A DNA stretch of 55,974 nucleotides, from positions 1 through 55,974 of the forward strand of contig JAQUHA010000024.1 of NCBI GenBank assembly GCA_028683855.1, given 5' to 3'. This stretch comes from Desulfuromonadaceae bacterium. GTDB lineage: Bacteria; Desulfobacterota; Desulfuromonadia; Geobacterales; Pseudopelobacteraceae. The notes under the pieces are model-generated. The model did not search any database and was not told the origin of the DNA. It saw only the letters and a program-made list of their open reading frames with translations. The position numbers and the translations under genes are program-made. Positions 1-55,974 of the stretch are shown piece after piece. Each line of letters starts with the position of its first letter. The first letter of the stretch is position 1.

Positions 1-1
1 G

Positions 2-124
2 TGGCGTCGTTCAGACCGTGATACCAACAACACCTTTATCTGGTATCTGAATGGTGCCACACCAACCGCTGCCAGTGCATATCTGCCGAACCAGGCGGCA
101 GCATGGCAGGCGGTCGGGAAATAG
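2..124 (+). CDS. C-terminal end of an FG-GAP/VCBS repeat protein (partial)
   Basis: Frame 2 is open from the window edge to a TAG at 122-124 and encodes the last 40 residues of a larger protein. The fragment has a W-R-R-S-D...F-I-W-Y-L-N-G pattern, as seen in FG-GAP/VCBS repeats, which build beta-propellers in secreted or surface proteins. The start lies outside the window, so length, signal peptide and repeat number are unknown. A strong terminator follows directly, so this gene ends its own transcription unit and is separate from the leftward lasso operon. The assignment rests on one repeat only. Confidence 0.6.
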   Translation, partial: WRRSDRDTNNTFIWYLNGATPTAASAYLPNQAAAWQAVGK

Positions 125-151
125 TATGGTAGTAGAGGAAAGTTGAACGTA

Positions 152-203
152 AAAGCCCCTGTTCGGAACAACAAGTATATGTTCTGGACAGGGGCTTTGT
201 TTA
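152..203 (+). terminator. Rho-independent terminator after the FG-GAP gene
   Basis: Left arm 152-162 (AAAGCCCCTGT) pairs with right arm 188-198 (ACAGGGGCTTT). A 3x3 internal loop and a second GAAC/GTTC helix sit inside. The right arm runs into T-rich sequence. The stem is near-symmetrical and could also work on the other strand. Confidence 0.85.
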
Positions 204-204
204 T

Positions 205-358
205 GGTTTGCGGTTTTTGTGGATGTTCTGAACGGAGTTGAGCTAGAAACTGGATTGGTTTGGAATATATATGGAATAGAGGTGGGTGGTATTATTACGG
301 TAGCGATTTTTGGTGTATTCAGCAGAACGTGAAGATTTACGCTGGTAGCCTGAACCTC
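205..358. other. Intergenic stretch without a recognisable gene
   Basis: Together with the two flanking hairpins this makes about 300 bases without a gene. No ORF with a plausible start and ribosome site is visible on either strand. The minus strand is open from about 360 to 254, but without a start or a family match. Confidence 0.5.
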
Positions 359-404
359 GGAAAACTAAAAGCCTCCAAAATAATTTGGAGGCTTTTAGTT
401 TTCC
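359..404 (-). terminator. Terminator of the lasso operon (bidirectional hairpin)
   Basis: A perfect 21-bp stem (359-379 with 384-404) has a 4-nt ATAA loop and a GCCTCC/GGAGGC core. It lies 22 bp downstream of the precursor peptide stop codon on the minus strand. T-rich arm ends on both strands suggest it can stop transcription from either side. Confidence 0.85.
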
Positions 405-425
405 GGAAGTAAATGGATGTTTAGG

Positions 426-548
426 CTAGGACGTTGCTCCACCTATACCATCAGCACCTCCACCAGCTATAAACATTGTTTGGGATGCTACACTACCTTT
501 TTTTAGCTCTGGTTTTGCCCATGCACCTGACGCGAATTGACTTTTCAT
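426..548 (-). CDS. Lasso peptide precursor (A)
   Basis: A 40-residue peptide follows a clear ribosome site (AAGGAG, 9 nt upstream of the ATG at 548) and sits 47 bp after the cyclase gene. The leader has the usual recognition pattern W10-x-x-P13-x-L15, then G18, five residues and T24. The L-to-G spacing is one residue shorter than the common YxxPxLxxxG form. Taking T24 as the conserved position -2, the core is FIAGGGADGIGGATS (15 residues). The only acidic residue is D8, which gives an F1-D8 macrolactam of eight residues and a tail GIGGATS. The peptide ends in serine, the residue phosphorylated by lasso kinases in paeninodin-type clusters, and a kinase gene opens this operon. Cleavage site and ring are inferred from family rules. 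Confidence 0.85.
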   Translation of the reverse strand: MKSQFASGAWAKPELKKGSVASQTMFIAGGGADGIGGATS

Positions 549-595
549 GGTAATTATCTCCTTATATCTGGTTTTTACTGCGAATTGACACTAGG

Positions 596-2497
596 TCAAC
601 GAATAAAATGCAAACCCACACCTGTTCCACGGGTGAGTACCATACCACAGACGGACGAGTGCAGCAAACTTTTTTTATCATTTTTATCATACAAAATTGT
701 CATTATTTTTGCCACATCAAGACAGGTTTTTGCAACCTCATTTTTTTCAATTTCTACCAGCACTGAAGAAAACGGTTGGTATTCTGCCTGCACTCGAAAG
801 GCTACATCCGCTGATTGCGCGCCGATCCTCGTATTGAAAATTACCTCTGCCGGCATACGGTCGATCATGGCGTGTCGGATCAAATTTCTTTTTTTTCCCT
901 GAGAAAAATACTGACGGTCTGGCACCTGCAGACAGAATTCTATTAGTCGGCGATCAATAGTTGGATCACGGACTTCTATATTATACGCTGCACCCAGTTC
1001 ATGCCACAGTGAGCCGACTATTGATTTACCTGGATGTAGTATCAGCAGTTGCATATGTGAATAATGTATCGACAGAAGCGTAGGGTCATGGCCATCGTCT
1101 GCCATCAAACCCGCAAGATTTATCTGACGGGCGAAATGAGGATTTATTGCCGAATAATCCAACCAGGGTTGTCCGCCCGATTTGATGTGCTGATGGTAGA
1201 AAATCCGTGCCGGTGTCAGCAGCGGTTTTAAAATCTGCCGCTTGAGTGTCAGCCAGGGATTTGCTTCTGCATGGCGGAGTTGGTGCAATGCTTCTTTGTA
1301 ACAACCGTTTTTCAGAAGTGAAAGGCCCTGACCGGAACCGGCGTAGGAAACAGTTCCGTTGCCGCACTGACCCGTCAGCAGTACCCCCACGCCACGATTT
1401 CTGGCTTGCGACAAGATGTCCTGTATCCAGTACTGATTGCTGGCCGCGTGGCCCGGTTCGTCATGAATCTGTAGTTGCATTCGAATGGCATCAAGAACGC
1501 TGGAGTTTTCTGATTTAGTTGCAATGTGCTCAATGTTATCACCGGCCATGCGGGCCGTAGCTGATGCAAACTCCCATTCATCACCGAATCTGTTCGGCCC
1601 TGCACCTACCGGCTCATATAAAGGCACCGACGTATAGGCGATGAGACTCTTTCCCTGTGCAGCCAGCAGTGGCGCTGCCAGGGCGGTGACCGAACCGGAA
1701 TCCAGTCCGCCGCTTAATGTTACTGCAATAGGCTTACTGCTGCGTAAGCGGCTCTGCACCGCATTACCATACAGATGCAGGAGTTCATCGACATATTCCT
1801 GATCGTTTTTACGATAGAGGAGCGGCAAGTTCTCCGGAAACCAGTATTTTTTGAGGGTTTGTTCCGTTTTGCCAACCAGCATGGTATGTGCCGGTGGAAT
1901 ACGGTGGATCTGCTCATGAGCCGTGCGCCGACCATCGCCGGGCCAGGAGGTGAGCACCTGGGCAATCCTGATCATATCCACATCTCGCGGTACATCATGC
2001 AGCGCCAGAATTGCTTTTTTACAGGAGGCAAACGCCAGATAATTGTTATTGTTAAAGTAGTACAATCCGGTGTTACCAAAGTGATCACGGGCAATAAACA
2101 GCTTTCTGGTGGTGTGATCCCAGGCGGCAAACTGCCAATCACCGTTGATATGATCAGGGCAATCCATTCCCCACTTCAGATAGGCATCAATCACCAGGGC
2201 GCTATCGGGAGTGGTGGCGTAATCGGCAGGAGCGTAGTCAAAGCTGCGAAGCAGTTCATCGCGGTTATCAAGTCGGGCATACGTAACGAGGGTAACATTA
2301 CCTTTTTTTACCGGCTGAACTTCATAACTATCCTCCGGCGTCACCCGCAGCAGCAGATGCCCCAGACCAACCGAACCTTCCTGCCACTGCCCCCCGCCAT
2401 CCGGCCCGTAATAGGCCATCGCTTCGCGCATGGCACCTAATGTTTCCGGCAGTACCGGTGCGCCATCAAAACGAACTATGCCGTATATTCCGCTCAT
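596..2497 (-). CDS. Lasso peptide cyclase (asparagine-synthetase-like C protein)
   Basis: The 633-residue protein has an N-terminal class II glutaminase-like domain (about 1-210) followed by an asparagine synthetase domain. The PPi-loop SGGLDS lies near residue 262. The N-terminus is MSGIYG, so the catalytic Cys2 of true asparagine synthetases is Ser here. This is normal for lasso cyclases, which adenylate the core Asp/Glu side chain and do not need glutaminase activity. It should close the F1-D8 isopeptide bond of the precursor encoded next door. The start overlaps the B2 stop (ATGA), and AAGGAAG lies just upstream of the ATG, so the two genes are translationally coupled. Confidence 0.92.
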   Translation of the reverse strand: MSGIYGIVRFDGAPVLPETLGAMREAMAYYGPDGGGQWQEGSVGLGHLLLRVTPEDSYEVQPVKKGNVTLVTYARLDNRDELLRSFDYAPADYATTPDSALVIDAYLKWGMDCPDHINGDWQFAAWDHTTRKLFIARDHFGNTGLYYFNNNNYLAFASCKKAILALHDVPRDVDMIRIAQVLTSWPGDGRRTAHEQIHRIPPAHTMLVGKTEQTLKKYWFPENLPLLYRKNDQEYVDELLHLYGNAVQSRLRSSKPIAVTLSGGLDSGSVTALAAPLLAAQGKSLIAYTSVPLYEPVGAGPNRFGDEWEFASATARMAGDNIEHIATKSENSSVLDAIRMQLQIHDEPGHAASNQYWIQDILSQARNRGVGVLLTGQCGNGTVSYAGSGQGLSLLKNGCYKEALHQLRHAEANPWLTLKRQILKPLLTPARIFYHQHIKSGGQPWLDYSAINPHFARQINLAGLMADDGHDPTLLSIHYSHMQLLILHPGKSIVGSLWHELGAAYNIEVRDPTIDRRLIEFCLQVPDRQYFSQGKKRNLIRHAMIDRMPAEVIFNTRIGAQSADVAFRVQAEYQPFSSVLVEIEKNEVAKTCLDVAKIMTILYDKNDKKSLLHSSVCGMVLTRGTGVGLHFIR

Positions 2498-2946
2498 GAT
2501 CTTCCTTTTGAAAAATACGATAACACGCGAAAACTTTCATGGTTTGGACCGCCGGTGACAATCCGGCTGCCGCAGCGGAGCCAGGCGTGAGCATTAAATG
2601 CTGCTCCTGTTTCCGCCGCCGCCACGCCAAAATACACCGTCCCGCGTACACCGCGCCGGCTCAACATCCACCATGCCGACAGCGCCTGCACCAGGCAGCG
2701 ACTTTGCCAGGGGGTGTGACGCGCCATCGTTTCTACCGCCCATCCGGTGCGTTGTGCGATCTCGTCCTGTGCTGCGCTCACAGCCGTGTCACTCTCCAGG
2801 CCGACCGTGCCAAGCTGCGCCGCAAGCTGTCGAAACGGTACGCATTTAATCAGGACTCGCGCCGTGAATAGGGCGCATAAAGCTTCCACTAATAGCACCT
2901 TATCTGCGGACGACAGGCAAAAAAAGCGGGATGCTTTACGAAACAA
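2494..2946 (-). CDS. Lasso leader peptidase B2 (transglutaminase-like)
   Basis: The 150-residue protein matches the lasso B2 (transglut_core3) family of cysteine proteases that cut the precursor leader after the conserved Thr at -2. Visible hallmarks are the Cys in SRCLVQAL (near residue 84), the His in NAHAWLRCG (near 119) and the RIVTGG strand. The start is a TTG inside the end of B1 (11-bp overlap), with GGAAGG about 8 nt upstream. It works with the separate PqqD-like B1, so this is a split-B system as in Gram-positive and many delta-type clusters. The N-terminal segment (about 15-35) is hydrophobic and may touch the membrane. Confidence 0.88.
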   Translation of the reverse strand: MFRKASRFFCLSSADKVLLVEALCALFTARVLIKCVPFRQLAAQLGTVGLESDTAVSAAQDEIAQRTGWAVETMARHTPWQSRCLVQALSAWWMLSRRGVRGTVYFGVAAAETGAAFNAHAWLRCGSRIVTGGPNHESFRVLSYFSKGRS

Positions 2947-3229
2947 CTATCAGACCTTCCGCATTCAATTCTTCAAGATAGGCTATGATGTCCGGGCCGC
3001 AGATGTCGGGTGTGACGTTGTATTCCTGTGACAGGAGGTCAATCAGGTCAGCCACGCTTGTGGGTGTTTCGATAAGCTCCCAGATGCGGCGTGCTGTCGC
3101 TTCCATGCCGTAATACGATCCCTGCTCAACGCTCATCAGGATGGTTTCGTCGTCAAGGTCGGTAGCGATAAGGTTGAGTGCTCTAACCACGGTTGCCTGG
3201 GGAGTGATGGGGGGCTGTACAGAATTCAT
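2936..3229 (-). CDS. PqqD-like leader-binding protein B1 (RRE)
   Basis: The 97-residue protein is a PqqD-family RiPP recognition element. The signature is the strand-helix pattern with ...GSYYGMEATARRIWELI followed by a helical SVADLIDLLSQEY segment. B1 proteins bind the YxxPxL part of the leader and hand the precursor to B2 and C. Here the W10-x-x-P-x-L motif of the precursor is the expected ligand. AAAGGAG lies 12 nt before the ATG, somewhat far. The gene starts 28 bp after the kinase stop and overlaps B2. Confidence 0.88.
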   Translation of the reverse strand: MNSVQPPITPQATVVRALNLIATDLDDETILMSVEQGSYYGMEATARRIWELIETPTSVADLIDLLSQEYNVTPDICGPDIIAYLEELNAEGLIVVS

Positions 3230-3257
3230 TGTGTATCCATTCTCCTTTCAAAAATAG

Positions 3258-4298
3258 TTACTGGGCGTTCCATTGCTGTTCAAGCAGATCAATCAGTTCT
3301 TCAATCCGCTCAGTATCCCGAGGTCGCTGAAGTTCGTACATCGTCGTTGCTTTCGCAATGTCAGCTGACATCTGCATGATATGCCCCTTGTTTTGAAAAC
3401 CGGGCAGATACAACAGGCGGTAGAGATTGCTAATCAAGAGGTTCACCCGGTCAAAGCCCTGCAGTTTATTCTGTGTTATTTCCGGGATGTCGTTGTCTGC
3501 CAACTGATAGATAGAGTGTAGCGGAAAGTTGTCAGTGCTGTAGGTCTGATTAAGCGGAATGACATATTTATCAACGTCATAACGAGCACCGCTAGTAGCG
3601 TCGGTAATGTCATCCAAACGTTCAAAAGCATCGCTGCAGAGCCTGATTTGCGGAAAAGCGGGAAGCACCCGGAAGCCGCTGCTGCCATCATTGGTAATGG
3701 CGCAGACATCATCGCTGAGCACGTAGTAGCCGCGACGTTTAAAGTGAGCAATAAGGGTCGATTTTCCTATGCCCTGCGGGCCGACAAAAATCATAACACC
3801 CAGTTTTGTCGCGATGGCGCTGCCGTGCAGCGGAAATAAACCGCGCTGATACAGGAGCGCACCCATTGCAGAGCCAAACAGAAACAGGCGGATTTTATCG
3901 CCGTCGGCACCAGGAAATGGTTCAACGATAATTTTCCGGCCATCGGTAACGTGATAGCGGGCAATGTCACGCACCGTCATCAGAAAGTTGTGTGGTGAGA
4001 CCTGAAAGAAGTCTGTTGCAAGGGTAGGTGCATGAAGCTGTTCTGCTACCGTTCCGATTGAAATGGTAACGTCCGGAGTAATACAGATTTTGTCCTTATT
4101 GCATCCACCGGGCGGTTCATAATAAGAATCGAAAAAAGGTTGTAGGCGCAAAAGCTGTAGTTCATCGATACCTTCTTGTGAATTTTTAAACATCGGTAAA
4201 GCGTGGAAGGTTTGAGTAGTGTTGTATAATGGTCTAAGATGCTGAAAATGACAAGTACATTTGCTCTTGAGAATATCACCTTGCCACATTCCACGCAT
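3258..4298 (-). CDS. HPr-kinase-like lasso peptide kinase (K)
   Basis: This is an HPr kinase/phosphorylase-fold protein with a P-loop GPQGIGKST after a HGSA strand, followed by a YYVLSDDVC segment. This is the arrangement of the lasso kinases (ThcoK/PadeK type) that phosphorylate the C-terminal Ser of lasso precursors. It lacks the N-terminal domain of classical HprK, and no HPr gene is nearby. It is first in the leftward operon. The start is uncertain: ATG at 4298 gives 346 residues, while ATG at 4193 (MFKNSQEG...) gives 311 and fits the family better, but neither has a strong ribosome site. The C-terminal ~60 residues are helical and unrelated to HprK. Confidence 0.8.
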   Translation of the reverse strand: MRGMWQGDILKSKCTCHFQHLRPLYNTTQTFHALPMFKNSQEGIDELQLLRLQPFFDSYYEPPGGCNKDKICITPDVTISIGTVAEQLHAPTLATDFFQVSPHNFLMTVRDIARYHVTDGRKIIVEPFPGADGDKIRLFLFGSAMGALLYQRGLFPLHGSAIATKLGVMIFVGPQGIGKSTLIAHFKRRGYYVLSDDVCAITNDGSSGFRVLPAFPQIRLCSDAFERLDDITDATSGARYDVDKYVIPLNQTYSTDNFPLHSIYQLADNDIPEITQNKLQGFDRVNLLISNLYRLLYLPGFQNKGHIMQMSADIAKATTMYELQRPRDTERIEELIDLLEQQWNAQ

Positions 4299-4491
4299 TC
4301 AACTACAATCCCACTCTGTCTACAAAAGAGAGGTTGTGGCACTTATGTCGAGATGGCAAATATTGATAACGATCCTTGTTTCCGACCAGAAGCAGTCTTC
4401 GTTTAACGCAAAACTTCCTGCTGTTTGAACTATGATTTTGTCATTCCAAAACAGTTGATAAATATTCTGACTTAACCTTATTGGATATTTT
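4299..4491. promoter_or_regulatory. Divergent control region between the lasso operon and the moxR operon
   Basis: Both long gene runs start from this 193-bp gap (192-300 bp, depending on the kinase start). It must hold promoters for both directions. It is AT-rich, but I could not pick a convincing -35/-10 pair for either direction. No regulator gene adjoins it. Confidence 0.5.
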
Positions 4492-5484
4492 ATGAAAGAT
4501 TGTTCGCATATTGAGAGTGTTGAATTAAATAAATGTGGAGAGCTGCTGAAAAACCTTGTCAGCAATATTGCTGAGGTGGTGGTCGGGCAAAATTACCTGA
4601 TTGAGCGTATTTTAGTGGCTCTGCTTGCCGATGGGCATCTGCTGATTGAGGGTGTGCCAGGTCTGGCAAAAACAACGGTAGTTAAAACTCTTGCAAGACT
4701 AATTGATGTACGTTTCCAAAGGATTCAGTTTACGCCCGATCTCTTGCCCGCTGATCTGCTTGGAACGCTGATATATAATCCTGTCGAGGGGGTGTTTACA
4801 ACCAGGAAGGGTCCGGTGTTTGCGAATATAGTGCTGGCTGATGAGATAAACCGTGCGCCGGCTAAGATCCACAGCGCTCTGCTTGAGGCAATGGAGGAGC
4901 GCCAGGTAACTATTGGCGAACATTCATACTGCCTGCCTGACCCTTTTCTTGTAATGGCGACCCAAAATCCTATAGAGCAGGAGGGGACTTATCCGCTGCC
5001 GGAAGCGCAGATGGATCGTTTTATGCTCAAAGCGGTTATAACGTATCCGACTCGTTTGGAAGAGCAGGAGATAATGCGGCGTGCTGCAATTGCGACAACT
5101 TCTTACAAACAGCTGCCACTGCTGCATCCGGATGATCTTTTGAGAATGCGTGCGCTTGTTGATACTGTCTATGTGGATGAAAAAATAGAGAAGTACATTC
5201 TTGATCTGGTTACAGCTACGCGTAATCCGGCTGCTTATGGTTTTGCTGATCTGGAAGCTTTTATTGGTTACGGAGCTTCTCCCCGGGCAAGCATATATAT
5301 GCTGCTGGCTGGTCGCGCACTCGCTTTCCTGCGGGGAAGGGGATATGTAGTCCCGCAGGATATCAAGGATATTGGACCTGATGTACTGCGCCATCGAATT
5401 ATAACTACCTACGAAGCTGATGCGGAAAACATTACGGTGGAACAGATAATAACCAGGCTTTTTGCTGAAACGGCTGTTCCGTAA
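4492..5484 (+). CDS. MoxR-family AAA+ ATPase
   Basis: The 330-residue protein is of AAA_3 type: Walker A GVPGLAKT near residue 62, Walker B VLADEINRAPAK near 120, sensor-1 MATQNPIEQEGTYPLPEAQ near 155, then a C-terminal AAA lid. MoxR ATPases act as chaperones that activate or insert cofactors into partner complexes containing VWA-domain proteins. The next five genes are the classical partners. It is the first gene of the long rightward run and starts at ATG without a strong ribosome site. Confidence 0.92.
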   Translation: MKDCSHIESVELNKCGELLKNLVSNIAEVVVGQNYLIERILVALLADGHLLIEGVPGLAKTTVVKTLARLIDVRFQRIQFTPDLLPADLLGTLIYNPVEGVFTTRKGPVFANIVLADEINRAPAKIHSALLEAMEERQVTIGEHSYCLPDPFLVMATQNPIEQEGTYPLPEAQMDRFMLKAVITYPTRLEEQEIMRRAAIATTSYKQLPLLHPDDLLRMRALVDTVYVDEKIEKYILDLVTATRNPAAYGFADLEAFIGYGASPRASIYMLLAGRALAFLRGRGYVVPQDIKDIGPDVLRHRIITTYEADAENITVEQIITRLFAETAVP

Positions 5485-5488
5485 GCTG

Positions 5489-6388
5489 ATGTCACTTAGT
5501 CAATCCACCATTAAACAAGCCAACAGAAGTCGACATCTGCAGATTTTGTCCACGCGCCTTGTTTCCACTCTCTTTGCCGGTACTTATAAAAGCGTTTTTC
5601 GTGGCAGAGGTATGGAGTTCGGGGAGTTGTGCGATTATCAGCCTGGTGATGATATTCGCAATATCGACTGGAATGTGACCGCCAGGAGCGGGAGACCATT
5701 TATAAAGCGTTTTGTCGAAGAGCGGGAGATGACAGTTATGATACTGCTTGATCGTTCCGCATCCCTGAACTGTCCATCTCCTGCTCGTGCAAAGTATGAT
5801 GCGGCTCAGGAGGTCTCTGCTATTCTCGCTACTGTTGCCGGACGTAATAACGACCGTGCCGGGCTAATTACTTTTGGAGAGGGTGTTCAGTGTTACATTC
5901 CGCCGGGTAAGGGGCTTCGTCATACCCGAAGGCTTATTACAGAAATTGCTTCTAACCGCTCTGCCGCTTCTGCGTCTGATCTGGCAGCGGCTCTCAATTA
6001 CCTGAATTCTGTGATACGACGGCCGGTTATCCTTTTTATAATATCAGATTTTATCTGTACCGATTTTACTGCTCCCCTCGCTTCCGCTGCACGGCGACAT
6101 GACACCGTTGCCATAGCGGTAAACGATCCTCACGATCTTAACCTCCTTGATGTAGGTCTGCTGCAGGTTGCAGATGCCGAAACCGGTCAGCGAAGAGTTA
6201 TTGATACAGGTTCCGTCAAAGTTCGTAGTGAGTATGCGCGTCTTGCGGCTATACGGATGGCAGATACTTACAAAACTGTAACTGCTGCCGGTGCAGAACT
6301 TTTGCCTCTTGCTACTACAGTTAATCCTGTGCAGGCTCTCAGCCGGTTTTTTCAGACACGACAGCGACGATCCAGAAGTTTAGCATAA
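5489..6388 (+). CDS. DUF58 domain protein
   Basis: The protein carries the DUF58 signature RDIDW-like segment PGDDIRNIDWNVTARSGRPF near residue 50 and a VWA-like fold with a degenerate MIDAS (LLDRSASL). These proteins pair with MoxR ATPases. The ATG at 5489, four bases after the moxR stop, is chosen over a TTG at 5462 that would overlap moxR by 23 bp. Either way translation is likely coupled. The function is not settled for the family; cytoplasmic location is inferred from the lack of membrane segments. Confidence 0.88.
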   Translation: MSLSQSTIKQANRSRHLQILSTRLVSTLFAGTYKSVFRGRGMEFGELCDYQPGDDIRNIDWNVTARSGRPFIKRFVEEREMTVMILLDRSASLNCPSPARAKYDAAQEVSAILATVAGRNNDRAGLITFGEGVQCYIPPGKGLRHTRRLITEIASNRSAASASDLAAALNYLNSVIRRPVILFIISDFICTDFTAPLASAARRHDTVAIAVNDPHDLNLLDVGLLQVADAETGQRRVIDTGSVKVRSEYARLAAIRMADTYKTVTAAGAELLPLATTVNPVQALSRFFQTRQRRSRSLA

Positions 6389-6391
6389 TAT

Positions 6392-6886
6392 ATGAAACCT
6401 CTTATAATCTCAGATATCAAAGAGTCGCCTGCTATTAATTATTTGCCCCCTTTTTTCGTAAGTGGAGCGATGATTTTAACGGGGTGTATTATTCTGATTA
6501 TTTTTTGGCGACGTGCCAGGTTGCCGGATAACCAGAAAAGTAAAGAGGTCGGTACACCTTTTGTTGATTCGGTGGAGCGACTAAGGGGAGAGTATGCTCT
6601 TGGAACCGTTTCACTGGATTTACTCTTCTCTCGTTTATCGGATCTTTTGATTGCAAGGCTGGTTAGCCCACCTCTAACTTCAAACTCTCAAACCACAGAT
6701 GAAATTCTTAATAGTATTCTCGCTGTTGATGGTATGAGTGCTGAAAATTTTGAGCAGGCTTCAGCCCTTTTTAAACTGTGTGATCAGGTTAAGTTTGCGC
6801 GTTACAGACCTGAAAAGCCGGAGATATGCGATGCCCTCTCAGCTGCGGTTGCTCTTATTGGACAAACTTCCGGAGCGGGACAATGA
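6392..6886 (+). CDS. Small membrane protein of the MoxR/Bat operon (DUF4381-like)
   Basis: The 164-residue protein has one clear transmembrane segment (about residues 19-40, ending in FWRRARLP) and a helical cytoplasmic part. In position and shape it corresponds to the DUF4381-type proteins between DUF58 and BatA genes. I do not see catalytic motifs. It starts 3 bp after the DUF58 stop, and its TGA overlaps the batA ATG, so it is firmly in the operon. Family assignment is by context and topology more than by sequence. Confidence 0.6.
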   Translation: MKPLIISDIKESPAINYLPPFFVSGAMILTGCIILIIFWRRARLPDNQKSKEVGTPFVDSVERLRGEYALGTVSLDLLFSRLSDLLIARLVSPPLTSNSQTTDEILNSILAVDGMSAENFEQASALFKLCDQVKFARYRPEKPEICDALSAAVALIGQTSGAGQ

Positions 6887-7878
6887 GGTTCCAAAATCCA
6901 GAGTTTTTTGCGCTTCTTTTTATAGCTCTGCCAATTCTTATTGCAAGAAGATCTGGAAAACAGCGAGCTCCATCAATTACCATTCCTGACGGCACCCTTC
7001 TGCTTCGTCTCCCGGAAACAATCTGCTCACGCGCTGTAAAGATGTTGCCATGGATGCGTCTGGCTGCTCTTCTTCTGCTTGTAGTCGCTCTTGCAAGGCC
7101 GCAGAGTATAATGCGTGAAACAAGAACATTGACAAAGGCGTCGGATCTTATGATTGCGCTTGATCTCTCATCGAGTATGCTGGCTGAAGACTCGGCTAAG
7201 GGTGGTAGTGTAAAAAACCGTCTGATGGTTTCTAAAGAGGTGCTCGGCTCTTTTCTGCAAAAACGGACCGGTGACCGGATAGGGTTGATCGCTTTTGCAG
7301 CTCTCCCATACTCTGCTGCCCCTTTGACGCTGGATCATGTCTGGTTAAATAGTGCTATAGAGCGACTGCAGGTAGGTGCGATTGAAGATGGTACGGCTTT
7401 GGGCGACGCTCTTTTAGCTGCTTTGAATCGCTTGAGGGATAAAAAAAACGATAGCAGTACTGTTATCCTTATTTCTGATGGTCGTAATAATACCGGTACA
7501 TCGCCTGAAGAAGCTGCTGCCGCTGCTGCCGCACTTGGTATTCGTGTTTATACTGTTGGCATCGGTTCAAAAGGGGGAGCCTTTTTTCCGGTTGATGACC
7601 CTTTGGGTGGCGTAAGTTATACCAGGATGGAGGCAGATCTCGACGAACCCACCTTGCGTGCGATAGCCGCCTCAACCGGTGGCAAGTATTTCCGCGCAGA
7701 TGATAAGCCAGGTATGGAAAAGGTGTTTCTTGATATTGATGCTTTGGAAAAGCAGAGGATAGAGCAGAAGTTATATTTTTCCTATCAGGAGCTATTTCCG
7801 TTTTGTGCTGTTACCGCTCTTCTGCTGTTTCTTGCAAGTGAGCTGCTTGGTATGACTCTCTTGAAGAGGATCCCCTGA
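6883..7878 (+). CDS. batA: BatA-like VWA-domain membrane protein
   Basis: The 331-residue protein has N-terminal membrane segments (about 8-22 and 55-70), a VWA domain with intact MIDAS (DLSSSM near 89, T-A near 172, SDGRNNTG near 203) and a C-terminal transmembrane helix (about 300-322). This is the BatA/Aerotolerance architecture. The VWA domain is predicted to face the periplasm between membrane anchors. The ATG at 6883 has GGAGCGGG just upstream and overlaps the previous stop, so the longer frame from 6826 is rejected. BatA and BatB probably form a complex activated by the MoxR ATPase. Confidence 0.88.
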   Translation: MRFQNPEFFALLFIALPILIARRSGKQRAPSITIPDGTLLLRLPETICSRAVKMLPWMRLAALLLLVVALARPQSIMRETRTLTKASDLMIALDLSSSMLAEDSAKGGSVKNRLMVSKEVLGSFLQKRTGDRIGLIAFAALPYSAAPLTLDHVWLNSAIERLQVGAIEDGTALGDALLAALNRLRDKKNDSSTVILISDGRNNTGTSPEEAAAAAAALGIRVYTVGIGSKGGAFFPVDDPLGGVSYTRMEADLDEPTLRAIAASTGGKYFRADDKPGMEKVFLDIDALEKQRIEQKLYFSYQELFPFCAVTALLLFLASELLGMTLLKRIP

Positions 7879-7879
7879 A

Positions 7880-8836
7880 ATGTTATGGGGTGCGCCGGAA
7901 TACGGTTGGTTGCTATTATTGCTCCTTCCGGTTTTTTTTATTGCCCGCCGGTCTAAACAGATAAGGCAGCGGAATTTATGTAAGTTGGGGAGCTGCGAAG
8001 AGAGACCAAAGAGTATTTTGATATTTCTGAGAGCCGTCTGTCGCGTGGCAGCTTTTTTGTTTGTTGTTTTGGCTCTATGCCGTCCGGAGTTAGGAACTGA
8101 GTCTGAATCTGTTGAGTCTATGGGAATAGACATTATTGTTGCTCTTGATACTTCACGCAGTATGCTGGCGGATGACTTGCTCCCTACTCGCCTGGACGCG
8201 GCAAAGAGAGAGATTGTTGAGCTTGTCAGCCGTTTGCATGGAGATCGTATCGGATTGGTCGCTTTTGCAGGGAGTGCTTTTCCGGTCTGTCCGCTGACAT
8301 TGGATTATGACGCATTTATACAGGTTCTGACTGAAAGCGGAAGTAATACCATCCCGCGTGGAGGAACCGACTTTTCTGCTCTGACAAAAGAGGTTGTTAA
8401 TGCTTTTGCAGGGACTGAACCCCGTAGTCGTCTGTTGTTGTTGGTAAGCGATGGTGAGGATCATGGCAGTTTTGATTCCAATTCACCTGGGCAGCTTCTT
8501 GAGAGCGGTATTACGATTTGCAGTGTGACTGCAGGAAGTGAAGCAGGTGGGATAATTCCACTCCATGATGGAGATTTTCTGAAAGATAAGTCTGGAAATA
8601 TTGTTCAAAGTCGTGCAAATCCATCGATTTTAAACTCTTTTTCAAATAGAAACATTATGCTTGGTTCCGATGTTGGTAAAGTAGCCGGATTATACGATGA
8701 AGTCAGACCGCTTATGCAGCAGCGGTCGATTAAAAACAGGCAACAGCGATATAAGGAATACTTTCAGCTGCCCCTTGCCGCTGCACTGCTGCTGCTTGTT
8801 GCAGAGGCTTTTCTCGCCTGCAGGATACGCGCATGA
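7880..8836 (+). CDS. batB: BatB-like VWA-domain membrane protein
   Basis: This second VWA protein (318 residues) has the same layout: N-terminal helices (about 8-22 and 52-70), MIDAS DTSRSM near 92, VSDGEDHG near 192, and a C-terminal helix ending in CRIRA. It starts one base after batA ends and overlaps the next gene by ATGA. Tandem BatA/BatB are usual in MoxR operons. The paired copies probably arose by duplication, as the VWA cores are clearly related (GLIAFA/GLVAFA strands). Confidence 0.88.
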   Translation: MLWGAPEYGWLLLLLLPVFFIARRSKQIRQRNLCKLGSCEERPKSILIFLRAVCRVAAFLFVVLALCRPELGTESESVESMGIDIIVALDTSRSMLADDLLPTRLDAAKREIVELVSRLHGDRIGLVAFAGSAFPVCPLTLDYDAFIQVLTESGSNTIPRGGTDFSALTKEVVNAFAGTEPRSRLLLLVSDGEDHGSFDSNSPGQLLESGITICSVTAGSEAGGIIPLHDGDFLKDKSGNIVQSRANPSILNSFSNRNIMLGSDVGKVAGLYDEVRPLMQQRSIKNRQQRYKEYFQLPLAAALLLLVAEAFLACRIRA

Positions 8837-9507
8837 GTAGACGATTTACTCTGATTCTCTTCTTCCTTGCGCTTGCGGCTGCACTCTTGTTTGATTTCAC
8901 CCGTCTAAACAGTTACAACAACTCCCTGGCTTTTGAAGAAGGGGTTGCAGATTATCGCACGGGAAAATACAGGGTGGCACTTGAAAACTTTACTGCGGTT
9001 AATTCCGCTGGAGACTCTCTTCTTCTGCATCGGGTTCGCTACAATGAGGGGAACTGTTTTGCACGTTTGGCAGAAGAGAGTGCTGCAATAAACAGCGTTG
9101 AAGCTGTCAGGTTGTATAATAATGCACTTAAAAGGTATCAGGATGCTCTTAATCATCTGCCTGGTGACCCCGATACACTCTATAATCAAAGTAGTGTGAA
9201 AGAAGCTATGGCTGATCTTCTGGCGGATCAGAATAAAAATGGAGCCGGAAACAAACTCTCCGGAGCACCTCTCTCTAGCTCGAACTCCGGATTAAAACTT
9301 AAATTAAATGAGACTGCAGATGCTGTAGAGAAGAATAATCAGTCAGCTGATTTCAAAAAAGATGGTAAGTCCGGATCAAAAAAAACTATGGGACTGGAGC
9401 AGGCTGAACGATTGTTGAATAAAAAACGGGGGAAGGTGTTGTTGCCGTCTGCCATCAAAACATTACCAGGCGGGAGTATGCAGGAGTTACCGGAAAAGGA
9501 TTGGTGA
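8833..9507 (+). CDS. TPR-containing BatC-like protein
   Basis: The 224-residue protein has an N-terminal membrane anchor or signal (about 5-20) and one to two TPR-like helical repeats (NSLAFEEGVADYRTGKYRVA; LYNNALKRYQDALNHLPGD), then a low-complexity Lys/Ser/Asn tail. BatC proteins with TPRs occur between batB and batD in MoxR operons. It overlaps batB by 4 bp and ends 6 bp before batD. The scaffold role is inferred. Confidence 0.75.
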   Translation: MSRRFTLILFFLALAAALLFDFTRLNSYNNSLAFEEGVADYRTGKYRVALENFTAVNSAGDSLLLHRVRYNEGNCFARLAEESAAINSVEAVRLYNNALKRYQDALNHLPGDPDTLYNQSSVKEAMADLLADQNKNGAGNKLSGAPLSSSNSGLKLKLNETADAVEKNNQSADFKKDGKSGSKKTMGLEQAERLLNKKRGKVLLPSAIKTLPGGSMQELPEKDW

Positions 9508-9513
9508 TATTAA

Positions 9514-10785
9514 TTGTTTTTAGCGCGAATGTTAATAATCTGCTGCATTCTGCTTTTCTGCAGTTCCATTGTGGTTGATGCTGCCGAAACTGTTGGTGTA
9601 ATGAGTATGTCTGTGGAAAAATCCAGGCTCTATCTTGGTGAATCTACGATCGCAACAATCACTCTTCTTACCGGAGCGGAAAGAGTAGATAATCTGGGTT
9701 ATCCTGTTTTGGCTGTCAAAAAAGCTACCGTTGGAGAGTTTATTCTTTCTGATCAGCACGAATATATGCATGAAGGGCGTTCAGCAGTACGTTACAGGTT
9801 TACTGCCAGAGTAACTCCGCTTGATAGTGGCGTAATTAGTTTGGGACCGGCTCGTTTGGCCGGAGAAGTTCTGGAAACGGCTGGAGATTCAACCGGTTTC
9901 TTTGGTGGAACGATTTCAAAAAAAATCAGTTTTGAAGCGCCGAAAGTTGATTTAGTGGTTTTGCCGCTCCCTACAGTCGGGAGACCGGCAGGTTTTTCTG
10001 GCGTAATTGGTCGTTTAAATATGAAAGTTTCAGCTGAGCCTGCGTCACTATCTTTGGGAACTCCTTTAACAGTAAAAACCTCTATCACAGGTTCGGGCAA
10101 TATTTCAAAAGCCAAATGTCCAGAAGTAGATGACCCCGATTTTAAATGCTACCCCCCCAGGATTCGTCGCTCTGACAATATGCTGCTCTGTACTCAGGTT
10201 GTTATCCCGCAAAATACCTCTATTACATCACTCCCCCCTTTACTTTTCTCTTTCTTTAATTCAAGTACAGCGCGATATGAGTCACTAAAAAGCATATCCA
10301 TTCCATTAACTGTCTTAGAGCGAAAGTCCGGGCAGGCATCTGTTCCTACCGGTTTACAACTCCCGAAATTTCAAGAGTCTAAACCGCTGGTACAATTTTT
10401 CAGGTGGTGGCAGGGATTGCTGTTTGCTGTTCTGTCTGTAATCACCCTGTTTCTGGTTCGGTACATAAAAAATGTTTCAAAAGATGAAATGCCGTTCACC
10501 GTTAACAACTCCGCTTCACAGCGGCTATTGTATGCAGAATATCTTCAGATTGCGGAAGATGCGCTTTCCATCAACGATGTTGAAAAGTTTTATCTGTCAC
10601 TGTTTCGGGCGTTGGAAATCATTGAAAGTAAGACAGATATTGCAGAGAGCTCTGAGATTAATTTGTTGTTTGAAGAGTGTATTGCGGTCCGTTATGGTCG
10701 TCGTAAATCTGACCATGAAGAGATGGAGCTTGTTCTTGGCAGAATGAAGTCATTACAGGTTTTTGCTCAGCCTGATGCAGCTTGA
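9514..10785 (+). CDS. batD: BatD-like (oxygen-tolerance) membrane protein
   Basis: The 423-residue protein has a signal sequence (LIICCILLFCSSIVVDA), beta-rich Ig-like periplasmic domains (about 30-280), one membrane helix (about 300-315, LLFAVLSVITLFLVRY) and a helical cytoplasmic tail, matching BatD. The start is a TTG at 9514 or an ATG at 9529; neither has a strong ribosome site, and both keep the signal peptide. It closes the Bat block; the next gene follows after 79 bp, the largest gap in the rightward run. Confidence 0.82.
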   Translation: MFLARMLIICCILLFCSSIVVDAAETVGVMSMSVEKSRLYLGESTIATITLLTGAERVDNLGYPVLAVKKATVGEFILSDQHEYMHEGRSAVRYRFTARVTPLDSGVISLGPARLAGEVLETAGDSTGFFGGTISKKISFEAPKVDLVVLPLPTVGRPAGFSGVIGRLNMKVSAEPASLSLGTPLTVKTSITGSGNISKAKCPEVDDPDFKCYPPRIRRSDNMLLCTQVVIPQNTSITSLPPLLFSFFNSSTARYESLKSISIPLTVLERKSGQASVPTGLQLPKFQESKPLVQFFRWWQGLLFAVLSVITLFLVRYIKNVSKDEMPFTVNNSASQRLLYAEYLQIAEDALSINDVEKFYLSLFRALEIIESKTDIAESSEINLLFEECIAVRYGRRKSDHEEMELVLGRMKSLQVFAQPDAA

Positions 10786-10864
10786 CGATTGAGCTCTTTG
10801 ATGCTACTTTGCATACGTTTTTATCGATAATTACTTTATATCATTCGAATAAAAGAGGCTCGAT

Positions 10865-11860
10865 TTGATTACGCCAAATAAAATTATTAAAATGGCAAGT
10901 GCGTTCTATGACTCCTGTCTGCTTTTTACCGCTTCTGATTTGGGCGTATTTGCGAAGCTTGCCGAGTATGGTTCTGCCGATGCCAAAACTCTGGCGGGAG
11001 CGTTACAGGTTGATCTTCGAGGCATCCGTTTGTTACTGGATGCTTGTGTAGCTCTTGATTTATTAATCAAGGATGGTGACTTTTACAAAAATACAGCGGA
11101 AGCCGCCCTTTTTCTGGTTCCAGGATCACCCGCTGATCTCTCTGGAGCAATTAAATATAATCGTGATGTTTATCCGGCATGGGGAGAGCTGAAAAGCTTT
11201 GTAGAAAGCGGCAGGCCGGTTGAAAAGCCGGAAGAGCACCTGGGGCTGAATTCGGAAAGAACCCGTACCTTTGTGATGTCTATGCATTACCGGGCTCTTG
11301 CGATTGGTCGCGCGGTAGTTGGGGAGCTTGATCTGGCAGGTTGTAAAAAACTCCTTGATGTCGGTGGTGGTCCAGGTACTTACTCTGTGCTGATTTCGCA
11401 GAAATATTCGGAAATTCAATGCACAGTAATGGATCTGCCTGATATTGTAGCTATTGCAGACGGGTTGATTGCTCAACAGGGGTGCCAAGAGCGTGTTAAA
11501 ACTCTGGGGGGTGATTATCGTACTGCACCATTTCCGGATGGTAACGATGTAGTTAACTTTTTTGGAATGTTTCATCAGGAATCGCCGGAGAGCATACTGG
11601 CTCTGCTTAAAAAAGCATATAATTCACTTAATCCGGGCGGTGTAGTAAATATTATGGATATGATGACCGACCATACGCATACGAAGCCTCTGTTTAGCGC
11701 CCTCTTTGCCGTTAATATGGCGCTTACAACAGATAATGGATGGGTCTTTTCCGATACTGAACTTCTTAGATGGTTGAATGAGGCAGGTTTTACAGACTGT
11801 CTTGTTAAACCATTACCCCCGCCTATGCCACATACTTTTGCTTCTGCACGTAAACTATGA
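10865..11860 (+). CDS. SAM-dependent O-methyltransferase (acetylserotonin OMT-like)
   Basis: The 331-residue protein has an N-terminal dimerisation/winged-helix domain (DLGVFAKLAEYG...ALDLLIKDG) and a class I SAM-binding domain with LLDVGGGPGTYS near residue 161 and an acidic MDLPD strand end near 190. A FFGMFHQES segment stands where plant and bacterial family-2 OMTs carry the catalytic His. These enzymes methylate small aromatic or polyketide hydroxyls. The TTG start is supported by AGAGG 4-6 nt upstream. Its place just before the Ebo block suggests it modifies the molecule that block handles. The substrate is unknown. Confidence 0.82.
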   Translation: MITPNKIIKMASAFYDSCLLFTASDLGVFAKLAEYGSADAKTLAGALQVDLRGIRLLLDACVALDLLIKDGDFYKNTAEAALFLVPGSPADLSGAIKYNRDVYPAWGELKSFVESGRPVEKPEEHLGLNSERTRTFVMSMHYRALAIGRAVVGELDLAGCKKLLDVGGGPGTYSVLISQKYSEIQCTVMDLPDIVAIADGLIAQQGCQERVKTLGGDYRTAPFPDGNDVVNFFGMFHQESPESILALLKKAYNSLNPGGVVNIMDMMTDHTHTKPLFSALFAVNMALTTDNGWVFSDTELLRWLNEAGFTDCLVKPLPPPMPHTFASARKL

Positions 11861-11880
11861 ATACCCAAAAAGGAGATTAT

Positions 11881-12609
11881 ATGAATACGATTTGTCGCGC
11901 TCTTGTTGCTGCTTCATTCAGTTTTCTAACGATGACTGCCGGTGTGATTGAAGCCCGTGAAATTCCAGTTCCTCCAGCAGGAAACTTAATCCCGGCACCA
12001 CCTGTTTATAACTCTCCGGCTATTGAAAAGCTGGGTGATGGAAAGTACCGTATAGGTGAAATTCTCATAAATAAACAGGATAAGTCTGTTACATTTCCGG
12101 CTGTTGTTAATATGAACAGTGGAATTCTTGAATATCTTCTGGTTAACAATGTCGGCAAGACTCACGAAAGTCTATTGAGAACCGGAATAAGCCCATATAA
12201 CCTCCAGGTTGCCTTCATGCTGCTTGGCTACGAAGGTACCAATAAACGTCTCTCCAGCCAAGGCTCTCCCGAGTTGCCTAAAGGGGAGTCTGTTAATATA
12301 ATGTTGAGCAATGTTGCAGAAAAACAGACCGTGCCGTTTCCTGTGGAGTCATGGCTTGTAAATAAAACCGGATCATCTACAATTGATGTCAATCAGCTTA
12401 ACTGGGTTTTTTGTGGATCGTATGTAAATGAACTTGGTGGGTTTATGTCCCAGGAGTCAGGTTCTATTGTTGCTATCTGGCATGACCCTGTTGCAATGAT
12501 TGACAACGCATCTCCTGGCGGAGAGAGTAACCGTATATGGTATGTCAAAGAGGGAACCGTTCCAGCTGTTGGTACAAAAGTAACCGTAACTGTAATGCTT
12601 GCAAAATAA
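11881..12609 (+). CDS. Secreted YdjY-domain protein
   Basis: The 242-residue protein has a signal peptide (cleavage after ...AGVIEA) and a YdjY-like domain recognised by the pattern DKSVTFPAVVNMNSGILEYL...GKTHESLLRT (about residues 65-105). The molecular role of YdjY domains is not established; they often sit beside redox or envelope genes. The ATG at 11881 has a perfect AAGGAG 5 nt upstream and is preferred over an ATG at 11857 that overlaps the methyltransferase stop. Location is predicted periplasmic. It is paired with the next secreted protein (16-bp gap). Confidence 0.75.
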   Translation: MNTICRALVAASFSFLTMTAGVIEAREIPVPPAGNLIPAPPVYNSPAIEKLGDGKYRIGEILINKQDKSVTFPAVVNMNSGILEYLLVNNVGKTHESLLRTGISPYNLQVAFMLLGYEGTNKRLSSQGSPELPKGESVNIMLSNVAEKQTVPFPVESWLVNKTGSSTIDVNQLNWVFCGSYVNELGGFMSQESGSIVAIWHDPVAMIDNASPGGESNRIWYVKEGTVPAVGTKVTVTVMLAK

Positions 12610-12625
12610 ATATATGGGGTAAATT

Positions 12626-13798
12626 ATGAATATCTTTACAAGATCGTTATGTCTGTCTTTAATTGGAATGCTTCCGGTTGCCTCGTTTGCTGCTGACAAA
12701 ATTGTTGAAAAAACCAAGTCTGATATTTCGTTGAAACTTGAAGTGGAAAACGCCATTGGAAAAGGTCTCACTTGGATGGCTGGAAACCAGAAGGTTGAAG
12801 GGAATTGGGGGCAGGTTGAATATCCTGCACTCTCGGCTCTTACTCTTACGGCATTTCAGGGCGACCCTTCCGGTTTCTATAAACAAAAGTTTAGCAAGAA
12901 TATAAAAAACGGGTACGACTATCTGCTGAAGAATGTCAGACCTGATGGTGGAATATATGGTAAGGATTTAAAGAACTATAATACTGCTATTTCTATGATG
13001 GCTCTGGTTATGGCTAGGAATCCTGAATATGAAACTATCCTTAAAAACGGTCGTAAGTATCTTATGGCTCAGCAGGATGACTTTGGCAAAAAGGGTATGG
13101 GGGATCATCCACTTGATGGTGGTATCGGTTATGGTGGCACATACAAAAACTCTGATATAAATAATACCACTACTGCACTTGAAGCGATTCACTATACACG
13201 CTATCTGAAAAGTGATGTGGCTAATGATCCAGAGACTAAAGAGCTGAACTGGAAGGCTGCTATTCAGTTTATTTCGCGCACGCAGAATCTTCCTGAATAC
13301 AATGATCAGAAATGGGTTACGGGTGATTCCGACAACAAGGGTGGATTTGTATATTTCCCGGATAATACAAAGGCTGGCGAGGTTAAGCTGGCAGATGGGA
13401 AAACGGCTCTGCGCTCTTACGGTAGCGCCAGTTACAACGGTCTGCTCAGCTATATCTATGCTCAGATGGATAAAAACGATCCACGCGTAAAGATGGTTAT
13501 AGAGTGGTTGAACCGCCATTATTCGCTGGATGAAAATCCGGGTATGGAGCAGGCAGGATTATATTATTACTACCACACTATGGCTAAAGCCCTCAGCGTG
13601 GCGGGTGTTGATGTTATAACACTAAAAGACGGTAAAAAAATTAATTGGAGACAGGATCTCGCAAAACGTCTGATTGATCTTCAAGATGCCGATGGTACAT
13701 GGGTAAATGAGAAGAGCGGACGATTTTGGGAAAAAGATCCAAGCCTAGTTACCTCTTATGCTGTTATTACTCTTGAAATTTTGCATCGCGGACTATAG
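12626..13798 (+). CDS. Secreted prenyltransferase/squalene-cyclase-repeat protein
   Basis: The 390-residue protein has a signal peptide (cleavage near ASFA-AD) and several QW-type repeats of the alpha-alpha toroid fold shared by squalene-hopene cyclases and prenyltransferase beta subunits: NQKVEGNWG, NVRPDGGIYG, QQDDFGKKG, LQDADGTW. I see no DxDD catalytic motif of class II terpene cyclases, so cyclase activity is doubtful. A secreted toroid with a YdjY partner and downstream Ebo genes suggests a periplasmic binding or modifying role for a hydrophobic molecule; this is inference. Confidence 0.72.
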   Translation: MNIFTRSLCLSLIGMLPVASFAADKIVEKTKSDISLKLEVENAIGKGLTWMAGNQKVEGNWGQVEYPALSALTLTAFQGDPSGFYKQKFSKNIKNGYDYLLKNVRPDGGIYGKDLKNYNTAISMMALVMARNPEYETILKNGRKYLMAQQDDFGKKGMGDHPLDGGIGYGGTYKNSDINNTTTALEAIHYTRYLKSDVANDPETKELNWKAAIQFISRTQNLPEYNDQKWVTGDSDNKGGFVYFPDNTKAGEVKLADGKTALRSYGSASYNGLLSYIYAQMDKNDPRVKMVIEWLNRHYSLDENPGMEQAGLYYYYHTMAKALSVAGVDVITLKDGKKINWRQDLAKRLIDLQDADGTWVNEKSGRFWEKDPSLVTSYAVITLEILHRGL

Positions 13799-13842
13799 GT
13801 GTAAAGTTAGAGTCTTTAAAAGGGAGAAACATTATTTCTACG

Positions 13843-15009
13843 TTGTTGCAAAATTTCTGTGTCAACTATACGTTTCCTGTCATTTTTACCAGCGATGTTT
13901 TCTCACTTGAGAACGAAATTCTGGTTGATGTAATCAAATCAAGTGGAATGTCTCATAACCGTGCTCTGATTTTTATAGATAGTGAAGTCTTAAAAAGAAC
14001 AGATGGTTTGCTGGAAAAGATAAGCCGCTATGCGGAACGGCATTCGGCTCTGCTTGAGTTTGCAGCAGAGCCGAATGCCGTTCCGGGTGGAGAGCTTTGC
14101 AAAAATGAACATTGCGAGATTGAACGAATTCAGACTATGGTTGAGAAGTACAAGATCTGCCGTCATTCATTCATTATCGCAATTGGTGGTGGCGCTGTAC
14201 TTGATGCTGTCGGATATGCTGCATCGACATCGCATCGGGGTGTCCGGCTTATCCGTATTCCTACAACGGTATTGGCTCAGAACGATGCTGGTGTGGGTCT
14301 GAAAAATGGCGTAAATTTCTGTGGTAGAAAGAACTTTCTAGGTACGTTTGCTCCCCCTTTCGCAGTTATTAATGATAGTTGTTTCCTTGAGACCCTTTCG
14401 TCGCGCGATATGCGAGCCGGCATGGCAGAGGCTGTCAAGGTAGCTCTTATTCGGGATCGCGGATTCTTTGAAGTTCTCTACGAATCTCGTTTTGATCTGG
14501 CTTCTTTCAACCAGGCTACTGTCAAAGATATGATCTTTCGTTGTGCCGAATTGCATCTGTTGCATATATCAACCGGTGGTGATCCGTTTGAGAACGGCAG
14601 ATCACGACCATTGGATTATGGTCACTGGTCGGCGCACAAGTTGGAGGAGTTGAGTAACTGCGATTTGCGTCATGGTGAAGCTGTTGCCATTGGCATTGCT
14701 ATTGATTCCATCTATTCAAACAGGTGCGGTTTTCTTGGGGAGCCTGATCTAAATAAAATTTTAAATATCCTTGATAGCCTCGGGTTTAATCTGTTTCACC
14801 CTGCTGTTTTGCTTCTTGATGTGGAGCGCGCTCTTGATGATTTCAGGGAACATCTCGGTGGCGAGCTTTGTATACCGTTGTTGGCTGGAATAGGTGTGAA
14901 AATAGAGGTCAATGATATTGATCTGAATCTTATGAAACAGTGCGTTACTTTATTAGCTGAGAGAGTAGTTAATAAAGAGCCTTTGCCGGTTTTACCACTG
15001 TGTGCATGA
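13843..15009 (+). CDS. eboD: EboD, 3-dehydroquinate-synthase-like enzyme
   Basis: The protein is a sugar-phosphate cyclase-fold homologue of 3-dehydroquinate synthase. Conserved pieces are the NAD-binding GGGAVLDAVGYAAS (near 113), RIPTTVLAQNDAGVG (near 138), and metal ligands Glu in GMAEAVK, His in DYGHWSAHKLE and His in LRHGEAVA. In Ebo clusters EboD is thought to build or modify a metabolite that the other Ebo proteins move to the periplasm. It is not the housekeeping aroB by context. The listed TTG has its nearest ribosome site (AGGGAG, 13821-13826) 16 nt away. An in-frame ATT at 13834 would sit 7 nt from it and may be the real start. Confidence 0.85.
   Translation: MLQNFCVNYTFPVIFTSDVFSLENEILVDVIKSSGMSHNRALIFIDSEVLKRTDGLLEKISRYAERHSALLEFAAEPNAVPGGELCKNEHCEIERIQTMVEKYKICRHSFIIAIGGGAVLDAVGYAASTSHRGVRLIRIPTTVLAQNDAGVGLKNGVNFCGRKNFLGTFAPPFAVINDSCFLETLSSRDMRAGMAEAVKVALIRDRGFFEVLYESRFDLASFNQATVKDMIFRCAELHLLHISTGGDPFENGRSRPLDYGHWSAHKLEELSNCDLRHGEAVAIGIAIDSIYSNRCGFLGEPDLNKILNILDSLGFNLFHPAVLLLDVERALDDFREHLGGELCIPLLAGIGVKIEVNDIDLNLMKQCVTLLAERVVNKEPLPVLPLCA
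14033..14085. repeat. 22-bp perfect inverted repeat inside eboD
   Basis: Arm 14033-14054 (CGGAACGGCATTCGGCTCTG + CT) is exactly complementary to 14064-14085, with a 9-nt loop. It lies within coding sequence upstream of the conserved PGGE-x-x-KN segment. The transcript would form a very stable hairpin in either orientation. Confidence 0.9.
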
Positions 15010-15047
15010 AGCGGGTTTTGCCGGCGTACTGAAAAAAAGGGTTATAT

Positions 15048-15374
15048 ATGATAAAGAACAAACAGCAATTACCGATTCCGCTCTCTTCCAGTCAAATTCT
15101 GGATATGTCATTTCTTGAAAATAGGGCGCGCCTGCTTGAAATTGCAGCATTTATTGACAGGATTGAGCGTTCCGCTGATCCGGATACAGGAAAAGCGGAT
15201 TTCAGGTATAAGAGCTTTATTGAGGGGGTACGTCTGTTGCTTGATGATTCGGCTGCTGTTAAAACCTCAAGAATTCAAATAAATTTTAGTGATCCAACAA
15301 CCGAGCCTATTGCAAGCGCCATTAAACTTAAGGCTCATGGTGCATGGAGTGGAGAAACTAATGAAGGTTATTGA
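15048..15374 (+). CDS. Small Ebo-cluster protein (possible EboA counterpart)
   Basis: The 108-residue protein sits in the slot between eboD and eboB. It is mostly helical in its first half (FLENRARLLEIAAFIDRIER) and ends in a FSDPTTEPI segment and a GAWSGETNEGY tail. I cannot match it firmly to EboA, which is usually about twice as long, but position and conservation style suggest a functional Ebo component. There are no membrane segments or signal. Its end overlaps eboB by 14 bp. The function is unknown. Confidence 0.6.
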   Translation: MIKNKQQLPIPLSSSQILDMSFLENRARLLEIAAFIDRIERSADPDTGKADFRYKSFIEGVRLLLDDSAAVKTSRIQINFSDPTTEPIASAIKLKAHGAWSGETNEGY

Positions 15375-16164
15375 TCCTCACATTCACATGGTTTCCCGTA
15401 CTACGGACGATTATCTTGCCTTGGCATACGGTGGTATTCATACTGTTTCCGAACCATCATTCTGGCCCGGTTTCGACCGTTGCGGCGTGGATGGATTTCG
15501 TGATTATTTTCAGCAGTTAACCGTTGTTGAGCCTGCCCGTGCCGCCAGGTTTAAGATTCGACATTTCTGCTGGATTGGTTTAAATGCAAAAGAAGCCGAA
15601 AATACGAAAATTGGTGAGCAGGTTCTGGCTATTCTACCAGAATATCTTGACTCTCCAACTGCGTTAGGGATCGGCGAGGTTGGTCTTAACAAAAACAGTA
15701 AAAACGAGATTGCCATGTTTGAGCGTCAGGTCGAACTGGCTGCGGTCAGGAATGAATTGATGTTAATTCACACCCCGCATTTGGAGGATAAGCTGAAAGG
15801 GACGCGTATTATTATGGATATTTTACGCAATGAACCACGAATTATTCCGTCACGCGTCCTTATAGACCATGCAGAGGAACATACAATCGGAGAGATAAAG
15901 GATAATGGGTTCTGGTTCGGCTTGACTCTCTATCCTGATTCAAAGGGGAGTCCTGCTCGTGCTGTGGATGCCATAGAAATATTCGGTGCAGATAAACTAT
16001 GCATTAATTCATCTGCTGACTGGAGTGTCAGCGATCCGACAGCAACCTTGAAGACAGTAAATGAAATGCGTCGGCGCGGTCATCCGGATGATTTGATCAG
16101 GAGAATTTTCTACGATAATCCAGCTGACTTTCTTGGTCAGTCTCCCAAATTTTCTGTAGCGTGA
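15361..16164 (+). CDS. eboB: EboB, TatD-family metal-dependent hydrolase
   Basis: The 267-residue TIM-barrel hydrolase keeps the TatD metal ligands: HxH in DPHIHM, Glu in GEVGLN, His in LIHTPH, His in LIDHAEE and Asp in SSADWS. TatD relatives hydrolyse phosphoesters or amides; EboB is the cytoplasmic hydrolase of Ebo clusters. The ATG at 15361 follows AGTGGAG and is chosen over a long frame from 15289 that overlaps the small gene upstream. It overlaps eboE by GTGA. Confidence 0.85.
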   Translation: MKVIDPHIHMVSRTTDDYLALAYGGIHTVSEPSFWPGFDRCGVDGFRDYFQQLTVVEPARAARFKIRHFCWIGLNAKEAENTKIGEQVLAILPEYLDSPTALGIGEVGLNKNSKNEIAMFERQVELAAVRNELMLIHTPHLEDKLKGTRIIMDILRNEPRIIPSRVLIDHAEEHTIGEIKDNGFWFGLTLYPDSKGSPARAVDAIEIFGADKLCINSSADWSVSDPTATLKTVNEMRRRGHPDDLIRRIFYDNPADFLGQSPKFSVA

Positions 16165-17255
16165 TCACCTACTGTACCAACATTCACCCCGGTGAAAGCT
16201 GGACGGATACATTCCTGAATCTACAAGCTCATATTCCGCCCGTAAAATCTGCAGTTTCGCCAGATAAACCTTTTCCGATAGGACTTCGTCTTTCGTGCCA
16301 GGCTGCATCGGAAATAAAATCAGACACTGGAGCATTCAGAGCTTTTACAGAGTGGATGCAACTTACAAAAACGTATATTCCTACCATAAATGGTTTTCCT
16401 TATGGTTTATTTCACTCTAAACGAATCAAGGAAAATGTTTATCTTCCTGACTGGCGACAGCCAGAGCGGGTTGACTATACAAAGCTTCTTGCCTCTTTAC
16501 TTGATTGCTGGCTCCCCTCTGATCTTCAAGGCTCAATTTCTACAGTACCTATTGGATTTAAGGGGTGTATAAGCGAAATAGATTTCGGAATAGTAAAAAA
16601 AAACCTGACATCTGTGCTCGAATACCTCTCTCAGTTGTATCTGAAAAGCGGAAAGAAAATTCTGCTGGCACTGGAGCCCGAGCCCGGATGTCTGCTGGAA
16701 ACAGTCGATGAAATTCTGGTTTTTTTTGAACGTATGGAGTTTTCGGATGAACATCGCGATCATATTGGTGTGTGTCTTGATTGCTGTCATCTTGCAGTTG
16801 AGTTTGAAGAGCCTGACGCTGCGATTGCCCGGCTGGGCGAAGCCGGTATTGCAATTGCCAAAGTTCAGATCTCATCGGCACCCCGGTTTGTTGATCCGCT
16901 TCGAGCAGATCTAGAGAGGCTGTGTGAGCCGAATTATCTGCATCAGGTTGTAATTCGTTCTGTTGAGGGGAAACTTTTGCGTTATGTAGATTTGCCTGAA
17001 GCCTTGCAGCTGCATCCGTTCAGCAGAGGGGAGGAGTGGCGCGTGCACTATCATTTGCCGGTATTCCTCAAAAATACATTATGGGGCAATACTACGCAGC
17101 AGTTTATTATGGAGCTCTTGCCCCTGTTAGATTCTGAAACCCTACTCGAAATTGAAACATATACATGGGATGTTTTACCTGCAGAGCTGAGATCAGACAG
17201 CGTCACTGACTCCATAATTCAAGAAATTAAATGGCTGAAGACAGAGATAAAATGA
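16161..17255 (+). CDS. eboE: EboE, TIM-barrel metabolite-traffic protein
   Basis: The 364-residue protein begins YCTNIHPGESW and carries ALEPEPGC (near 172) and CLDCCHLAVEFEEP (near 205), typical of EboE, a xylose-isomerase/AP-endonuclease-2-like barrel. Metal ligands are likely Glu in LEPEPG, His in CCHLA and a C-terminal Glu in LEIETYTW. The GTG start overlaps the eboB stop, and the stop overlaps eboF (ATGA). The reaction is not known. Confidence 0.85.
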   Translation: MITYCTNIHPGESWTDTFLNLQAHIPPVKSAVSPDKPFPIGLRLSCQAASEIKSDTGAFRAFTEWMQLTKTYIPTINGFPYGLFHSKRIKENVYLPDWRQPERVDYTKLLASLLDCWLPSDLQGSISTVPIGFKGCISEIDFGIVKKNLTSVLEYLSQLYLKSGKKILLALEPEPGCLLETVDEILVFFERMEFSDEHRDHIGVCLDCCHLAVEFEEPDAAIARLGEAGIAIAKVQISSAPRFVDPLRADLERLCEPNYLHQVVIRSVEGKLLRYVDLPEALQLHPFSRGEEWRVHYHLPVFLKNTLWGNTTQQFIMELLPLLDSETLLEIETYTWDVLPAELRSDSVTDSIIQEIKWLKTEIK

Positions 17256-18622
17256 AACGTACCGTTGTACTAAATGTCGTTGGACTGACGAAGAGCCTGC
17301 TTGGAGGCGCTGCTACTCCAAATCTGAACAGGCTGCTTTGCAGCAGTGTCCCTGTGGAGACAATCACCCCGGCAGTTACCTGTTCGGTTCAATCAACATA
17401 TCTTACTGGTAGGATGCCATCCAGTCACGGTATTGTCGGTAATGGGTGGTATTTCAGAGATCAGTCTGAAGTGTCATTCTGGAAACAGTCAAACAAGTTG
17501 GTGCAGGGGGATAAAATATGGCATGAGGCCCGCCGGATAAATCCGGATTTCACCTGTGCGAATACCTTCTGGTGGTATGCCATGGCAACCGATGCGGACT
17601 ATACCATTACTCCCCGCCCTCTATACTGTGCAGATGGTCGAAAAATGCCAGATTGCTACAGTGTGCCTATGGATCTGCGCGAGCGCTATAACTCCCGGTT
17701 TGGTACCTTCCCTCTGTTCCACTTTTGGGGGCCGGCTACATCGATTGTTTCAAGTGAATGGATTGCTAACGCAGCTATGGCGCTGGAGGAGGATTTTCGT
17801 CCAACATTGCAGCTGGTATATCTGCCCCATCTGGATTACATCCTTCAGAAAGTTGGTCCTGGTGGGGCAATTGAACGGGATCTTGCTGATATTGATGCTC
17901 TTTGTGGAAAACTGATTGATTTCTTTAAGGCAAGAAACTGTCGTGTGGTAGTGTTGTCCGAATATGGCATAACCCAGGTATCAAATCCTATACACCCCAA
18001 CATCATACTCCGTGATGCCGGTTTTCTCTCAATTAAAACAGATCTTGGCAGAGAGTATATGGATCCCTGTACCAGCCGGGCTTTTGCTGTTTCTGACCAT
18101 CAAACAGCCCACATCTATCTGCGGGATTCCAAGGATCTTCCAGCTGTTAAGGCGCTTTTTTCCGTGATTCCAGGCGTTGAACAGGTGCTGGACAATGCGG
18201 GCAAACAGGCACATGGTCTTAGCCATGAGCGTTCTGGCGATCTGGTGCTTGTTTCGTCTAGCAATAGCTGGTTCACATATTACTGGTGGTATGATAATGC
18301 TCGTGCGCCGGATTATGCACGCACGGTTAATATTCACTCTAAGCCTGGCTATGACCCGTGTGAACTGTTTCTCGATCCCGAAATATTGTTGCCTAAGTTG
18401 AAAATAGGGTGGACTCTCGCAAAAAAAATGCTTGGATTCAGATATACTATGGATGTGATCCCTCTTGATGCGTCACTGGTTAAAGGGTCTCATGGCAGGG
18501 TGACAGACTCAGTTGAGGAGGGGCCGATCTTTATGACAACGGAACCTAAGCTTCTATCGGGCACTTCTCTCCATGCAACAGAGGTGTACTCTCTACTACT
18601 TGCGCATATTTTCAGCGAATAA
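17252..18622 (+). CDS. eboF: EboF, alkaline-phosphatase-superfamily phosphodiesterase
   Basis: The 456-residue protein belongs to the nucleotide pyrophosphatase/phosphodiesterase superfamily. A TPAVTCSVQSTYLTG segment near residue 37 carries the likely nucleophile, then MPSSHGIVGNGWYF, metal ligands in LPHLDY, LSEYGIT and VSDHQTAH, and KGSHGR near the C-terminus. It has no signal peptide, so it acts in the cytoplasm. The ATG at 17252 overlaps the eboE stop; an earlier ATG at 17231 is possible. It matches the EboF position. Confidence 0.85.
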   Translation: MKRTVVLNVVGLTKSLLGGAATPNLNRLLCSSVPVETITPAVTCSVQSTYLTGRMPSSHGIVGNGWYFRDQSEVSFWKQSNKLVQGDKIWHEARRINPDFTCANTFWWYAMATDADYTITPRPLYCADGRKMPDCYSVPMDLRERYNSRFGTFPLFHFWGPATSIVSSEWIANAAMALEEDFRPTLQLVYLPHLDYILQKVGPGGAIERDLADIDALCGKLIDFFKARNCRVVVLSEYGITQVSNPIHPNIILRDAGFLSIKTDLGREYMDPCTSRAFAVSDHQTAHIYLRDSKDLPAVKALFSVIPGVEQVLDNAGKQAHGLSHERSGDLVLVSSSNSWFTYYWWYDNARAPDYARTVNIHSKPGYDPCELFLDPEILLPKLKIGWTLAKKMLGFRYTMDVIPLDASLVKGSHGRVTDSVEEGPIFMTTEPKLLSGTSLHATEVYSLLLAHIFSE

Positions 18623-18629
18623 TAACACT

Positions 18630-19343
18630 ATGTCACTATTTAAAGCTTATCTCGCTCTTTTCAGGGTCAGCAATCTTCCGACGGTCTGGAGCAATGTTCT
18701 GGCGGCATTTCTTGTCTCCGGAGAGACCTTCTCCTGGATAGTTGCAGCGCTTCTGATTATGGCAATGTCCCTATTTTACTCAGCTGGGATGGTGCTGAAC
18801 GATATTTGTGATGTAGAGTTTGATGCTGTGCAAAAAAAAAGTCGCCCGTTGTCATCCGGGATTATAACTCTGCTGGGCGCAAAGATGGTGCTTACACTGC
18901 TCTTTATCCTTGGTTTTGCTATTCTGCTCTTCCTCCCTAATCCTCTCTTGGCGGTAGTTGCAGGGATTGTCTTGTTTGGATTGATTGTTTTTTATGACAA
19001 ATACCACAAAGGGAATCCAACCTCCGTTTTTCTTATGGCTGGTTGTCGGCTGATGGTATATATGGTAGTTGCAACTGCTGTTAGTGGAACTGTTAACAAA
19101 GTTGTATTAACTGTTGCCTTATGTCAGTTCGCCTACATCATTTTTCTAAGTTGCGTCGCTCGCTATGAGAACGCCTGGCAACATACTATTTCATTTCCAC
19201 TGATTCCACTCCTGCTGGCTGCTATTTGTTTGGTTGACGGTCTCTCTGTCTCTTTGGCTCTGAAATCTCCAATATGGTTTGTCGGTGGATTTGCAGGATT
19301 TACAATGACTCTTGCAGCTCAAAAATATGTTAGAGGTGATTAG
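18630..19343 (+). CDS. eboC: EboC, UbiA-like membrane prenyltransferase
   Basis: The 237-residue polytopic protein (about 7-8 helices) has the UbiA motif NDICDVEFDAVQKKSRPLSS (near 53) and FYDKYHK (near 127) in place of the second Asp-rich motif. EboC may attach a lipid or polyprenyl group so that a metabolite can be moved or tethered at the membrane. The ATG at 18630 is preferred; a longer frame from 18573 runs inside eboF. Its stop directly abuts the ABC transporter GTG, showing tight coupling to export. Confidence 0.85.
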   Translation: MSLFKAYLALFRVSNLPTVWSNVLAAFLVSGETFSWIVAALLIMAMSLFYSAGMVLNDICDVEFDAVQKKSRPLSSGIITLLGAKMVLTLLFILGFAILLFLPNPLLAVVAGIVLFGLIVFYDKYHKGNPTSVFLMAGCRLMVYMVVATAVSGTVNKVVLTVALCQFAYIIFLSCVARYENAWQHTISFPLIPLLLAAICLVDGLSVSLALKSPIWFVGGFAGFTMTLAAQKYVRGD

Positions 19344-21161
19344 GTGATACGTAGAGCAAAAGATGAGCTGCTGAGATCTGTTCCACTGATTGGTAAAGGT
19401 ATCTTTCTGGTCTGGCAGGCTGCCCGGGGTTGGACAGTCGCCTGGGGTTTGCTGCTTTTAATTCAGGGTGTTATACCGGCGGTACAGGTCTATCTGACCA
19501 AGATGGCAGTTGACTTTCTCTCAGTAGATATCTCTCAGGTCACTTCTGCGGCTGTTTTAACACGGGCTCTTCCGCCAATAATCGCTATTGGACTCTTCTG
19601 GATTATAAGTCAGGTTGTTACAAGCCTTATCCGCTGGGTACGGGCAGCACAAACCGAGTTAGTTCAGGACTCGATCCATTCTCTGATTCACGATAAAGCG
19701 ATAGATCTTGATTTGGCTTTTTACGAAAATCCTGAGTCATACGATCTTCTGCATCGTGCCAGAGTTGATGCACTGTCACAGCCTATAGCGCTTTTGGAAA
19801 GTGTTGGTGTTGTGTTGCAGAACAGCGTAACCCTGCTCGTATTGGCTGGTATGATTGCTATGTATGCCTGGTGGATGCCTTTTCTCCTAATTGGCAGCGC
19901 CCTGCCGGGACTATGGTCAGTCAGCCGATACGTTCTGCGCGAACATAATTGGCGCCTGCTTAATACCGCTAACGAACGACGCTCCCGCTACTATGACTGG
20001 CTGTTAACCGACAGGAATAGTGCAGCTGAGATGCGATTATTCGATCTTGGTGTCTATCATAAGAGGTTGTTTCAGAAACTGAGATCAACATTGAGGGAGG
20101 GACGACTTAAGCTGGTTCGAGATGAGATGAAATCTGAGCTGTTTGCCGGATCAATTGCGTGGTTAGGTGGAATTGCTGGAATTGTCTGGCTTCTTATGAG
20201 GATTTCCCGAGGCTTGGCTAAGCTTGGAGATTTAGTTCTATGTTATCAGGCATTTCTGCAGGGGCAGAAATTACTCCGCTCTCTCCTTGAAAGTGCCGGC
20301 AGAATCTATCGTAGTACCCTGTTTTTGGAAAATTTGTTTCAATTTCTCTCTGCGAAACCTTTTCTTGCTATTCCGGAAAAAAAGTTGCCTCTCCTACCGT
20401 ATCTGAACCAAGGGATACGTTTTGAAGAAGTAACTTTCCGTTATCCCGGAAGCCCGTTCAATGCCCTTGATAATTTCTCATTGGATTTGCCGGCTGGAAA
20501 ATCCACTGCAATAGTTGGACATAACGGAGCTGGTAAAAGTACTTTGATTAAACTGCTATGCAGGTTTTATGACCCACAAACGGGTAAAATACTTATTGAT
20601 AATAATGATGTTAAGGAGCTTGACCCTTCAGAGCTGCGTAGATCAATTACGGTACTTTTCCAGGAGCCGGTACGATACCACACTACCGCTTCAGAAAACA
20701 TAGCTATGGGTGATCTTACAGCACTTGGAGACCAAGGCAGGATTCAAGCTGCAGCAGTCGCTGCAGCTGCTGCAGCTCCGATAGAGCGGTTGTCTAATGG
20801 CTATGAAACGGTTTTAGGTAAATGGTTTGGAGGAGCTGAGTTGAGCGTAGGCGAGTGGCAGAGGTTGGCTTTAGCCAGAGCTTTTCTGCGTAATGCCCCT
20901 ATCATTGTTCTGGACGAGCCGACAAGTGCCATGGATTCATGGGCAGAGGCTGATTGGCTGAACCGTTTTAAGCAACTGACGGCGGGACACACAGCACTTA
21001 TGATTACTCATCGTTTTACCACTGCTATGTATGCGGATATTATTCATGTTATGGAAAGTGGCAAAATAATTGAGTCTGGTACTCACGAACATTTAATCTC
21101 AATCGGAGGGCATTATGCTGAGTCATGGCAGTCTCAGGTTAGGGAGATGAAATATGAATGA
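19344..21161 (+). CDS. Exporter-type ABC transporter (fused TM and ATPase)
   Basis: The 605-residue half-transporter has an N-terminal six-helix domain (about 25-330) and a nucleotide-binding domain with Walker A GHNGAGKST (near 392), signature LSVGEWQRLALARAF (near 503), Walker B IIVLDEPT and switch ITHRF. It lacks an N-terminal peptidase domain. Such ABC proteins are the usual lasso D exporters, and no other transporter is present for the lasso operon; it could also export the Ebo product. A run of nine Ala codons lies near residue 474. The GTG start abuts eboC, and the end overlaps the next gene by 8 bp. Confidence 0.88.
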   Translation: MIRRAKDELLRSVPLIGKGIFLVWQAARGWTVAWGLLLLIQGVIPAVQVYLTKMAVDFLSVDISQVTSAAVLTRALPPIIAIGLFWIISQVVTSLIRWVRAAQTELVQDSIHSLIHDKAIDLDLAFYENPESYDLLHRARVDALSQPIALLESVGVVLQNSVTLLVLAGMIAMYAWWMPFLLIGSALPGLWSVSRYVLREHNWRLLNTANERRSRYYDWLLTDRNSAAEMRLFDLGVYHKRLFQKLRSTLREGRLKLVRDEMKSELFAGSIAWLGGIAGIVWLLMRISRGLAKLGDLVLCYQAFLQGQKLLRSLLESAGRIYRSTLFLENLFQFLSAKPFLAIPEKKLPLLPYLNQGIRFEEVTFRYPGSPFNALDNFSLDLPAGKSTAIVGHNGAGKSTLIKLLCRFYDPQTGKILIDNNDVKELDPSELRRSITVLFQEPVRYHTTASENIAMGDLTALGDQGRIQAAAVAAAAAAPIERLSNGYETVLGKWFGGAELSVGEWQRLALARAFLRNAPIIVLDEPTSAMDSWAEADWLNRFKQLTAGHTALMITHRFTTAMYADIIHVMESGKIIESGTHEHLISIGGHYAESWQSQVREMKYE

Positions 21162-22374
21162 TGCTGTGCAGGTTTTTCCGCAATATATTAAATTATCTAA
21201 TGAATTCAGGCTATTGGTGGCAGCTTCATGGATGGCTCCATCTGAATATTCGGCTACTCAGGCTTCTACTATAAAGTCAATCTGCAGAGCTTGTAATATT
21301 GACTGGGATCAATTTTTGATATTGGTAGATCGTCATAGAATACCAGCGCTTGTCTATAACTCATTGCAGAAAAATGCTGCTGATCTTGTCCCCGAACAAA
21401 CTGTCAAATTATTAAAAGAGCGCAGCACTAGATCACGTTTTCAGGCGATGCGCGATTCTAGTGAGCTTGCGATGCTTCTTAAGATTCTTGCATCCAACAG
21501 TATTAAGGTTATTCCTTTAAAAGGTGTTGTTCTATCACAACAACTTTTTAATGATCCTTGTCTCCGGCACTTAAAAGATCTCGATATTATGGTTTGTCCG
21601 GAGAATATTGATGCAACTGATCAATTATTGAAAAAAAATGGGTATGTTAATATTATTCCAGGCATTGAACTTGCTGAAGATCTGAAAAACTACTTACATA
21701 AAAATTCTCACCATTTTGTATACAAGAACCCTTCAAGCGGTCTTATAATTGAACTACACTGGCGAGCCGGGCTTTGGTCCGCTAAACAGACAAGGCAGTT
21801 ATGGGAACATAGCATCGACGAAAGCTGGTTTGGTGCGCCGGTCATTGTTATGAATCCAGTCTATAGATTGTTATACCTCTGTGAACATGGCGCCGAGCAC
21901 AAGTGGTTCCGATTAAAGTGGTTAAGTGATACAGCTCACTTGATTGGACTGCTTACAGATGCGGAGTGCAAAGAGCTTTTGATTCTAGCTGAAGAGCTTG
22001 ACATTAAGAACGGGTTGGCGCAGATGCTTTTACTCCTTAACTGGCTTTACGGAATTACATTGCCGAAACCTTTTCTATCACTTATGCAAGAGAGAGGTAT
22101 ATATCGGTCTCTTGCGGAGTCTGCTTTGACCGGAATGCTCTTAAATGATGAGGATGTTTTGGGCGGCGGCAAACCTTTCGTCTCAATAAGAAGGGCTTTT
22201 TATATAATGCAGCTTAAGCCTAATATGCCTAAACGTGATGTCCTGAGAAGTTTGTTTGTCTGTGAAGCAGATATGATCTCTGTTCCACTGCCACCCGGTT
22301 TATTTTTTCTTTATATCCCATTGCGTCCAATACTCTGGTTGAAGCGATACTTTCTTGCTCGAAAACAGTTCTGA
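21154..22374 (+). CDS. Nucleotidyltransferase-fold protein (NTP_transf_5)
   Basis: The 406-residue protein carries the NTP_transf_5 signature: IPLKGVVLSQQLFNDPCLR (near 120), DLDIMV (near 141), IELHWRAGLW (near 198) and YLCEHGAEHKW (near 244). This family regularly accompanies lasso clusters that contain an HPr-like kinase; in the pseudomycoidin cluster such a protein (PsmN) was linked to sugar addition on the phosphorylated tail. Here it is the last gene of the rightward run, overlapping the ABC gene, about 17 kb from the lasso kinase. A tailoring role on the phospho-serine is inference. Confidence 0.8.
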   Translation: MNDAVQVFPQYIKLSNEFRLLVAASWMAPSEYSATQASTIKSICRACNIDWDQFLILVDRHRIPALVYNSLQKNAADLVPEQTVKLLKERSTRSRFQAMRDSSELAMLLKILASNSIKVIPLKGVVLSQQLFNDPCLRHLKDLDIMVCPENIDATDQLLKKNGYVNIIPGIELAEDLKNYLHKNSHHFVYKNPSSGLIIELHWRAGLWSAKQTRQLWEHSIDESWFGAPVIVMNPVYRLLYLCEHGAEHKWFRLKWLSDTAHLIGLLTDAECKELLILAEELDIKNGLAQMLLLLNWLYGITLPKPFLSLMQERGIYRSLAESALTGMLLNDEDVLGGGKPFVSIRRAFYIMQLKPNMPKRDVLRSLFVCEADMISVPLPPGLFFLYIPLRPILWLKRYFLARKQF

Positions 22375-22540
22375 TGTAGAAACAATTGCTACAAGCTGTT
22401 TGCTTTTGTAGTTTATTTGAAGTCCCTTTTGTGATACTTCTTCCCACTTAATTTTCATGTTCGTCTTTGTCTGGAATAATCTTCAACAGCCTGGCTTACG
22501 AACTTCTTCAGCTAATTTAAAAAGGTTTAAAGGCACTGTT

Positions 22541-22888
22541 ATGGCTACAATTAATGACGTAGTACTTGTTTATGTTGACGATAAGCCCGGGTTTTATGCT
22601 CGTATTGATGAAATTACACCTGATGTCAAGCCTGGCTGGTGGCAGGTTCAGTTGTTGGTGCTAACTTTTCCTCTGCAGGTCTTTACCTGGATTCTTGACG
22701 AATTTCAGCTTGAAGGAGCAGACTTTACTATGGGAGGTACGCCGCTTCGTATGGAGATGCTTGTTTCTCCGATAGAGCTTGAGCGAGCCGAGAAAGAAAA
22801 GAACGATAGGGAACAGGCGCAGAAGGAGCGAATTGAGGCTGGAGCACCTAAGGTTATATCTCTTCAGGATAGACGCAAAAAAAAGTGA
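22541..22888 (+). CDS. Conserved small protein of unknown function
   Basis: The 115-residue soluble protein is Trp-rich and mostly beta in its centre (GFYARIDEI, GWWQVQLLVL, WILDEFQL), with a charged helical tail ending KVISLQDRRKKK. It resembles conserved hypothetical proteins encoded next to hemB in Geobacter-like genomes. The ATG at 22541 with AAAGG upstream is chosen over a far-upstream frame from 22457. No function can be named. Confidence 0.65.
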   Translation: MATINDVVLVYVDDKPGFYARIDEITPDVKPGWWQVQLLVLTFPLQVFTWILDEFQLEGADFTMGGTPLRMEMLVSPIELERAEKEKNDREQAQKERIEAGAPKVISLQDRRKKK

Positions 22889-22938
22889 TACGCTGTAGAA
22901 TTATGTTAATCTTACAATAACTTCAAGGGGGATAAAAT

Positions 22939-23913
22939 ATGTACTTTCCACAGTTTCGTGCTCGCAGAATCAGAGGCAGTGAAGTTTTTCGCCGAATGGT
23001 GCGTGAGACCTCCGTGTCGGTTAACGACCTCGTATATCCAATGTTTTCAGCTTTTGGGAGCGGTATACGGAAAGAAGTGTCGTCAATGCCCGGAATATAT
23101 CAGCAGTCAATAGAATACATTGTTGCTGAGGCAAAAGAGGTTCGTGATCTTGGAATTCCTGCTGTACTTCTATTTGGTATTCCTGAGGTTAAAGATGCTG
23201 TCGGTAGTGATGCCTATTCGGATACAGGTATCATTCAGCAGACAATTCGTGCGATTAAAAGTGAGGTGCCTGGTCTTGCTGTCATAACTGATGTCTGTAT
23301 GTGTGAATATACAGATCATGGTCACTGCGGAATTATTAAAAACGGTGATGTTGATAATGATTCGACGCTGGAATTGCTGGCGCGTGAAGCTCTTTCTCAT
23401 GCAGAAGCCGGAGCGGATATGGTCGCCCCCTCGGATATGATGGATGGAAGGGTAGGGGCAATTCGTGAAATGCTTGACGAGCATGGTTTCGATGCTATTC
23501 CAATTATGAGTTACGCTGTTAAATATGCATCCGGATATTACGGCCCTTTCAGGGAGGCTGCAGAATCGACTCCGCAGTTTGGGGATCGTCGCAGTTATCA
23601 GATGGATCCTGCAAATCGCCGGGAAGCTCTAAGAGAGGCTGCGTCTGATATTGAAGAGGGTGCGGACATAATAATGGTGAAACCGGGTCTCCCTTATCTC
23701 GATATTCTACGTGATCTTAGTAACGAATATGACCTCCCTTTGGCTGTTTACAATGTCTCCGGTGAGTACAGTATGGTAAAAGGTGCCGCAGAGCGTGGTT
23801 GGATAGATGAAGAGAGGGTTGTTCTGGAAACTATGACAGCTTTCAAGCGGGCAGGGGCGGATATAATCATAACCTATCACGCTAAAGATGTTGCAAAATG
23901 GCTCGGAAGGTAA
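22939..23913 (+). CDS. hemB: Porphobilinogen synthase
   Basis: The 324-residue enzyme condenses two 5-aminolevulinate molecules to porphobilinogen in heme and siroheme synthesis. Diagnostic are the zinc-site Cys cluster [14 protein letters not shown] (near 118), Schiff-base lysines in SYAVKYAS (near 195) and [12 protein letters not shown] (near 246), and [11 protein letters not shown]. The three Cys indicate a zinc-dependent type. AGGGGG precedes the ATG. Length is normal for the family. Confidence 0.97.
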
Positions 23914-23915
23914 AT

Positions 23916-24797
23916 TTATTTTTGTAGCGGCGGTCTGTCCAGATATACCGGCAGACTGCCGCGAACCTCAACAACAGGCCCATCTTCAAGTTCTTCCAAA
24001 TCTCCGCTGTCATCTTCGTATTCATTCTCACCCGCTGCCCATTCATAAAGTTTTTGGGAATCTCTAAGAACCGGTCTGTCAGGCGTATTGAAAACTCTTT
24101 TCTGCATCTCTTCATCATATAGCCCTATACATCCGTGCGAAGCGGGCTTGCCGGGAAGGTCACGGGCATGAATCCAGTATGAGACATTGTCTTTGCCGAA
24201 ATGAAAGCGTAAGGCATTATCCATTGGATACTGCTCTTCATCATTGGCAGTTTTATAAAGTGATGAAGTGTGTTTGAGGTGTCTTGTCAGAACTCTGAAG
24301 ATACCAGTCGGGGTCTCAGTCGTTGCTTTCCCCGTCGCTGCGGGCGTCGAAAATTTCAGTTTTCCGTATTCGTATGCTCCAAGCCACTGTTCAGTTATAT
24401 CTACAAGTATGTATTTTTCGTGATGCTCGGCAGGTTTGTAGAGTGTGGGCATAGGTGTATAGCTCCTTATATCTTCAATAATATCGGGAGCTTTAATAGT
24501 CATGCCTGGATATACATGGCGGCGGTCAATCCTGTTAAAACGCGCAACCGCAATCCAGTCATTACCGTAGAGAGACTCAAGTGTCTGGTCCGGCTGAATA
24601 AAATGAGCGTGCCACCTGATTTTCTCCAGACTTGGATATACTATGCGCGTGAGATCCTCTTTCGCATAGTCGTCAGGAGAAGCTCCCGGAAGGTGAGTTA
24701 CTGACGGTTTTCGCAATACCGTAAAACCGACCAGTATGGTTGTCAGAAAAAATATCAGGGCTATTTTGCGCGAAAGGCGCAAGCTGACATTGCTCAT
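23916..24797 (-). CDS. L,D-transpeptidase (YkuD family)
   Basis: The 293-residue protein has an N-terminal membrane or signal segment (IALIFFLTTILVGFTVL), a LysM-like or linker part with an IKAPDI-type end, and a YkuD domain with catalytic SHGCIGLYD (near 219) and the upstream HFG...WIHARD strand. It should form or modify 3-3 peptidoglycan cross-links or attach proteins in the periplasm. The acidic C-terminal extension (GDLEELEDGP) is unusual. It converges on hemB with only 2 bp between stops. Confidence 0.88.
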   Translation of the reverse strand: MSNVSLRLSRKIALIFFLTTILVGFTVLRKPSVTHLPGASPDDYAKEDLTRIVYPSLEKIRWHAHFIQPDQTLESLYGNDWIAVARFNRIDRRHVYPGMTIKAPDIIEDIRSYTPMPTLYKPAEHHEKYILVDITEQWLGAYEYGKLKFSTPAATGKATTETPTGIFRVLTRHLKHTSSLYKTANDEEQYPMDNALRFHFGKDNVSYWIHARDLPGKPASHGCIGLYDEEMQKRVFNTPDRPVLRDSQKLYEWAAGENEYEDDSGDLEELEDGPVVEVRGSLPVYLDRPPLQK

Positions 24798-24919
24798 GGA
24801 TAAACTTCCGTATATTGAAATAAATTACAGCGCATAATAGACGCATCTTTACGACTATTCAACTGTAGAGTTCTTAAATCAAGTTGCAAGCCTCCCCGTC
24901 ACTATGATAGGAAGAGTGC

Positions 24920-25750
24920 ATGAGCGAAGAAAAAGTTATCCCCTTTGTTGAACATCTTGTTGAACTGCGAAAGCGATTGGTCATCATCGTTATTGCCATC
25001 GTGATAGGAATGGGTGTCTCCTGGAACTATTCAACTGATCTGATGCATTTCATTGAAAAGCCGCTTACCGGCAAGACTTATTTGACTGAAATAAAGAAGG
25101 ATATTTATTTAAAAGTTAAAGAGCTTGCACCTGCCATCTATCTTAGATACAAACTTGACAAAGAGGTTGATGCTCCGCAGAAACAGCGTCCACTGAACTA
25201 CAGTGCGCCACTTGAGCCTTTCTTCATGCAGTGTAAGATCTCTATGTTGGCTGGTTTTATACTGGTTCTGCCGATAGTGTTTTATCAGGTATGGTTATTT
25301 ATAGCGCCTGGTCTGACAAAACGTGAGCGTAGGCTTGTTATACCTTTTGTCACGGCGGCAACAGTAACTTTCTGTTTAGGTGCAATATTTTTTCTGGTAG
25401 TTATATGGCCGGTGATCATAAACTTCTCTTTGTCTTATGAATCTGAGGGGTTGCAGAGCTGGTTCAATATCAGCGCATATATCAACTTTTGTCTTCGCCT
25501 TATTCTTGTGTTTGGTCTTATCTTTGAAATTCCAGTTATCACACTTCTTCTGGCTCGCTTTGGGATTGTAAATTATCAGATGCTGGCTCCAAGGCGTAAG
25601 TACGCCCTCCTTGCAAGCTCAATCGTAGCAGCTTTTCATGCAGATCTTATCACCATGTTTGTAATTATGATTCCAATGTACCTGATGTATGAAATAAGCG
25701 TATGGGTTGCGTTTATTTTCGGCAGAAAAAAAGGTGTTGCCAAGGGCTGA
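24920..25750 (+). CDS. tatC: Twin-arginine translocase subunit TatC
   Basis: The 276-residue protein has six membrane helices and the family marks FVEHLVELRKRL at the N-terminus and GLTKRERR in the cytoplasmic loop. It is the receptor core for folded proteins with RR signal peptides. The first periplasmic loop (about 50-95) is longer than in E. coli TatC, with a Lys-rich insertion (EIKKDIYLKVKEL...RYKLDKEVD) before LEPFFMQCK. No tatA/B gene is adjacent. AGGAAG lies upstream of the ATG. Confidence 0.93.
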   Translation: MSEEKVIPFVEHLVELRKRLVIIVIAIVIGMGVSWNYSTDLMHFIEKPLTGKTYLTEIKKDIYLKVKELAPAIYLRYKLDKEVDAPQKQRPLNYSAPLEPFFMQCKISMLAGFILVLPIVFYQVWLFIAPGLTKRERRLVIPFVTAATVTFCLGAIFFLVVIWPVIINFSLSYESEGLQSWFNISAYINFCLRLILVFGLIFEIPVITLLLARFGIVNYQMLAPRRKYALLASSIVAAFHADLITMFVIMIPMYLMYEISVWVAFIFGRKKGVAKG

Positions 25751-25777
25751 ATCTCTGCTCGGCGGACATAAATATTA

Positions 25778-25806
25778 TTGACAAGTTTATGTAAACCACA
25801 TAAAAG
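25778..25806 (+). promoter_or_regulatory. Promoter and likely operator of the Rrf2 gene
   Basis: TTGACA (25778-25783), a 17-bp spacer and TAAAAG form a plausible promoter. The spacer contains the inverted repeat GTTTA-TG-TAAAC (25785-25796), a natural site for self-repression by the Rrf2 protein encoded 30 bp downstream. Confidence 0.6.
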
Positions 25807-25834
25807 GATAAATAATGTCTTTTAGGGGGTTTAT

Positions 25835-26245
25835 ATGATGGAGCTTACGCGTAAAGGTGAATACGCTATAAGAGGTATAGTTTATCTTGCAGGAAGGCCT
25901 CTAGATAAAGTCTGTCTGCTGAGTGATATTGCGACAGCAGTGGATGTCCCGCCGACTTTTCTGGCAAAAATATTCCAGCAGTTTAGTAAAATCGGACTTG
26001 TAAAGTCGTTTCGCGGAACCGGCGGCGGTTTTCTTCTCGGTAGACCTGCAGAAAATATTACTCTGCTTGAAGTTGTTGAGGCTGTCGAAGGCCCAATAGT
26101 TCCTAACCGCTGTGTTGCAGCTCCGGCTGAGTGCGAGCGTTCAGGGTATTGTAATGTTCATCCGGTCTGGAGACAGGTGCAGTTGGAAATCAAGAGTGTG
26201 CTGGAGGGTGTAAGTCTCAGGGAACTTGTTGAAAATAGTAAATAA
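25835..26245 (+). CDS. Rrf2-family transcriptional regulator
   Basis: The 136-residue protein has a winged-helix domain (LTRKGEYAIRGIVYLA; PPTFLAKIFQQFSKIGLV; GTGGGFLLGRP) and three cysteines in NRCVAAPAECERSGYCNVH (near 93-110), the Fe-S or NO-sensing cluster site of IscR/NsrR-type proteins. It may start at the ATG 25835 or the next one at 25838, after AGGGGG. It is monocistronic. Target genes cannot be named; the operator-like repeat in its own promoter suggests autoregulation. Confidence 0.88.
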   Translation: MMELTRKGEYAIRGIVYLAGRPLDKVCLLSDIATAVDVPPTFLAKIFQQFSKIGLVKSFRGTGGGFLLGRPAENITLLEVVEAVEGPIVPNRCVAAPAECERSGYCNVHPVWRQVQLEIKSVLEGVSLRELVENSK

Positions 26246-26279
26246 CATATTGAAATAATGGAGTTATATTTTTAAAAGG

Positions 26280-26306
26280 TTGACATTTTAACACTTCTGC
26301 TATAAT
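26280..26306 (+). promoter_or_regulatory. Sigma-70-type promoter for the lytic transglycosylase gene
   Basis: TTGACA at 26280-26285 and a perfect TATAAT at 26301-26306 are separated by only 15 bp. Transcription would begin near 26313, giving a ~160-nt leader. Confidence 0.65.
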
Positions 26307-26325
26307 GTCCCGCCTACTTGTACAG

Positions 26326-26363
26326 AAATCCCGAATCCCAAGAATCGGGATTTTGGCGTTTTT
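26326..26363 (+). terminator. Hairpin with T-run just downstream of a promoter
   Basis: AAATCCCGA (26326-26334) pairs with TCGGGATTT (26345-26353); a T-rich stretch follows to 26363. It could end rrf2 transcription or attenuate the transcript starting about 13 nt upstream. Confidence 0.55.
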
Positions 26364-26393
26364 GAGACAAAATAACCTGTAAAGGAGTACACC

Positions 26394-26440
26394 GCCGGAG
26401 ATACGCCCTCGAATTTAGTGGGCAACGACGCAGCTCCGGC
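26394..26440 (+). ncRNA. Structured 5' leader element of unknown class
   Basis: GCCGGAG (26394-26400) pairs with CTCCGGC (26434-26440). Inside, GCCC (26405-26408) pairs with GGGC (26420-26423), leaving a purine-rich internal loop AACGACGCAG. I could not match it to a known riboswitch; GEMM-type motifs have related words but a different order. Confidence 0.4.
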
Positions 26441-26471
26441 AAAGCCGATACCACTTCCACACTCTCTTATT

Positions 26472-27101
26472 ATGCGAAAAAAACTTGTATATCTAACTTT
26501 TCTGTTGCTCTTGACAGCATGTGAGAACACCCCTTTCAACCTGGCTGAAATCCAGCCGGCGACTCCGCTTGCGTCTGAAGAATCGATTCTTGACGGCGAA
26601 AGCATCTCCCTTATACAGCGAAAAAAACAGCAGGCTGTCATCGAAGCCGCCTTCTGCCGTAGAACCACAACTGACCGCGCCAGGCAGTTGGCAGAAATAT
26701 GTTTCGACAAGACTAAGAATACGCTCTTTATGCCTTTTGATCTGGCTGAGATTGCACTGGTTGAAACAGGTGGTCATAAACTTTCTTCCCGTGCTGTTTC
26801 TACTAAGGGGGCTCGTGGTGTATGGCAGATAATGCCGAGTCGGGCAAAGAGTCATGGATTTACAGGTAGCGATATGCTTGATGATTATAAATGTGCGACG
26901 GCTGCTGTCCGTGAGCTTTACACAAAACTTGATATGGCGCACGGTGATCTTGAGCTTGCAAAAAAATATTACTGTGGACAGGGACCGCAGGCAGAGGCGT
27001 ATATGAAAAAAATCCATACTGTACGCAAGGAGATGCTTGCAGAACTGCACACTCAGGGTGATAAACTGGCTCTGGCAGAATCAACTTCCATGATTCGTTA
27101 A
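26472..27101 (+). CDS. Lytic transglycosylase (SLT) lipoprotein
   Basis: The 209-residue protein has a lipoprotein signal with lipobox LLTAC (Cys at residue 17). An SLT domain is recognised by LAEIALVETGGHKLSSRAVS (catalytic Glu near 97), GARGVWQIMPSRA and YYCGQGP. It should cleave peptidoglycan with anhydromuramoyl ends from the outer-membrane side. The ATG at 26472 starts the signal peptide; a longer frame from 26418 is rejected. Upstream lie a promoter, a hairpin and a structured leader. Confidence 0.87.
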   Translation: MRKKLVYLTFLLLLTACENTPFNLAEIQPATPLASEESILDGESISLIQRKKQQAVIEAAFCRRTTTDRARQLAEICFDKTKNTLFMPFDLAEIALVETGGHKLSSRAVSTKGARGVWQIMPSRAKSHGFTGSDMLDDYKCATAAVRELYTKLDMAHGDLELAKKYYCGQGPQAEAYMKKIHTVRKEMLAELHTQGDKLALAESTSMIR

Positions 27102-27128
27102 TCACCCTCTGAATCTCAGCATTTTTCC

Positions 27129-27178
27129 TTGATATAAAACTTGCCGCTCTGCTATAGTCAGGCGGCTTTTTTGTAGTT
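27129..27178 (+). promoter_or_regulatory. Overlapping promoter-like elements and terminator before the chemoreceptor
   Basis: TTGATA (about 27129-27134) and TATAGT (about 27153) resemble a promoter. The same stretch holds GCCGC/GCGGC arms followed by six T (to about 27178), a terminator for the gene upstream. Confidence 0.45.
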
Positions 27179-27218
27179 GTGCCTAACCCTACTGTAAGTG
27201 TTGCAGAGGAGAAAATTA

Positions 27219-29378
27219 GTGGATATAAAAACATCTTCCGCCGGTTCCAAGGGGCTTACTCTCCGTACCAAAATGGTGCTTCTCTCCGCCGCTGCATTCG
27301 CCGGCATTTTAATTGTGGGCGCGATAAGTATGTATCTGATGAACCAGGTGAGGATTGGTGGGGCGGTATATCAGGGGATACAAAAAGACAAAGATGCTCT
27401 TGAAAGTATCGCACTTCTGAAATCGGATCTGTTTCAGATAAACAGCGAAATGCAGAACTTTATGCTTGAGGCGGATCCTGATACTGCGGATAAAAATATA
27501 ATTACAATCAAAAATCTTACGAATGACATTGAACTTAACTTCGGTATTGCCCTCGAATCTGTAGGATCCCCCGGTAAGCACGACGCAATAAATAAAGCAA
27601 ATGCAATATGGAAGGAGTATCAGAAGACGCTGCTGGAAGAGGTTCTGCCCGCAGCTGAAGATGGAGATGTACTGAAGGCAAGTTATCTTATGACCGGAAT
27701 TCAGGCAACCCGTTTTAAGACGTTCAGTAAATCTGTTGCACAGATGGTTGATAAAATAAGACAGGACGTTGGTGCAGCCGAGAGACAGGTTGCTGCCGGA
27801 ATAAGAATCAAGATAATTCTTGCTACATTGGTTATGGCTGCTGTTATCGGATTGATAGCTGTCTGCTCATATCTGATAACGACTTCTGTTACCGGCCCGC
27901 TTAAAAATTGTGTCGATTTTGCCAAAGCGCTCGCTGCGGGGCAACTGGATGCACGCCTAGAAGTTAAAGGGGGCGGGGAGTCTGCCGAGCTTGCTTGTGC
28001 GATGAATATAATGGCGGAGAACCTTCATAGTATGGTCTCAAGGATAGGGTCTGCATCAGAAGTCCTTACTTCGATTGATAATAATCTTGAAAAGGCTTCA
28101 CGACAGGTTGTGAGCTCTGCCCAGATGCAGGAAAAGTCAGTTAAAGAGACTTCTGAGGCTGTGATTCAGATAAATAAATCGGTTCACGAAGTTTATGAAG
28201 GTATTGATAGGCTCTCGACTTCAGCAACCGATACCTCCGCTTCTTCGCTTGAGATGGCAGCTACTATTGAAGAGATTGCAATGGGTGCCGAGAAACTGGG
28301 AGAGGCTGTTGAAGAGGTAAGCTCCTCGATAACAGAAATGGCGTCTTCTATAAAAGAGATAGGCATAAGCATTGTAAATCTGCTTGATGCATCTACAACC
28401 ACCGCCTCCTCAATTGCCGAGATGGATGCAACGATAAAACAGGTTGAAAAAAATGCTATGGATTCTGCTTCAATCTCGGAGGCGGTTCGTAATGATGCCG
28501 AAGGTGGTAAAAAAGCTGTTCTGGAAGCAATTTCAGGTATGCAGGCTATACGGGCATCATCGCTGATAACTTCAGAGGTAGTAGAGACGCTGTCGCTCCG
28601 GGTAAACGATATCGGTACCATTCTCTCCGTTATTGATGAGGTTGCAGAGCAGACTAATCTTCTGGCGCTAAACGCGGCAATTATAGCTGCTCAAGCGGGA
28701 GAGCACGGAAAAGGTTTTGCTGTTGTGGCTGATGAAATCAGGGAACTTGCTGAACGAACCAGCAGCTCTACAAGGGAGATTGCGGCAGTAATTAAAGGCG
28801 TTCAGGAAGAGACGAGGCGTGCGGTTGACGCTATAAGTCAGGCAGAAGAGAGCATAGCAGCCGGTGAAAAATTATCTCAACGCTCCGGCACCGCCCTGGA
28901 AAAAATTGTGGTTGGTGTCGAGAGGGCTGGTATCCAGGTTAGTGAGATAGCTAAGGCGACGGTTGAACAGGCTAGAGGCAGTCAGAGTATAAGAGAGGCT
29001 ATGGAGAGCGTCGAGGAGATGGTAGAGAGCATAGCCAACTCTTCCCGGGAACACTCCAGGGGTACTGATATGATCTCTGCGGCGGTTGAGCGGATGAAGG
29101 ATCTTACAGTTCATGTACGCACCTCGACCCGTGAACAGAGCAAGGCAAGTAATCTGATAGCTCGTTCGGCTGAAGACGTTACAGAAATGGTTGATCAGAT
29201 CAGGGAGGCCTGCCGGACACAGGTTGAAAGCAGTAAGCTTATCTCAAAGTCTGTCAACAACATTGAAGGTACTACAGTTGCCAACAGTCATGCAGCGAAG
29301 GTAATGAACAGCTCTGTTACAGATTTAACACACCAGATTGATCTGCTTGATAAGGAGATGTCCGGTTTTAAAATATAA
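27219..29378 (+). CDS. Methyl-accepting chemotaxis protein
   Basis: The 719-residue chemoreceptor has TM1 (about 20-40), a four-helix-bundle periplasmic sensor (about 45-190), TM2 (about 195-218), a HAMP domain ([20 protein letters not shown]) and a long signalling coiled coil with hairpin tip [21 protein letters not shown]. It should control CheA and flagella or type IV pili. The GTG at 27219 with AGGAG 7 nt upstream is preferred over a GTG at 27198. There is no C-terminal CheR-binding pentapeptide. It is co-directional with trpA (15-bp gap). Confidence 0.93.
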
Positions 29379-29393
29379 CCGGATTACTAAACT

Positions 29394-30182
29394 ATGAGCA
29401 GACTTGCAACCAGATTCAGCACACTTAAAACTTCCGGCTCCAAGGCGCTCGTGACCTTTATTACTGCCGGAGATCCCGATCTCTCGGTAACTGAAGAGTT
29501 GATATATATTCTGGAGGGGGCTGGAGCAGATGTCATAGAGTTGGGTGTTCCTTTTTCTGACCCTATGGCAGATGGTCCTACAATACAGCTCTCCTCGGAG
29601 AGAGCTCTTTCATCAGGTACAACACTCTCCGGAATTCTCGAAGTTGTTAAAAAAGTACGTCTTCAATCGCAGATACCTATTATTTTAATGGGTTATCTTA
29701 ATCCGATTCATTCTTACGGATATGATGTTTTTTTTAGCGATGCCGCTGCTGCTGGAGTTGACGGAGTTCTTATAGTTGATATGCCTCCGGAAGAATCTGC
29801 TGAGCTTCTGAATTCTGCCAGACAGTACGATGTCGATGTTATTTTTCTACTTACACCGACGTCTGACTCTTCGAGGATGTCCGCAGTTGAAAAACTGGGG
29901 AGCGGGTTTATTTATTATGTAACAGTAACCGGTGTTACTGGAGCCAGAGCCTCTGTCTCCAGTTCATTGGCAGAGGAGTTGAGCAGGGTTAAGGGTTATA
30001 TTTCACTCCCTGTTATGGCAGGTTTTGGTATAGCAACACCGGCACAGGCGGCAGAAGTAGCAGGGATGGCTGACGGCGTAGTAGTCGGAAGTGCAATAGT
30101 CAAACTTTTCGAGCAGTATAGCGGCGATGTATTAAAAGATCGGTTGCGTCAATATGTTGCAGAGTTGAAGAAAGCTATCTGA
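29394..30182 (+). CDS. trpA: Tryptophan synthase alpha chain
   Basis: The 262-residue TIM barrel keeps the catalytic Glu in [11 protein letters not shown] (near 49) and Asp in MADGPTIQ (near 60), the [10 protein letters not shown] loop and the phosphate-binding [10 protein letters not shown] and VVVGSAIV. It makes indole from indole-3-glycerol phosphate. trpB is not adjacent upstream; a chemoreceptor has that place, so the alpha gene is split from or follows the other trp genes elsewhere. Confidence 0.96.
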
Positions 30183-30219
30183 ATTATTCTATTTACTTGC
30201 GAAAGATACGAGGTTGAAT

Positions 30220-31074
30220 ATGAGCTGGTTTACTAAGGAAAGAGTGGGTATTGAGAAATCAGGTGGCAAGAAAGTTACATTTCCAGATGGAATGTGGGTC
30301 AAATGCCCGGGATGTTCTGAAACACTGTTGAGTAAGGATGTTGAAGCAAACTTGCAGGTCTGCCCAAAGTGTGGACATCATTACAGAATTTCTGCTCGTA
30401 AACGTCTTGAATCTATGCTCGATGGTGCAGTATGGAGCGAATTTGACGCGGATGTTACTTCTGTCGACTTTCTTGATTTCAAAGACGCTAAAAGTTATCA
30501 GGATCGTATAGATGCCGCTCTAGCCAAGGGTGGGGCAAAGGATGCTGTTATCTGTGTTGAAGGATCGATCGAGAACCTTCCTGTGCAGGTCTCCTGCTTT
30601 GATTTTTCTTTTATGGGCGGGAGTATGGGGAGCGTGGTCGGCGAAAAAATCACCAGGTCAATTGAACGTGGTCTGGAAAAGAAACAGCCGGTTATTATTA
30701 TTTCGGCTTCAGGCGGTGCCAGAATGCAGGAAAGCATTCTATCACTTATGCAGATGGCAAAAACATCGGCTGCTCTTGCTGCGCTTAAGCGTGCAGGTAT
30801 ACCTTTTATCTCGATTTTGACTGACCCTACCACCGGTGGAGTTACAGCTAGTTTTGCCATGCTCGGGGATATTAATATTGCTGAACCCAAAGCTCTGATA
30901 GGTTTTGCGGGTCCCCGTGTTATTGAACAGACAATCCGTCAGAAGCTCCCCGAAGGTTTTCAGAGAGCCGAATATCTGCTCGACCATGGTATGATTGACG
31001 TCATCGTTCCGCGTACGGAGATGCGCTCCAAGCTGGCTTCCATTCTGAAAATGCTGCATAGACCCGCCGCCTGA
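30220..31074 (+). CDS. accD: Acetyl-CoA carboxylase carboxyltransferase beta subunit
   Basis: The 284-residue protein has an N-terminal four-Cys zinc ribbon (CPGCSETLL...CPKCGHHY, about residues 28-50) and a crotonase-like carboxyltransferase domain with SASGGARMQES and LTDPTTGGVTASFA. It transfers carboxyl from biotin to acetyl-CoA for fatty acid synthesis together with AccA, which is not in this window. The ATG at 30220 has GAGG upstream. Confidence 0.97.
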   Translation: MSWFTKERVGIEKSGGKKVTFPDGMWVKCPGCSETLLSKDVEANLQVCPKCGHHYRISARKRLESMLDGAVWSEFDADVTSVDFLDFKDAKSYQDRIDAALAKGGAKDAVICVEGSIENLPVQVSCFDFSFMGGSMGSVVGEKITRSIERGLEKKQPVIIISASGGARMQESILSLMQMAKTSAALAALKRAGIPFISILTDPTTGGVTASFAMLGDINIAEPKALIGFAGPRVIEQTIRQKLPEGFQRAEYLLDHGMIDVIVPRTEMRSKLASILKMLHRPAA

Positions 31075-31075
31075 T

Positions 31076-32353
31076 ATGCCTCTGACAGATATGCTGGGAA
31101 GGCTTTATGCCCGTCGGCGTTTTGGTATCAAGCCAGGCGTCGACAGGGTTGCCAAGCTACTGGAGCGTCTGGGCAATCCCGAAAAAAAAATCCGCACCAT
31201 TCACGTTGTTGGCACAAATGGAAAGGGGTCAACATCCGCCTTTCTATCCTCAATTCTTCTTGAAGCAGGTTGCTCTGTTGCCCAGTTCAGCTCTCCGCAT
31301 CTTGTATGCTTTACCGAGCGTTTTAAAATAAACGGAGTAGAATATTCACCGGAAAAGCTGGCTGCTGCACTTGGCGTCGTTATGGATCTTGCTCCGGATG
31401 AGGCTACTTTCTTTGAGATAATCACAGCGCTGGCAGCTTACGTTTTCAGTGAAGAGAATATAGAAATTGCTGTCATGGAAGCAGGTATGGGGGGGCGCTC
31501 CGATGCAACAGCTGCTTTTAACGGAGAAATGACCCTTGTCACACCTGTTTCGCTTGATCACACAGCATATCTTGGATCAACAGTAGAAGAAATTGCGAGA
31601 GAAAAAGCCGGAATAACAAAGCATGGTACGGTTATGATTTCCGCTGAACAATCTGCCGCTGTAGAACAGGTTGTGCGGCTTCTTAGCGCAGAGCGTGGCT
31701 GTATGTATCTTAGCTCCGGAAAAGATTTTTCAACAGTATGGGGTGACGACAGAACCCTGAGTTATTACGGTATAAACAGAACCTTATCTAAACTCAAACC
31801 GGGGATTCCCGGGCGCTATCAATCAATGAATGTTGCAGTTGCGCTTGCTGCAGCCGAGATTTTTATCGCTGGTGGAATGGATATTCGAGAGTCTGCGTTA
31901 AGTAACGGTGTAAGTTCCGCCCGTTGGCCAGGCAGAATGGAGCTTATAGAAGGTTCGCCAAGGTTGCTGCTTGATGGCGCTCACAACCCGGCAGGTTCGT
32001 CGGCTCTTGCCGAGGCGCTGCGTGATTTTTCCTACTCAAAGTTGATTCTGGTTACAGGTGTTTGCGATGATAAGGATCTGGAGATGATTTACAAGCCTCT
32101 TATACCTTTAGTAGACGCAATTTATACGGTAACACCGGCAGTGGATCGGGCTTTGAGCGGTCAGAAACTGTCAGAATTCTTTCTTGAGTATGGTATTAAC
32201 TCGCAACTCTGTTCGACTGTGATTGATGGCATAACCAGAGCCAGAGCTGTCGCAGATGCTGAGGATATAATTCTTGTATGCGGGTCGCTCTTTATTGTCG
32301 GTGAAGTAAAGGCGTGGCTTGAAGAAGTTTCATACGAAGGTATCAGGGGTTGA
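31076..32353 (+). CDS. folC: Dihydrofolate/folylpolyglutamate synthase
   Basis: The 425-residue Mur-ligase-like enzyme has P-loop VVGTNGKGSTS (near 43), FSSPHLVCFTERF, MEAGMGGRSDATAAF and LLDGAHNPAGS. It adds glutamate to dihydropteroate and folates. It starts 1 bp after accD, as in Geobacter-type genomes, and its stop sits just before the lptD GTG. Confidence 0.96.
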   Translation: MPLTDMLGRLYARRRFGIKPGVDRVAKLLERLGNPEKKIRTIHVVGTNGKGSTSAFLSSILLEAGCSVAQFSSPHLVCFTERFKINGVEYSPEKLAAALGVVMDLAPDEATFFEIITALAAYVFSEENIEIAVMEAGMGGRSDATAAFNGEMTLVTPVSLDHTAYLGSTVEEIAREKAGITKHGTVMISAEQSAAVEQVVRLLSAERGCMYLSSGKDFSTVWGDDRTLSYYGINRTLSKLKPGIPGRYQSMNVAVALAAAEIFIAGGMDIRESALSNGVSSARWPGRMELIEGSPRLLLDGAHNPAGSSALAEALRDFSYSKLILVTGVCDDKDLEMIYKPLIPLVDAIYTVTPAVDRALSGQKLSEFFLEYGINSQLCSTVIDGITRARAVADAEDIILVCGSLFIVGEVKAWLEEVSYEGIRG

Positions 32354-32354
32354 T

Positions 32355-34400
32355 GTGCCTATAGCGTTAAGGAGTTATATAATATTCCTAGTCATCTGTT
32401 TCTGGTCGCAATATGCGTCTGCTGCAACAAGTTCTGACGAAAATATTCATATCTCTGCCGATAAAATGACAGGAACGTCTGCTGATTCAGTTTATATTGC
32501 CGAGGGGAATGTAGTTGTCACTTCGCAAGGAATGAACCTTGTGGCAGACAAGGTAAAATATGATTCAATTACACATACTCTTGAAGCTAGCGGCGGAGTG
32601 GTTTTGTCTAAAGGAACTGCGGTTCTGAAGGGTGAATTTCTGACTCTTGACGTTGATAGCGGTAGGGCTGAAATAATGCCTACAGTTCTGAAAGTTCCTG
32701 AGTCTGGTATGACTCTTACCGCTGCAAATCTTGTTCGTATAAACGAAAATGAGTTCAGTTCAAGCTCGTCTGAACTGACAAGCTGTGATGTGCCGAATCC
32801 GGGCTGGAAGTTTGGCGCGGCAAGGCTTGACGTGGATTTACAGGGGTATGCAACAGGGCGGCACGTCATCTTCTATGTAAAGGATATACCTGTTCTTTAT
32901 ATTCCATGGATTGCTTTCCCGGTTGTTATGGAAAAAAGATCCGGCATCCTCTTCCCGCGTTTGGGTCACTCCAAAAGTAGAGGGATACAGCTTGATATAC
33001 CGGTGTATCTGGTTATCTCTCCGAGTCAGGATGTTCAGATAGATCTGGATATGATGTCAAAGCGTGGCGTAGGAACCGGAATAGATTATCGTTACATCCG
33101 TAAGAGGGGGAGCGAGGGGCACGCGAGTTTATACTCGATATATGACAGGGTTGAAGATAGGTGGAGATGGCAGCTGGCACAGGAACATAAGGAAATACTC
33201 TCTGAGAGTTCAAATCTCCGTATGTCACTTAATTTCACAGGTGATCGCAGCTTTTTAGCTGATTTCGGGGAAAAGAGTGGAGATTATAATCGTCAATCTA
33301 CCGATACAGTCATAAATGTATTGAAAACATGGCAGAATTTTGCAGCAACGGCATATCTGCGTTATAACGACAATCTTTATACTATTAATAACTCAGCTAC
33401 AGTACAGACACTTCCGTCTGTCGGGCTCGCAGCAGTGAGAGAGAAGATTTTCTCAGCACCGCTCTACTTTGATTTTGATAGTAACATAGAAAATTTATAT
33501 CGTGAAACTGCACCGCTTGGTCAGCGCCTTTTGATGTTTCCCCGAATAACCCTGTCGATGCCTCAAAACAGCTACATACAGAGCTCATTATATGCGGGTG
33601 TGCATGGAAGGGGCTATATTACAGAAGAGCGTGTCGGCGGTTCTGATGTTCATACAAATGATGGTGATTTAATACCTGAGACAGGAGTTCGCCTCTCATC
33701 ATCAGTTTATGGAATATTTGATGTTGGAGGAGATTCACTTAAAAAAATCAGGCATGAAATTATCCCTGAAATCAGTTACAGTTTTGTACCCCACCGGGAT
33801 CAGCAAAATCTGCCGTTCTACGATTACTCTGATAGTTTGATTCAGAAAAACCGGATATTTATCTCAGTTGCAAGCGTAGTAAATGGCAGGTTCTCTTCAG
33901 GGGATGCAACAGAATATCGGGATATCTCACGAATAAGGCTTTCGGCAGATTACAAGATTGATGGAGAACGTAGTGATATTTTAACTCTTGTCGAAGATCA
34001 GAAGCCATGGAGTGATCTTGTCCTTGAGTCAGAAACCTTATTCAACAAGGAGTTCCGTGCTCTTTTTGATACCCGTTATAACGTCTACGAAAAGAACTTA
34101 TCAGCAGTTGCAGCAGGAGTAGGTTTTGATGATTTGGCGGGTAATTCCCTGTCTGCCGCTTACCAGATGGCAAAAGACCATGTAGAGTATTTTGAAGGTC
34201 ACCTGTCCACAAAAATTATCAGACCGCTAACTCTTTCATACACAGCCCGTTATTCATTTGACAGGAGCGATTTTCTTGAATCAATATACTCTCTGGAGTA
34301 CAGGCATAAGTGCTGGAGTGTTAATCTGGCTATAAATGAGCGCCCCGGCAATCAATCCTACACGGTTAATTTTAACCTAGCGGGTCTTGGGAGCAGATGA
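32355..34400 (+). CDS. lptD: LPS-assembly protein LptD
   Basis: The 681-residue outer-membrane protein has a signal peptide (LRSYIIFLVICFWSQYASA), an N-terminal OstA/LptA-like domain (NIHISADKMTGTSADSVYIA...) and a C-terminal beta-barrel with PWIAFPV and GILFPRLGHSKSRGIQ. It inserts lipopolysaccharide in the outer leaflet with LptE. Only one obvious Cys pair candidate is seen (SCDVP in the N-terminal part, HKCW near the end). The GTG at 32355 with AGGGG 5 nt upstream is chosen over the TTG at 32319 inside folC. Confidence 0.92.
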   Translation: MPIALRSYIIFLVICFWSQYASAATSSDENIHISADKMTGTSADSVYIAEGNVVVTSQGMNLVADKVKYDSITHTLEASGGVVLSKGTAVLKGEFLTLDVDSGRAEIMPTVLKVPESGMTLTAANLVRINENEFSSSSSELTSCDVPNPGWKFGAARLDVDLQGYATGRHVIFYVKDIPVLYIPWIAFPVVMEKRSGILFPRLGHSKSRGIQLDIPVYLVISPSQDVQIDLDMMSKRGVGTGIDYRYIRKRGSEGHASLYSIYDRVEDRWRWQLAQEHKEILSESSNLRMSLNFTGDRSFLADFGEKSGDYNRQSTDTVINVLKTWQNFAATAYLRYNDNLYTINNSATVQTLPSVGLAAVREKIFSAPLYFDFDSNIENLYRETAPLGQRLLMFPRITLSMPQNSYIQSSLYAGVHGRGYITEERVGGSDVHTNDGDLIPETGVRLSSSVYGIFDVGGDSLKKIRHEIIPEISYSFVPHRDQQNLPFYDYSDSLIQKNRIFISVASVVNGRFSSGDATEYRDISRIRLSADYKIDGERSDILTLVEDQKPWSDLVLESETLFNKEFRALFDTRYNVYEKNLSAVAAGVGFDDLAGNSLSAAYQMAKDHVEYFEGHLSTKIIRPLTLSYTARYSFDRSDFLESIYSLEYRHKCWSVNLAINERPGNQSYTVNFNLAGLGSR

Positions 34401-34416
34401 TTTAAAGCTTTTGTCT

Positions 34417-34445
34417 TTGAATTAATTACGGTTTTACGGTATGAT
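34417..34445 (+). promoter_or_regulatory. Promoter for the DUF2155 lipoprotein gene
   Basis: TTGAAT (34417-34422), a 17-bp spacer and TATGAT (34440-34445) give a good vegetative promoter about 110 bp upstream of the ORF. Confidence 0.6.
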
Positions 34446-34555
34446 CAGCTCCCATTGGTGTTTAACTTTCTGAAGGTCATTCTTTCTTTTGTTCTGACGA
34501 TATTTTTCCGTTCAAAAAAGCGTGTTTGTCTGACTTTCTCCCACTATACAATTGG

Positions 34556-35059
34556 ATGCCCAAATTGAATTTTCCCCGGATCTTACCAAATTTAATATTT
34601 ATTTTTTGTCTGCTCTCTCTGTTCACTGCCTGCCAGGAAAAAGCAGATATACGGCAGAATAATCTTAAACCGAGTAAATCCCATAAAACATTAAAAGAGA
34701 AAAAGGTTGTTGTGCCAACGGAAGTTTTATCCCGTTGGAAAGCTGCCAAGCTGGTAGTGATAGATAAGGTTCATGGTACGGAAAATATTTACACAATACC
34801 TGTAGGCTCAATTTTTAAAGTCCCCTCTTCAAAGCTTACAATAACTATAGACGCATTTCTTCCGGCATTCACAATGGAAGGGACTACAATCACAACATCT
34901 TCAAATGAGTTGATAAATCCGGCTGTAAAAGTAAAGATTTCAGAGGATGGGATACCTGTTTTTCAGGGGTGGATTTTCTCGAAATATCCTAATACTCACG
35001 CTGTAACACATCCTAAATACGGTTTCAGCTTGATAGGCGCTGTACGGGGTAGTAAGTAG
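34556..35059 (+). CDS. DUF2155 lipoprotein
   Basis: The protein of about 167 residues has a lipobox (SLFTAC) and a DUF2155 beta domain seen from VIDKVHGTENIYTIPVGS through SNELINPAVKV to GWIFSKYPNTHAVTHPKY. In Geobacter-like bacteria it follows lptD. Its function is unknown; the lipobox suggests an envelope location. The start at 34556 keeps a proper signal peptide; a longer frame from 34526 is less likely. Confidence 0.82.
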   Translation: MPKLNFPRILPNLIFIFCLLSLFTACQEKADIRQNNLKPSKSHKTLKEKKVVVPTEVLSRWKAAKLVVIDKVHGTENIYTIPVGSIFKVPSSKLTITIDAFLPAFTMEGTTITTSSNELINPAVKVKISEDGIPVFQGWIFSKYPNTHAVTHPKYGFSLIGAVRGSK

Positions 35060-35078
35060 AGTCTCTTAAACCTTAAGC

Positions 35079-35522
35079 CTACACAGGGATTCCTTCCCGG
35101 GCGAGCTGGTCGCAACGTTCATTTTCAGGGTGTCCTGCGTGACCCTTAACCCATTTCCATTCGATTATATGTGATTTTGACAGAGTAAGCAGCAGTTCCC
35201 AAAGGTCTCTGTTTACCACAGGTTCTTTTTTGCTGTTCTGCCAGTTTTTACGCTGCCAACTGTTGATCCACTCAGTCATTCCTTTTACCAGATATTGCGA
35301 ATCGGTGGTAATAATCACTCGACAGGGGCGGGTGAGTTGCCGAAGAGCCTCTATGGCGGCAGTCATCTCCATACGGTTATTTGTAGTCTCTCTTTCTCCA
35401 CCGTTTAACTCCTTAATACGTCCGCAATATCTCAAGATTGCACCGTATCCGCCAGGGCCAGGGTTGCCGCTACAGGCGCCATCGCAGAAAATTTCAACTG
35501 TTTGGTGTTTACTTTCTGCCAC
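35079..35522 (-). CDS. rnhA: Ribonuclease HI
   Basis: The 147-residue enzyme has all catalytic carboxylates: Asp in [11 protein letters not shown], Glu in [13 protein letters not shown], Asp in [11 protein letters not shown], Asp in [11 protein letters not shown]. It degrades RNA in RNA-DNA hybrids. The start overlaps the end of the acyltransferase gene by 14 bp, so both are in one leftward operon. Confidence 0.96.
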
Positions 35523-36162
35523 AGTCTATCCCCTCCTGAGATAATAAATCCGCTATTGCCCCCATGACTCTTTCAACAATTAGCAGATGCGACTCCTTGT
35601 TGTTCTCCAGCAGGAACAGGTCACTAAAATCGAGAGGAGCCCCGAACTTAACGGATGCACGGCATTTAAAACATGGGAACTTCCAGCTGTTTATTCCGGT
35701 TAAAGCGGTTGGTATTACTACAGGACGAGAGTCGTAAATTATTTTTCCAACGCCACGGTTACCAGCCCCCAGCTGCCCATCTTTGTGTCGTGTACCTTCA
35801 GGGAAAAGCATAACCTTCTGATCGAGGAGAAGGTCGCTTAGTTTACGACCGGCTCTTACATCACGTTTGCGTTTAACAGGAAAAGCTCCCCATGAACGGT
35901 ATATGAGGCTCAATAGAGGGTTTTCAAACAGCTCTTCCTTTGCGGGAGCCCAGAGCATTTGAAGTTTGTTATTGCTGATTACAGCCCATGGAAGAAAGAT
36001 AGTGTCATAAGCGGATATATGATTGGAGACTATCAGAACCGGCCCTTTATGCGGGATGTTGGCAGCCCCCTTGATTATAAACCTGTTCAGAAATGATGCA
36101 TAAAAACCGACAACATATACGGAGAAAGTAACCCAGACACGTTGTAATAAATGTGCTTTCAA
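35509..36162 (-). CDS. plsC: 1-acylglycerol-3-phosphate acyltransferase (PlsC family)
   Basis: The protein shows the acyltransferase motifs NHISAYD (NHx4D), FPVKRKRD and [10 protein letters not shown] and an N-terminal membrane helix. It should make phosphatidic acid from lysophosphatidic acid at the inner membrane. The start is chosen at the TTG 36162 because AGGGAG lies 4 nt upstream (217 residues). An ATG at 36228 would add 22 residues that look non-native (PSFCCNINF). The divergent rescue-factor gene lies about 145 bp away. Confidence 0.85.
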
Positions 36163-36307
36163 AATACTCCCTGTGACTTTGTTTAGTATAAAATTTATAT
36201 TGCAGCAGAAACTGGGACAATATCGCACGGTCGGTGGAATAATACAATATCATCTGATACACTTGGACTCTAAATGCTGGATGATCCAAAATACTGGAAA
36301 GTGTACA

Positions 36308-36664
36308 ATGCCTGATTTTGCTGTAAGTGAAGAAAAAAAACGCTGGCTTCATCTAAAAATGGCGGAGTTGGGTGTGCGTGAAGAGGATCTTATTGAAACC
36401 TTTGTGCGTTCATCAGGCAATGGTGGACAGCACGTCAATAAAACTTCCAGTTGTGTCCAGCTGAAACACAGGGTTACAGGTATAACCGCCAGCTGTATGC
36501 GTGAACGGAGTCAGTCTGTTAACCGTTTTCTGGCAAGACGCGAGTTGCTCGAAAAGATTGAGGCAGCAGCCGGAATAATAACTTCTGAGATGAAGCGGGT
36601 TCAAAAGCTTCGTAAACAGAAAGAGAGACGGAGACGCAGATCCAAAAAAGCTGTTGAATTGTGA
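36308..36664 (+). CDS. Release-factor-like GGQ protein (ribosome rescue type)
   Basis: The 118-residue protein consists only of the class I release factor GGQ domain (SSGNGGQHVNKTSS, near residue 39) with a basic C-terminal tail (KQKERRRRRSKK). It lacks the codon-recognition domain, like C12orf65/ArfB-type factors that free stalled ribosomes by peptidyl-tRNA hydrolysis. The start at 36308 is supported by family length; earlier ATGs exist (36281). It converges with polA (9-bp gap). Confidence 0.83.
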   Translation: MPDFAVSEEKKRWLHLKMAELGVREEDLIETFVRSSGNGGQHVNKTSSCVQLKHRVTGITASCMRERSQSVNRFLARRELLEKIEAAAGIITSEMKRVQKLRKQKERRRRRSKKAVEL

Positions 36665-36673
36665 TGTGTCTCT

Positions 36674-39487
36674 TTAGTGTGCCTCGCTCCAGTTCGCGCC
36701 TGAACTTATATCAACTTTAAGTGGAACTCTGCTTCTGATCGCCTGCTCCATCTCCTCTCTTACAACAGCTTTTATCTGATCCAACTCAGAAGATGGCACT
36801 TCAAAAATCAGCTCGTCATGTACCTGCATTATAAGTCTGCTTTTGTAATTTTCTTTTCGTATTCGCCTTGTTAGGTTCAGCATCGCACATTTAATGATGT
36901 CAGCGGCAGACCCCTGAATCGGATAGTTGATAGCGTTTCGCCTGGCGAATGCAAGAATGTTTCCGTTAGAACTTTTAATGTCAGGGATAGGGAGGTGCCT
37001 GCCAAGAACTGTTGTGACATAGCCACACTCCTCCGCCTGTTTTATACATGAATCCAGATACTGCATCGCACCATTGTGGCGTTCTCGATATGAAGAGATG
37101 AAGTCCTCGGCAGTTTTACGGGAAATGCTGAGTTGTTTAGCCAGCGAAAAAGCTCCCTGCCCATAAATGATTCCAAAATTAATTGTTTTTGCCTGACGCC
37201 GCATTTCCGGAGTAACCATCTCCGGAAACAGGCCGAAAACCTCAGCGGCAGTTCGGATATGAACATCCTCATCGTTGGCAAAAGCGTGACATAGTATTTT
37301 GTCTCCGGATAGGTGAGCCAATACCCGAAGCTCAATCTGTGAATAGTCTGCCGAAAGGATGACATAGCCTGGAGGGGCAATAAAAGCGTGGCGTATAAGT
37401 CTCCCTTCTTCAGTACGGATTGGTATGTTCTGGAGATTCGGTTCTGATGAAGAGAGCCTCCCGGTATTTGTAACCGTCTGGTTATATGAAGTATGAACCC
37501 TTCCGCTTGCCGGATTGACCAGTCGTGGGAGAGCATCGGTGTAAGTTGATTTAAGTTTGGCAATGCTTCGATACGAGAGTATCAGGCGGGCAACCTCGTT
37601 CTCTTCTGCGAGTGCTGTCAATACTTCATTGTCCGTTGACCATCCGTTTTTCCCTTTAGTCTTTTTTACGCTTTTAAGTCCCATGCGCTCAAACAAAACA
37701 TCTCCGAGCTGTTTTGGTGAATTAATATTAAAGCGTTCGCCAACATTGGTGAAAATTTGATTTTCAAGTCCGGTCAACCTTCTGTTGAAATCTTCAGAAA
37801 GATCTCTTAGAAGATCGCTGTTGAGAAGAACCCCATGATTTTCCATATCCGACAAAACTGAAACCAATGGCATTTCAACCTGTTTGAAGAGTTCAGCTAG
37901 ATTATTATTTGATAGCTCCGGTTCAAACTTCTGCCGCAGGAGCCAGGTTGCATCCGCATCCTCGGCTGCATACCTTGCCGCTGTTTCAATATTGACTTCT
38001 GCGAAGTTAATCTGATCTTTCCCTTTTCCGGCTACTTCAGTGTAACTGATCATGCGGTGATTCAAATACTCCTGTGCCAGTGCCTCAAGTCCATGCCCGT
38101 TACGGGATGGGTTCAGGATATAAGAGGCAATCATCGTATCAAATGATACACCGTTCAGCAGAATTCCGTTGTTTGCGAATACCTGAATATCATATTTGAT
38201 ATTTTGGCCTGTCTTGAGTATTTCCGTGCTCTCAAGGAGTGGTTTCAGCTTTTCGAGTACACCCCCGAGTGTCAACTGTTCCGGCGCACGTCTTAGACTG
38301 TTGTCCGAACATTTCTCAGAATTGAATAATTCGGCAGAATATGAAAATAGACTTTCTGTATCTGTATCCTTATCAGTCGTATTAGATGTCTGCAGATTTA
38401 TCAGATGTCCGGTCGGAACATAATAGGCTTCATGATCATGGCAGGAGAATGATAGCCCGACTATTTCAGCCATGCGTGGATTAAGGCTTGTAGTCTCAAG
38501 GTCAACCGCAAACTCACCAGCCGTTTGTAGCTTGATCAATAACTCCTCCAACTGCTCTTGAGTCCTGACGGTGTAATATCTGTCTGTGTCAAGTGTCGGT
38601 TCAGAGATCAAATCCTTTATCAGGGTGTTGAATCCGTAATGTTTGAAGAAAGCGTTCAGAGCCTCTTGATTGTGGGGCTTTGCAGAAAATAAATCGGAAG
38701 GGAGTACTTCATTCGCGGAATGCACATCAAAAATTTTGTTAAGTGGCACACTGTTTTCAATTGTTGCCAGGCGGCGGGATAAAAGTGCCTGTGCATGAAA
38801 TTCTCTAAGCCTCTCGCCGGTTTTGCCCTTTACCTCGCTTGCGGATTCCAATAAACGATCAAGGGAACCATATTCATTTATAAGTTTTGCCGCGGTTTTT
38901 TCGCCGATTCCGGGAACCCCCGGAATATTGTCAGATGAATCACCCGCCAGAGCCAGGATGTCTGTGACTCGTTCTGGTGGTACGCCGAAACGCTCAATTA
39001 CATCTGCAATTCCTGACTTCTTCATTTTCATGGTGTCAAGTAACGTAATCCTCTCTGTTACAATCTGCATAAGGTCTTTGTCGCCGGTGACGACTACTAC
39101 GTTTCCACCTTGATCCGCAAAGCAGTTGGCTAAAGTACCGATTATATCATCCGCCTCGAACCCCTCAAGCTGCAGCATCTGTATATTGAACGCTCTGACA
39201 ACTTCGCGGATGGGCTCCATTTGAATTTTTAAGTCATCAGGAGTTGCCGCACGATTAGCTTTGTATTCAGGATATATTTCGTTACGGAATGTTACTTTTG
39301 ACGCATCGAAAATTACAGCCAGATGCTGTGGATTATAATCTTTAAGGAGCTTGAGCAGCATCTGTATGAAACCATAGATGGCGTTAGTTGGGTGTCCGCC
39401 GGGTGATGAGAGGTGGCGAATTGCATAATAGGCGCGATAGATATACGAGGAACCGTCAACCAGATATAGAGTGTCATTTCTGTTCAT
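36674..39487 (-). CDS. polA: DNA polymerase I
   Basis: The 937-residue protein has three domains in order: 5'-3' exonuclease (about 1-290; DKDLMQIV, GDSSDNIPGVPGIGEKTA), an active-type 3'-5' exonuclease (about 310-520; VDLETTSLNP, NIKYD, YAAEDADATW) and polymerase (about 540-937; motif A DYSQIELRVLAHLSGD, motif B QAKTINFGIIYGQG, motif C QVHDELIFEVP). It removes RNA primers and fills gaps. Length is normal for the family. The ATG overlaps the stop of a small upstream gene by one base. Confidence 0.97.
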   Translation of the reverse strand: MNRNDTLYLVDGSSYIYRAYYAIRHLSSPGGHPTNAIYGFIQMLLKLLKDYNPQHLAVIFDASKVTFRNEIYPEYKANRAATPDDLKIQMEPIREVVRAFNIQMLQLEGFEADDIIGTLANCFADQGGNVVVVTGDKDLMQIVTERITLLDTMKMKKSGIADVIERFGVPPERVTDILALAGDSSDNIPGVPGIGEKTAAKLINEYGSLDRLLESASEVKGKTGERLREFHAQALLSRRLATIENSVPLNKIFDVHSANEVLPSDLFSAKPHNQEALNAFFKHYGFNTLIKDLISEPTLDTDRYYTVRTQEQLEELLIKLQTAGEFAVDLETTSLNPRMAEIVGLSFSCHDHEAYYVPTGHLINLQTSNTTDKDTDTESLFSYSAELFNSEKCSDNSLRRAPEQLTLGGVLEKLKPLLESTEILKTGQNIKYDIQVFANNGILLNGVSFDTMIASYILNPSRNGHGLEALAQEYLNHRMISYTEVAGKGKDQINFAEVNIETAARYAAEDADATWLLRQKFEPELSNNNLAELFKQVEMPLVSVLSDMENHGVLLNSDLLRDLSEDFNRRLTGLENQIFTNVGERFNINSPKQLGDVLFERMGLKSVKKTKGKNGWSTDNEVLTALAEENEVARLILSYRSIAKLKSTYTDALPRLVNPASGRVHTSYNQTVTNTGRLSSSEPNLQNIPIRTEEGRLIRHAFIAPPGYVILSADYSQIELRVLAHLSGDKILCHAFANDEDVHIRTAAEVFGLFPEMVTPEMRRQAKTINFGIIYGQGAFSLAKQLSISRKTAEDFISSYRERHNGAMQYLDSCIKQAEECGYVTTVLGRHLPIPDIKSSNGNILAFARRNAINYPIQGSAADIIKCAMLNLTRRIRKENYKSRLIMQVHDELIFEVPSSELDQIKAVVREEMEQAIRSRVPLKVDISSGANWSEAH

Positions 39488-39672
39488 TACTCATCTCCAT
39501 CTTTAACGTCACGGGTAAAGAGAACAAAAGCCATAGCGGGGCGCTTACTTGATTCACGCATGGCAAATTGCATGGTGTCTAAATTCCAGCCTTTGGAGCT
39601 CCATTTGTTGAGGGTTTCCTCTATACTCTCCTCAGTAACGGTGCTTAATTCTATAACCTTGTATATGGGCAT
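39487..39672 (-). CDS. Small DUF4177-like protein upstream of polA
   Basis: The 61-residue soluble protein has the pattern YKVIELSTVTEESIEETLNK...WSSKGWNLDTMQF...AFVLFTR, like DUF4177 proteins (a beta-alpha-beta fold with a conserved GW). It overlaps polA by 1 bp and is preceded by GAGG, so it is co-transcribed. The function is unknown. Confidence 0.65.
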   Translation of the reverse strand: MPIYKVIELSTVTEESIEETLNKWSSKGWNLDTMQFAMRESSKRPAMAFVLFTRDVKDGDE

Positions 39673-39744
39673 AATATTTTCCTCGGAGTAAATGAAAATA
39701 ATCTCTATTTAAGGGGAGGGGTAGATTTTAACGTGCGAAAAGAA

Positions 39745-39768
39745 AAAGGCGGCTTGAAAGCCGCCTTT
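39745..39768 (-). terminator. Terminator after the IclR gene
   Basis: AAAGGCGGCTT pairs with AAGCCGCCTTT around a 2-base loop. On the minus strand it is followed by TTTTTC and lies 22 bp past the IclR stop codon. It may also protect the leftward polA operon from read-through. Confidence 0.85.
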
Positions 39769-39789
39769 GAAGTAACTAAGTGGTCAGAA

Positions 39790-40572
39790 CTATTTCTGAA
39801 ATCCGAGTTTGGCAGAAATTTCATCCCCGGCTTTTATTACGAGAGGAATCAGCTCACTATTTATGCGGTCATCTGAAAAACGCATTGAAGGGCCTGAGAT
39901 GCTTACTGCGCCGATTATGCGTCTTGTGTAGTCACGTATTGGCGCGCTGACGCACTTAACTCCGATATCTAGTTCTTCATTGTCGAGTGCGTATCCCTGC
40001 TCCGTGATAGCCTTTAACTGTTTCTTTAACGCATCCCGATCTGTAATGGTGTTTGGCGTATAACTCTTAAGCTCTTTCAACGGCAGATATGTTTCAAGCT
40101 CTTCATCACTCATAAATGCGATCTGTACCTTGCCGGCGGCAGTACAGTAAGCGGGCAGCCTTGCTCCTACGCGTGGGACAACTCTTACGGTCATGGCAGT
40201 TTCTACAACATCAAGATATACTATGTTAAAATCCTTGAGTATTGATACATACGTTGTTTCATTGCAGCTGTCTACCAGTGTTTCAAGTACCGGTTTAGAC
40301 TGGCGGAGAAGGCCCATCTGTTTAATGAATGTCTGTCCAAGCTCAAGAGTTTTAAGGCCAAGCCGATAGTTCTCGGTAACTTTATTCTGTTCTATGTAGC
40401 TGCGTGATTCAAGAGTTGCAAGAAGCCTGAACACATTGTTCTTGTGAAGTTTAAGCCGCTTGCTCAGCTCAGTGACTCCAAGCTCATCAACCTCTCCATG
40501 AAACTGTTCGAGAAGGTCAAGCGCATGAGAAACCGCTTGTATCAGATATTCTGATTTTTCTTTTTTTGCCAT
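39790..40572 (-). CDS. IclR-family transcriptional regulator
   Basis: The 260-residue protein has an N-terminal winged helix (LGVTELSKRLKLHKNNVFRLLATLE) and a C-terminal effector-binding domain (RVGARLPAYCTAAGKVQIAF; LDNEELDIGVKCVSAPI). IclR regulators respond to small carbon compounds. The ATG at 40572 with AAAGGA upstream is used; the longer frame to 40629 is rejected. No obvious catabolic operon adjoins it, so target genes are not identified. Confidence 0.9.
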   Translation of the reverse strand: MAKKEKSEYLIQAVSHALDLLEQFHGEVDELGVTELSKRLKLHKNNVFRLLATLESRSYIEQNKVTENYRLGLKTLELGQTFIKQMGLLRQSKPVLETLVDSCNETTYVSILKDFNIVYLDVVETAMTVRVVPRVGARLPAYCTAAGKVQIAFMSDEELETYLPLKELKSYTPNTITDRDALKKQLKAITEQGYALDNEELDIGVKCVSAPIRDYTRRIIGAVSISGPSMRFSDDRINSELIPLVIKAGDEISAKLGFQK

Positions 40573-40710
40573 GAGAAAATGTCCTTTTTTTGAAATATAG
40601 TATAATAATTGAGTGACGCAACATACCAATATTTAGTCATTAATTAGAAAATGAGCCATATTTGGCGATTTTGTACGAATTGCCGAGAATGTTAGAATAT
40701 TGTTTTACAA

Positions 40711-40739
40711 TTGTCAAGCGCGAAAAAATGCTTTATATC
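40711..40739 (+). promoter_or_regulatory. Promoter of the UspA-like gene
   Basis: TTGTCA (40711-40716), a 17-bp spacer and TATATC (40734-40739) lie about 60 bp upstream of the start codon. Confidence 0.5.
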
Positions 40740-40800
40740 TGAAACCGTAATTATTCTAACGTCTGCGGTTGCTGTTCAGAACAAAATAATAGAGGGTGAA

Positions 40801-41256
40801 ATGCTAAATCTCCGTAAAAAAATACTTGTGGCTATTGATGGTTCACCTGCGTCAGACAAGGCGGCTGAAGAAGCTGTCAGGCTGGCTTCTGGCAATCAGA
40901 GTCAATTTAAAAGCAGAATCTATGCTTTGCTCGTTTTGCCGAATGCGCCTAATTCTACCTACACCGATTTTGTACCGGTTGCACCAATGACTGAATCAAA
41001 AAAATGGGATGAATTGCGCGAACGCATATTCTATGTTGTGGAAAAGTGTGCAGCAGAACATGATATCCCATTGGAAATGATTGTCGAATACGGTGATCCC
41101 GTTGACAAAATTATTACTCTTGCCGCCAGAGAAGAAATAGATGTCATCGTAATTGGCAGTTCTGGTAAGGGGTTTATTCAGAGGCGCATAAAAGGGAGTA
41201 TCTCCCATAAAGTCGCAAGCAATGCAGGTTGTTCAGTTTTTATTGTGAGAGGTTGA
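40801..41256 (+). CDS. Universal stress protein (UspA family)
   Basis: The 151-residue protein begins KKILVAIDGSPASDKAAEEA and has the ATP-binding pattern G-x2-G-x9-G-S in GSSGKGFIQRRIKGSIS near residue 125, so it is of the nucleotide-binding Usp type. GAGGGTG precedes the ATG. It is followed after 3 bp by a deacetylase gene, so the two are likely co-expressed. Confidence 0.88.
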   Translation: MLNLRKKILVAIDGSPASDKAAEEAVRLASGNQSQFKSRIYALLVLPNAPNSTYTDFVPVAPMTESKKWDELRERIFYVVEKCAAEHDIPLEMIVEYGDPVDKIITLAAREEIDVIVIGSSGKGFIQRRIKGSISHKVASNAGCSVFIVRG

Positions 41257-41259
41257 CTA

Positions 41260-42069
41260 TTGAAAACCACAACATTTAACACTTCACTTCTGATTGTAAT
41301 TGTTCTGTTCGTCTCACTGCTCTGTTCGCCGGTTTCCGTGTCTGCCGCGGAATCATTCCGGGTTCCTATTCTGCTTTATCATCGTTTCGGAACATCAGTA
41401 GTTGATGGTATGACCATTACGACTCAGGTGTTTGAGTGGCAGATGAAATATCTGCATGACAATGGTTATAAGGTAATTCCCCTGCGACAGCTTGTTGACT
41501 ATTATAACGGCAAAGGAGCAGCTCCTGAGCCAAAATCCGTTGTTATTGTTGAAGACGATGCTCACAAATCGGTACACAGTGATATGCTGCCGGTAATCAA
41601 AAAATATAGATATCCGGTTACGATATTTGCGTATCCATCAGCTATATCCAACGCAAAATATGCAATGACCTGGGAAGAACTCAGGGAGTTAACTGCCACC
41701 GGATTATTTGATGTTCAATCACATACTTACTGGCATCCTAATTTTAAAAGGGAAAGAAAAAAACTTAGTAGAGTGGCGTTGGACGCGCTTGTTGATACGC
41801 AGTTGAGAAAGTCAAAAGCCCGTTTGCAGACTGAACTTGGGATACGGGTAAATATGCTCGCCTGGCCCTTTGGCATTTACGACGATTATCTTATGGGAAA
41901 GGCTAAAGAAAACGGTTATGTCGCTGCCTTTACCATAGAGCGTCGTCATGCAACATCTTCTGATTCACTTCTCAAACTGCCGAGGTATCTGCTAGTAAAT
42001 GCAGATAACGGAAAGGCTTTTGTCCAGTTGCTTGAAGGCAATGCAGTAAAGCGAAATATTGAATATTAA
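41260..42069 (+). CDS. Secreted polysaccharide deacetylase (NodB-like)
   Basis: The 269-residue protein has a signal peptide (cleavage near SVSA-AES) and a NodB domain: ILLYHRFG near 42, VIVEDDAHKSV near 96 (the usual TFDDG is VEDDA, both Asp kept), QSHTYWHPNF (HxxxH) near 150 and LAWPFGIYDD near 205. It should remove acetyl groups from surface polysaccharide or peptidoglycan. The TTG start is supported by GAGAGG 8 nt upstream. Confidence 0.85.
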   Translation: MKTTTFNTSLLIVIVLFVSLLCSPVSVSAAESFRVPILLYHRFGTSVVDGMTITTQVFEWQMKYLHDNGYKVIPLRQLVDYYNGKGAAPEPKSVVIVEDDAHKSVHSDMLPVIKKYRYPVTIFAYPSAISNAKYAMTWEELRELTATGLFDVQSHTYWHPNFKRERKKLSRVALDALVDTQLRKSKARLQTELGIRVNMLAWPFGIYDDYLMGKAKENGYVAAFTIERRHATSSDSLLKLPRYLLVNADNGKAFVQLLEGNAVKRNIEY

Positions 42070-42248
42070 TGCAGGAACGTCCACCTCAAAAACAGCCATG
42101 CGCTGACTGTGTCTGCTGCCAATGGTGTTCGGATGATCGTTGTCGTATATGTTTGAAGCGGACAGATCTGTGCCGCTGTAAGCTGTCGATTGTCGAACAG
42201 ATAGCCATGTATGATTCGCTTAATGTCAAGGCTGATGAAGATAAATAA
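42069..42248 (+). CDS. Small Cys-rich protein
   Basis: The 59-residue ORF overlaps the deacetylase stop codon by one base (TAATG). It contains ten Cys, mostly in CADCVCCQWCSDDRCRIC followed by DLCRCKL, and a helical end (SIVEQIAMYDSLN). The Cys spacing suggests one or two zinc or Fe-S sites. I do not recognise the family. There is no signal, so it should be cytoplasmic. Tight coupling to the upstream gene supports it being real. Confidence 0.6.
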   Translation: MQERPPQKQPCADCVCCQWCSDDRCRICLKRTDLCRCKLSIVEQIAMYDSLNVKADEDK

Positions 42249-42292
42249 CAATAATATCGCTTTGTTAGCTTGGTCAGAGGGTTTCTGTTGGT

Positions 42293-42320
42293 TTGGTTGA
42301 ATAAAAAATAGTGTTATATT
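42293..42320 (+). promoter_or_regulatory. Promoter of the NrfJ-like lipoprotein gene
   Basis: TTGGTT (42293-42298), a 16-bp spacer and TATATT (42315-42320). An AGGAGG ribosome site precedes the ATG at 42404. Confidence 0.55.
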
Positions 42321-42403
42321 ATGGGACGTTATAATATTTCTCTTTGAACAAAATCTCTGGATGTGATAATGATGCAAAACAATAAAAATTCAGGAGGTCG
42401 CAG

Positions 42404-42835
42404 GTGAAAAAAACAGCATTAGTAGTTCTAAGTATTGCCGCTCTGGCTTTTGCAGGCTGCAAAGACAAACCCAAGACTGAAGCTCCAGCAGCTCCACAGC
42501 AGGGTCAGATGCCTGCTGCTCAGCCAGGTGCTCCAGCAGGTGAGACAGTTAAGGGTGGAGATCCGCACGCAGGTATGAAAGCGCAGGAGATCCCGGCAGG
42601 AGCAGGTAAGAAGGCAACAGTTGCACAGACAATGAATTCAGGCGGCTACACCTACGTAGAAGCTGTGGATGAAAAAGGTGAAAAAGCGTGGTTGGCTCTT
42701 CCTGAAGTTAAAGTTGCAAAAGGGGATAAAATTGAGTATCCGGAAACTCCACCTTTGGCTAACTTCCAGAGCAAAACCCTCAATAAGACCTTTGAGAAAA
42801 TTTCATTCATCCCTGGTATCAGGATTGTGAAGTAA
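42404..42835 (+). CDS. NrfJ-like lipoprotein
   Basis: The 143-residue protein has a lipobox (LAFAGC, Cys at 19), a Pro/Ala/Gln linker (about 25-60) and a NrfJ-type domain: TMNSGGYTYVEAVDEKGEKAWL and FQSKTLNKTFEKI. Related proteins sit near cytochrome c nitrite reductase or other multiheme systems, but no cytochrome gene is adjacent here. The strong ribosome site and promoter suggest high expression. A strong terminator follows. Confidence 0.8.
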   Translation: MKKTALVVLSIAALAFAGCKDKPKTEAPAAPQQGQMPAAQPGAPAGETVKGGDPHAGMKAQEIPAGAGKKATVAQTMNSGGYTYVEAVDEKGEKAWLALPEVKVAKGDKIEYPETPPLANFQSKTLNKTFEKISFIPGIRIVK

Positions 42836-42854
42836 ATCAGGTTTCTTAGGTCAA

Positions 42855-42888
42855 AGCAGGGGGCGTTCAGCGCCCCCTGCTTTTTTTA
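42855..42888. terminator. Bidirectional terminator between convergent genes
   Basis: AGCAGGGGGCG (42855-42865) pairs with CGCCCCCTGCT (42871-42881) around TTCAG, followed by T7. It ends the NrfJ-like gene and its right arm overlaps the last codons of the radical SAM gene. Confidence 0.9.
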
Positions 42889-44432
42889 TTTCTGCATAAC
42901 TCAAGCGCTTTTTTTGACGGTTCATGCTCCGGGATTATGCGGAGTACTTTGCTGTAACAGCCTGCAGCTCTCTCCGGGTTTCCAATCTCGGAATATAAAT
43001 CCCCTAACAGAAACCAACCCCATGGATTATCCGGCGTATTAACCGTGATTTCTTTAAACTCCTTTTCTGCTTTATTGAGAGCCCCCTGCTGTCTGTACCA
43101 CTCCCCGGCGATAACATTTGTTGTAAAGCACTCTCCAATACGTTTTTTCTGATCGGTAAAACGCTTTGGATTTTTTGGTCTATTTTCGGACAACTCCTTA
43201 AGAATAAGTTGGGCGGATCTCTCTTTGGGGGATGCAGCGTAAAGCGCATTATGCCTGGTTGCTGAAAAAAGAGTTTTTGTTGTTAAGCCTTTGGAAAGAG
43301 CATCTTTATAAAGTTTAGTGCCTGGATAATAAGCCAGTGGCGACACATATCCATCATCTGGACGAATTTTACGGATAAGTTCCAGAGTATGATTTACATC
43401 GTCAAGAGTCTCACCCGGTATATTGCCGATCAGGTAAATAGAAAGATTTATTCCTGCTTCGTTAATAATTCTGCTTGCGTTATTTATTTCTGCCGGAGAT
43501 ATATTCTTACCGAGTTGAGTAAGAATACGGGTTGATCCTGACTCAACTCCAAGCTGAATGCATTCACAACCCGCTCTTTTCATCTCTACTACCAGCTCTT
43601 CGTCGATTGCGGTAACACGCGATTGACAGTTCCAAATAATATTAACCCGTTGATCCCGGAGCAGTCGGCAGAAATCAATAACTCTTTTTCTGTCCGCTGT
43701 AAAAGTGTCATCTCTTATTGAAAAATATATGAGCCCAAATGTCTCCTGTATGTATAGAATCTCTTTAACTATAGCCTCTGGAGAACGAAACCGGACCTTT
43801 CTACCCCAGAAGTCCGGAGAACTGCAGAAATAACAGCTTGATGGGCAACCTCTGGTCGTAACTATGAACTCTGTTTGTAACTGAATATCAAGACCTGCAG
43901 AATATAGGAGGTGCTCTGCCGGCATAGGGAGAAGATCAATATTCTCGAGCCGTTTTCGAGGCGATGTGGTAACTATTGACTCACCATCTAGAAAAGCGAT
44001 TCCGTTAATCTGTTGCCATGCAGCGCCTGACTCCAGGAGTGATACCAGTTCGAGAAGTGTAGCCTCTGCTTCACCTATAACAACAATATCAACCGGTGAA
44101 TCAATGGTAAGTATTTCATCGTAGCAGAAGGTGGCGTGAGCCCCACCCATTATAATTGTGCAGTCTGGCAGTATGGTTCTACATAGTCTTGCGAGTTCAA
44201 GTGATGCGTACCTGTTGTGTGTCCATTGGGAAATCCCTATCATCTGTGGCTTGAAGTCATTGAGCAGCTGTTTTATATGGTTTGTAGAGCAGGCTGAGAA
44301 ATTCGTAAGGAGTGAGTCGTGTCCGGCATCCCGCAGGCAGGCGTGCAGATAGCAGAGACCAGTTGGTAGTAAGCTGATGTATGGATCTTTTCGGTGTGAT
44401 AAACCGGATTGGTAAGTGAGCAGTATTTTCAT
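42867..44432 (-). CDS. B12-binding-type radical SAM protein with C-terminal TPRs
   Basis: The 521-residue protein has an N-terminal cobalamin-binding-like Rossmann domain (about 1-140; IIMGGAHATF), a radical SAM core with CxxxCxxC in TTRGCPSSCYFCSSPD (near 193) and GVESGSTRILTQLG, and a C-terminal TPR-like region (ECFTTNVIAGEWYRQQGALN; NPWGWFLLGDLYSEIGNPER). It is of the BchE/methylthiotransferase-like class; the substrate is unknown. The gene stands alone. The C-terminal TPRs suggest a protein partner. Confidence 0.85.
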   Translation of the reverse strand: MKILLTYQSGLSHRKDPYISLLPTGLCYLHACLRDAGHDSLLTNFSACSTNHIKQLLNDFKPQMIGISQWTHNRYASLELARLCRTILPDCTIIMGGAHATFCYDEILTIDSPVDIVVIGEAEATLLELVSLLESGAAWQQINGIAFLDGESIVTTSPRKRLENIDLLPMPAEHLLYSAGLDIQLQTEFIVTTRGCPSSCYFCSSPDFWGRKVRFRSPEAIVKEILYIQETFGLIYFSIRDDTFTADRKRVIDFCRLLRDQRVNIIWNCQSRVTAIDEELVVEMKRAGCECIQLGVESGSTRILTQLGKNISPAEINNASRIINEAGINLSIYLIGNIPGETLDDVNHTLELIRKIRPDDGYVSPLAYYPGTKLYKDALSKGLTTKTLFSATRHNALYAASPKERSAQLILKELSENRPKNPKRFTDQKKRIGECFTTNVIAGEWYRQQGALNKAEKEFKEITVNTPDNPWGWFLLGDLYSEIGNPERAAGCYSKVLRIIPEHEPSKKALELCRNKKSRGR

Positions 44433-44435
44433 GAA

Positions 44436-44465
44436 GAAAAAAAATCCGGGTTATTAAACCCGGAT
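44436..44465 (-). terminator. Terminator after the NlpC/P60 gene
   Basis: ATCCGGGTT (44444-44452) pairs with AACCCGGAT (44457-44465) around a 4-nt loop. On the minus strand it ends in a run of T. It lies 28 bp past the stop codon. Confidence 0.85.
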
Positions 44466-44492
44466 CTCTTTGCGTTTACTGTTAACATGGAA

Positions 44493-45521
44493 TTACTTTT
44501 CAATGTTAAGTGATACCCCGAGAGTATCGTTTGCCAATGTATCATCTTCATTTTCTTCTTCAACGCCGAGCAATAACTCGCTGAAATCTATTGAATCAGA
44601 AACAGACTCTGTCATACGTCTCGCGCCAAGATAGCGGGATAGATAGTATGGTGTGTCCATTTTTGAGATAACCACACGATGCTCACGGGAGGAAGCGTGA
44701 ATCATTTTTCGATCACCAAGATATATACCTACATGCGATGGAAAATTGGCGTATGTCTGGAAGAAAACAAGATCACCCCTCTTCAGGTCACCTCTCATAA
44801 CCTCACTGCCGGCATAAAACTGTTCGCGTGCGGTTCTTGGAAGATTAACGCTCTGTTCACGGAAAACCTGCTGTGTAAAGCTTGAGCAGTCAAGGGCGTT
44901 GCGGCTTGTTCCGCCGAAACGATAACGGGCGCCCAGAAAGCTGTAAGCACTTTTCTTTATATTGTTAATTGCCTGATTCTTCTCAAGTGTTTTGGCAAGG
45001 TCAACAGGCTTGTCTGACTGAAGGTCAGTTAGTTCAGCGAGAGTTTCAGCCAGTTCGTCTTCATTCAAGAGATCCTTGTTTATGAGTTGTAATCTGTCAT
45101 TCTCAGCAGGGGGCTCGATTGTTTCTGCAGCAGCGAGAATAAGAACTTTTCCAGGCTGCAGCTTATTTTTTCCACTCAGACCATTCAACGCCTTGATATC
45201 GGCAACTTTGACACCGGTTTTTCTGGCAATCCTGAATAGTGAATCACCTCTGACAACTTTGTACGTCGCTGGGTGTGTCTGAGCAGTTTTCTTGGTATGT
45301 GCGGCAGGGTGTGATGGGATTATGAGTCGTGTACCCTTTGATATGCGCGATGAGGTGAGGTTGTTTACCTGTTTAAGTTCATCAACTGATACGTGATATT
45401 TACGCGCAATGAACTGTAGGGATTCGTTTTTTCGCACCAGATGTGATTTTGAAGCAAGAGAAAGCTGAGGCAGTGCAAGGAGTATAAGGCAGAAGATAAC
45501 TAGAATACGAATATGTGCCAT
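44493..45521 (-). CDS. LysM-NlpC/P60 cell-wall hydrolase
   Basis: The 342-residue protein has a signal peptide (VIFCLILLALPQLSLA), two LysM domains (HLVRKNESLQFIARKYHVS near 28; YKVVRGDSLFRIARKTGVK near 87) and an NlpC/P60 domain with catalytic Cys in ALDCSSFT (near 213) and His in SHVGIYLGD (near 263). It is predicted to cut peptide stems of peptidoglycan. It has an acidic C-terminal tail (VEEENEDD). Its own promoter is visible upstream. Confidence 0.92.
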   Translation of the reverse strand: MAHIRILVIFCLILLALPQLSLASKSHLVRKNESLQFIARKYHVSVDELKQVNNLTSSRISKGTRLIIPSHPAAHTKKTAQTHPATYKVVRGDSLFRIARKTGVKVADIKALNGLSGKNKLQPGKVLILAAAETIEPPAENDRLQLINKDLLNEDELAETLAELTDLQSDKPVDLAKTLEKNQAINNIKKSAYSFLGARYRFGGTSRNALDCSSFTQQVFREQSVNLPRTAREQFYAGSEVMRGDLKRGDLVFFQTYANFPSHVGIYLGDRKMIHASSREHRVVISKMDTPYYLSRYLGARRMTESVSDSIDFSELLLGVEEENEDDTLANDTLGVSLNIEK

Positions 45522-45562
45522 GCTCCCTCCCGTCTGTTTTAAATTTTACGATTTGGATCAAT

Positions 45563-45591
45563 TTTATATAACAACTGATTTCAAAAGTCAA
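45563..45591 (-). promoter_or_regulatory. Promoter of the LysM-NlpC gene
   Basis: On the minus strand TTGACT (45591-45586), a 17-bp spacer and TATAAA (45568-45563) make a near-consensus promoter about 40 bp upstream of the start codon. Confidence 0.7.
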
Positions 45592-45645
45592 CCCATGATG
45601 ACCATTGGACACTCTTTTGCGCTCAATTATAAAGCAGGTAGCAGG

Positions 45646-47064
45646 TTAATGACCTCTTCTTGAATTGTGTATCAGTTTAAGTGTAACCGGCGAGTCCCTT
45701 AGTAAAGAAACCTGTCTGTCAGGGATCTTCAAATTCTTCCTGTAATTATTATTCTTTTCAAGTTTAGAAGCGTCCACCTCTTCCGTAGTTACATACCTGA
45801 TCTGAGAAACCTGGCTTGCCGGACCCTCTATTTCTACAACAGATGGATCGCTTACAAGAATCATTCTTGACAGTTTAGACGCAACTTTTCCCTTTACGGT
45901 TATCTTTATTGGGACAGTTCTTCTGACTTTTTTTTCAGAGCTTATATGTAAGGTAGTGGGTGAAACCGAGATTATGCTCATTCCAGGTGGAACGGCGATA
46001 TTATTCTGGTTCACGCGTAAAGGGACAGTCCCTTCCGAAAGTCTGGAAGCATCTATTTCAGCTATAAGATCAATTTTTGATGGGGCAGGGGCAAGACTTG
46101 ACATCGCCTTGAGCTGAACATTAACCTCTTCCGGGGTTGTACGAAGCAGGAAAATATCATCTGGAACACCAACAAGTTGAACCGGAGCAGTAACTGTAGT
46201 TATCTGCCCCTGTCTTGTAGTTATCAGAACCCAGAAAACACAGACAGCGCAGAGAAGGGCGGCCTTGGGGAAAAGATTACTGAAAAACCGCTGCCTTATC
46301 TTTATTCGCGGGCTTTCTATGTCGCTGCTGAATATATCATCCAGAGCCATAATCAATTCAGTTGGATTGTTTACTGTCTGAATTGCCCCTGCATTAACCA
46401 GTGATACTTCGCCACGCTCCTCGGATACCACAACAATTAATGCATCACTCCGCTCCGACAATCCAAGAGCCGCACGGTGTCTGGTGCCGAAAAACTGAGG
46501 AAAATCAGGCGAAGTAGAAAGAGGTAGATGACAGGCAGCCTCCTCGATTTTTCCATTATTTATGAGAATAGCTCCGTCATGGAATGGAGCGCCGTCATAA
46601 AAGATAGATTCAAGCATTTCTGGAGAGATATCACTATTAATAGTTACACCGTTTGTCATTAAATCGTGCAGTGAGTCACCGCACTGAAAGACAATAAGCG
46701 CGCCGGTCTTTTTTTCTGCCATTTTAAAAAGAGTTTCGGCTATCTCCTGAAACTTGCTCTGTTCAGTAACCTGGTGGCTGTCCAGTATGTGCCGCAGAAG
46801 GCTGAAACGATACAGAGCCTGTCGGATCTCTGTTTGAAATACCACTATTATAAGAACTATCAGAACGGTACCAAGCTCCTGTAAAACCCAGCTTGTCATG
46901 TAAAGGTCCAGAAATCGTGTAGCAAAATAAATCAGCGTCACGACTCCCAATCCGATAAGCACCTGAATAGCCCTTGTTCCGCGAAACCAGGAGTAGAGCT
47001 GGTAGAGCAGAAAAGTCATAATAAGAATATCAGCAATATCCTGAATACGGATAGCAGGGATCAC
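45646..47064 (-). CDS. Diadenylate cyclase CdaA fused to YbbR-type (CdaR-like) domains
   Basis: The protein (472 residues) has three N-terminal membrane helices (about 12-85) and a DAC domain with both active-site motifs, DGAPFHDGA (near 165) and FGTRHRAA (near 197). A fourth membrane helix (about 272-292) follows, then an extracytoplasmic part of YbbR-like beta repeats. It should make c-di-AMP. In Firmicutes CdaA and its YbbR regulator CdaR are separate adjacent genes; here they are one chain. Start: GTG 47064 with GAGGAG upstream, or TTG at 47082. Confidence 0.88.
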   Translation of the reverse strand: MIPAIRIQDIADILIMTFLLYQLYSWFRGTRAIQVLIGLGVVTLIYFATRFLDLYMTSWVLQELGTVLIVLIIVVFQTEIRQALYRFSLLRHILDSHQVTEQSKFQEIAETLFKMAEKKTGALIVFQCGDSLHDLMTNGVTINSDISPEMLESIFYDGAPFHDGAILINNGKIEEAACHLPLSTSPDFPQFFGTRHRAALGLSERSDALIVVVSEERGEVSLVNAGAIQTVNNPTELIMALDDIFSSDIESPRIKIRQRFFSNLFPKAALLCAVCVFWVLITTRQGQITTVTAPVQLVGVPDDIFLLRTTPEEVNVQLKAMSSLAPAPSKIDLIAEIDASRLSEGTVPLRVNQNNIAVPPGMSIISVSPTTLHISSEKKVRRTVPIKITVKGKVASKLSRMILVSDPSVVEIEGPASQVSQIRYVTTEEVDASKLEKNNNYRKNLKIPDRQVSLLRDSPVTLKLIHNSRRGH

Positions 47065-47179
47065 TATTTGTTCTCTCCTCAAGCTGTCTGAAGGTTTTTT
47101 CTGGTTTATGAGCTGGGAACTGTGCTACATTCCACGACATTTTATAACACTAATAACTCTGAAAAGGTAGCGTAAACGA

Positions 47180-47890
47180 ATGTTCAGGCTTTCTGATAAA
47201 GGCGAAAAAATTCAGCAGATGTTTGGTGCGATCGCTCCAAGATATGATTTTTTAAATCGGTTGTTGAGTTTTGGGATTGATAGGCGTTGGCGTACTAAAG
47301 CAGTCCGGTTGCTTAAGTATAATGAAGGGTCCCGTATACTGGATGTAGCGACAGGCACGGGTGACGTGGCTTTGGAGATTGCCCTTAGAACGCCTCGATC
47401 CGTAAAAATCACTGGCGCTGATTTCTGTCAGGAGATGGTTGAACTTGGCGCGTTAAAAGTAGCAGCATCGCCATACCGCGACAGAATTGATTTTAAAGTC
47501 GCCCCTTGTGAGGACTTGCCGTTTGCCAATAACACATTTGATTCTGTAACCATCGCGTTTGGCATACGGAATGTTGTTGACAGGAAACTTGGGCTGGCTG
47601 AAATGTGGCGTGTACTGCGCCCCGGTGGCAGAGTCATTATATTGGAGTTTTCTACCCCTCGCTCACACCTGTTCAGGCAGCTCTATTATTTTTATTTCAG
47701 GCAGTTGCTACCCATGGTAGGTGGATTATTTTCAAAATATAAAGCCTATAAATACCTTCCAGACTCAGTTTTAGAATTCCCTTCGCAGAGTGAATTCTCC
47801 AGAATGATTGCCCAGGCTGGTTTCCGCAATATACATATTCATGAACTTACATTTGGTATAGCCACAATTTATGTAGGTGAAAAAGAGTAA
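47180..47890 (+). CDS. ubiE: Demethylmenaquinone/ubiquinone methyltransferase
   Basis: The 236-residue class I methyltransferase has the UbiE/MenG marks FGAIAPRYDFLNRLLSFGID (near 13), LDVATGTGDVALE (SAM loop), IAFGIRNV, and MWRVLRPGGRVIILEFSTP. It performs the last carbon methylation of menaquinone, as expected for an anaerobic respirer. It is divergent from the diadenylate cyclase gene. Confidence 0.95.
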   Translation: MFRLSDKGEKIQQMFGAIAPRYDFLNRLLSFGIDRRWRTKAVRLLKYNEGSRILDVATGTGDVALEIALRTPRSVKITGADFCQEMVELGALKVAASPYRDRIDFKVAPCEDLPFANNTFDSVTIAFGIRNVVDRKLGLAEMWRVLRPGGRVIILEFSTPRSHLFRQLYYFYFRQLLPMVGGLFSKYKAYKYLPDSVLEFPSQSEFSRMIAQAGFRNIHIHELTFGIATIYVGEKE

Positions 47891-47998
47891 GATACTGCTT
47901 TGAACCTTGCAGTGCTATAATTTTAGGCGCTTGACATGGTTTTCTGTCATCATCTGCATAGATCGTGTATTTTTTTTAATCTCTCCGGGTAAATTCCT

Positions 47999-48065
47999 CG
48001 AAGCTTGCTTCGATGCGAGAGATACATACTGTTTGTCAGATACCTCGCAGCTTGCTGCGGGGTAG
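47999..48065. repeat. Two REP-like GC hairpins before the restriction genes
   Basis: TCGAAGC-TT-GCTTCGA (47999-48014) and TACCTCGCAGC-TT-GCTGCGGGGTA (48042-48065) are related palindromes sharing AGC-TT-GCT. Similar CGCAGCTTGCTGCG palindromes occur as dispersed repeats in many bacterial genomes. Confidence 0.7.
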
Positions 48066-48138
48066 TTCATTTAGTCCTGTTTTCTGTTATGAATGCTCAG
48101 TAAATATTGAAAAAATGAATCTTTCCGTACAGGTAGCC

Positions 48139-50541
48139 ATGACCTCCAAAAAAGACCTCTCAGAACGTGACATCTGCACCCAGTATATTGTTCCCGCCCT
48201 TATAAAAGCAGGTTGGGACCTGGAGCGTCAGGTGCGTGAAGAGGTGTCATTTACCGATGGTCGCATCTATGTGCGTGGCACCAGTGCGGCTCGTGGCAGC
48301 CGCAAACGGGCTGACTTCATCCTCTATTACAAACCGAATATCCCCATTGCTGTCATTGAAGCAAAAGACAACAAGCATTTTGTAGGTGCCGGGATGCAGC
48401 AGGCGCTTGGATATGCGACCACTTTGGATATTCCGGTGGCATTCAGCAGCAATGGTGACGGTTTTGTGGAGCATGATCGAACCGCATCTTCCAGAGATGT
48501 TGAACGGAACCTTTCCCTTGATGAGTTTCCCAGCCCGGACGAGCTCTGGCAACGGTACAAGAAGTACAAAGGTATTGAATCTCCACAGCAGGAGCAGATC
48601 GCCTCTTTCGATTACTTCTTTGACGGCACTGGCCGCGCCCCCCGATATTATCAGCAGATTGCCATCAACCGCACAGTAGAGGCGATTGCCAAAGGGCAGG
48701 ATCGGATTCTGCTGGTTATGGCCACCGGCACCGGTAAGACCTATACCGCTTTCCAGATCATTCACCGTCTCTGGAAGAGCGGCACCAAGAAACGCATTCT
48801 CTTCCTTGCGGACCGCAATGCTTTGATTGACCAGACCAAGCGGGGTGACTTCAGACATTTCAAAGACCGAATGACAGTCATCCGCAAGAAGAAGATCGAC
48901 AAGGCCTTTGAGATATATCTGGCGCTCTATCAGGGGCTTACCAGCTACGATGAAGATTCAGACGCCTACCGTGAGTTCAGCCCTGATTTCTTTGACCTGA
49001 TTGTGATTGACGAATGTCATCGTGGCAGTGCATCCGCAGATAGCGCCTGGCGTGAAATTCTGGATTACTTCAAGAACGCTACTCACATCGGCCTCACCGC
49101 TACCCCCAGAGAGACTAAAACTGTCTCCAATACGGAATATTTTGGCGAACCGATTTACACCTATTCGCTCAAGCAAGGTATAGAAGACGGCTTTCTTGCT
49201 CCCTACAAGGTTATTCGCGTGGGGATCAATGTTGATCTGGAGGGGTGGCGACCGGACGAAGGGCAACTTGATAAGGATGGAAACCCCATAGACGACCGGC
49301 TCTACAACACCAAGGATTACGATCGGCACCTGGTCATTGATGAACGCACCAATACCGTTGCCAGAAAAGTCACTGAGTTCCTCAAAAAGACCAACCCATT
49401 CGACAAGACGATTGTCTTCTGTGTTGATATTGAACACGCTAACCGTATGCGGCAGGCGCTGGCCAATGCCAATCCCGAAGAGGTGCTGAAGAACCATAAG
49501 TACGTCATGAAGATCACCGGTGATGACGATGAAGGTAAGCGCGAGTTGGATAACTTCATCAACCCTGAAGAGCGTTATCCAGTTATTGCCACTACATCAA
49601 AGCTGATGACCACCGGTGTTGATGCCCAGACCTGCAAGCTGATAGTGCTTGATTCCAATATAAATTCCATGACCGAGTTCAAGCAGATCATCGGACGTGG
49701 CACCCGTATCAACGAAGAGTTCAACAAGCGTTACTTCACTATCATGGATTTCCGCAACGTGACCGACCTGTTTGCCGATCCAGATTTTGATGGTCATCCG
49801 GTCATGGTGAAGCAGGTATTGGCTGATGATGTACTGACCGATACTGATATTCACCCTGAAGACGATGCGGTTATTGATGCCGAAACAGGGGAAGAGATCC
49901 CCTTTGATGCTGGCAAGAAGGACGTGGAGTATGAACGCCCGGAAATAATCGGCGGTGGCGGTATTGTGGCTGAACCGCTCCCCAAGATTTATGTCGCTGG
50001 TATTGATGTCTCCATCCTCAACGAGCGCGTTCAGTATATGGGAGCCAATGGAAAACTTACGACAGGGAGCCTGAAGGAGTACACCCGCAGCGGCCTGCTG
50101 AATGAGTTTCGCAGCCTTGATGACTTCCTGGCCCGCTGGAACAGTGCCGAGAAGAAGAAAGCGGTTATCGATCACCTGGCCGAGCATGACATCATTCTGG
50201 AAAACTTGTTGGACGAGACCAGGAAGGAACTTGATCTGTTTGACCTGATCTGTCACATCGCCTGGGATCGGCCACCACTTACCAGAAGAGAGCGGGCAGA
50301 TGAGGTGGTGAAGCGGGATTATTTCACAAAGTACAGTGACAAAGCACGGCTGGTTTTGCAGGCACTGCTGGATAAATACGCCACCGACGGCATTGAAAAC
50401 ATCGAAGAGATGAAGGTGCTGACCATCGACCCGTTCAAGTCAATCGGCACACCTGCAGAGATCATCCAGCTCTTCGGAGGCAAGGCAGCCTATCAAGCCA
50501 CCGTGAAGGCGTTAGAGCGAGAGATTTACAGAACTGCTTGA
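48139..50541 (+). CDS. hsdR: Type I restriction enzyme R subunit
   Basis: The 800-residue protein (from ATG 48139; a far longer frame begins at 48013) has an N-terminal nuclease with RADFILYY...AVIEAKDNKH (D-ExK), a helicase with Walker A MATGTGKTYTAF (near 194), DECHRGSA (near 292), and SKLMTTGVD and IGRGTR motifs, then a C-terminal coupling domain. It is the motor-nuclease of a type I system. hsdM follows only after an inserted DUF559 element. Confidence 0.93.
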   Translation: MTSKKDLSERDICTQYIVPALIKAGWDLERQVREEVSFTDGRIYVRGTSAARGSRKRADFILYYKPNIPIAVIEAKDNKHFVGAGMQQALGYATTLDIPVAFSSNGDGFVEHDRTASSRDVERNLSLDEFPSPDELWQRYKKYKGIESPQQEQIASFDYFFDGTGRAPRYYQQIAINRTVEAIAKGQDRILLVMATGTGKTYTAFQIIHRLWKSGTKKRILFLADRNALIDQTKRGDFRHFKDRMTVIRKKKIDKAFEIYLALYQGLTSYDEDSDAYREFSPDFFDLIVIDECHRGSASADSAWREILDYFKNATHIGLTATPRETKTVSNTEYFGEPIYTYSLKQGIEDGFLAPYKVIRVGINVDLEGWRPDEGQLDKDGNPIDDRLYNTKDYDRHLVIDERTNTVARKVTEFLKKTNPFDKTIVFCVDIEHANRMRQALANANPEEVLKNHKYVMKITGDDDEGKRELDNFINPEERYPVIATTSKLMTTGVDAQTCKLIVLDSNINSMTEFKQIIGRGTRINEEFNKRYFTIMDFRNVTDLFADPDFDGHPVMVKQVLADDVLTDTDIHPEDDAVIDAETGEEIPFDAGKKDVEYERPEIIGGGGIVAEPLPKIYVAGIDVSILNERVQYMGANGKLTTGSLKEYTRSGLLNEFRSLDDFLARWNSAEKKKAVIDHLAEHDIILENLLDETRKELDLFDLICHIAWDRPPLTRRERADEVVKRDYFTKYSDKARLVLQALLDKYATDGIENIEEMKVLTIDPFKSIGTPAEIIQLFGGKAAYQATVKALEREIYRTA

Positions 50542-50547
50542 TTATTT

Positions 50548-50989
50548 CTCCCTCCCCTTCAAGGGGAGGGCCGGGGAGGGGATGGGGTGAATGATCGGCC
50601 AGAACAATAAATCCATCCGAAATCACAAGTTGCCACAAACGTTGCGGAACAACATGACAGACGCAGAGCGCTGCTTGTGGCAGACGCTACGTGGCCGTCA
50701 AGTAGACGGTCTGAAATTTCGCAGGCAACACCCATTTGGCGATTACATTCTCGATTTTGTATGCCTTGACAAGAAGCTGGTTATTGAAGTTGACGGTGGA
50801 CAACATGACGAACGCAAGGAATATGACTGTGTTAGAACGTTGGATCTTGAAAAGGCCGGTTTCACAGTGTTGAGATTCTGGAATAACGAAGTGATGCAGG
50901 AGCTTGAAGCGGTAAAAGAAAGAATTTGGTTGGAAGTGGAACGATTGTACCCCATCCCCCTCCCGACCTCCCCCTTGAAGGGGGAGGAG
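50548..50989. mobile_element. DUF559 gene flanked by 41-bp imperfect inverted repeats
   Basis: Left repeat 50548-50588 and right repeat 50949-50989 are inverted copies, 34 of 41 positions identical. Each contains its own 8-bp palindrome around TTCAA or its complement (left CCCTCCCC/GGGGAGGG, right copy read in the same sense CCTCCCCC/GGGGGAGG). The differences between copies keep both hairpins perfect. The unit lies between hsdR and hsdM, which are normally adjacent. No target-site duplication was established. Confidence 0.6.
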
Positions 50990-51001
50990 ATAAAGGCATA
51001 A
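50591..51001 (+). CDS. DUF559 endonuclease-like protein
   Basis: The 136-residue protein is related to Vsr/very-short-patch-type nucleases. Motifs are MTDAERCLWQTLRGRQ (near 22), KFRRQHPFGDYILDFVC (near 43), LVIEVDGGQHDERKEYD (near 61) and VLRFWNNEVMQ. The last ~18 residues (LPTSPLKGEEIKA) are encoded by the right inverted repeat and are probably not part of the fold. The function of the family is unknown. It is carried by the repeat-flanked element. Confidence 0.8.
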   Translation: MIGQNNKSIRNHKLPQTLRNNMTDAERCLWQTLRGRQVDGLKFRRQHPFGDYILDFVCLDKKLVIEVDGGQHDERKEYDCVRTLDLEKAGFTVLRFWNNEVMQELEAVKERIWLEVERLYPIPLPTSPLKGEEIKA

Positions 51002-51004
51002 TAA

Positions 51005-52438
51005 ATGAAAAACATCGGTGGCATCATCAAACGGTTGCAGAACACCATGCGCAAGGATCAGGGAGTTTCTGGCGATGCCCAGCGTATTGAACAGTTGGGG
51101 TGGATGATTACCCTGAAGATACTGGACGACAAGGACAAGGAGCTTGAGATCCTTCAGGATGCCTATAAATCACCGATCCCACCGGCGGTGCAGTGGAGGG
51201 CCTGGGCAGCCGATGCCGAAGGCATGACCGGTGATGAACTGAAAGAGTTTATTGATCAGCAGCTTTTCCCGGCTTTGAAAAACCTGGACATCTCCACCGG
51301 CAACAAACGCGCCCTGATCATACGTGAGATATTCGAGGGAACCAACAACTACATGAAGAACGGCACCATCATCCGCCAGGTGCTGAACGAGCTGAACCAG
51401 ATCGACTTTAACTCATCCGATGACCGTCATATCTTCGGCGACATTTACGAAACAATCCTGCGCGACCTGCAAAGCGCCGGAAACTACGGAGAGTTCTACA
51501 CCCCCCGCGCCCTAACCGAGTTTATGACTGCCATCATCAACCCGCGTCTGGGGGAAAAGGTGCTTGACCCGGCCTGTGGAACCGGAGGTTTTCTTACCTG
51601 TGCTATCGAGAATATCCGAAAGCAGGATATCAAGAACGTGGAAGACCTGCTTACCTTGCAGGAGACTATTCACGGTATGGAGTTCAAGCCGCTCCCTTTC
51701 ATGCTGAGTGTTACCAACCTTATTCTGCATGACATAGAAGTACCGAATGTGGACTACACCGACAGCCTCAACCGCGAGTACACCAGCATCGGCACTAAAG
51801 ATCGGGTGGATGTAATCCTGGCCAATCCCCCTTTTGGTGCTTCAGTTACTGATGGTGTTGAAACCAACTTCCCACTCAACTACCGCACCACAGAAAGCGC
51901 CGACCTGTTTCTGCTCCTGATGATCCGCTATCTGAAAGATGGTGGTAGAGCGGCCATTATCCTGCCCGATGGTTCACTGACCGGCGATGGAGTCAAGCAG
52001 CGTATCCGTCAGCAATGGCTGGAGAGCTGCAACCTGCATACGATTGTGCGGCTACCCAACTCGGTCTTTCAACCCTACGCCAGCGTTGCCACTAACCTGC
52101 TCTTTTTTACCAAGGGGGAACCGACCAAGCAAATCTGGTACTATGAGCATCAACTGCCAGAAGGGGTCAAGTCCTACTCCAAGACCAAGCCGATCCAGAG
52201 CGGCGAGTTCAATAACCTGAAGGAGTGGTGGCAGAACCGACAGGAGAGCCACCAGGCATGGCGTGTATCCATCGACACCTTGACTGCCAACGGCTACAAC
52301 CTGGACATCAAGAACCCGCACGTCAAGGAAACCGGCCAGAGCCACACCAGCGCCGAACTGTTGGAGCTGCTGCATCAATCCTTTCAGAAGAGCGACGAGC
52401 TGCTGCAGACGTTACGGAAGGAGCTGGCCGGTGGGTGA
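51005..52438 (+). CDS. hsdM: Type I restriction-modification M subunit
   Basis: The 477-residue N6-adenine methyltransferase has an N-terminal helical domain, EFYTPRALTEFM, SAM motif DPACGTGGFL (near 185) and catalytic NPPFG (near 277). It would methylate target sites with HsdS. It starts 3 bp after the inserted DUF559 ORF, so its natural upstream region has been replaced by the element. The gene looks intact. It overlaps hsdS by 8 bp. Confidence 0.94.
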   Translation: MKNIGGIIKRLQNTMRKDQGVSGDAQRIEQLGWMITLKILDDKDKELEILQDAYKSPIPPAVQWRAWAADAEGMTGDELKEFIDQQLFPALKNLDISTGNKRALIIREIFEGTNNYMKNGTIIRQVLNELNQIDFNSSDDRHIFGDIYETILRDLQSAGNYGEFYTPRALTEFMTAIINPRLGEKVLDPACGTGGFLTCAIENIRKQDIKNVEDLLTLQETIHGMEFKPLPFMLSVTNLILHDIEVPNVDYTDSLNREYTSIGTKDRVDVILANPPFGASVTDGVETNFPLNYRTTESADLFLLLMIRYLKDGGRAAIILPDGSLTGDGVKQRIRQQWLESCNLHTIVRLPNSVFQPYASVATNLLFFTKGEPTKQIWYYEHQLPEGVKSYSKTKPIQSGEFNNLKEWWQNRQESHQAWRVSIDTLTANGYNLDIKNPHVKETGQSHTSAELLELLHQSFQKSDELLQTLRKELAGG

Positions 52439-53741
52439 GTGGCGCTGTATAGCTGAATTGTTTGATTTTGGAAAAGGGACCCTTCAGAGTTCAAAGTGTA
52501 CCCCTGGAGATTTCACCTTCATTACCGCTGCTGAAGAGTGGAAAACTCACAACGAGTTCACCCATGACTGTGAAGCCCTGATTTTTGCTATGGGGGCATC
52601 CGGTTCTCTTGGCCGCACTCACTATTTCTAGGGTAAGTTCATTTCCAGCGATCTTTGCTTTATCCTGCAACCCAAGAAGAACCTCAAGTTAGACCTTACA
52701 TTCTACTACTATATTTTCAATTTTCTTCGTGCTGAGATCGTTGGCAAATTAGCAAAAGGTACTTCAAAGCTGGCCATCAATCAGAAAAGTTTTGGTGCCT
52801 ATAAACTGCCATATTTTGATTACGACCATCAGCTGTTTTTCAGGGAAAAGTTAAAAAATATCGGCGGGATCACATCAGAAATTGGAAATGAGTTTGATGG
52901 ACAACTCTCTCTCCTCAAACAACTCCGCCAGTCCGTGCTGCAAGATGCTGTTGAAGGAAAATTGACGGCGGAGTGGCGCAAACAGCAGCCAGTGGTGGAG
53001 GGAGATCCGCAGCTTGACGCAGCAGCGCTACTGGTGCAGGTCATGGCAGATAATGGCCGGTTAGTGAATGAAGGGAAAATTCGGGAAGAAAAGTCTCTGA
53101 CGCCAATTCCTGATGGAGATAAGCAGTTTGACACGCCAGAGGGATGGGTGTGGTGCAGTTTGGGTGAGCTTTGTTCAAAGATTACTGACGGGACTCATCA
53201 AACACCAACCTACGTTGAACATGGGAGAATGTTCTTGTCGGCGCAAAACATAAAACCTTTCAAGTTCATGCCAGAAATCCATAAGTTTGTTTCAGAACAG
53301 GCATTTCAAGACTGTATCAAGAACCGAAAGCCCGAGTTAGGTGACGTCCTTGTCGCGCGAGTAGGCGCAGGGATAGGAGAAGCTGCCGTAATTGACCAGG
53401 ACATAGAATTTGCTTTTTATGTGAGCCTTGGGCTTGTAAAGCCAATACACAAGGCACTTTACAACAGGTTCTTGGCAATGCTTTTTAACTCACCGATGGG
53501 AGTTGCTTACTCAAAAGGCAACATTGCCAGCGGTGGCACTTCTGCTGGTAATTTCAACTTGGAGAAGATCAGAACATTTCCAGTTCCCCTCCCACCCATC
53601 CTTGAGCAACTAGCTATTGTTGCCCGCGTGGACAATCTAATGGTCGTCATCGATGAACTGGAAAAACAGGTCGCAGAACGGAAGGATCATGCGCAGATGC
53701 TGATGCAGACGGTTCTGCGGGAAGCTTTTGCTGGAAGTTAG
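52431..53741 (+). pseudogene. hsdS: Type I specificity subunit hsdS, interrupted by an in-frame TAG
   Basis: One reading frame runs from a GTG at 52431 (AAGGAG 8 nt upstream) to 53741 and would encode about 436 residues of HsdS with two target-recognition domains (first WRCIAELFDFGKGTL..., second WVWCSLGELCSKITDG...) and a central coiled coil (GQLSLLKQLRQSV). A single TAG at 52629-52631, after ...GSLGRTHYF, splits it. The frame continues open beyond (GKFISSDLCFIL...). Without HsdS the methylase and restriction complex cannot recognise DNA, so the system is probably off unless the stop is read through. Confidence 0.85.
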
Positions 53742-53819
53742 GCTGTCCAGGTAGCAGAATTCACTACAAACAAACTGAAAGTTAATGTATTTACGACCTA
53801 TTCGGAAGTTGCGGAGGTT

Positions 53820-54650
53820 ATGATGATTTCAAAATTTTCTATCAAAGGCTTCAAAGGGTTTGACCAGCTTGATATTCCCAGCTTGTCGAGAATCACCCTA
53901 GTGGGTGGCCGTAACAATGTCGGCAAGACCTCTGTTCTTGAAGCTCTCTTTATGTTCCATGACAGATTCAATCCAGAGATGATTCTACGGCAGTTTGCAT
54001 GGCGTGGAGTCGGGACGATTCCTTTTAACCCTGAATCCATGTGGATGCCGGTTTTCTACAATTATGAAATGGGAAAGAAAATAGAAATCGATGCTGTAGT
54101 CAATAGCAATGATGAAAAAATGACGCTCAAGTACAACCCGAGTTACACACCGGCAACAATCCCGGCTAATAATACTCGTCCTGGCTTTAGACCAACTCAA
54201 ATAAAAACAGACCAGAAACCTGAACCGTCGTTTTCACTGGATATCACGTATGACAGTAAGAAGATGAAAAATCAGACCGCTCATCTGTTGATGGGCCTCA
54301 ACGGTTTTGGAATCCATCTGGATTCAACGAACATCGAACGTCGAAATGCTGCGTTCCTGGGTGCCAGAGTTGCTGTAAACCCGACAGAAGACGCTCAAAA
54401 ATTTGGACAGCTGGATATGCCACAAATCTGGGAAGCAATCGCACTGGCAGCGCGTGAGTATGATTGCCAGGTAATATGCACGACTCACAGCTACGAGTGC
54501 CTTGAAGCTGCGTATGAGGGGCTTTCGGGTGATCTCGCAAGTGATTTCAGTTATATCCGTATTGACAGGACTGATAACAAGACCGCTGCTAAATACTTTG
54601 ACCATGAAATGCTGAAGATTGCTATTGATACGAACATGGAGGTGCGTTGA
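53820..54650 (+). pseudogene. OLD-like AAA ATPase with internal deletion
   Basis: The 276-residue ORF has Walker A GGRNNVGKTSVLEALF (near 30) and ends with ICTTHSYECLEAAYEG, as in AAA_15/21 ATPases of defence modules. The region between QKFGQLD and MPQIWEAI, which should hold the ABC-like signature and the Walker B acidic pair (VLIDEIENG type), is absent. The join is in frame, so an internal deletion of roughly 100 residues is the simplest reading. ATP hydrolysis should be lost. The next gene is its usual TOPRIM-like partner. Confidence 0.7.
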
Positions 54651-54652
54651 AC

Positions 54653-55143
54653 ATGGCACCTCGTAAGGAAATTATAAAAGCCAAACTTCTTGTAGTAGAG
54701 GGTGCTGATGCCTTGCATTTTTTTATCAGTGCGTTGGATGCATACAACGTAGATGACGTGCAGGTTATAGATTTCGGTGGAGTTACCAATCTATACCATA
54801 TTTAAAGACCTTGCCCATGCTTACTGGCTATGAGCAGGTTAAAACCATTGTAATAGCACGCGACGCAGAAAACAACTCAACCGCTGCTGTAGATAATGTA
54901 AAGTGCTCTCTACAGCTTGCAGCTCTCCCGGTTCCAAATAATCCATTTGAATATGTAGGAAACAGTCTCCGTGTAGCTTTCATGATTTTTCCAGGATACG
55001 AGAATCAAACTCTAACAGTTGGAACTCTTGAGGATCTATGTCTTGAGATCATTAAGGACAGAAGCCTCATAAGAGGACTTGCAGAAGCCAAAGGACTCCC
55101 TAAGCGTGTCGGTGAGCAGCAAGCAGTCAATTTTTTCAAGTAG
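54653..55143 (+). pseudogene. DUF3226 (TOPRIM-like) partner, frameshifted
   Basis: The first frame (from ATG 54653) gives APRKEIIKAKLLVVEGADALH... with the TOPRIM Glu in VVEGAD and stops at TAA 54803-54805 after NLYHI. The protein continues in another frame from about 54802 (LKTLPMLTGYEQVKTIVIARDAENN...) with the second acidic motif (ARDAE) and GTLEDLC. A one-base loss near CATATTTAAAG explains the break. ATPase plus TOPRIM pairs resemble OLD, Gabija or PARIS-type defence. Confidence 0.7.
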
Positions 55144-55462
55144 ACATTTTTCGTTACAGTCCCCCATGCTGTTCAAATACATGGTGTGAGTTAGTGATTG
55201 ACTAGGCACTATGGCCAAAAGGTTGCGGGATGATCAGGAATTGTGTGGGATACATCCCGGTTCCTTATTTGATGCGGGGTTAGAAACACCAGGCGGAAAA
55301 ATTTTACTTCCAAATCGCCCGCAATAAAAAATCGGGGTATTTCATGATTTGATGCCGGTAGAGAAATATTTTCATTTGATTTGGCAGTAGAAAAAATGTT
55401 GCTACCAGCCCGAAGGATAGGATAACCTAATACCGTGTATTAACCACGTCCGGAGAATAGAT
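55144..55462. other. Gene-poor stretch between DUF3226 and DUF3486
   Basis: This holds about 320 bases without a recognisable gene. One small ORF at 55211-55327 (38 residues, begins MAKRLRDDQELCG) has no match I know and no strong ribosome site. Confidence 0.5.
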
Positions 55463-55771
55463 ATGAGACGGTCAACGATACAGAGCTTGCCGCTGAATAT
55501 TATTATTGAGGTAAAGAGACGTTTACGGGCTAACCAGGCCACCCAGCAGGATATAACCGACTGGATCAATGGGCTTGGCCACTCGGTAACAAAATCATCT
55601 TTAAACCGTTATGCAATGAAGCTTTACAAAGCGGATACAGCTCTGGGAATGGATCGGGATATAATGGCTGTGAAAGACGCTGACGTAGTAGCGCTATTCG
55701 AAGAGCTGGCAACCCTGAAAGCCCGTGAAGCCGTTATCCTCACTCAGATCAGAATGGCAATGACTCCCTGA
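55463..55771 (+). CDS. Mu-like phage gp27 family protein (DUF3486)
   Basis: The 102-residue protein has the start of DUF3486: RRSTIQSLPLNIIIEVKRRL and an HTH-like stretch (TQQDITDWINGLGHSVTKSS). Mu gp27 relatives are usually nearly twice as long, so this copy is short at the C-terminus. No other Mu structural genes are nearby, so it is likely a prophage leftover or a captured small DNA-binding protein. GGAG precedes the ATG. Confidence 0.65.
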   Translation: MRRSTIQSLPLNIIIEVKRRLRANQATQQDITDWINGLGHSVTKSSLNRYAMKLYKADTALGMDRDIMAVKDADVVALFEELATLKAREAVILTQIRMAMTP

Positions 55772-55804
55772 TCCCTCGTATCGCAACCACCACGCCAGAC
55801 CCAG

Positions 55805-55974
55805 CTACAACCACTCTTCTATATATTCAGTAATCTCCACCTCATCAATGCCTGGCTTATAGTGATCCAGAAAATGCCGGTAGATCAGCACAACATCGCG
55901 TGACAACCGCTGCGGAGCTGCACCGGGGCGGGCATTACAATAACACTCGATAATATCACGGAGCAGCTTATAGC
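55805..55974 (-). CDS. C-terminal end of an unidentified gene (partial)
   Basis: The minus strand is open from the window edge to a TAG at 55807-55805, encoding 55 residues (YKLLRDIIECYCN ... EVEITEYIEEWL). The stretch is helical and acidic at its end. The start is outside the window. I do not recognise it. Confidence 0.5.
   Translation of the reverse strand, partial: YKLLRDIIECYCNARPGAAPQRLSRDVVLIYRHFLDHYKPGIDEVEITEYIEEWL

Follow-up and report, generated by a model that had tools for sequence, protein, structure and literature searches.

A probable precursor of a kinase-tailored lasso peptide, with a rare Phe1 core, in a Desulfuromonadaceae contig

Organization of the locus

The window analyzed here is an entire contig (C1) of 55,974 bp, from a genome of 3.47 Mb in 67 contigs. 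Near its start, on the reverse strand, is an operon of the order K-B1-B2-C-A, with a G+C content of 50.2% vs. 45.5% for the window as a whole. K (3258..4298) aligns with HPr-kinase-like lasso kinases, and B1 (2936..3229) encodes a PqqD-like RRE (PF05402, 69.3 bits, cut-off 23.4; NF033536, 76.9 bits, just below the cut-off of 80). B2 (2494..2946), which overlaps B1, encodes the leader peptidase and is the single match in the whole genome to model NF033537 (94.3 bits, cut-off 33). C (596..2497), overlapping B2 in turn, encodes a 633-aa asparagine synthetase-like lasso cyclase starting Met-Ser and matching PF00733 and PF13537 over cut-off; of the NCBIfam models it scores best with the lasso cyclase NF033535, and because the score (357.6 bits) is below the 525-bit cut-off, C is assigned at family level only. 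A cyclase-only scan of the collection of genome contigs confirmed no locus. Divergent from the operon is a set of MoxR, DUF58 and VWA/BatA-like genes (4492-9507), and translations read at 48013-53741 resemble a type I restriction-modification system.

The last gene of the operon, A (426..548, reverse strand), lies 47 nt after C and consists of 40 codons from an ATG start, with the product MKSQFASGAWAKPELKKGSVASQTMFIAGGGADGIGGATS. A ribosome-binding site, AAGGAGAT, is present 7 nt 5' of the ATG (556..563, reverse strand). The initial annotation had given the coordinates, strand and sequence of this ORF exactly, and the ribosome site, the WxxPxL recognition motif (here WAKPEL), the Thr at -2 and the single Asp, which is the sole acid of the core, are all as it described; its remark that the ORF is too short for gene calls was mistaken, the 40-aa protein being present in the protein collection (P0001, on two contigs). 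A perfect 22-bp inverted repeat with a 4-nt loop (358..405, strand unassigned) begins 20 nt past the A stop, and is by its position a possible operon terminator. It is absent from the terminators listed by a promoter/terminator scan, whose yield was barely above chance (9 vs. 5.9 and 8 vs. 4.6 expected); Rfam at the gathering threshold had no match in positions 1-5000.

One possibility is that the ORF is open by chance and is no gene: it is short, and a single-sequence search with the precursor matched only itself. Against this are the ribosome site, the position in the operon, and 117 relatives retrieved by profile, though the window precursor was itself among the six profile rows. Short ORFs with the pattern aromatic-xxPx-aliphatic..T..acid are moreover expected by chance at 0.015 per 2.5 kb, or 0.375 per window (first-order random sequence, 400 shuffles); one other match was found in the whole window, inside an opposite-strand ORF (31201-31425, reverse strand). 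We regard a chance origin as extremely improbable: the 40-aa ORF is real, and its best reading is that of a lasso-peptide precursor, as proposed at the outset and supported by the operon context and by 117 relatives of like anatomy. A better precursor elsewhere, named initially as evidence that would tell against this, was sought across the genome by means of a single precursor profile and a single B2 model; neither a second precursor of the A type nor a second B2 was found.

The precursor family

A profile built from six precursors (the window's, L044, L048, L050 twice, and L040) retrieved 118 peptides, the window's among them, out of 127 candidates. This is a large family (relatives P0122-P0238), mostly with 13-15-aa cores: 13 residues in 40, 14 in 33, 15 in 26, 16-18 in 18, and 7 in one. 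First core residues are varied, with Ala and Asn in 31 each, Gly in 21, Ser in 10, His in 7 and Thr in 5, followed by Phe and Leu (3 each), Tyr and Glu (2 each), and Ile, Val and Lys (1 each). With positions counted from the motif Trp (the Trp and Pro anchor the count, and are hence uninformative), Lys is found at W+7 in 118/118, Thr at W+14 in 117/118, and Ala at W+15 in 117/118, the window alone having Met there; its leader is atypical at W+8 to W+13 as well. Conservation of the leader is partly built in, since the 118 were gathered with a leader-rich profile; the fall in conservation where leader meets core, and the conservation of the last residue (Ser in 116 of the 118), are less exposed to this bias.

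Thirty-two loci were annotated, of which 16 yielded a precursor; none was accepted in 14 (L035, L038, L039, L041, L043, L045-L047, L049, L051, L076, L079, L085, L086), and two (L042, L087) matched no query gene. L086 has a possible Tyr-type precursor. Among 20 precursor ORFs picked by eye (the window's, and 19 from pattern lists), 14 were aligned, each ending in Ser. The remaining six (L036, L037, L077, L078 twice, and L080) end in Gln, Lys, Pro, Gly, His and Val, and come from loci with two kinase matches. Two HprK-like matches occur at L036, L037, L077, L078, L079 and L080, side by side except at L077; L079 gave no precursor, so that the non-Ser ends represent the other five two-kinase loci. 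They suggest another phosphorylation site or role at these loci.

Leader, core and start register

In the favored register, the product splits into a 25-aa leader, MKSQFASGAWAKPELKKGSVASQTM (474..548, reverse strand), with W(-16), P(-13), L(-11), T(-2) and M(-1) placed by motif and family alignment, and a core, FIAGGGADGIGGATS (429..473, reverse strand), with a predicted F1-D8 ring and the tail GIGGATS. Ser15, the core's one Ser, is the predicted phosphorylation site; Thr14 is the only Thr, and there is no Cys. This register is favored because of the step in entropy after W+15, from 0.07 bit there to 2.84 at W+16 over the 118 peptides, and because of the positions of the ring acid: with the core starting at W+16, an acid is found at position 7-9 in 116/118 and at 8 or 9 in 115/118.

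Another possibility is that the same lasso system uses a different start, either Ile1 with a 7-residue ring or Met1 with a 9-residue ring. An Ile1 start would place the motif Trp at -17 and so recall BsfA, whose motif spans -17 to -12 with Tyr at -17 (PMC10368454), and natural 7-residue rings exist in the xanthomonins; the Gly found at W+17 in 77/118 also resembles Gly1, and a start at W+17 likewise leaves an acid at 7-9 in 116/118. The Thr(-2) rule and the location of the entropy step after W+15 argue against both. A start at W+17, furthermore, keeps an acid at 8 or 9 in just 32/118, leaving 86 without one, while a start at W+15 has an acid at 7-9 in 97/118, leaving 21 without (at 8 or 9, 96/118). 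The family comparison thus favors F1...D8; its advantage is clear against the earlier start and moderate against the later, and an alternative register seems improbable.

The Phe1 core and its relatives

Among the 118, Phe is the first core residue in three, the window included: rare, and recurring. The initial description of the core as unusual therefore stands for its aromatic first residue and holds less well for its Gly-rich ring, Gly being frequent at core positions 2-6 in the relatives. The uniqueness of the Phe1 core is itself weakened by the existence of the other two, P0147 (FTTGSGADGIGGAGS), identical to the window core at 11/15 positions, and P0136 (FQTGSGADGLGGSGS), identical at 9/15; of the 25 relatives with 15-aa cores that were compared, none of the others exceeds 6 shared positions. 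From the Trp to -1, the window leader shares 7/16 residues with each of the two. In these Phe1 comparisons the core has thus changed less than the leader, which is what one would expect from selection acting on the core. A search with P0147 of 397 genomes drawn from the order of genome G527 gave matches in four, none with Phe1. No published Phe1 lasso peptide was found in searches restricted to open-license literature; the residues concerned in PMC13352647 and PMC8498205 were Phe10 and Phe19, with no Phe1 core.

These peptides add a Phe1 core, with three natural homologues, to the kinase-tailored lasso peptides. With more than 100 precursors, varied first residues and mostly 13-15-aa cores, the family is also a test set for what lasso cyclases will accept, and the same set could probe how a thread lacking a bulky plug is held.

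A detached transporter and nucleotidyltransferase

Two further candidate genes lie 15-17 kb from the operon, in the other direction of transcription: an ABC transporter (19344..21161, forward strand), a candidate exporter with counterparts of 52-76% identity in 11 lasso loci and weaker ones in two, and a nucleotidyltransferase with an NTP_transf_5 domain match (21154..22374, forward strand), a candidate N protein (cf. PsmN and BsfN). They directly follow a UbiA gene, at the end of a cluster (13843-22374) of 3-dehydroquinate synthase-like, TatD-like, TIM barrel, phosphodiesterase and UbiA genes, which we take to resemble the ebo genes.

In four of nine acidobacterial kinase-lasso clusters (L044, L045, L046, L050 among L043-L051), the K-B1-B2-C genes lead into an ABC transporter and an NTP_transf_5 gene. 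Neither was found within 0.9 and 2.0 kb after C at L047 and L049, and the sequences of L043, L048 and L051 end too soon after C to inform on this. Among 76 genomes of the family, six have the nucleotidyltransferase at E <= 1e-15; all six belong to the 13 whose PF13471 (B2-type) match exceeds the cut-off, which ties it to lasso systems. The pair may also have a role outside lasso clusters: in genome G013 (contig C11, 3031-7596, L100), an ABC transporter 78% identical and an NTP_transf_5 gene 38% identical to the window's are present with another ORF between them, on a contig with no match to K, B1, B2 or C. In pseudomycoidin, PsmN is reported to be necessary for a hexose on the phosphoserine, a host glycosyltransferase not being excluded (PMC9266682).

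The kinase and its frame break

Assignment of K to the HPr-kinase-like enzymes draws on several comparisons. Its match to Hpr_kinase_C is weak (17.7 bits, cut-off 33.3), and the kinase profile matches HPr kinases in the PDB at E 9.6e-05. When P0002 was aligned with 26 relatives, the His, the P-loop Lys and the Asp-Asp were invariant in every row; the same His-Lys-Asp-Asp residues are reported to be essential in such kinases (PMC9266682).

The K frame is broken in a homopolymer at about 4130-4140 relative to P0002. This call is based on the split of the ORF, the N-terminus MNYSFCAYNLF being read in ORF 4046-4342 and the rest in 3258-4298; on P0002 itself, an uninterrupted 302-aa protein from a 5,180-bp contig, 100% identical over 84% of the window ORF; and on the whole-genome kinase-profile match, which begins at profile position 12 and whose single TAA is the gene's own stop. 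The break may be a sequencing error, a strain difference or slippage; the catalytic residues are downstream of it, inside an open 346-aa frame. A product 80 Da heavier, the mass shift proposed initially for a phosphorylated peptide, requires a working kinase and is hence affected by the broken frame in the assembly.

Is the cluster decaying, with its kinase lost, its leader drifted and no modified peptide made? The frame break, the divergence of leader positions W+8 to W+13 from the family pattern and the detached exporter would all fit such a history. A, B1, B2 and C, however, are all open, the core still matches that of P0147 at 11/15 positions, and the existence of an uninterrupted K in P0002 means that the break may be a sequencing slip. 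Decay appears unlikely in view of these points.

The tail and the locking of the thread

Xanthomonins, with their 7-residue ring, are among the nearest known precedents for short tails. The window tail, GIGGATS, has seven residues, with no aromatic plug and Ile10 as its only large residue, so that the initial observation of no bulky plug apart from Ile is upheld. Tails in the family (116 peptides) have five residues in 44 and six in 40; Phe, Trp, Tyr, His, Arg and Lys are all missing from 55/116, and 102/116 hold at least one of these or of Ile, Leu, Met, Gln and Glu. Reliance on bulky side chains is typical of class II lasso peptides (PMC13352647, PMC6784204), and lasso peptides are usually 16-23 aa long (PMC4289311).

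One reading of these figures is that the peptide is cyclized by C and left unthreaded, as a branched-cyclic macrolactam with a short flexible tail. The absence of an aromatic residue from the window tail, the 84/116 family tails of only 5-6 residues, the 55/116 without any of the first six residues listed, and the usual length of lasso peptides given above would be consistent with this. On the other side, the window has the lasso enzyme set, the plug could be Ile10 or a modified Ser15, and 102/116 tails hold at least one residue from the wider list. Enzymes related to the lasso set, moreover, make threaded products. An unthreaded product is a minority possibility, and we consider it rather unlikely.

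A more speculative idea, and an improbable one, is that in this family the tail is too short and its residues too small for an amino-acid plug, and that the stopper would be the C-terminal Ser itself, carrying polyphosphate or a sugar phosphate; the kinase and the nucleotidyltransferase would then take part in making the lock rather than add a decoration. The function of lasso phosphorylation has been described as unresolved (PMC9266682), and becomes testable with a compact set of precursors such as this one. In known systems, PadeK, ThcoK and SyanK phosphorylate the C-terminal Ser of the linear precursor (PMC9266682, PMC8498205), while BsfK phosphorylates the ring residue Ser3 and not the C-terminus, its precursor ending in Asp (PMC10368454).

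A proposed route to the product

Taken as a whole, the evidence makes it probable that the product of 426-548 (reverse strand) is a precursor from which B1, K, B2 and C make a kinase-tailored class II lasso peptide. (The likelihoods given here and to the other explanations overlap, and need not add up to one.) In published systems the linear precursor, its leader bound by B1, is phosphorylated by K at the C-terminal Ser, cut by B2 after residue -1, and closed into a ring by C (PMC9266682, PMC8498205, PMC10368454, PMC5067487). What the sequences themselves show are the genes and motifs, the conserved leader/core boundary and C-terminal Ser, and the Phe1 subfamily. For the window peptide we infer each of these enzymatic steps, together with threading and export: B1 would bind the leader via WxxPxL, K would phosphorylate the C-terminal Ser15 on the linear precursor, B2 would cleave after Met25, with Thr at -2, and C would join the Phe1 amine to Asp8, forming an 8-residue ring around a 7-residue tail. 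Export may fall to the detached ABC transporter, and through the nucleotidyltransferase the phosphate may come to carry a sugar. The most likely product would be a threaded F1-D8 macrolactam, phosphorylated on Ser15 and possibly sugar-modified.

Comparison with known systems and possible origin

In having B1 and B2 genes, a Thr at -2, a C-terminal Ser and an HPr-kinase-like K with His-Lys-Asp-Asp, the window system resembles those of paeninodin, ThcoA and SyanA (PMC9266682, PMC8498205); it is unlike them in its Phe1, its 15-aa core with a 7-residue tail, and the position of A as last gene in the operon. The combination of a kinase and a candidate nucleotidyltransferase gene recalls pseudomycoidin (PsmK, PsmN; PMC9266682), though in the window the nucleotidyltransferase, which may or may not act on this peptide, lies about 17 kb from the operon. 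BsfA of Bradymonas sediminis has a similar aromatic-xxPxL leader and the gene types K, N, B1, B2, C and D, but in one compact cluster, and with Tyr(-17), Ile(-2), Gly1, phosphorylation on Ser3 and a C-terminal Asp (PMC10368454), where the window has Trp(-16), Thr(-2), Phe1, a C-terminal Ser, and the D and N types detached. The first residue of the window core also differs from that of paeninodin, which is Ala1.

With the WxxPEL..ITA family of 118 peptides, the window shares the leader motif, T(-2), an acid of the D8/D9 type and the C-terminal Ser, and with 2/117 relatives its Phe1: this is a lasso precursor family of more than 100 in which a Phe first residue is rare but recurring. Predicted delta-proteobacterial lasso clusters include Gura_1351 of Geobacter uraniireducens and Ppro_0050 of Pelobacter propionicus (PMC4289311); a figure legend in that paper states that precursor annotation was in some case not conclusively possible.

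The closest parallels in gene order are the acidobacterial clusters L043-L051, with K-B1-B2-C in 8/9 loci (L051 is cut off) and a precursor recognized in 3/9. They are unlike the window in host lineage, in a leader from which the window's has diverged at W+8 to W+13, and in the transporter, none lying directly after the window C. Transfer of the operon from an acidobacterial lineage, or sharing with one, is plausible: the window K is 42-49% identical to those of the nine acidobacterial records, vs. 24-39% to those in loci of its own order or phylum.
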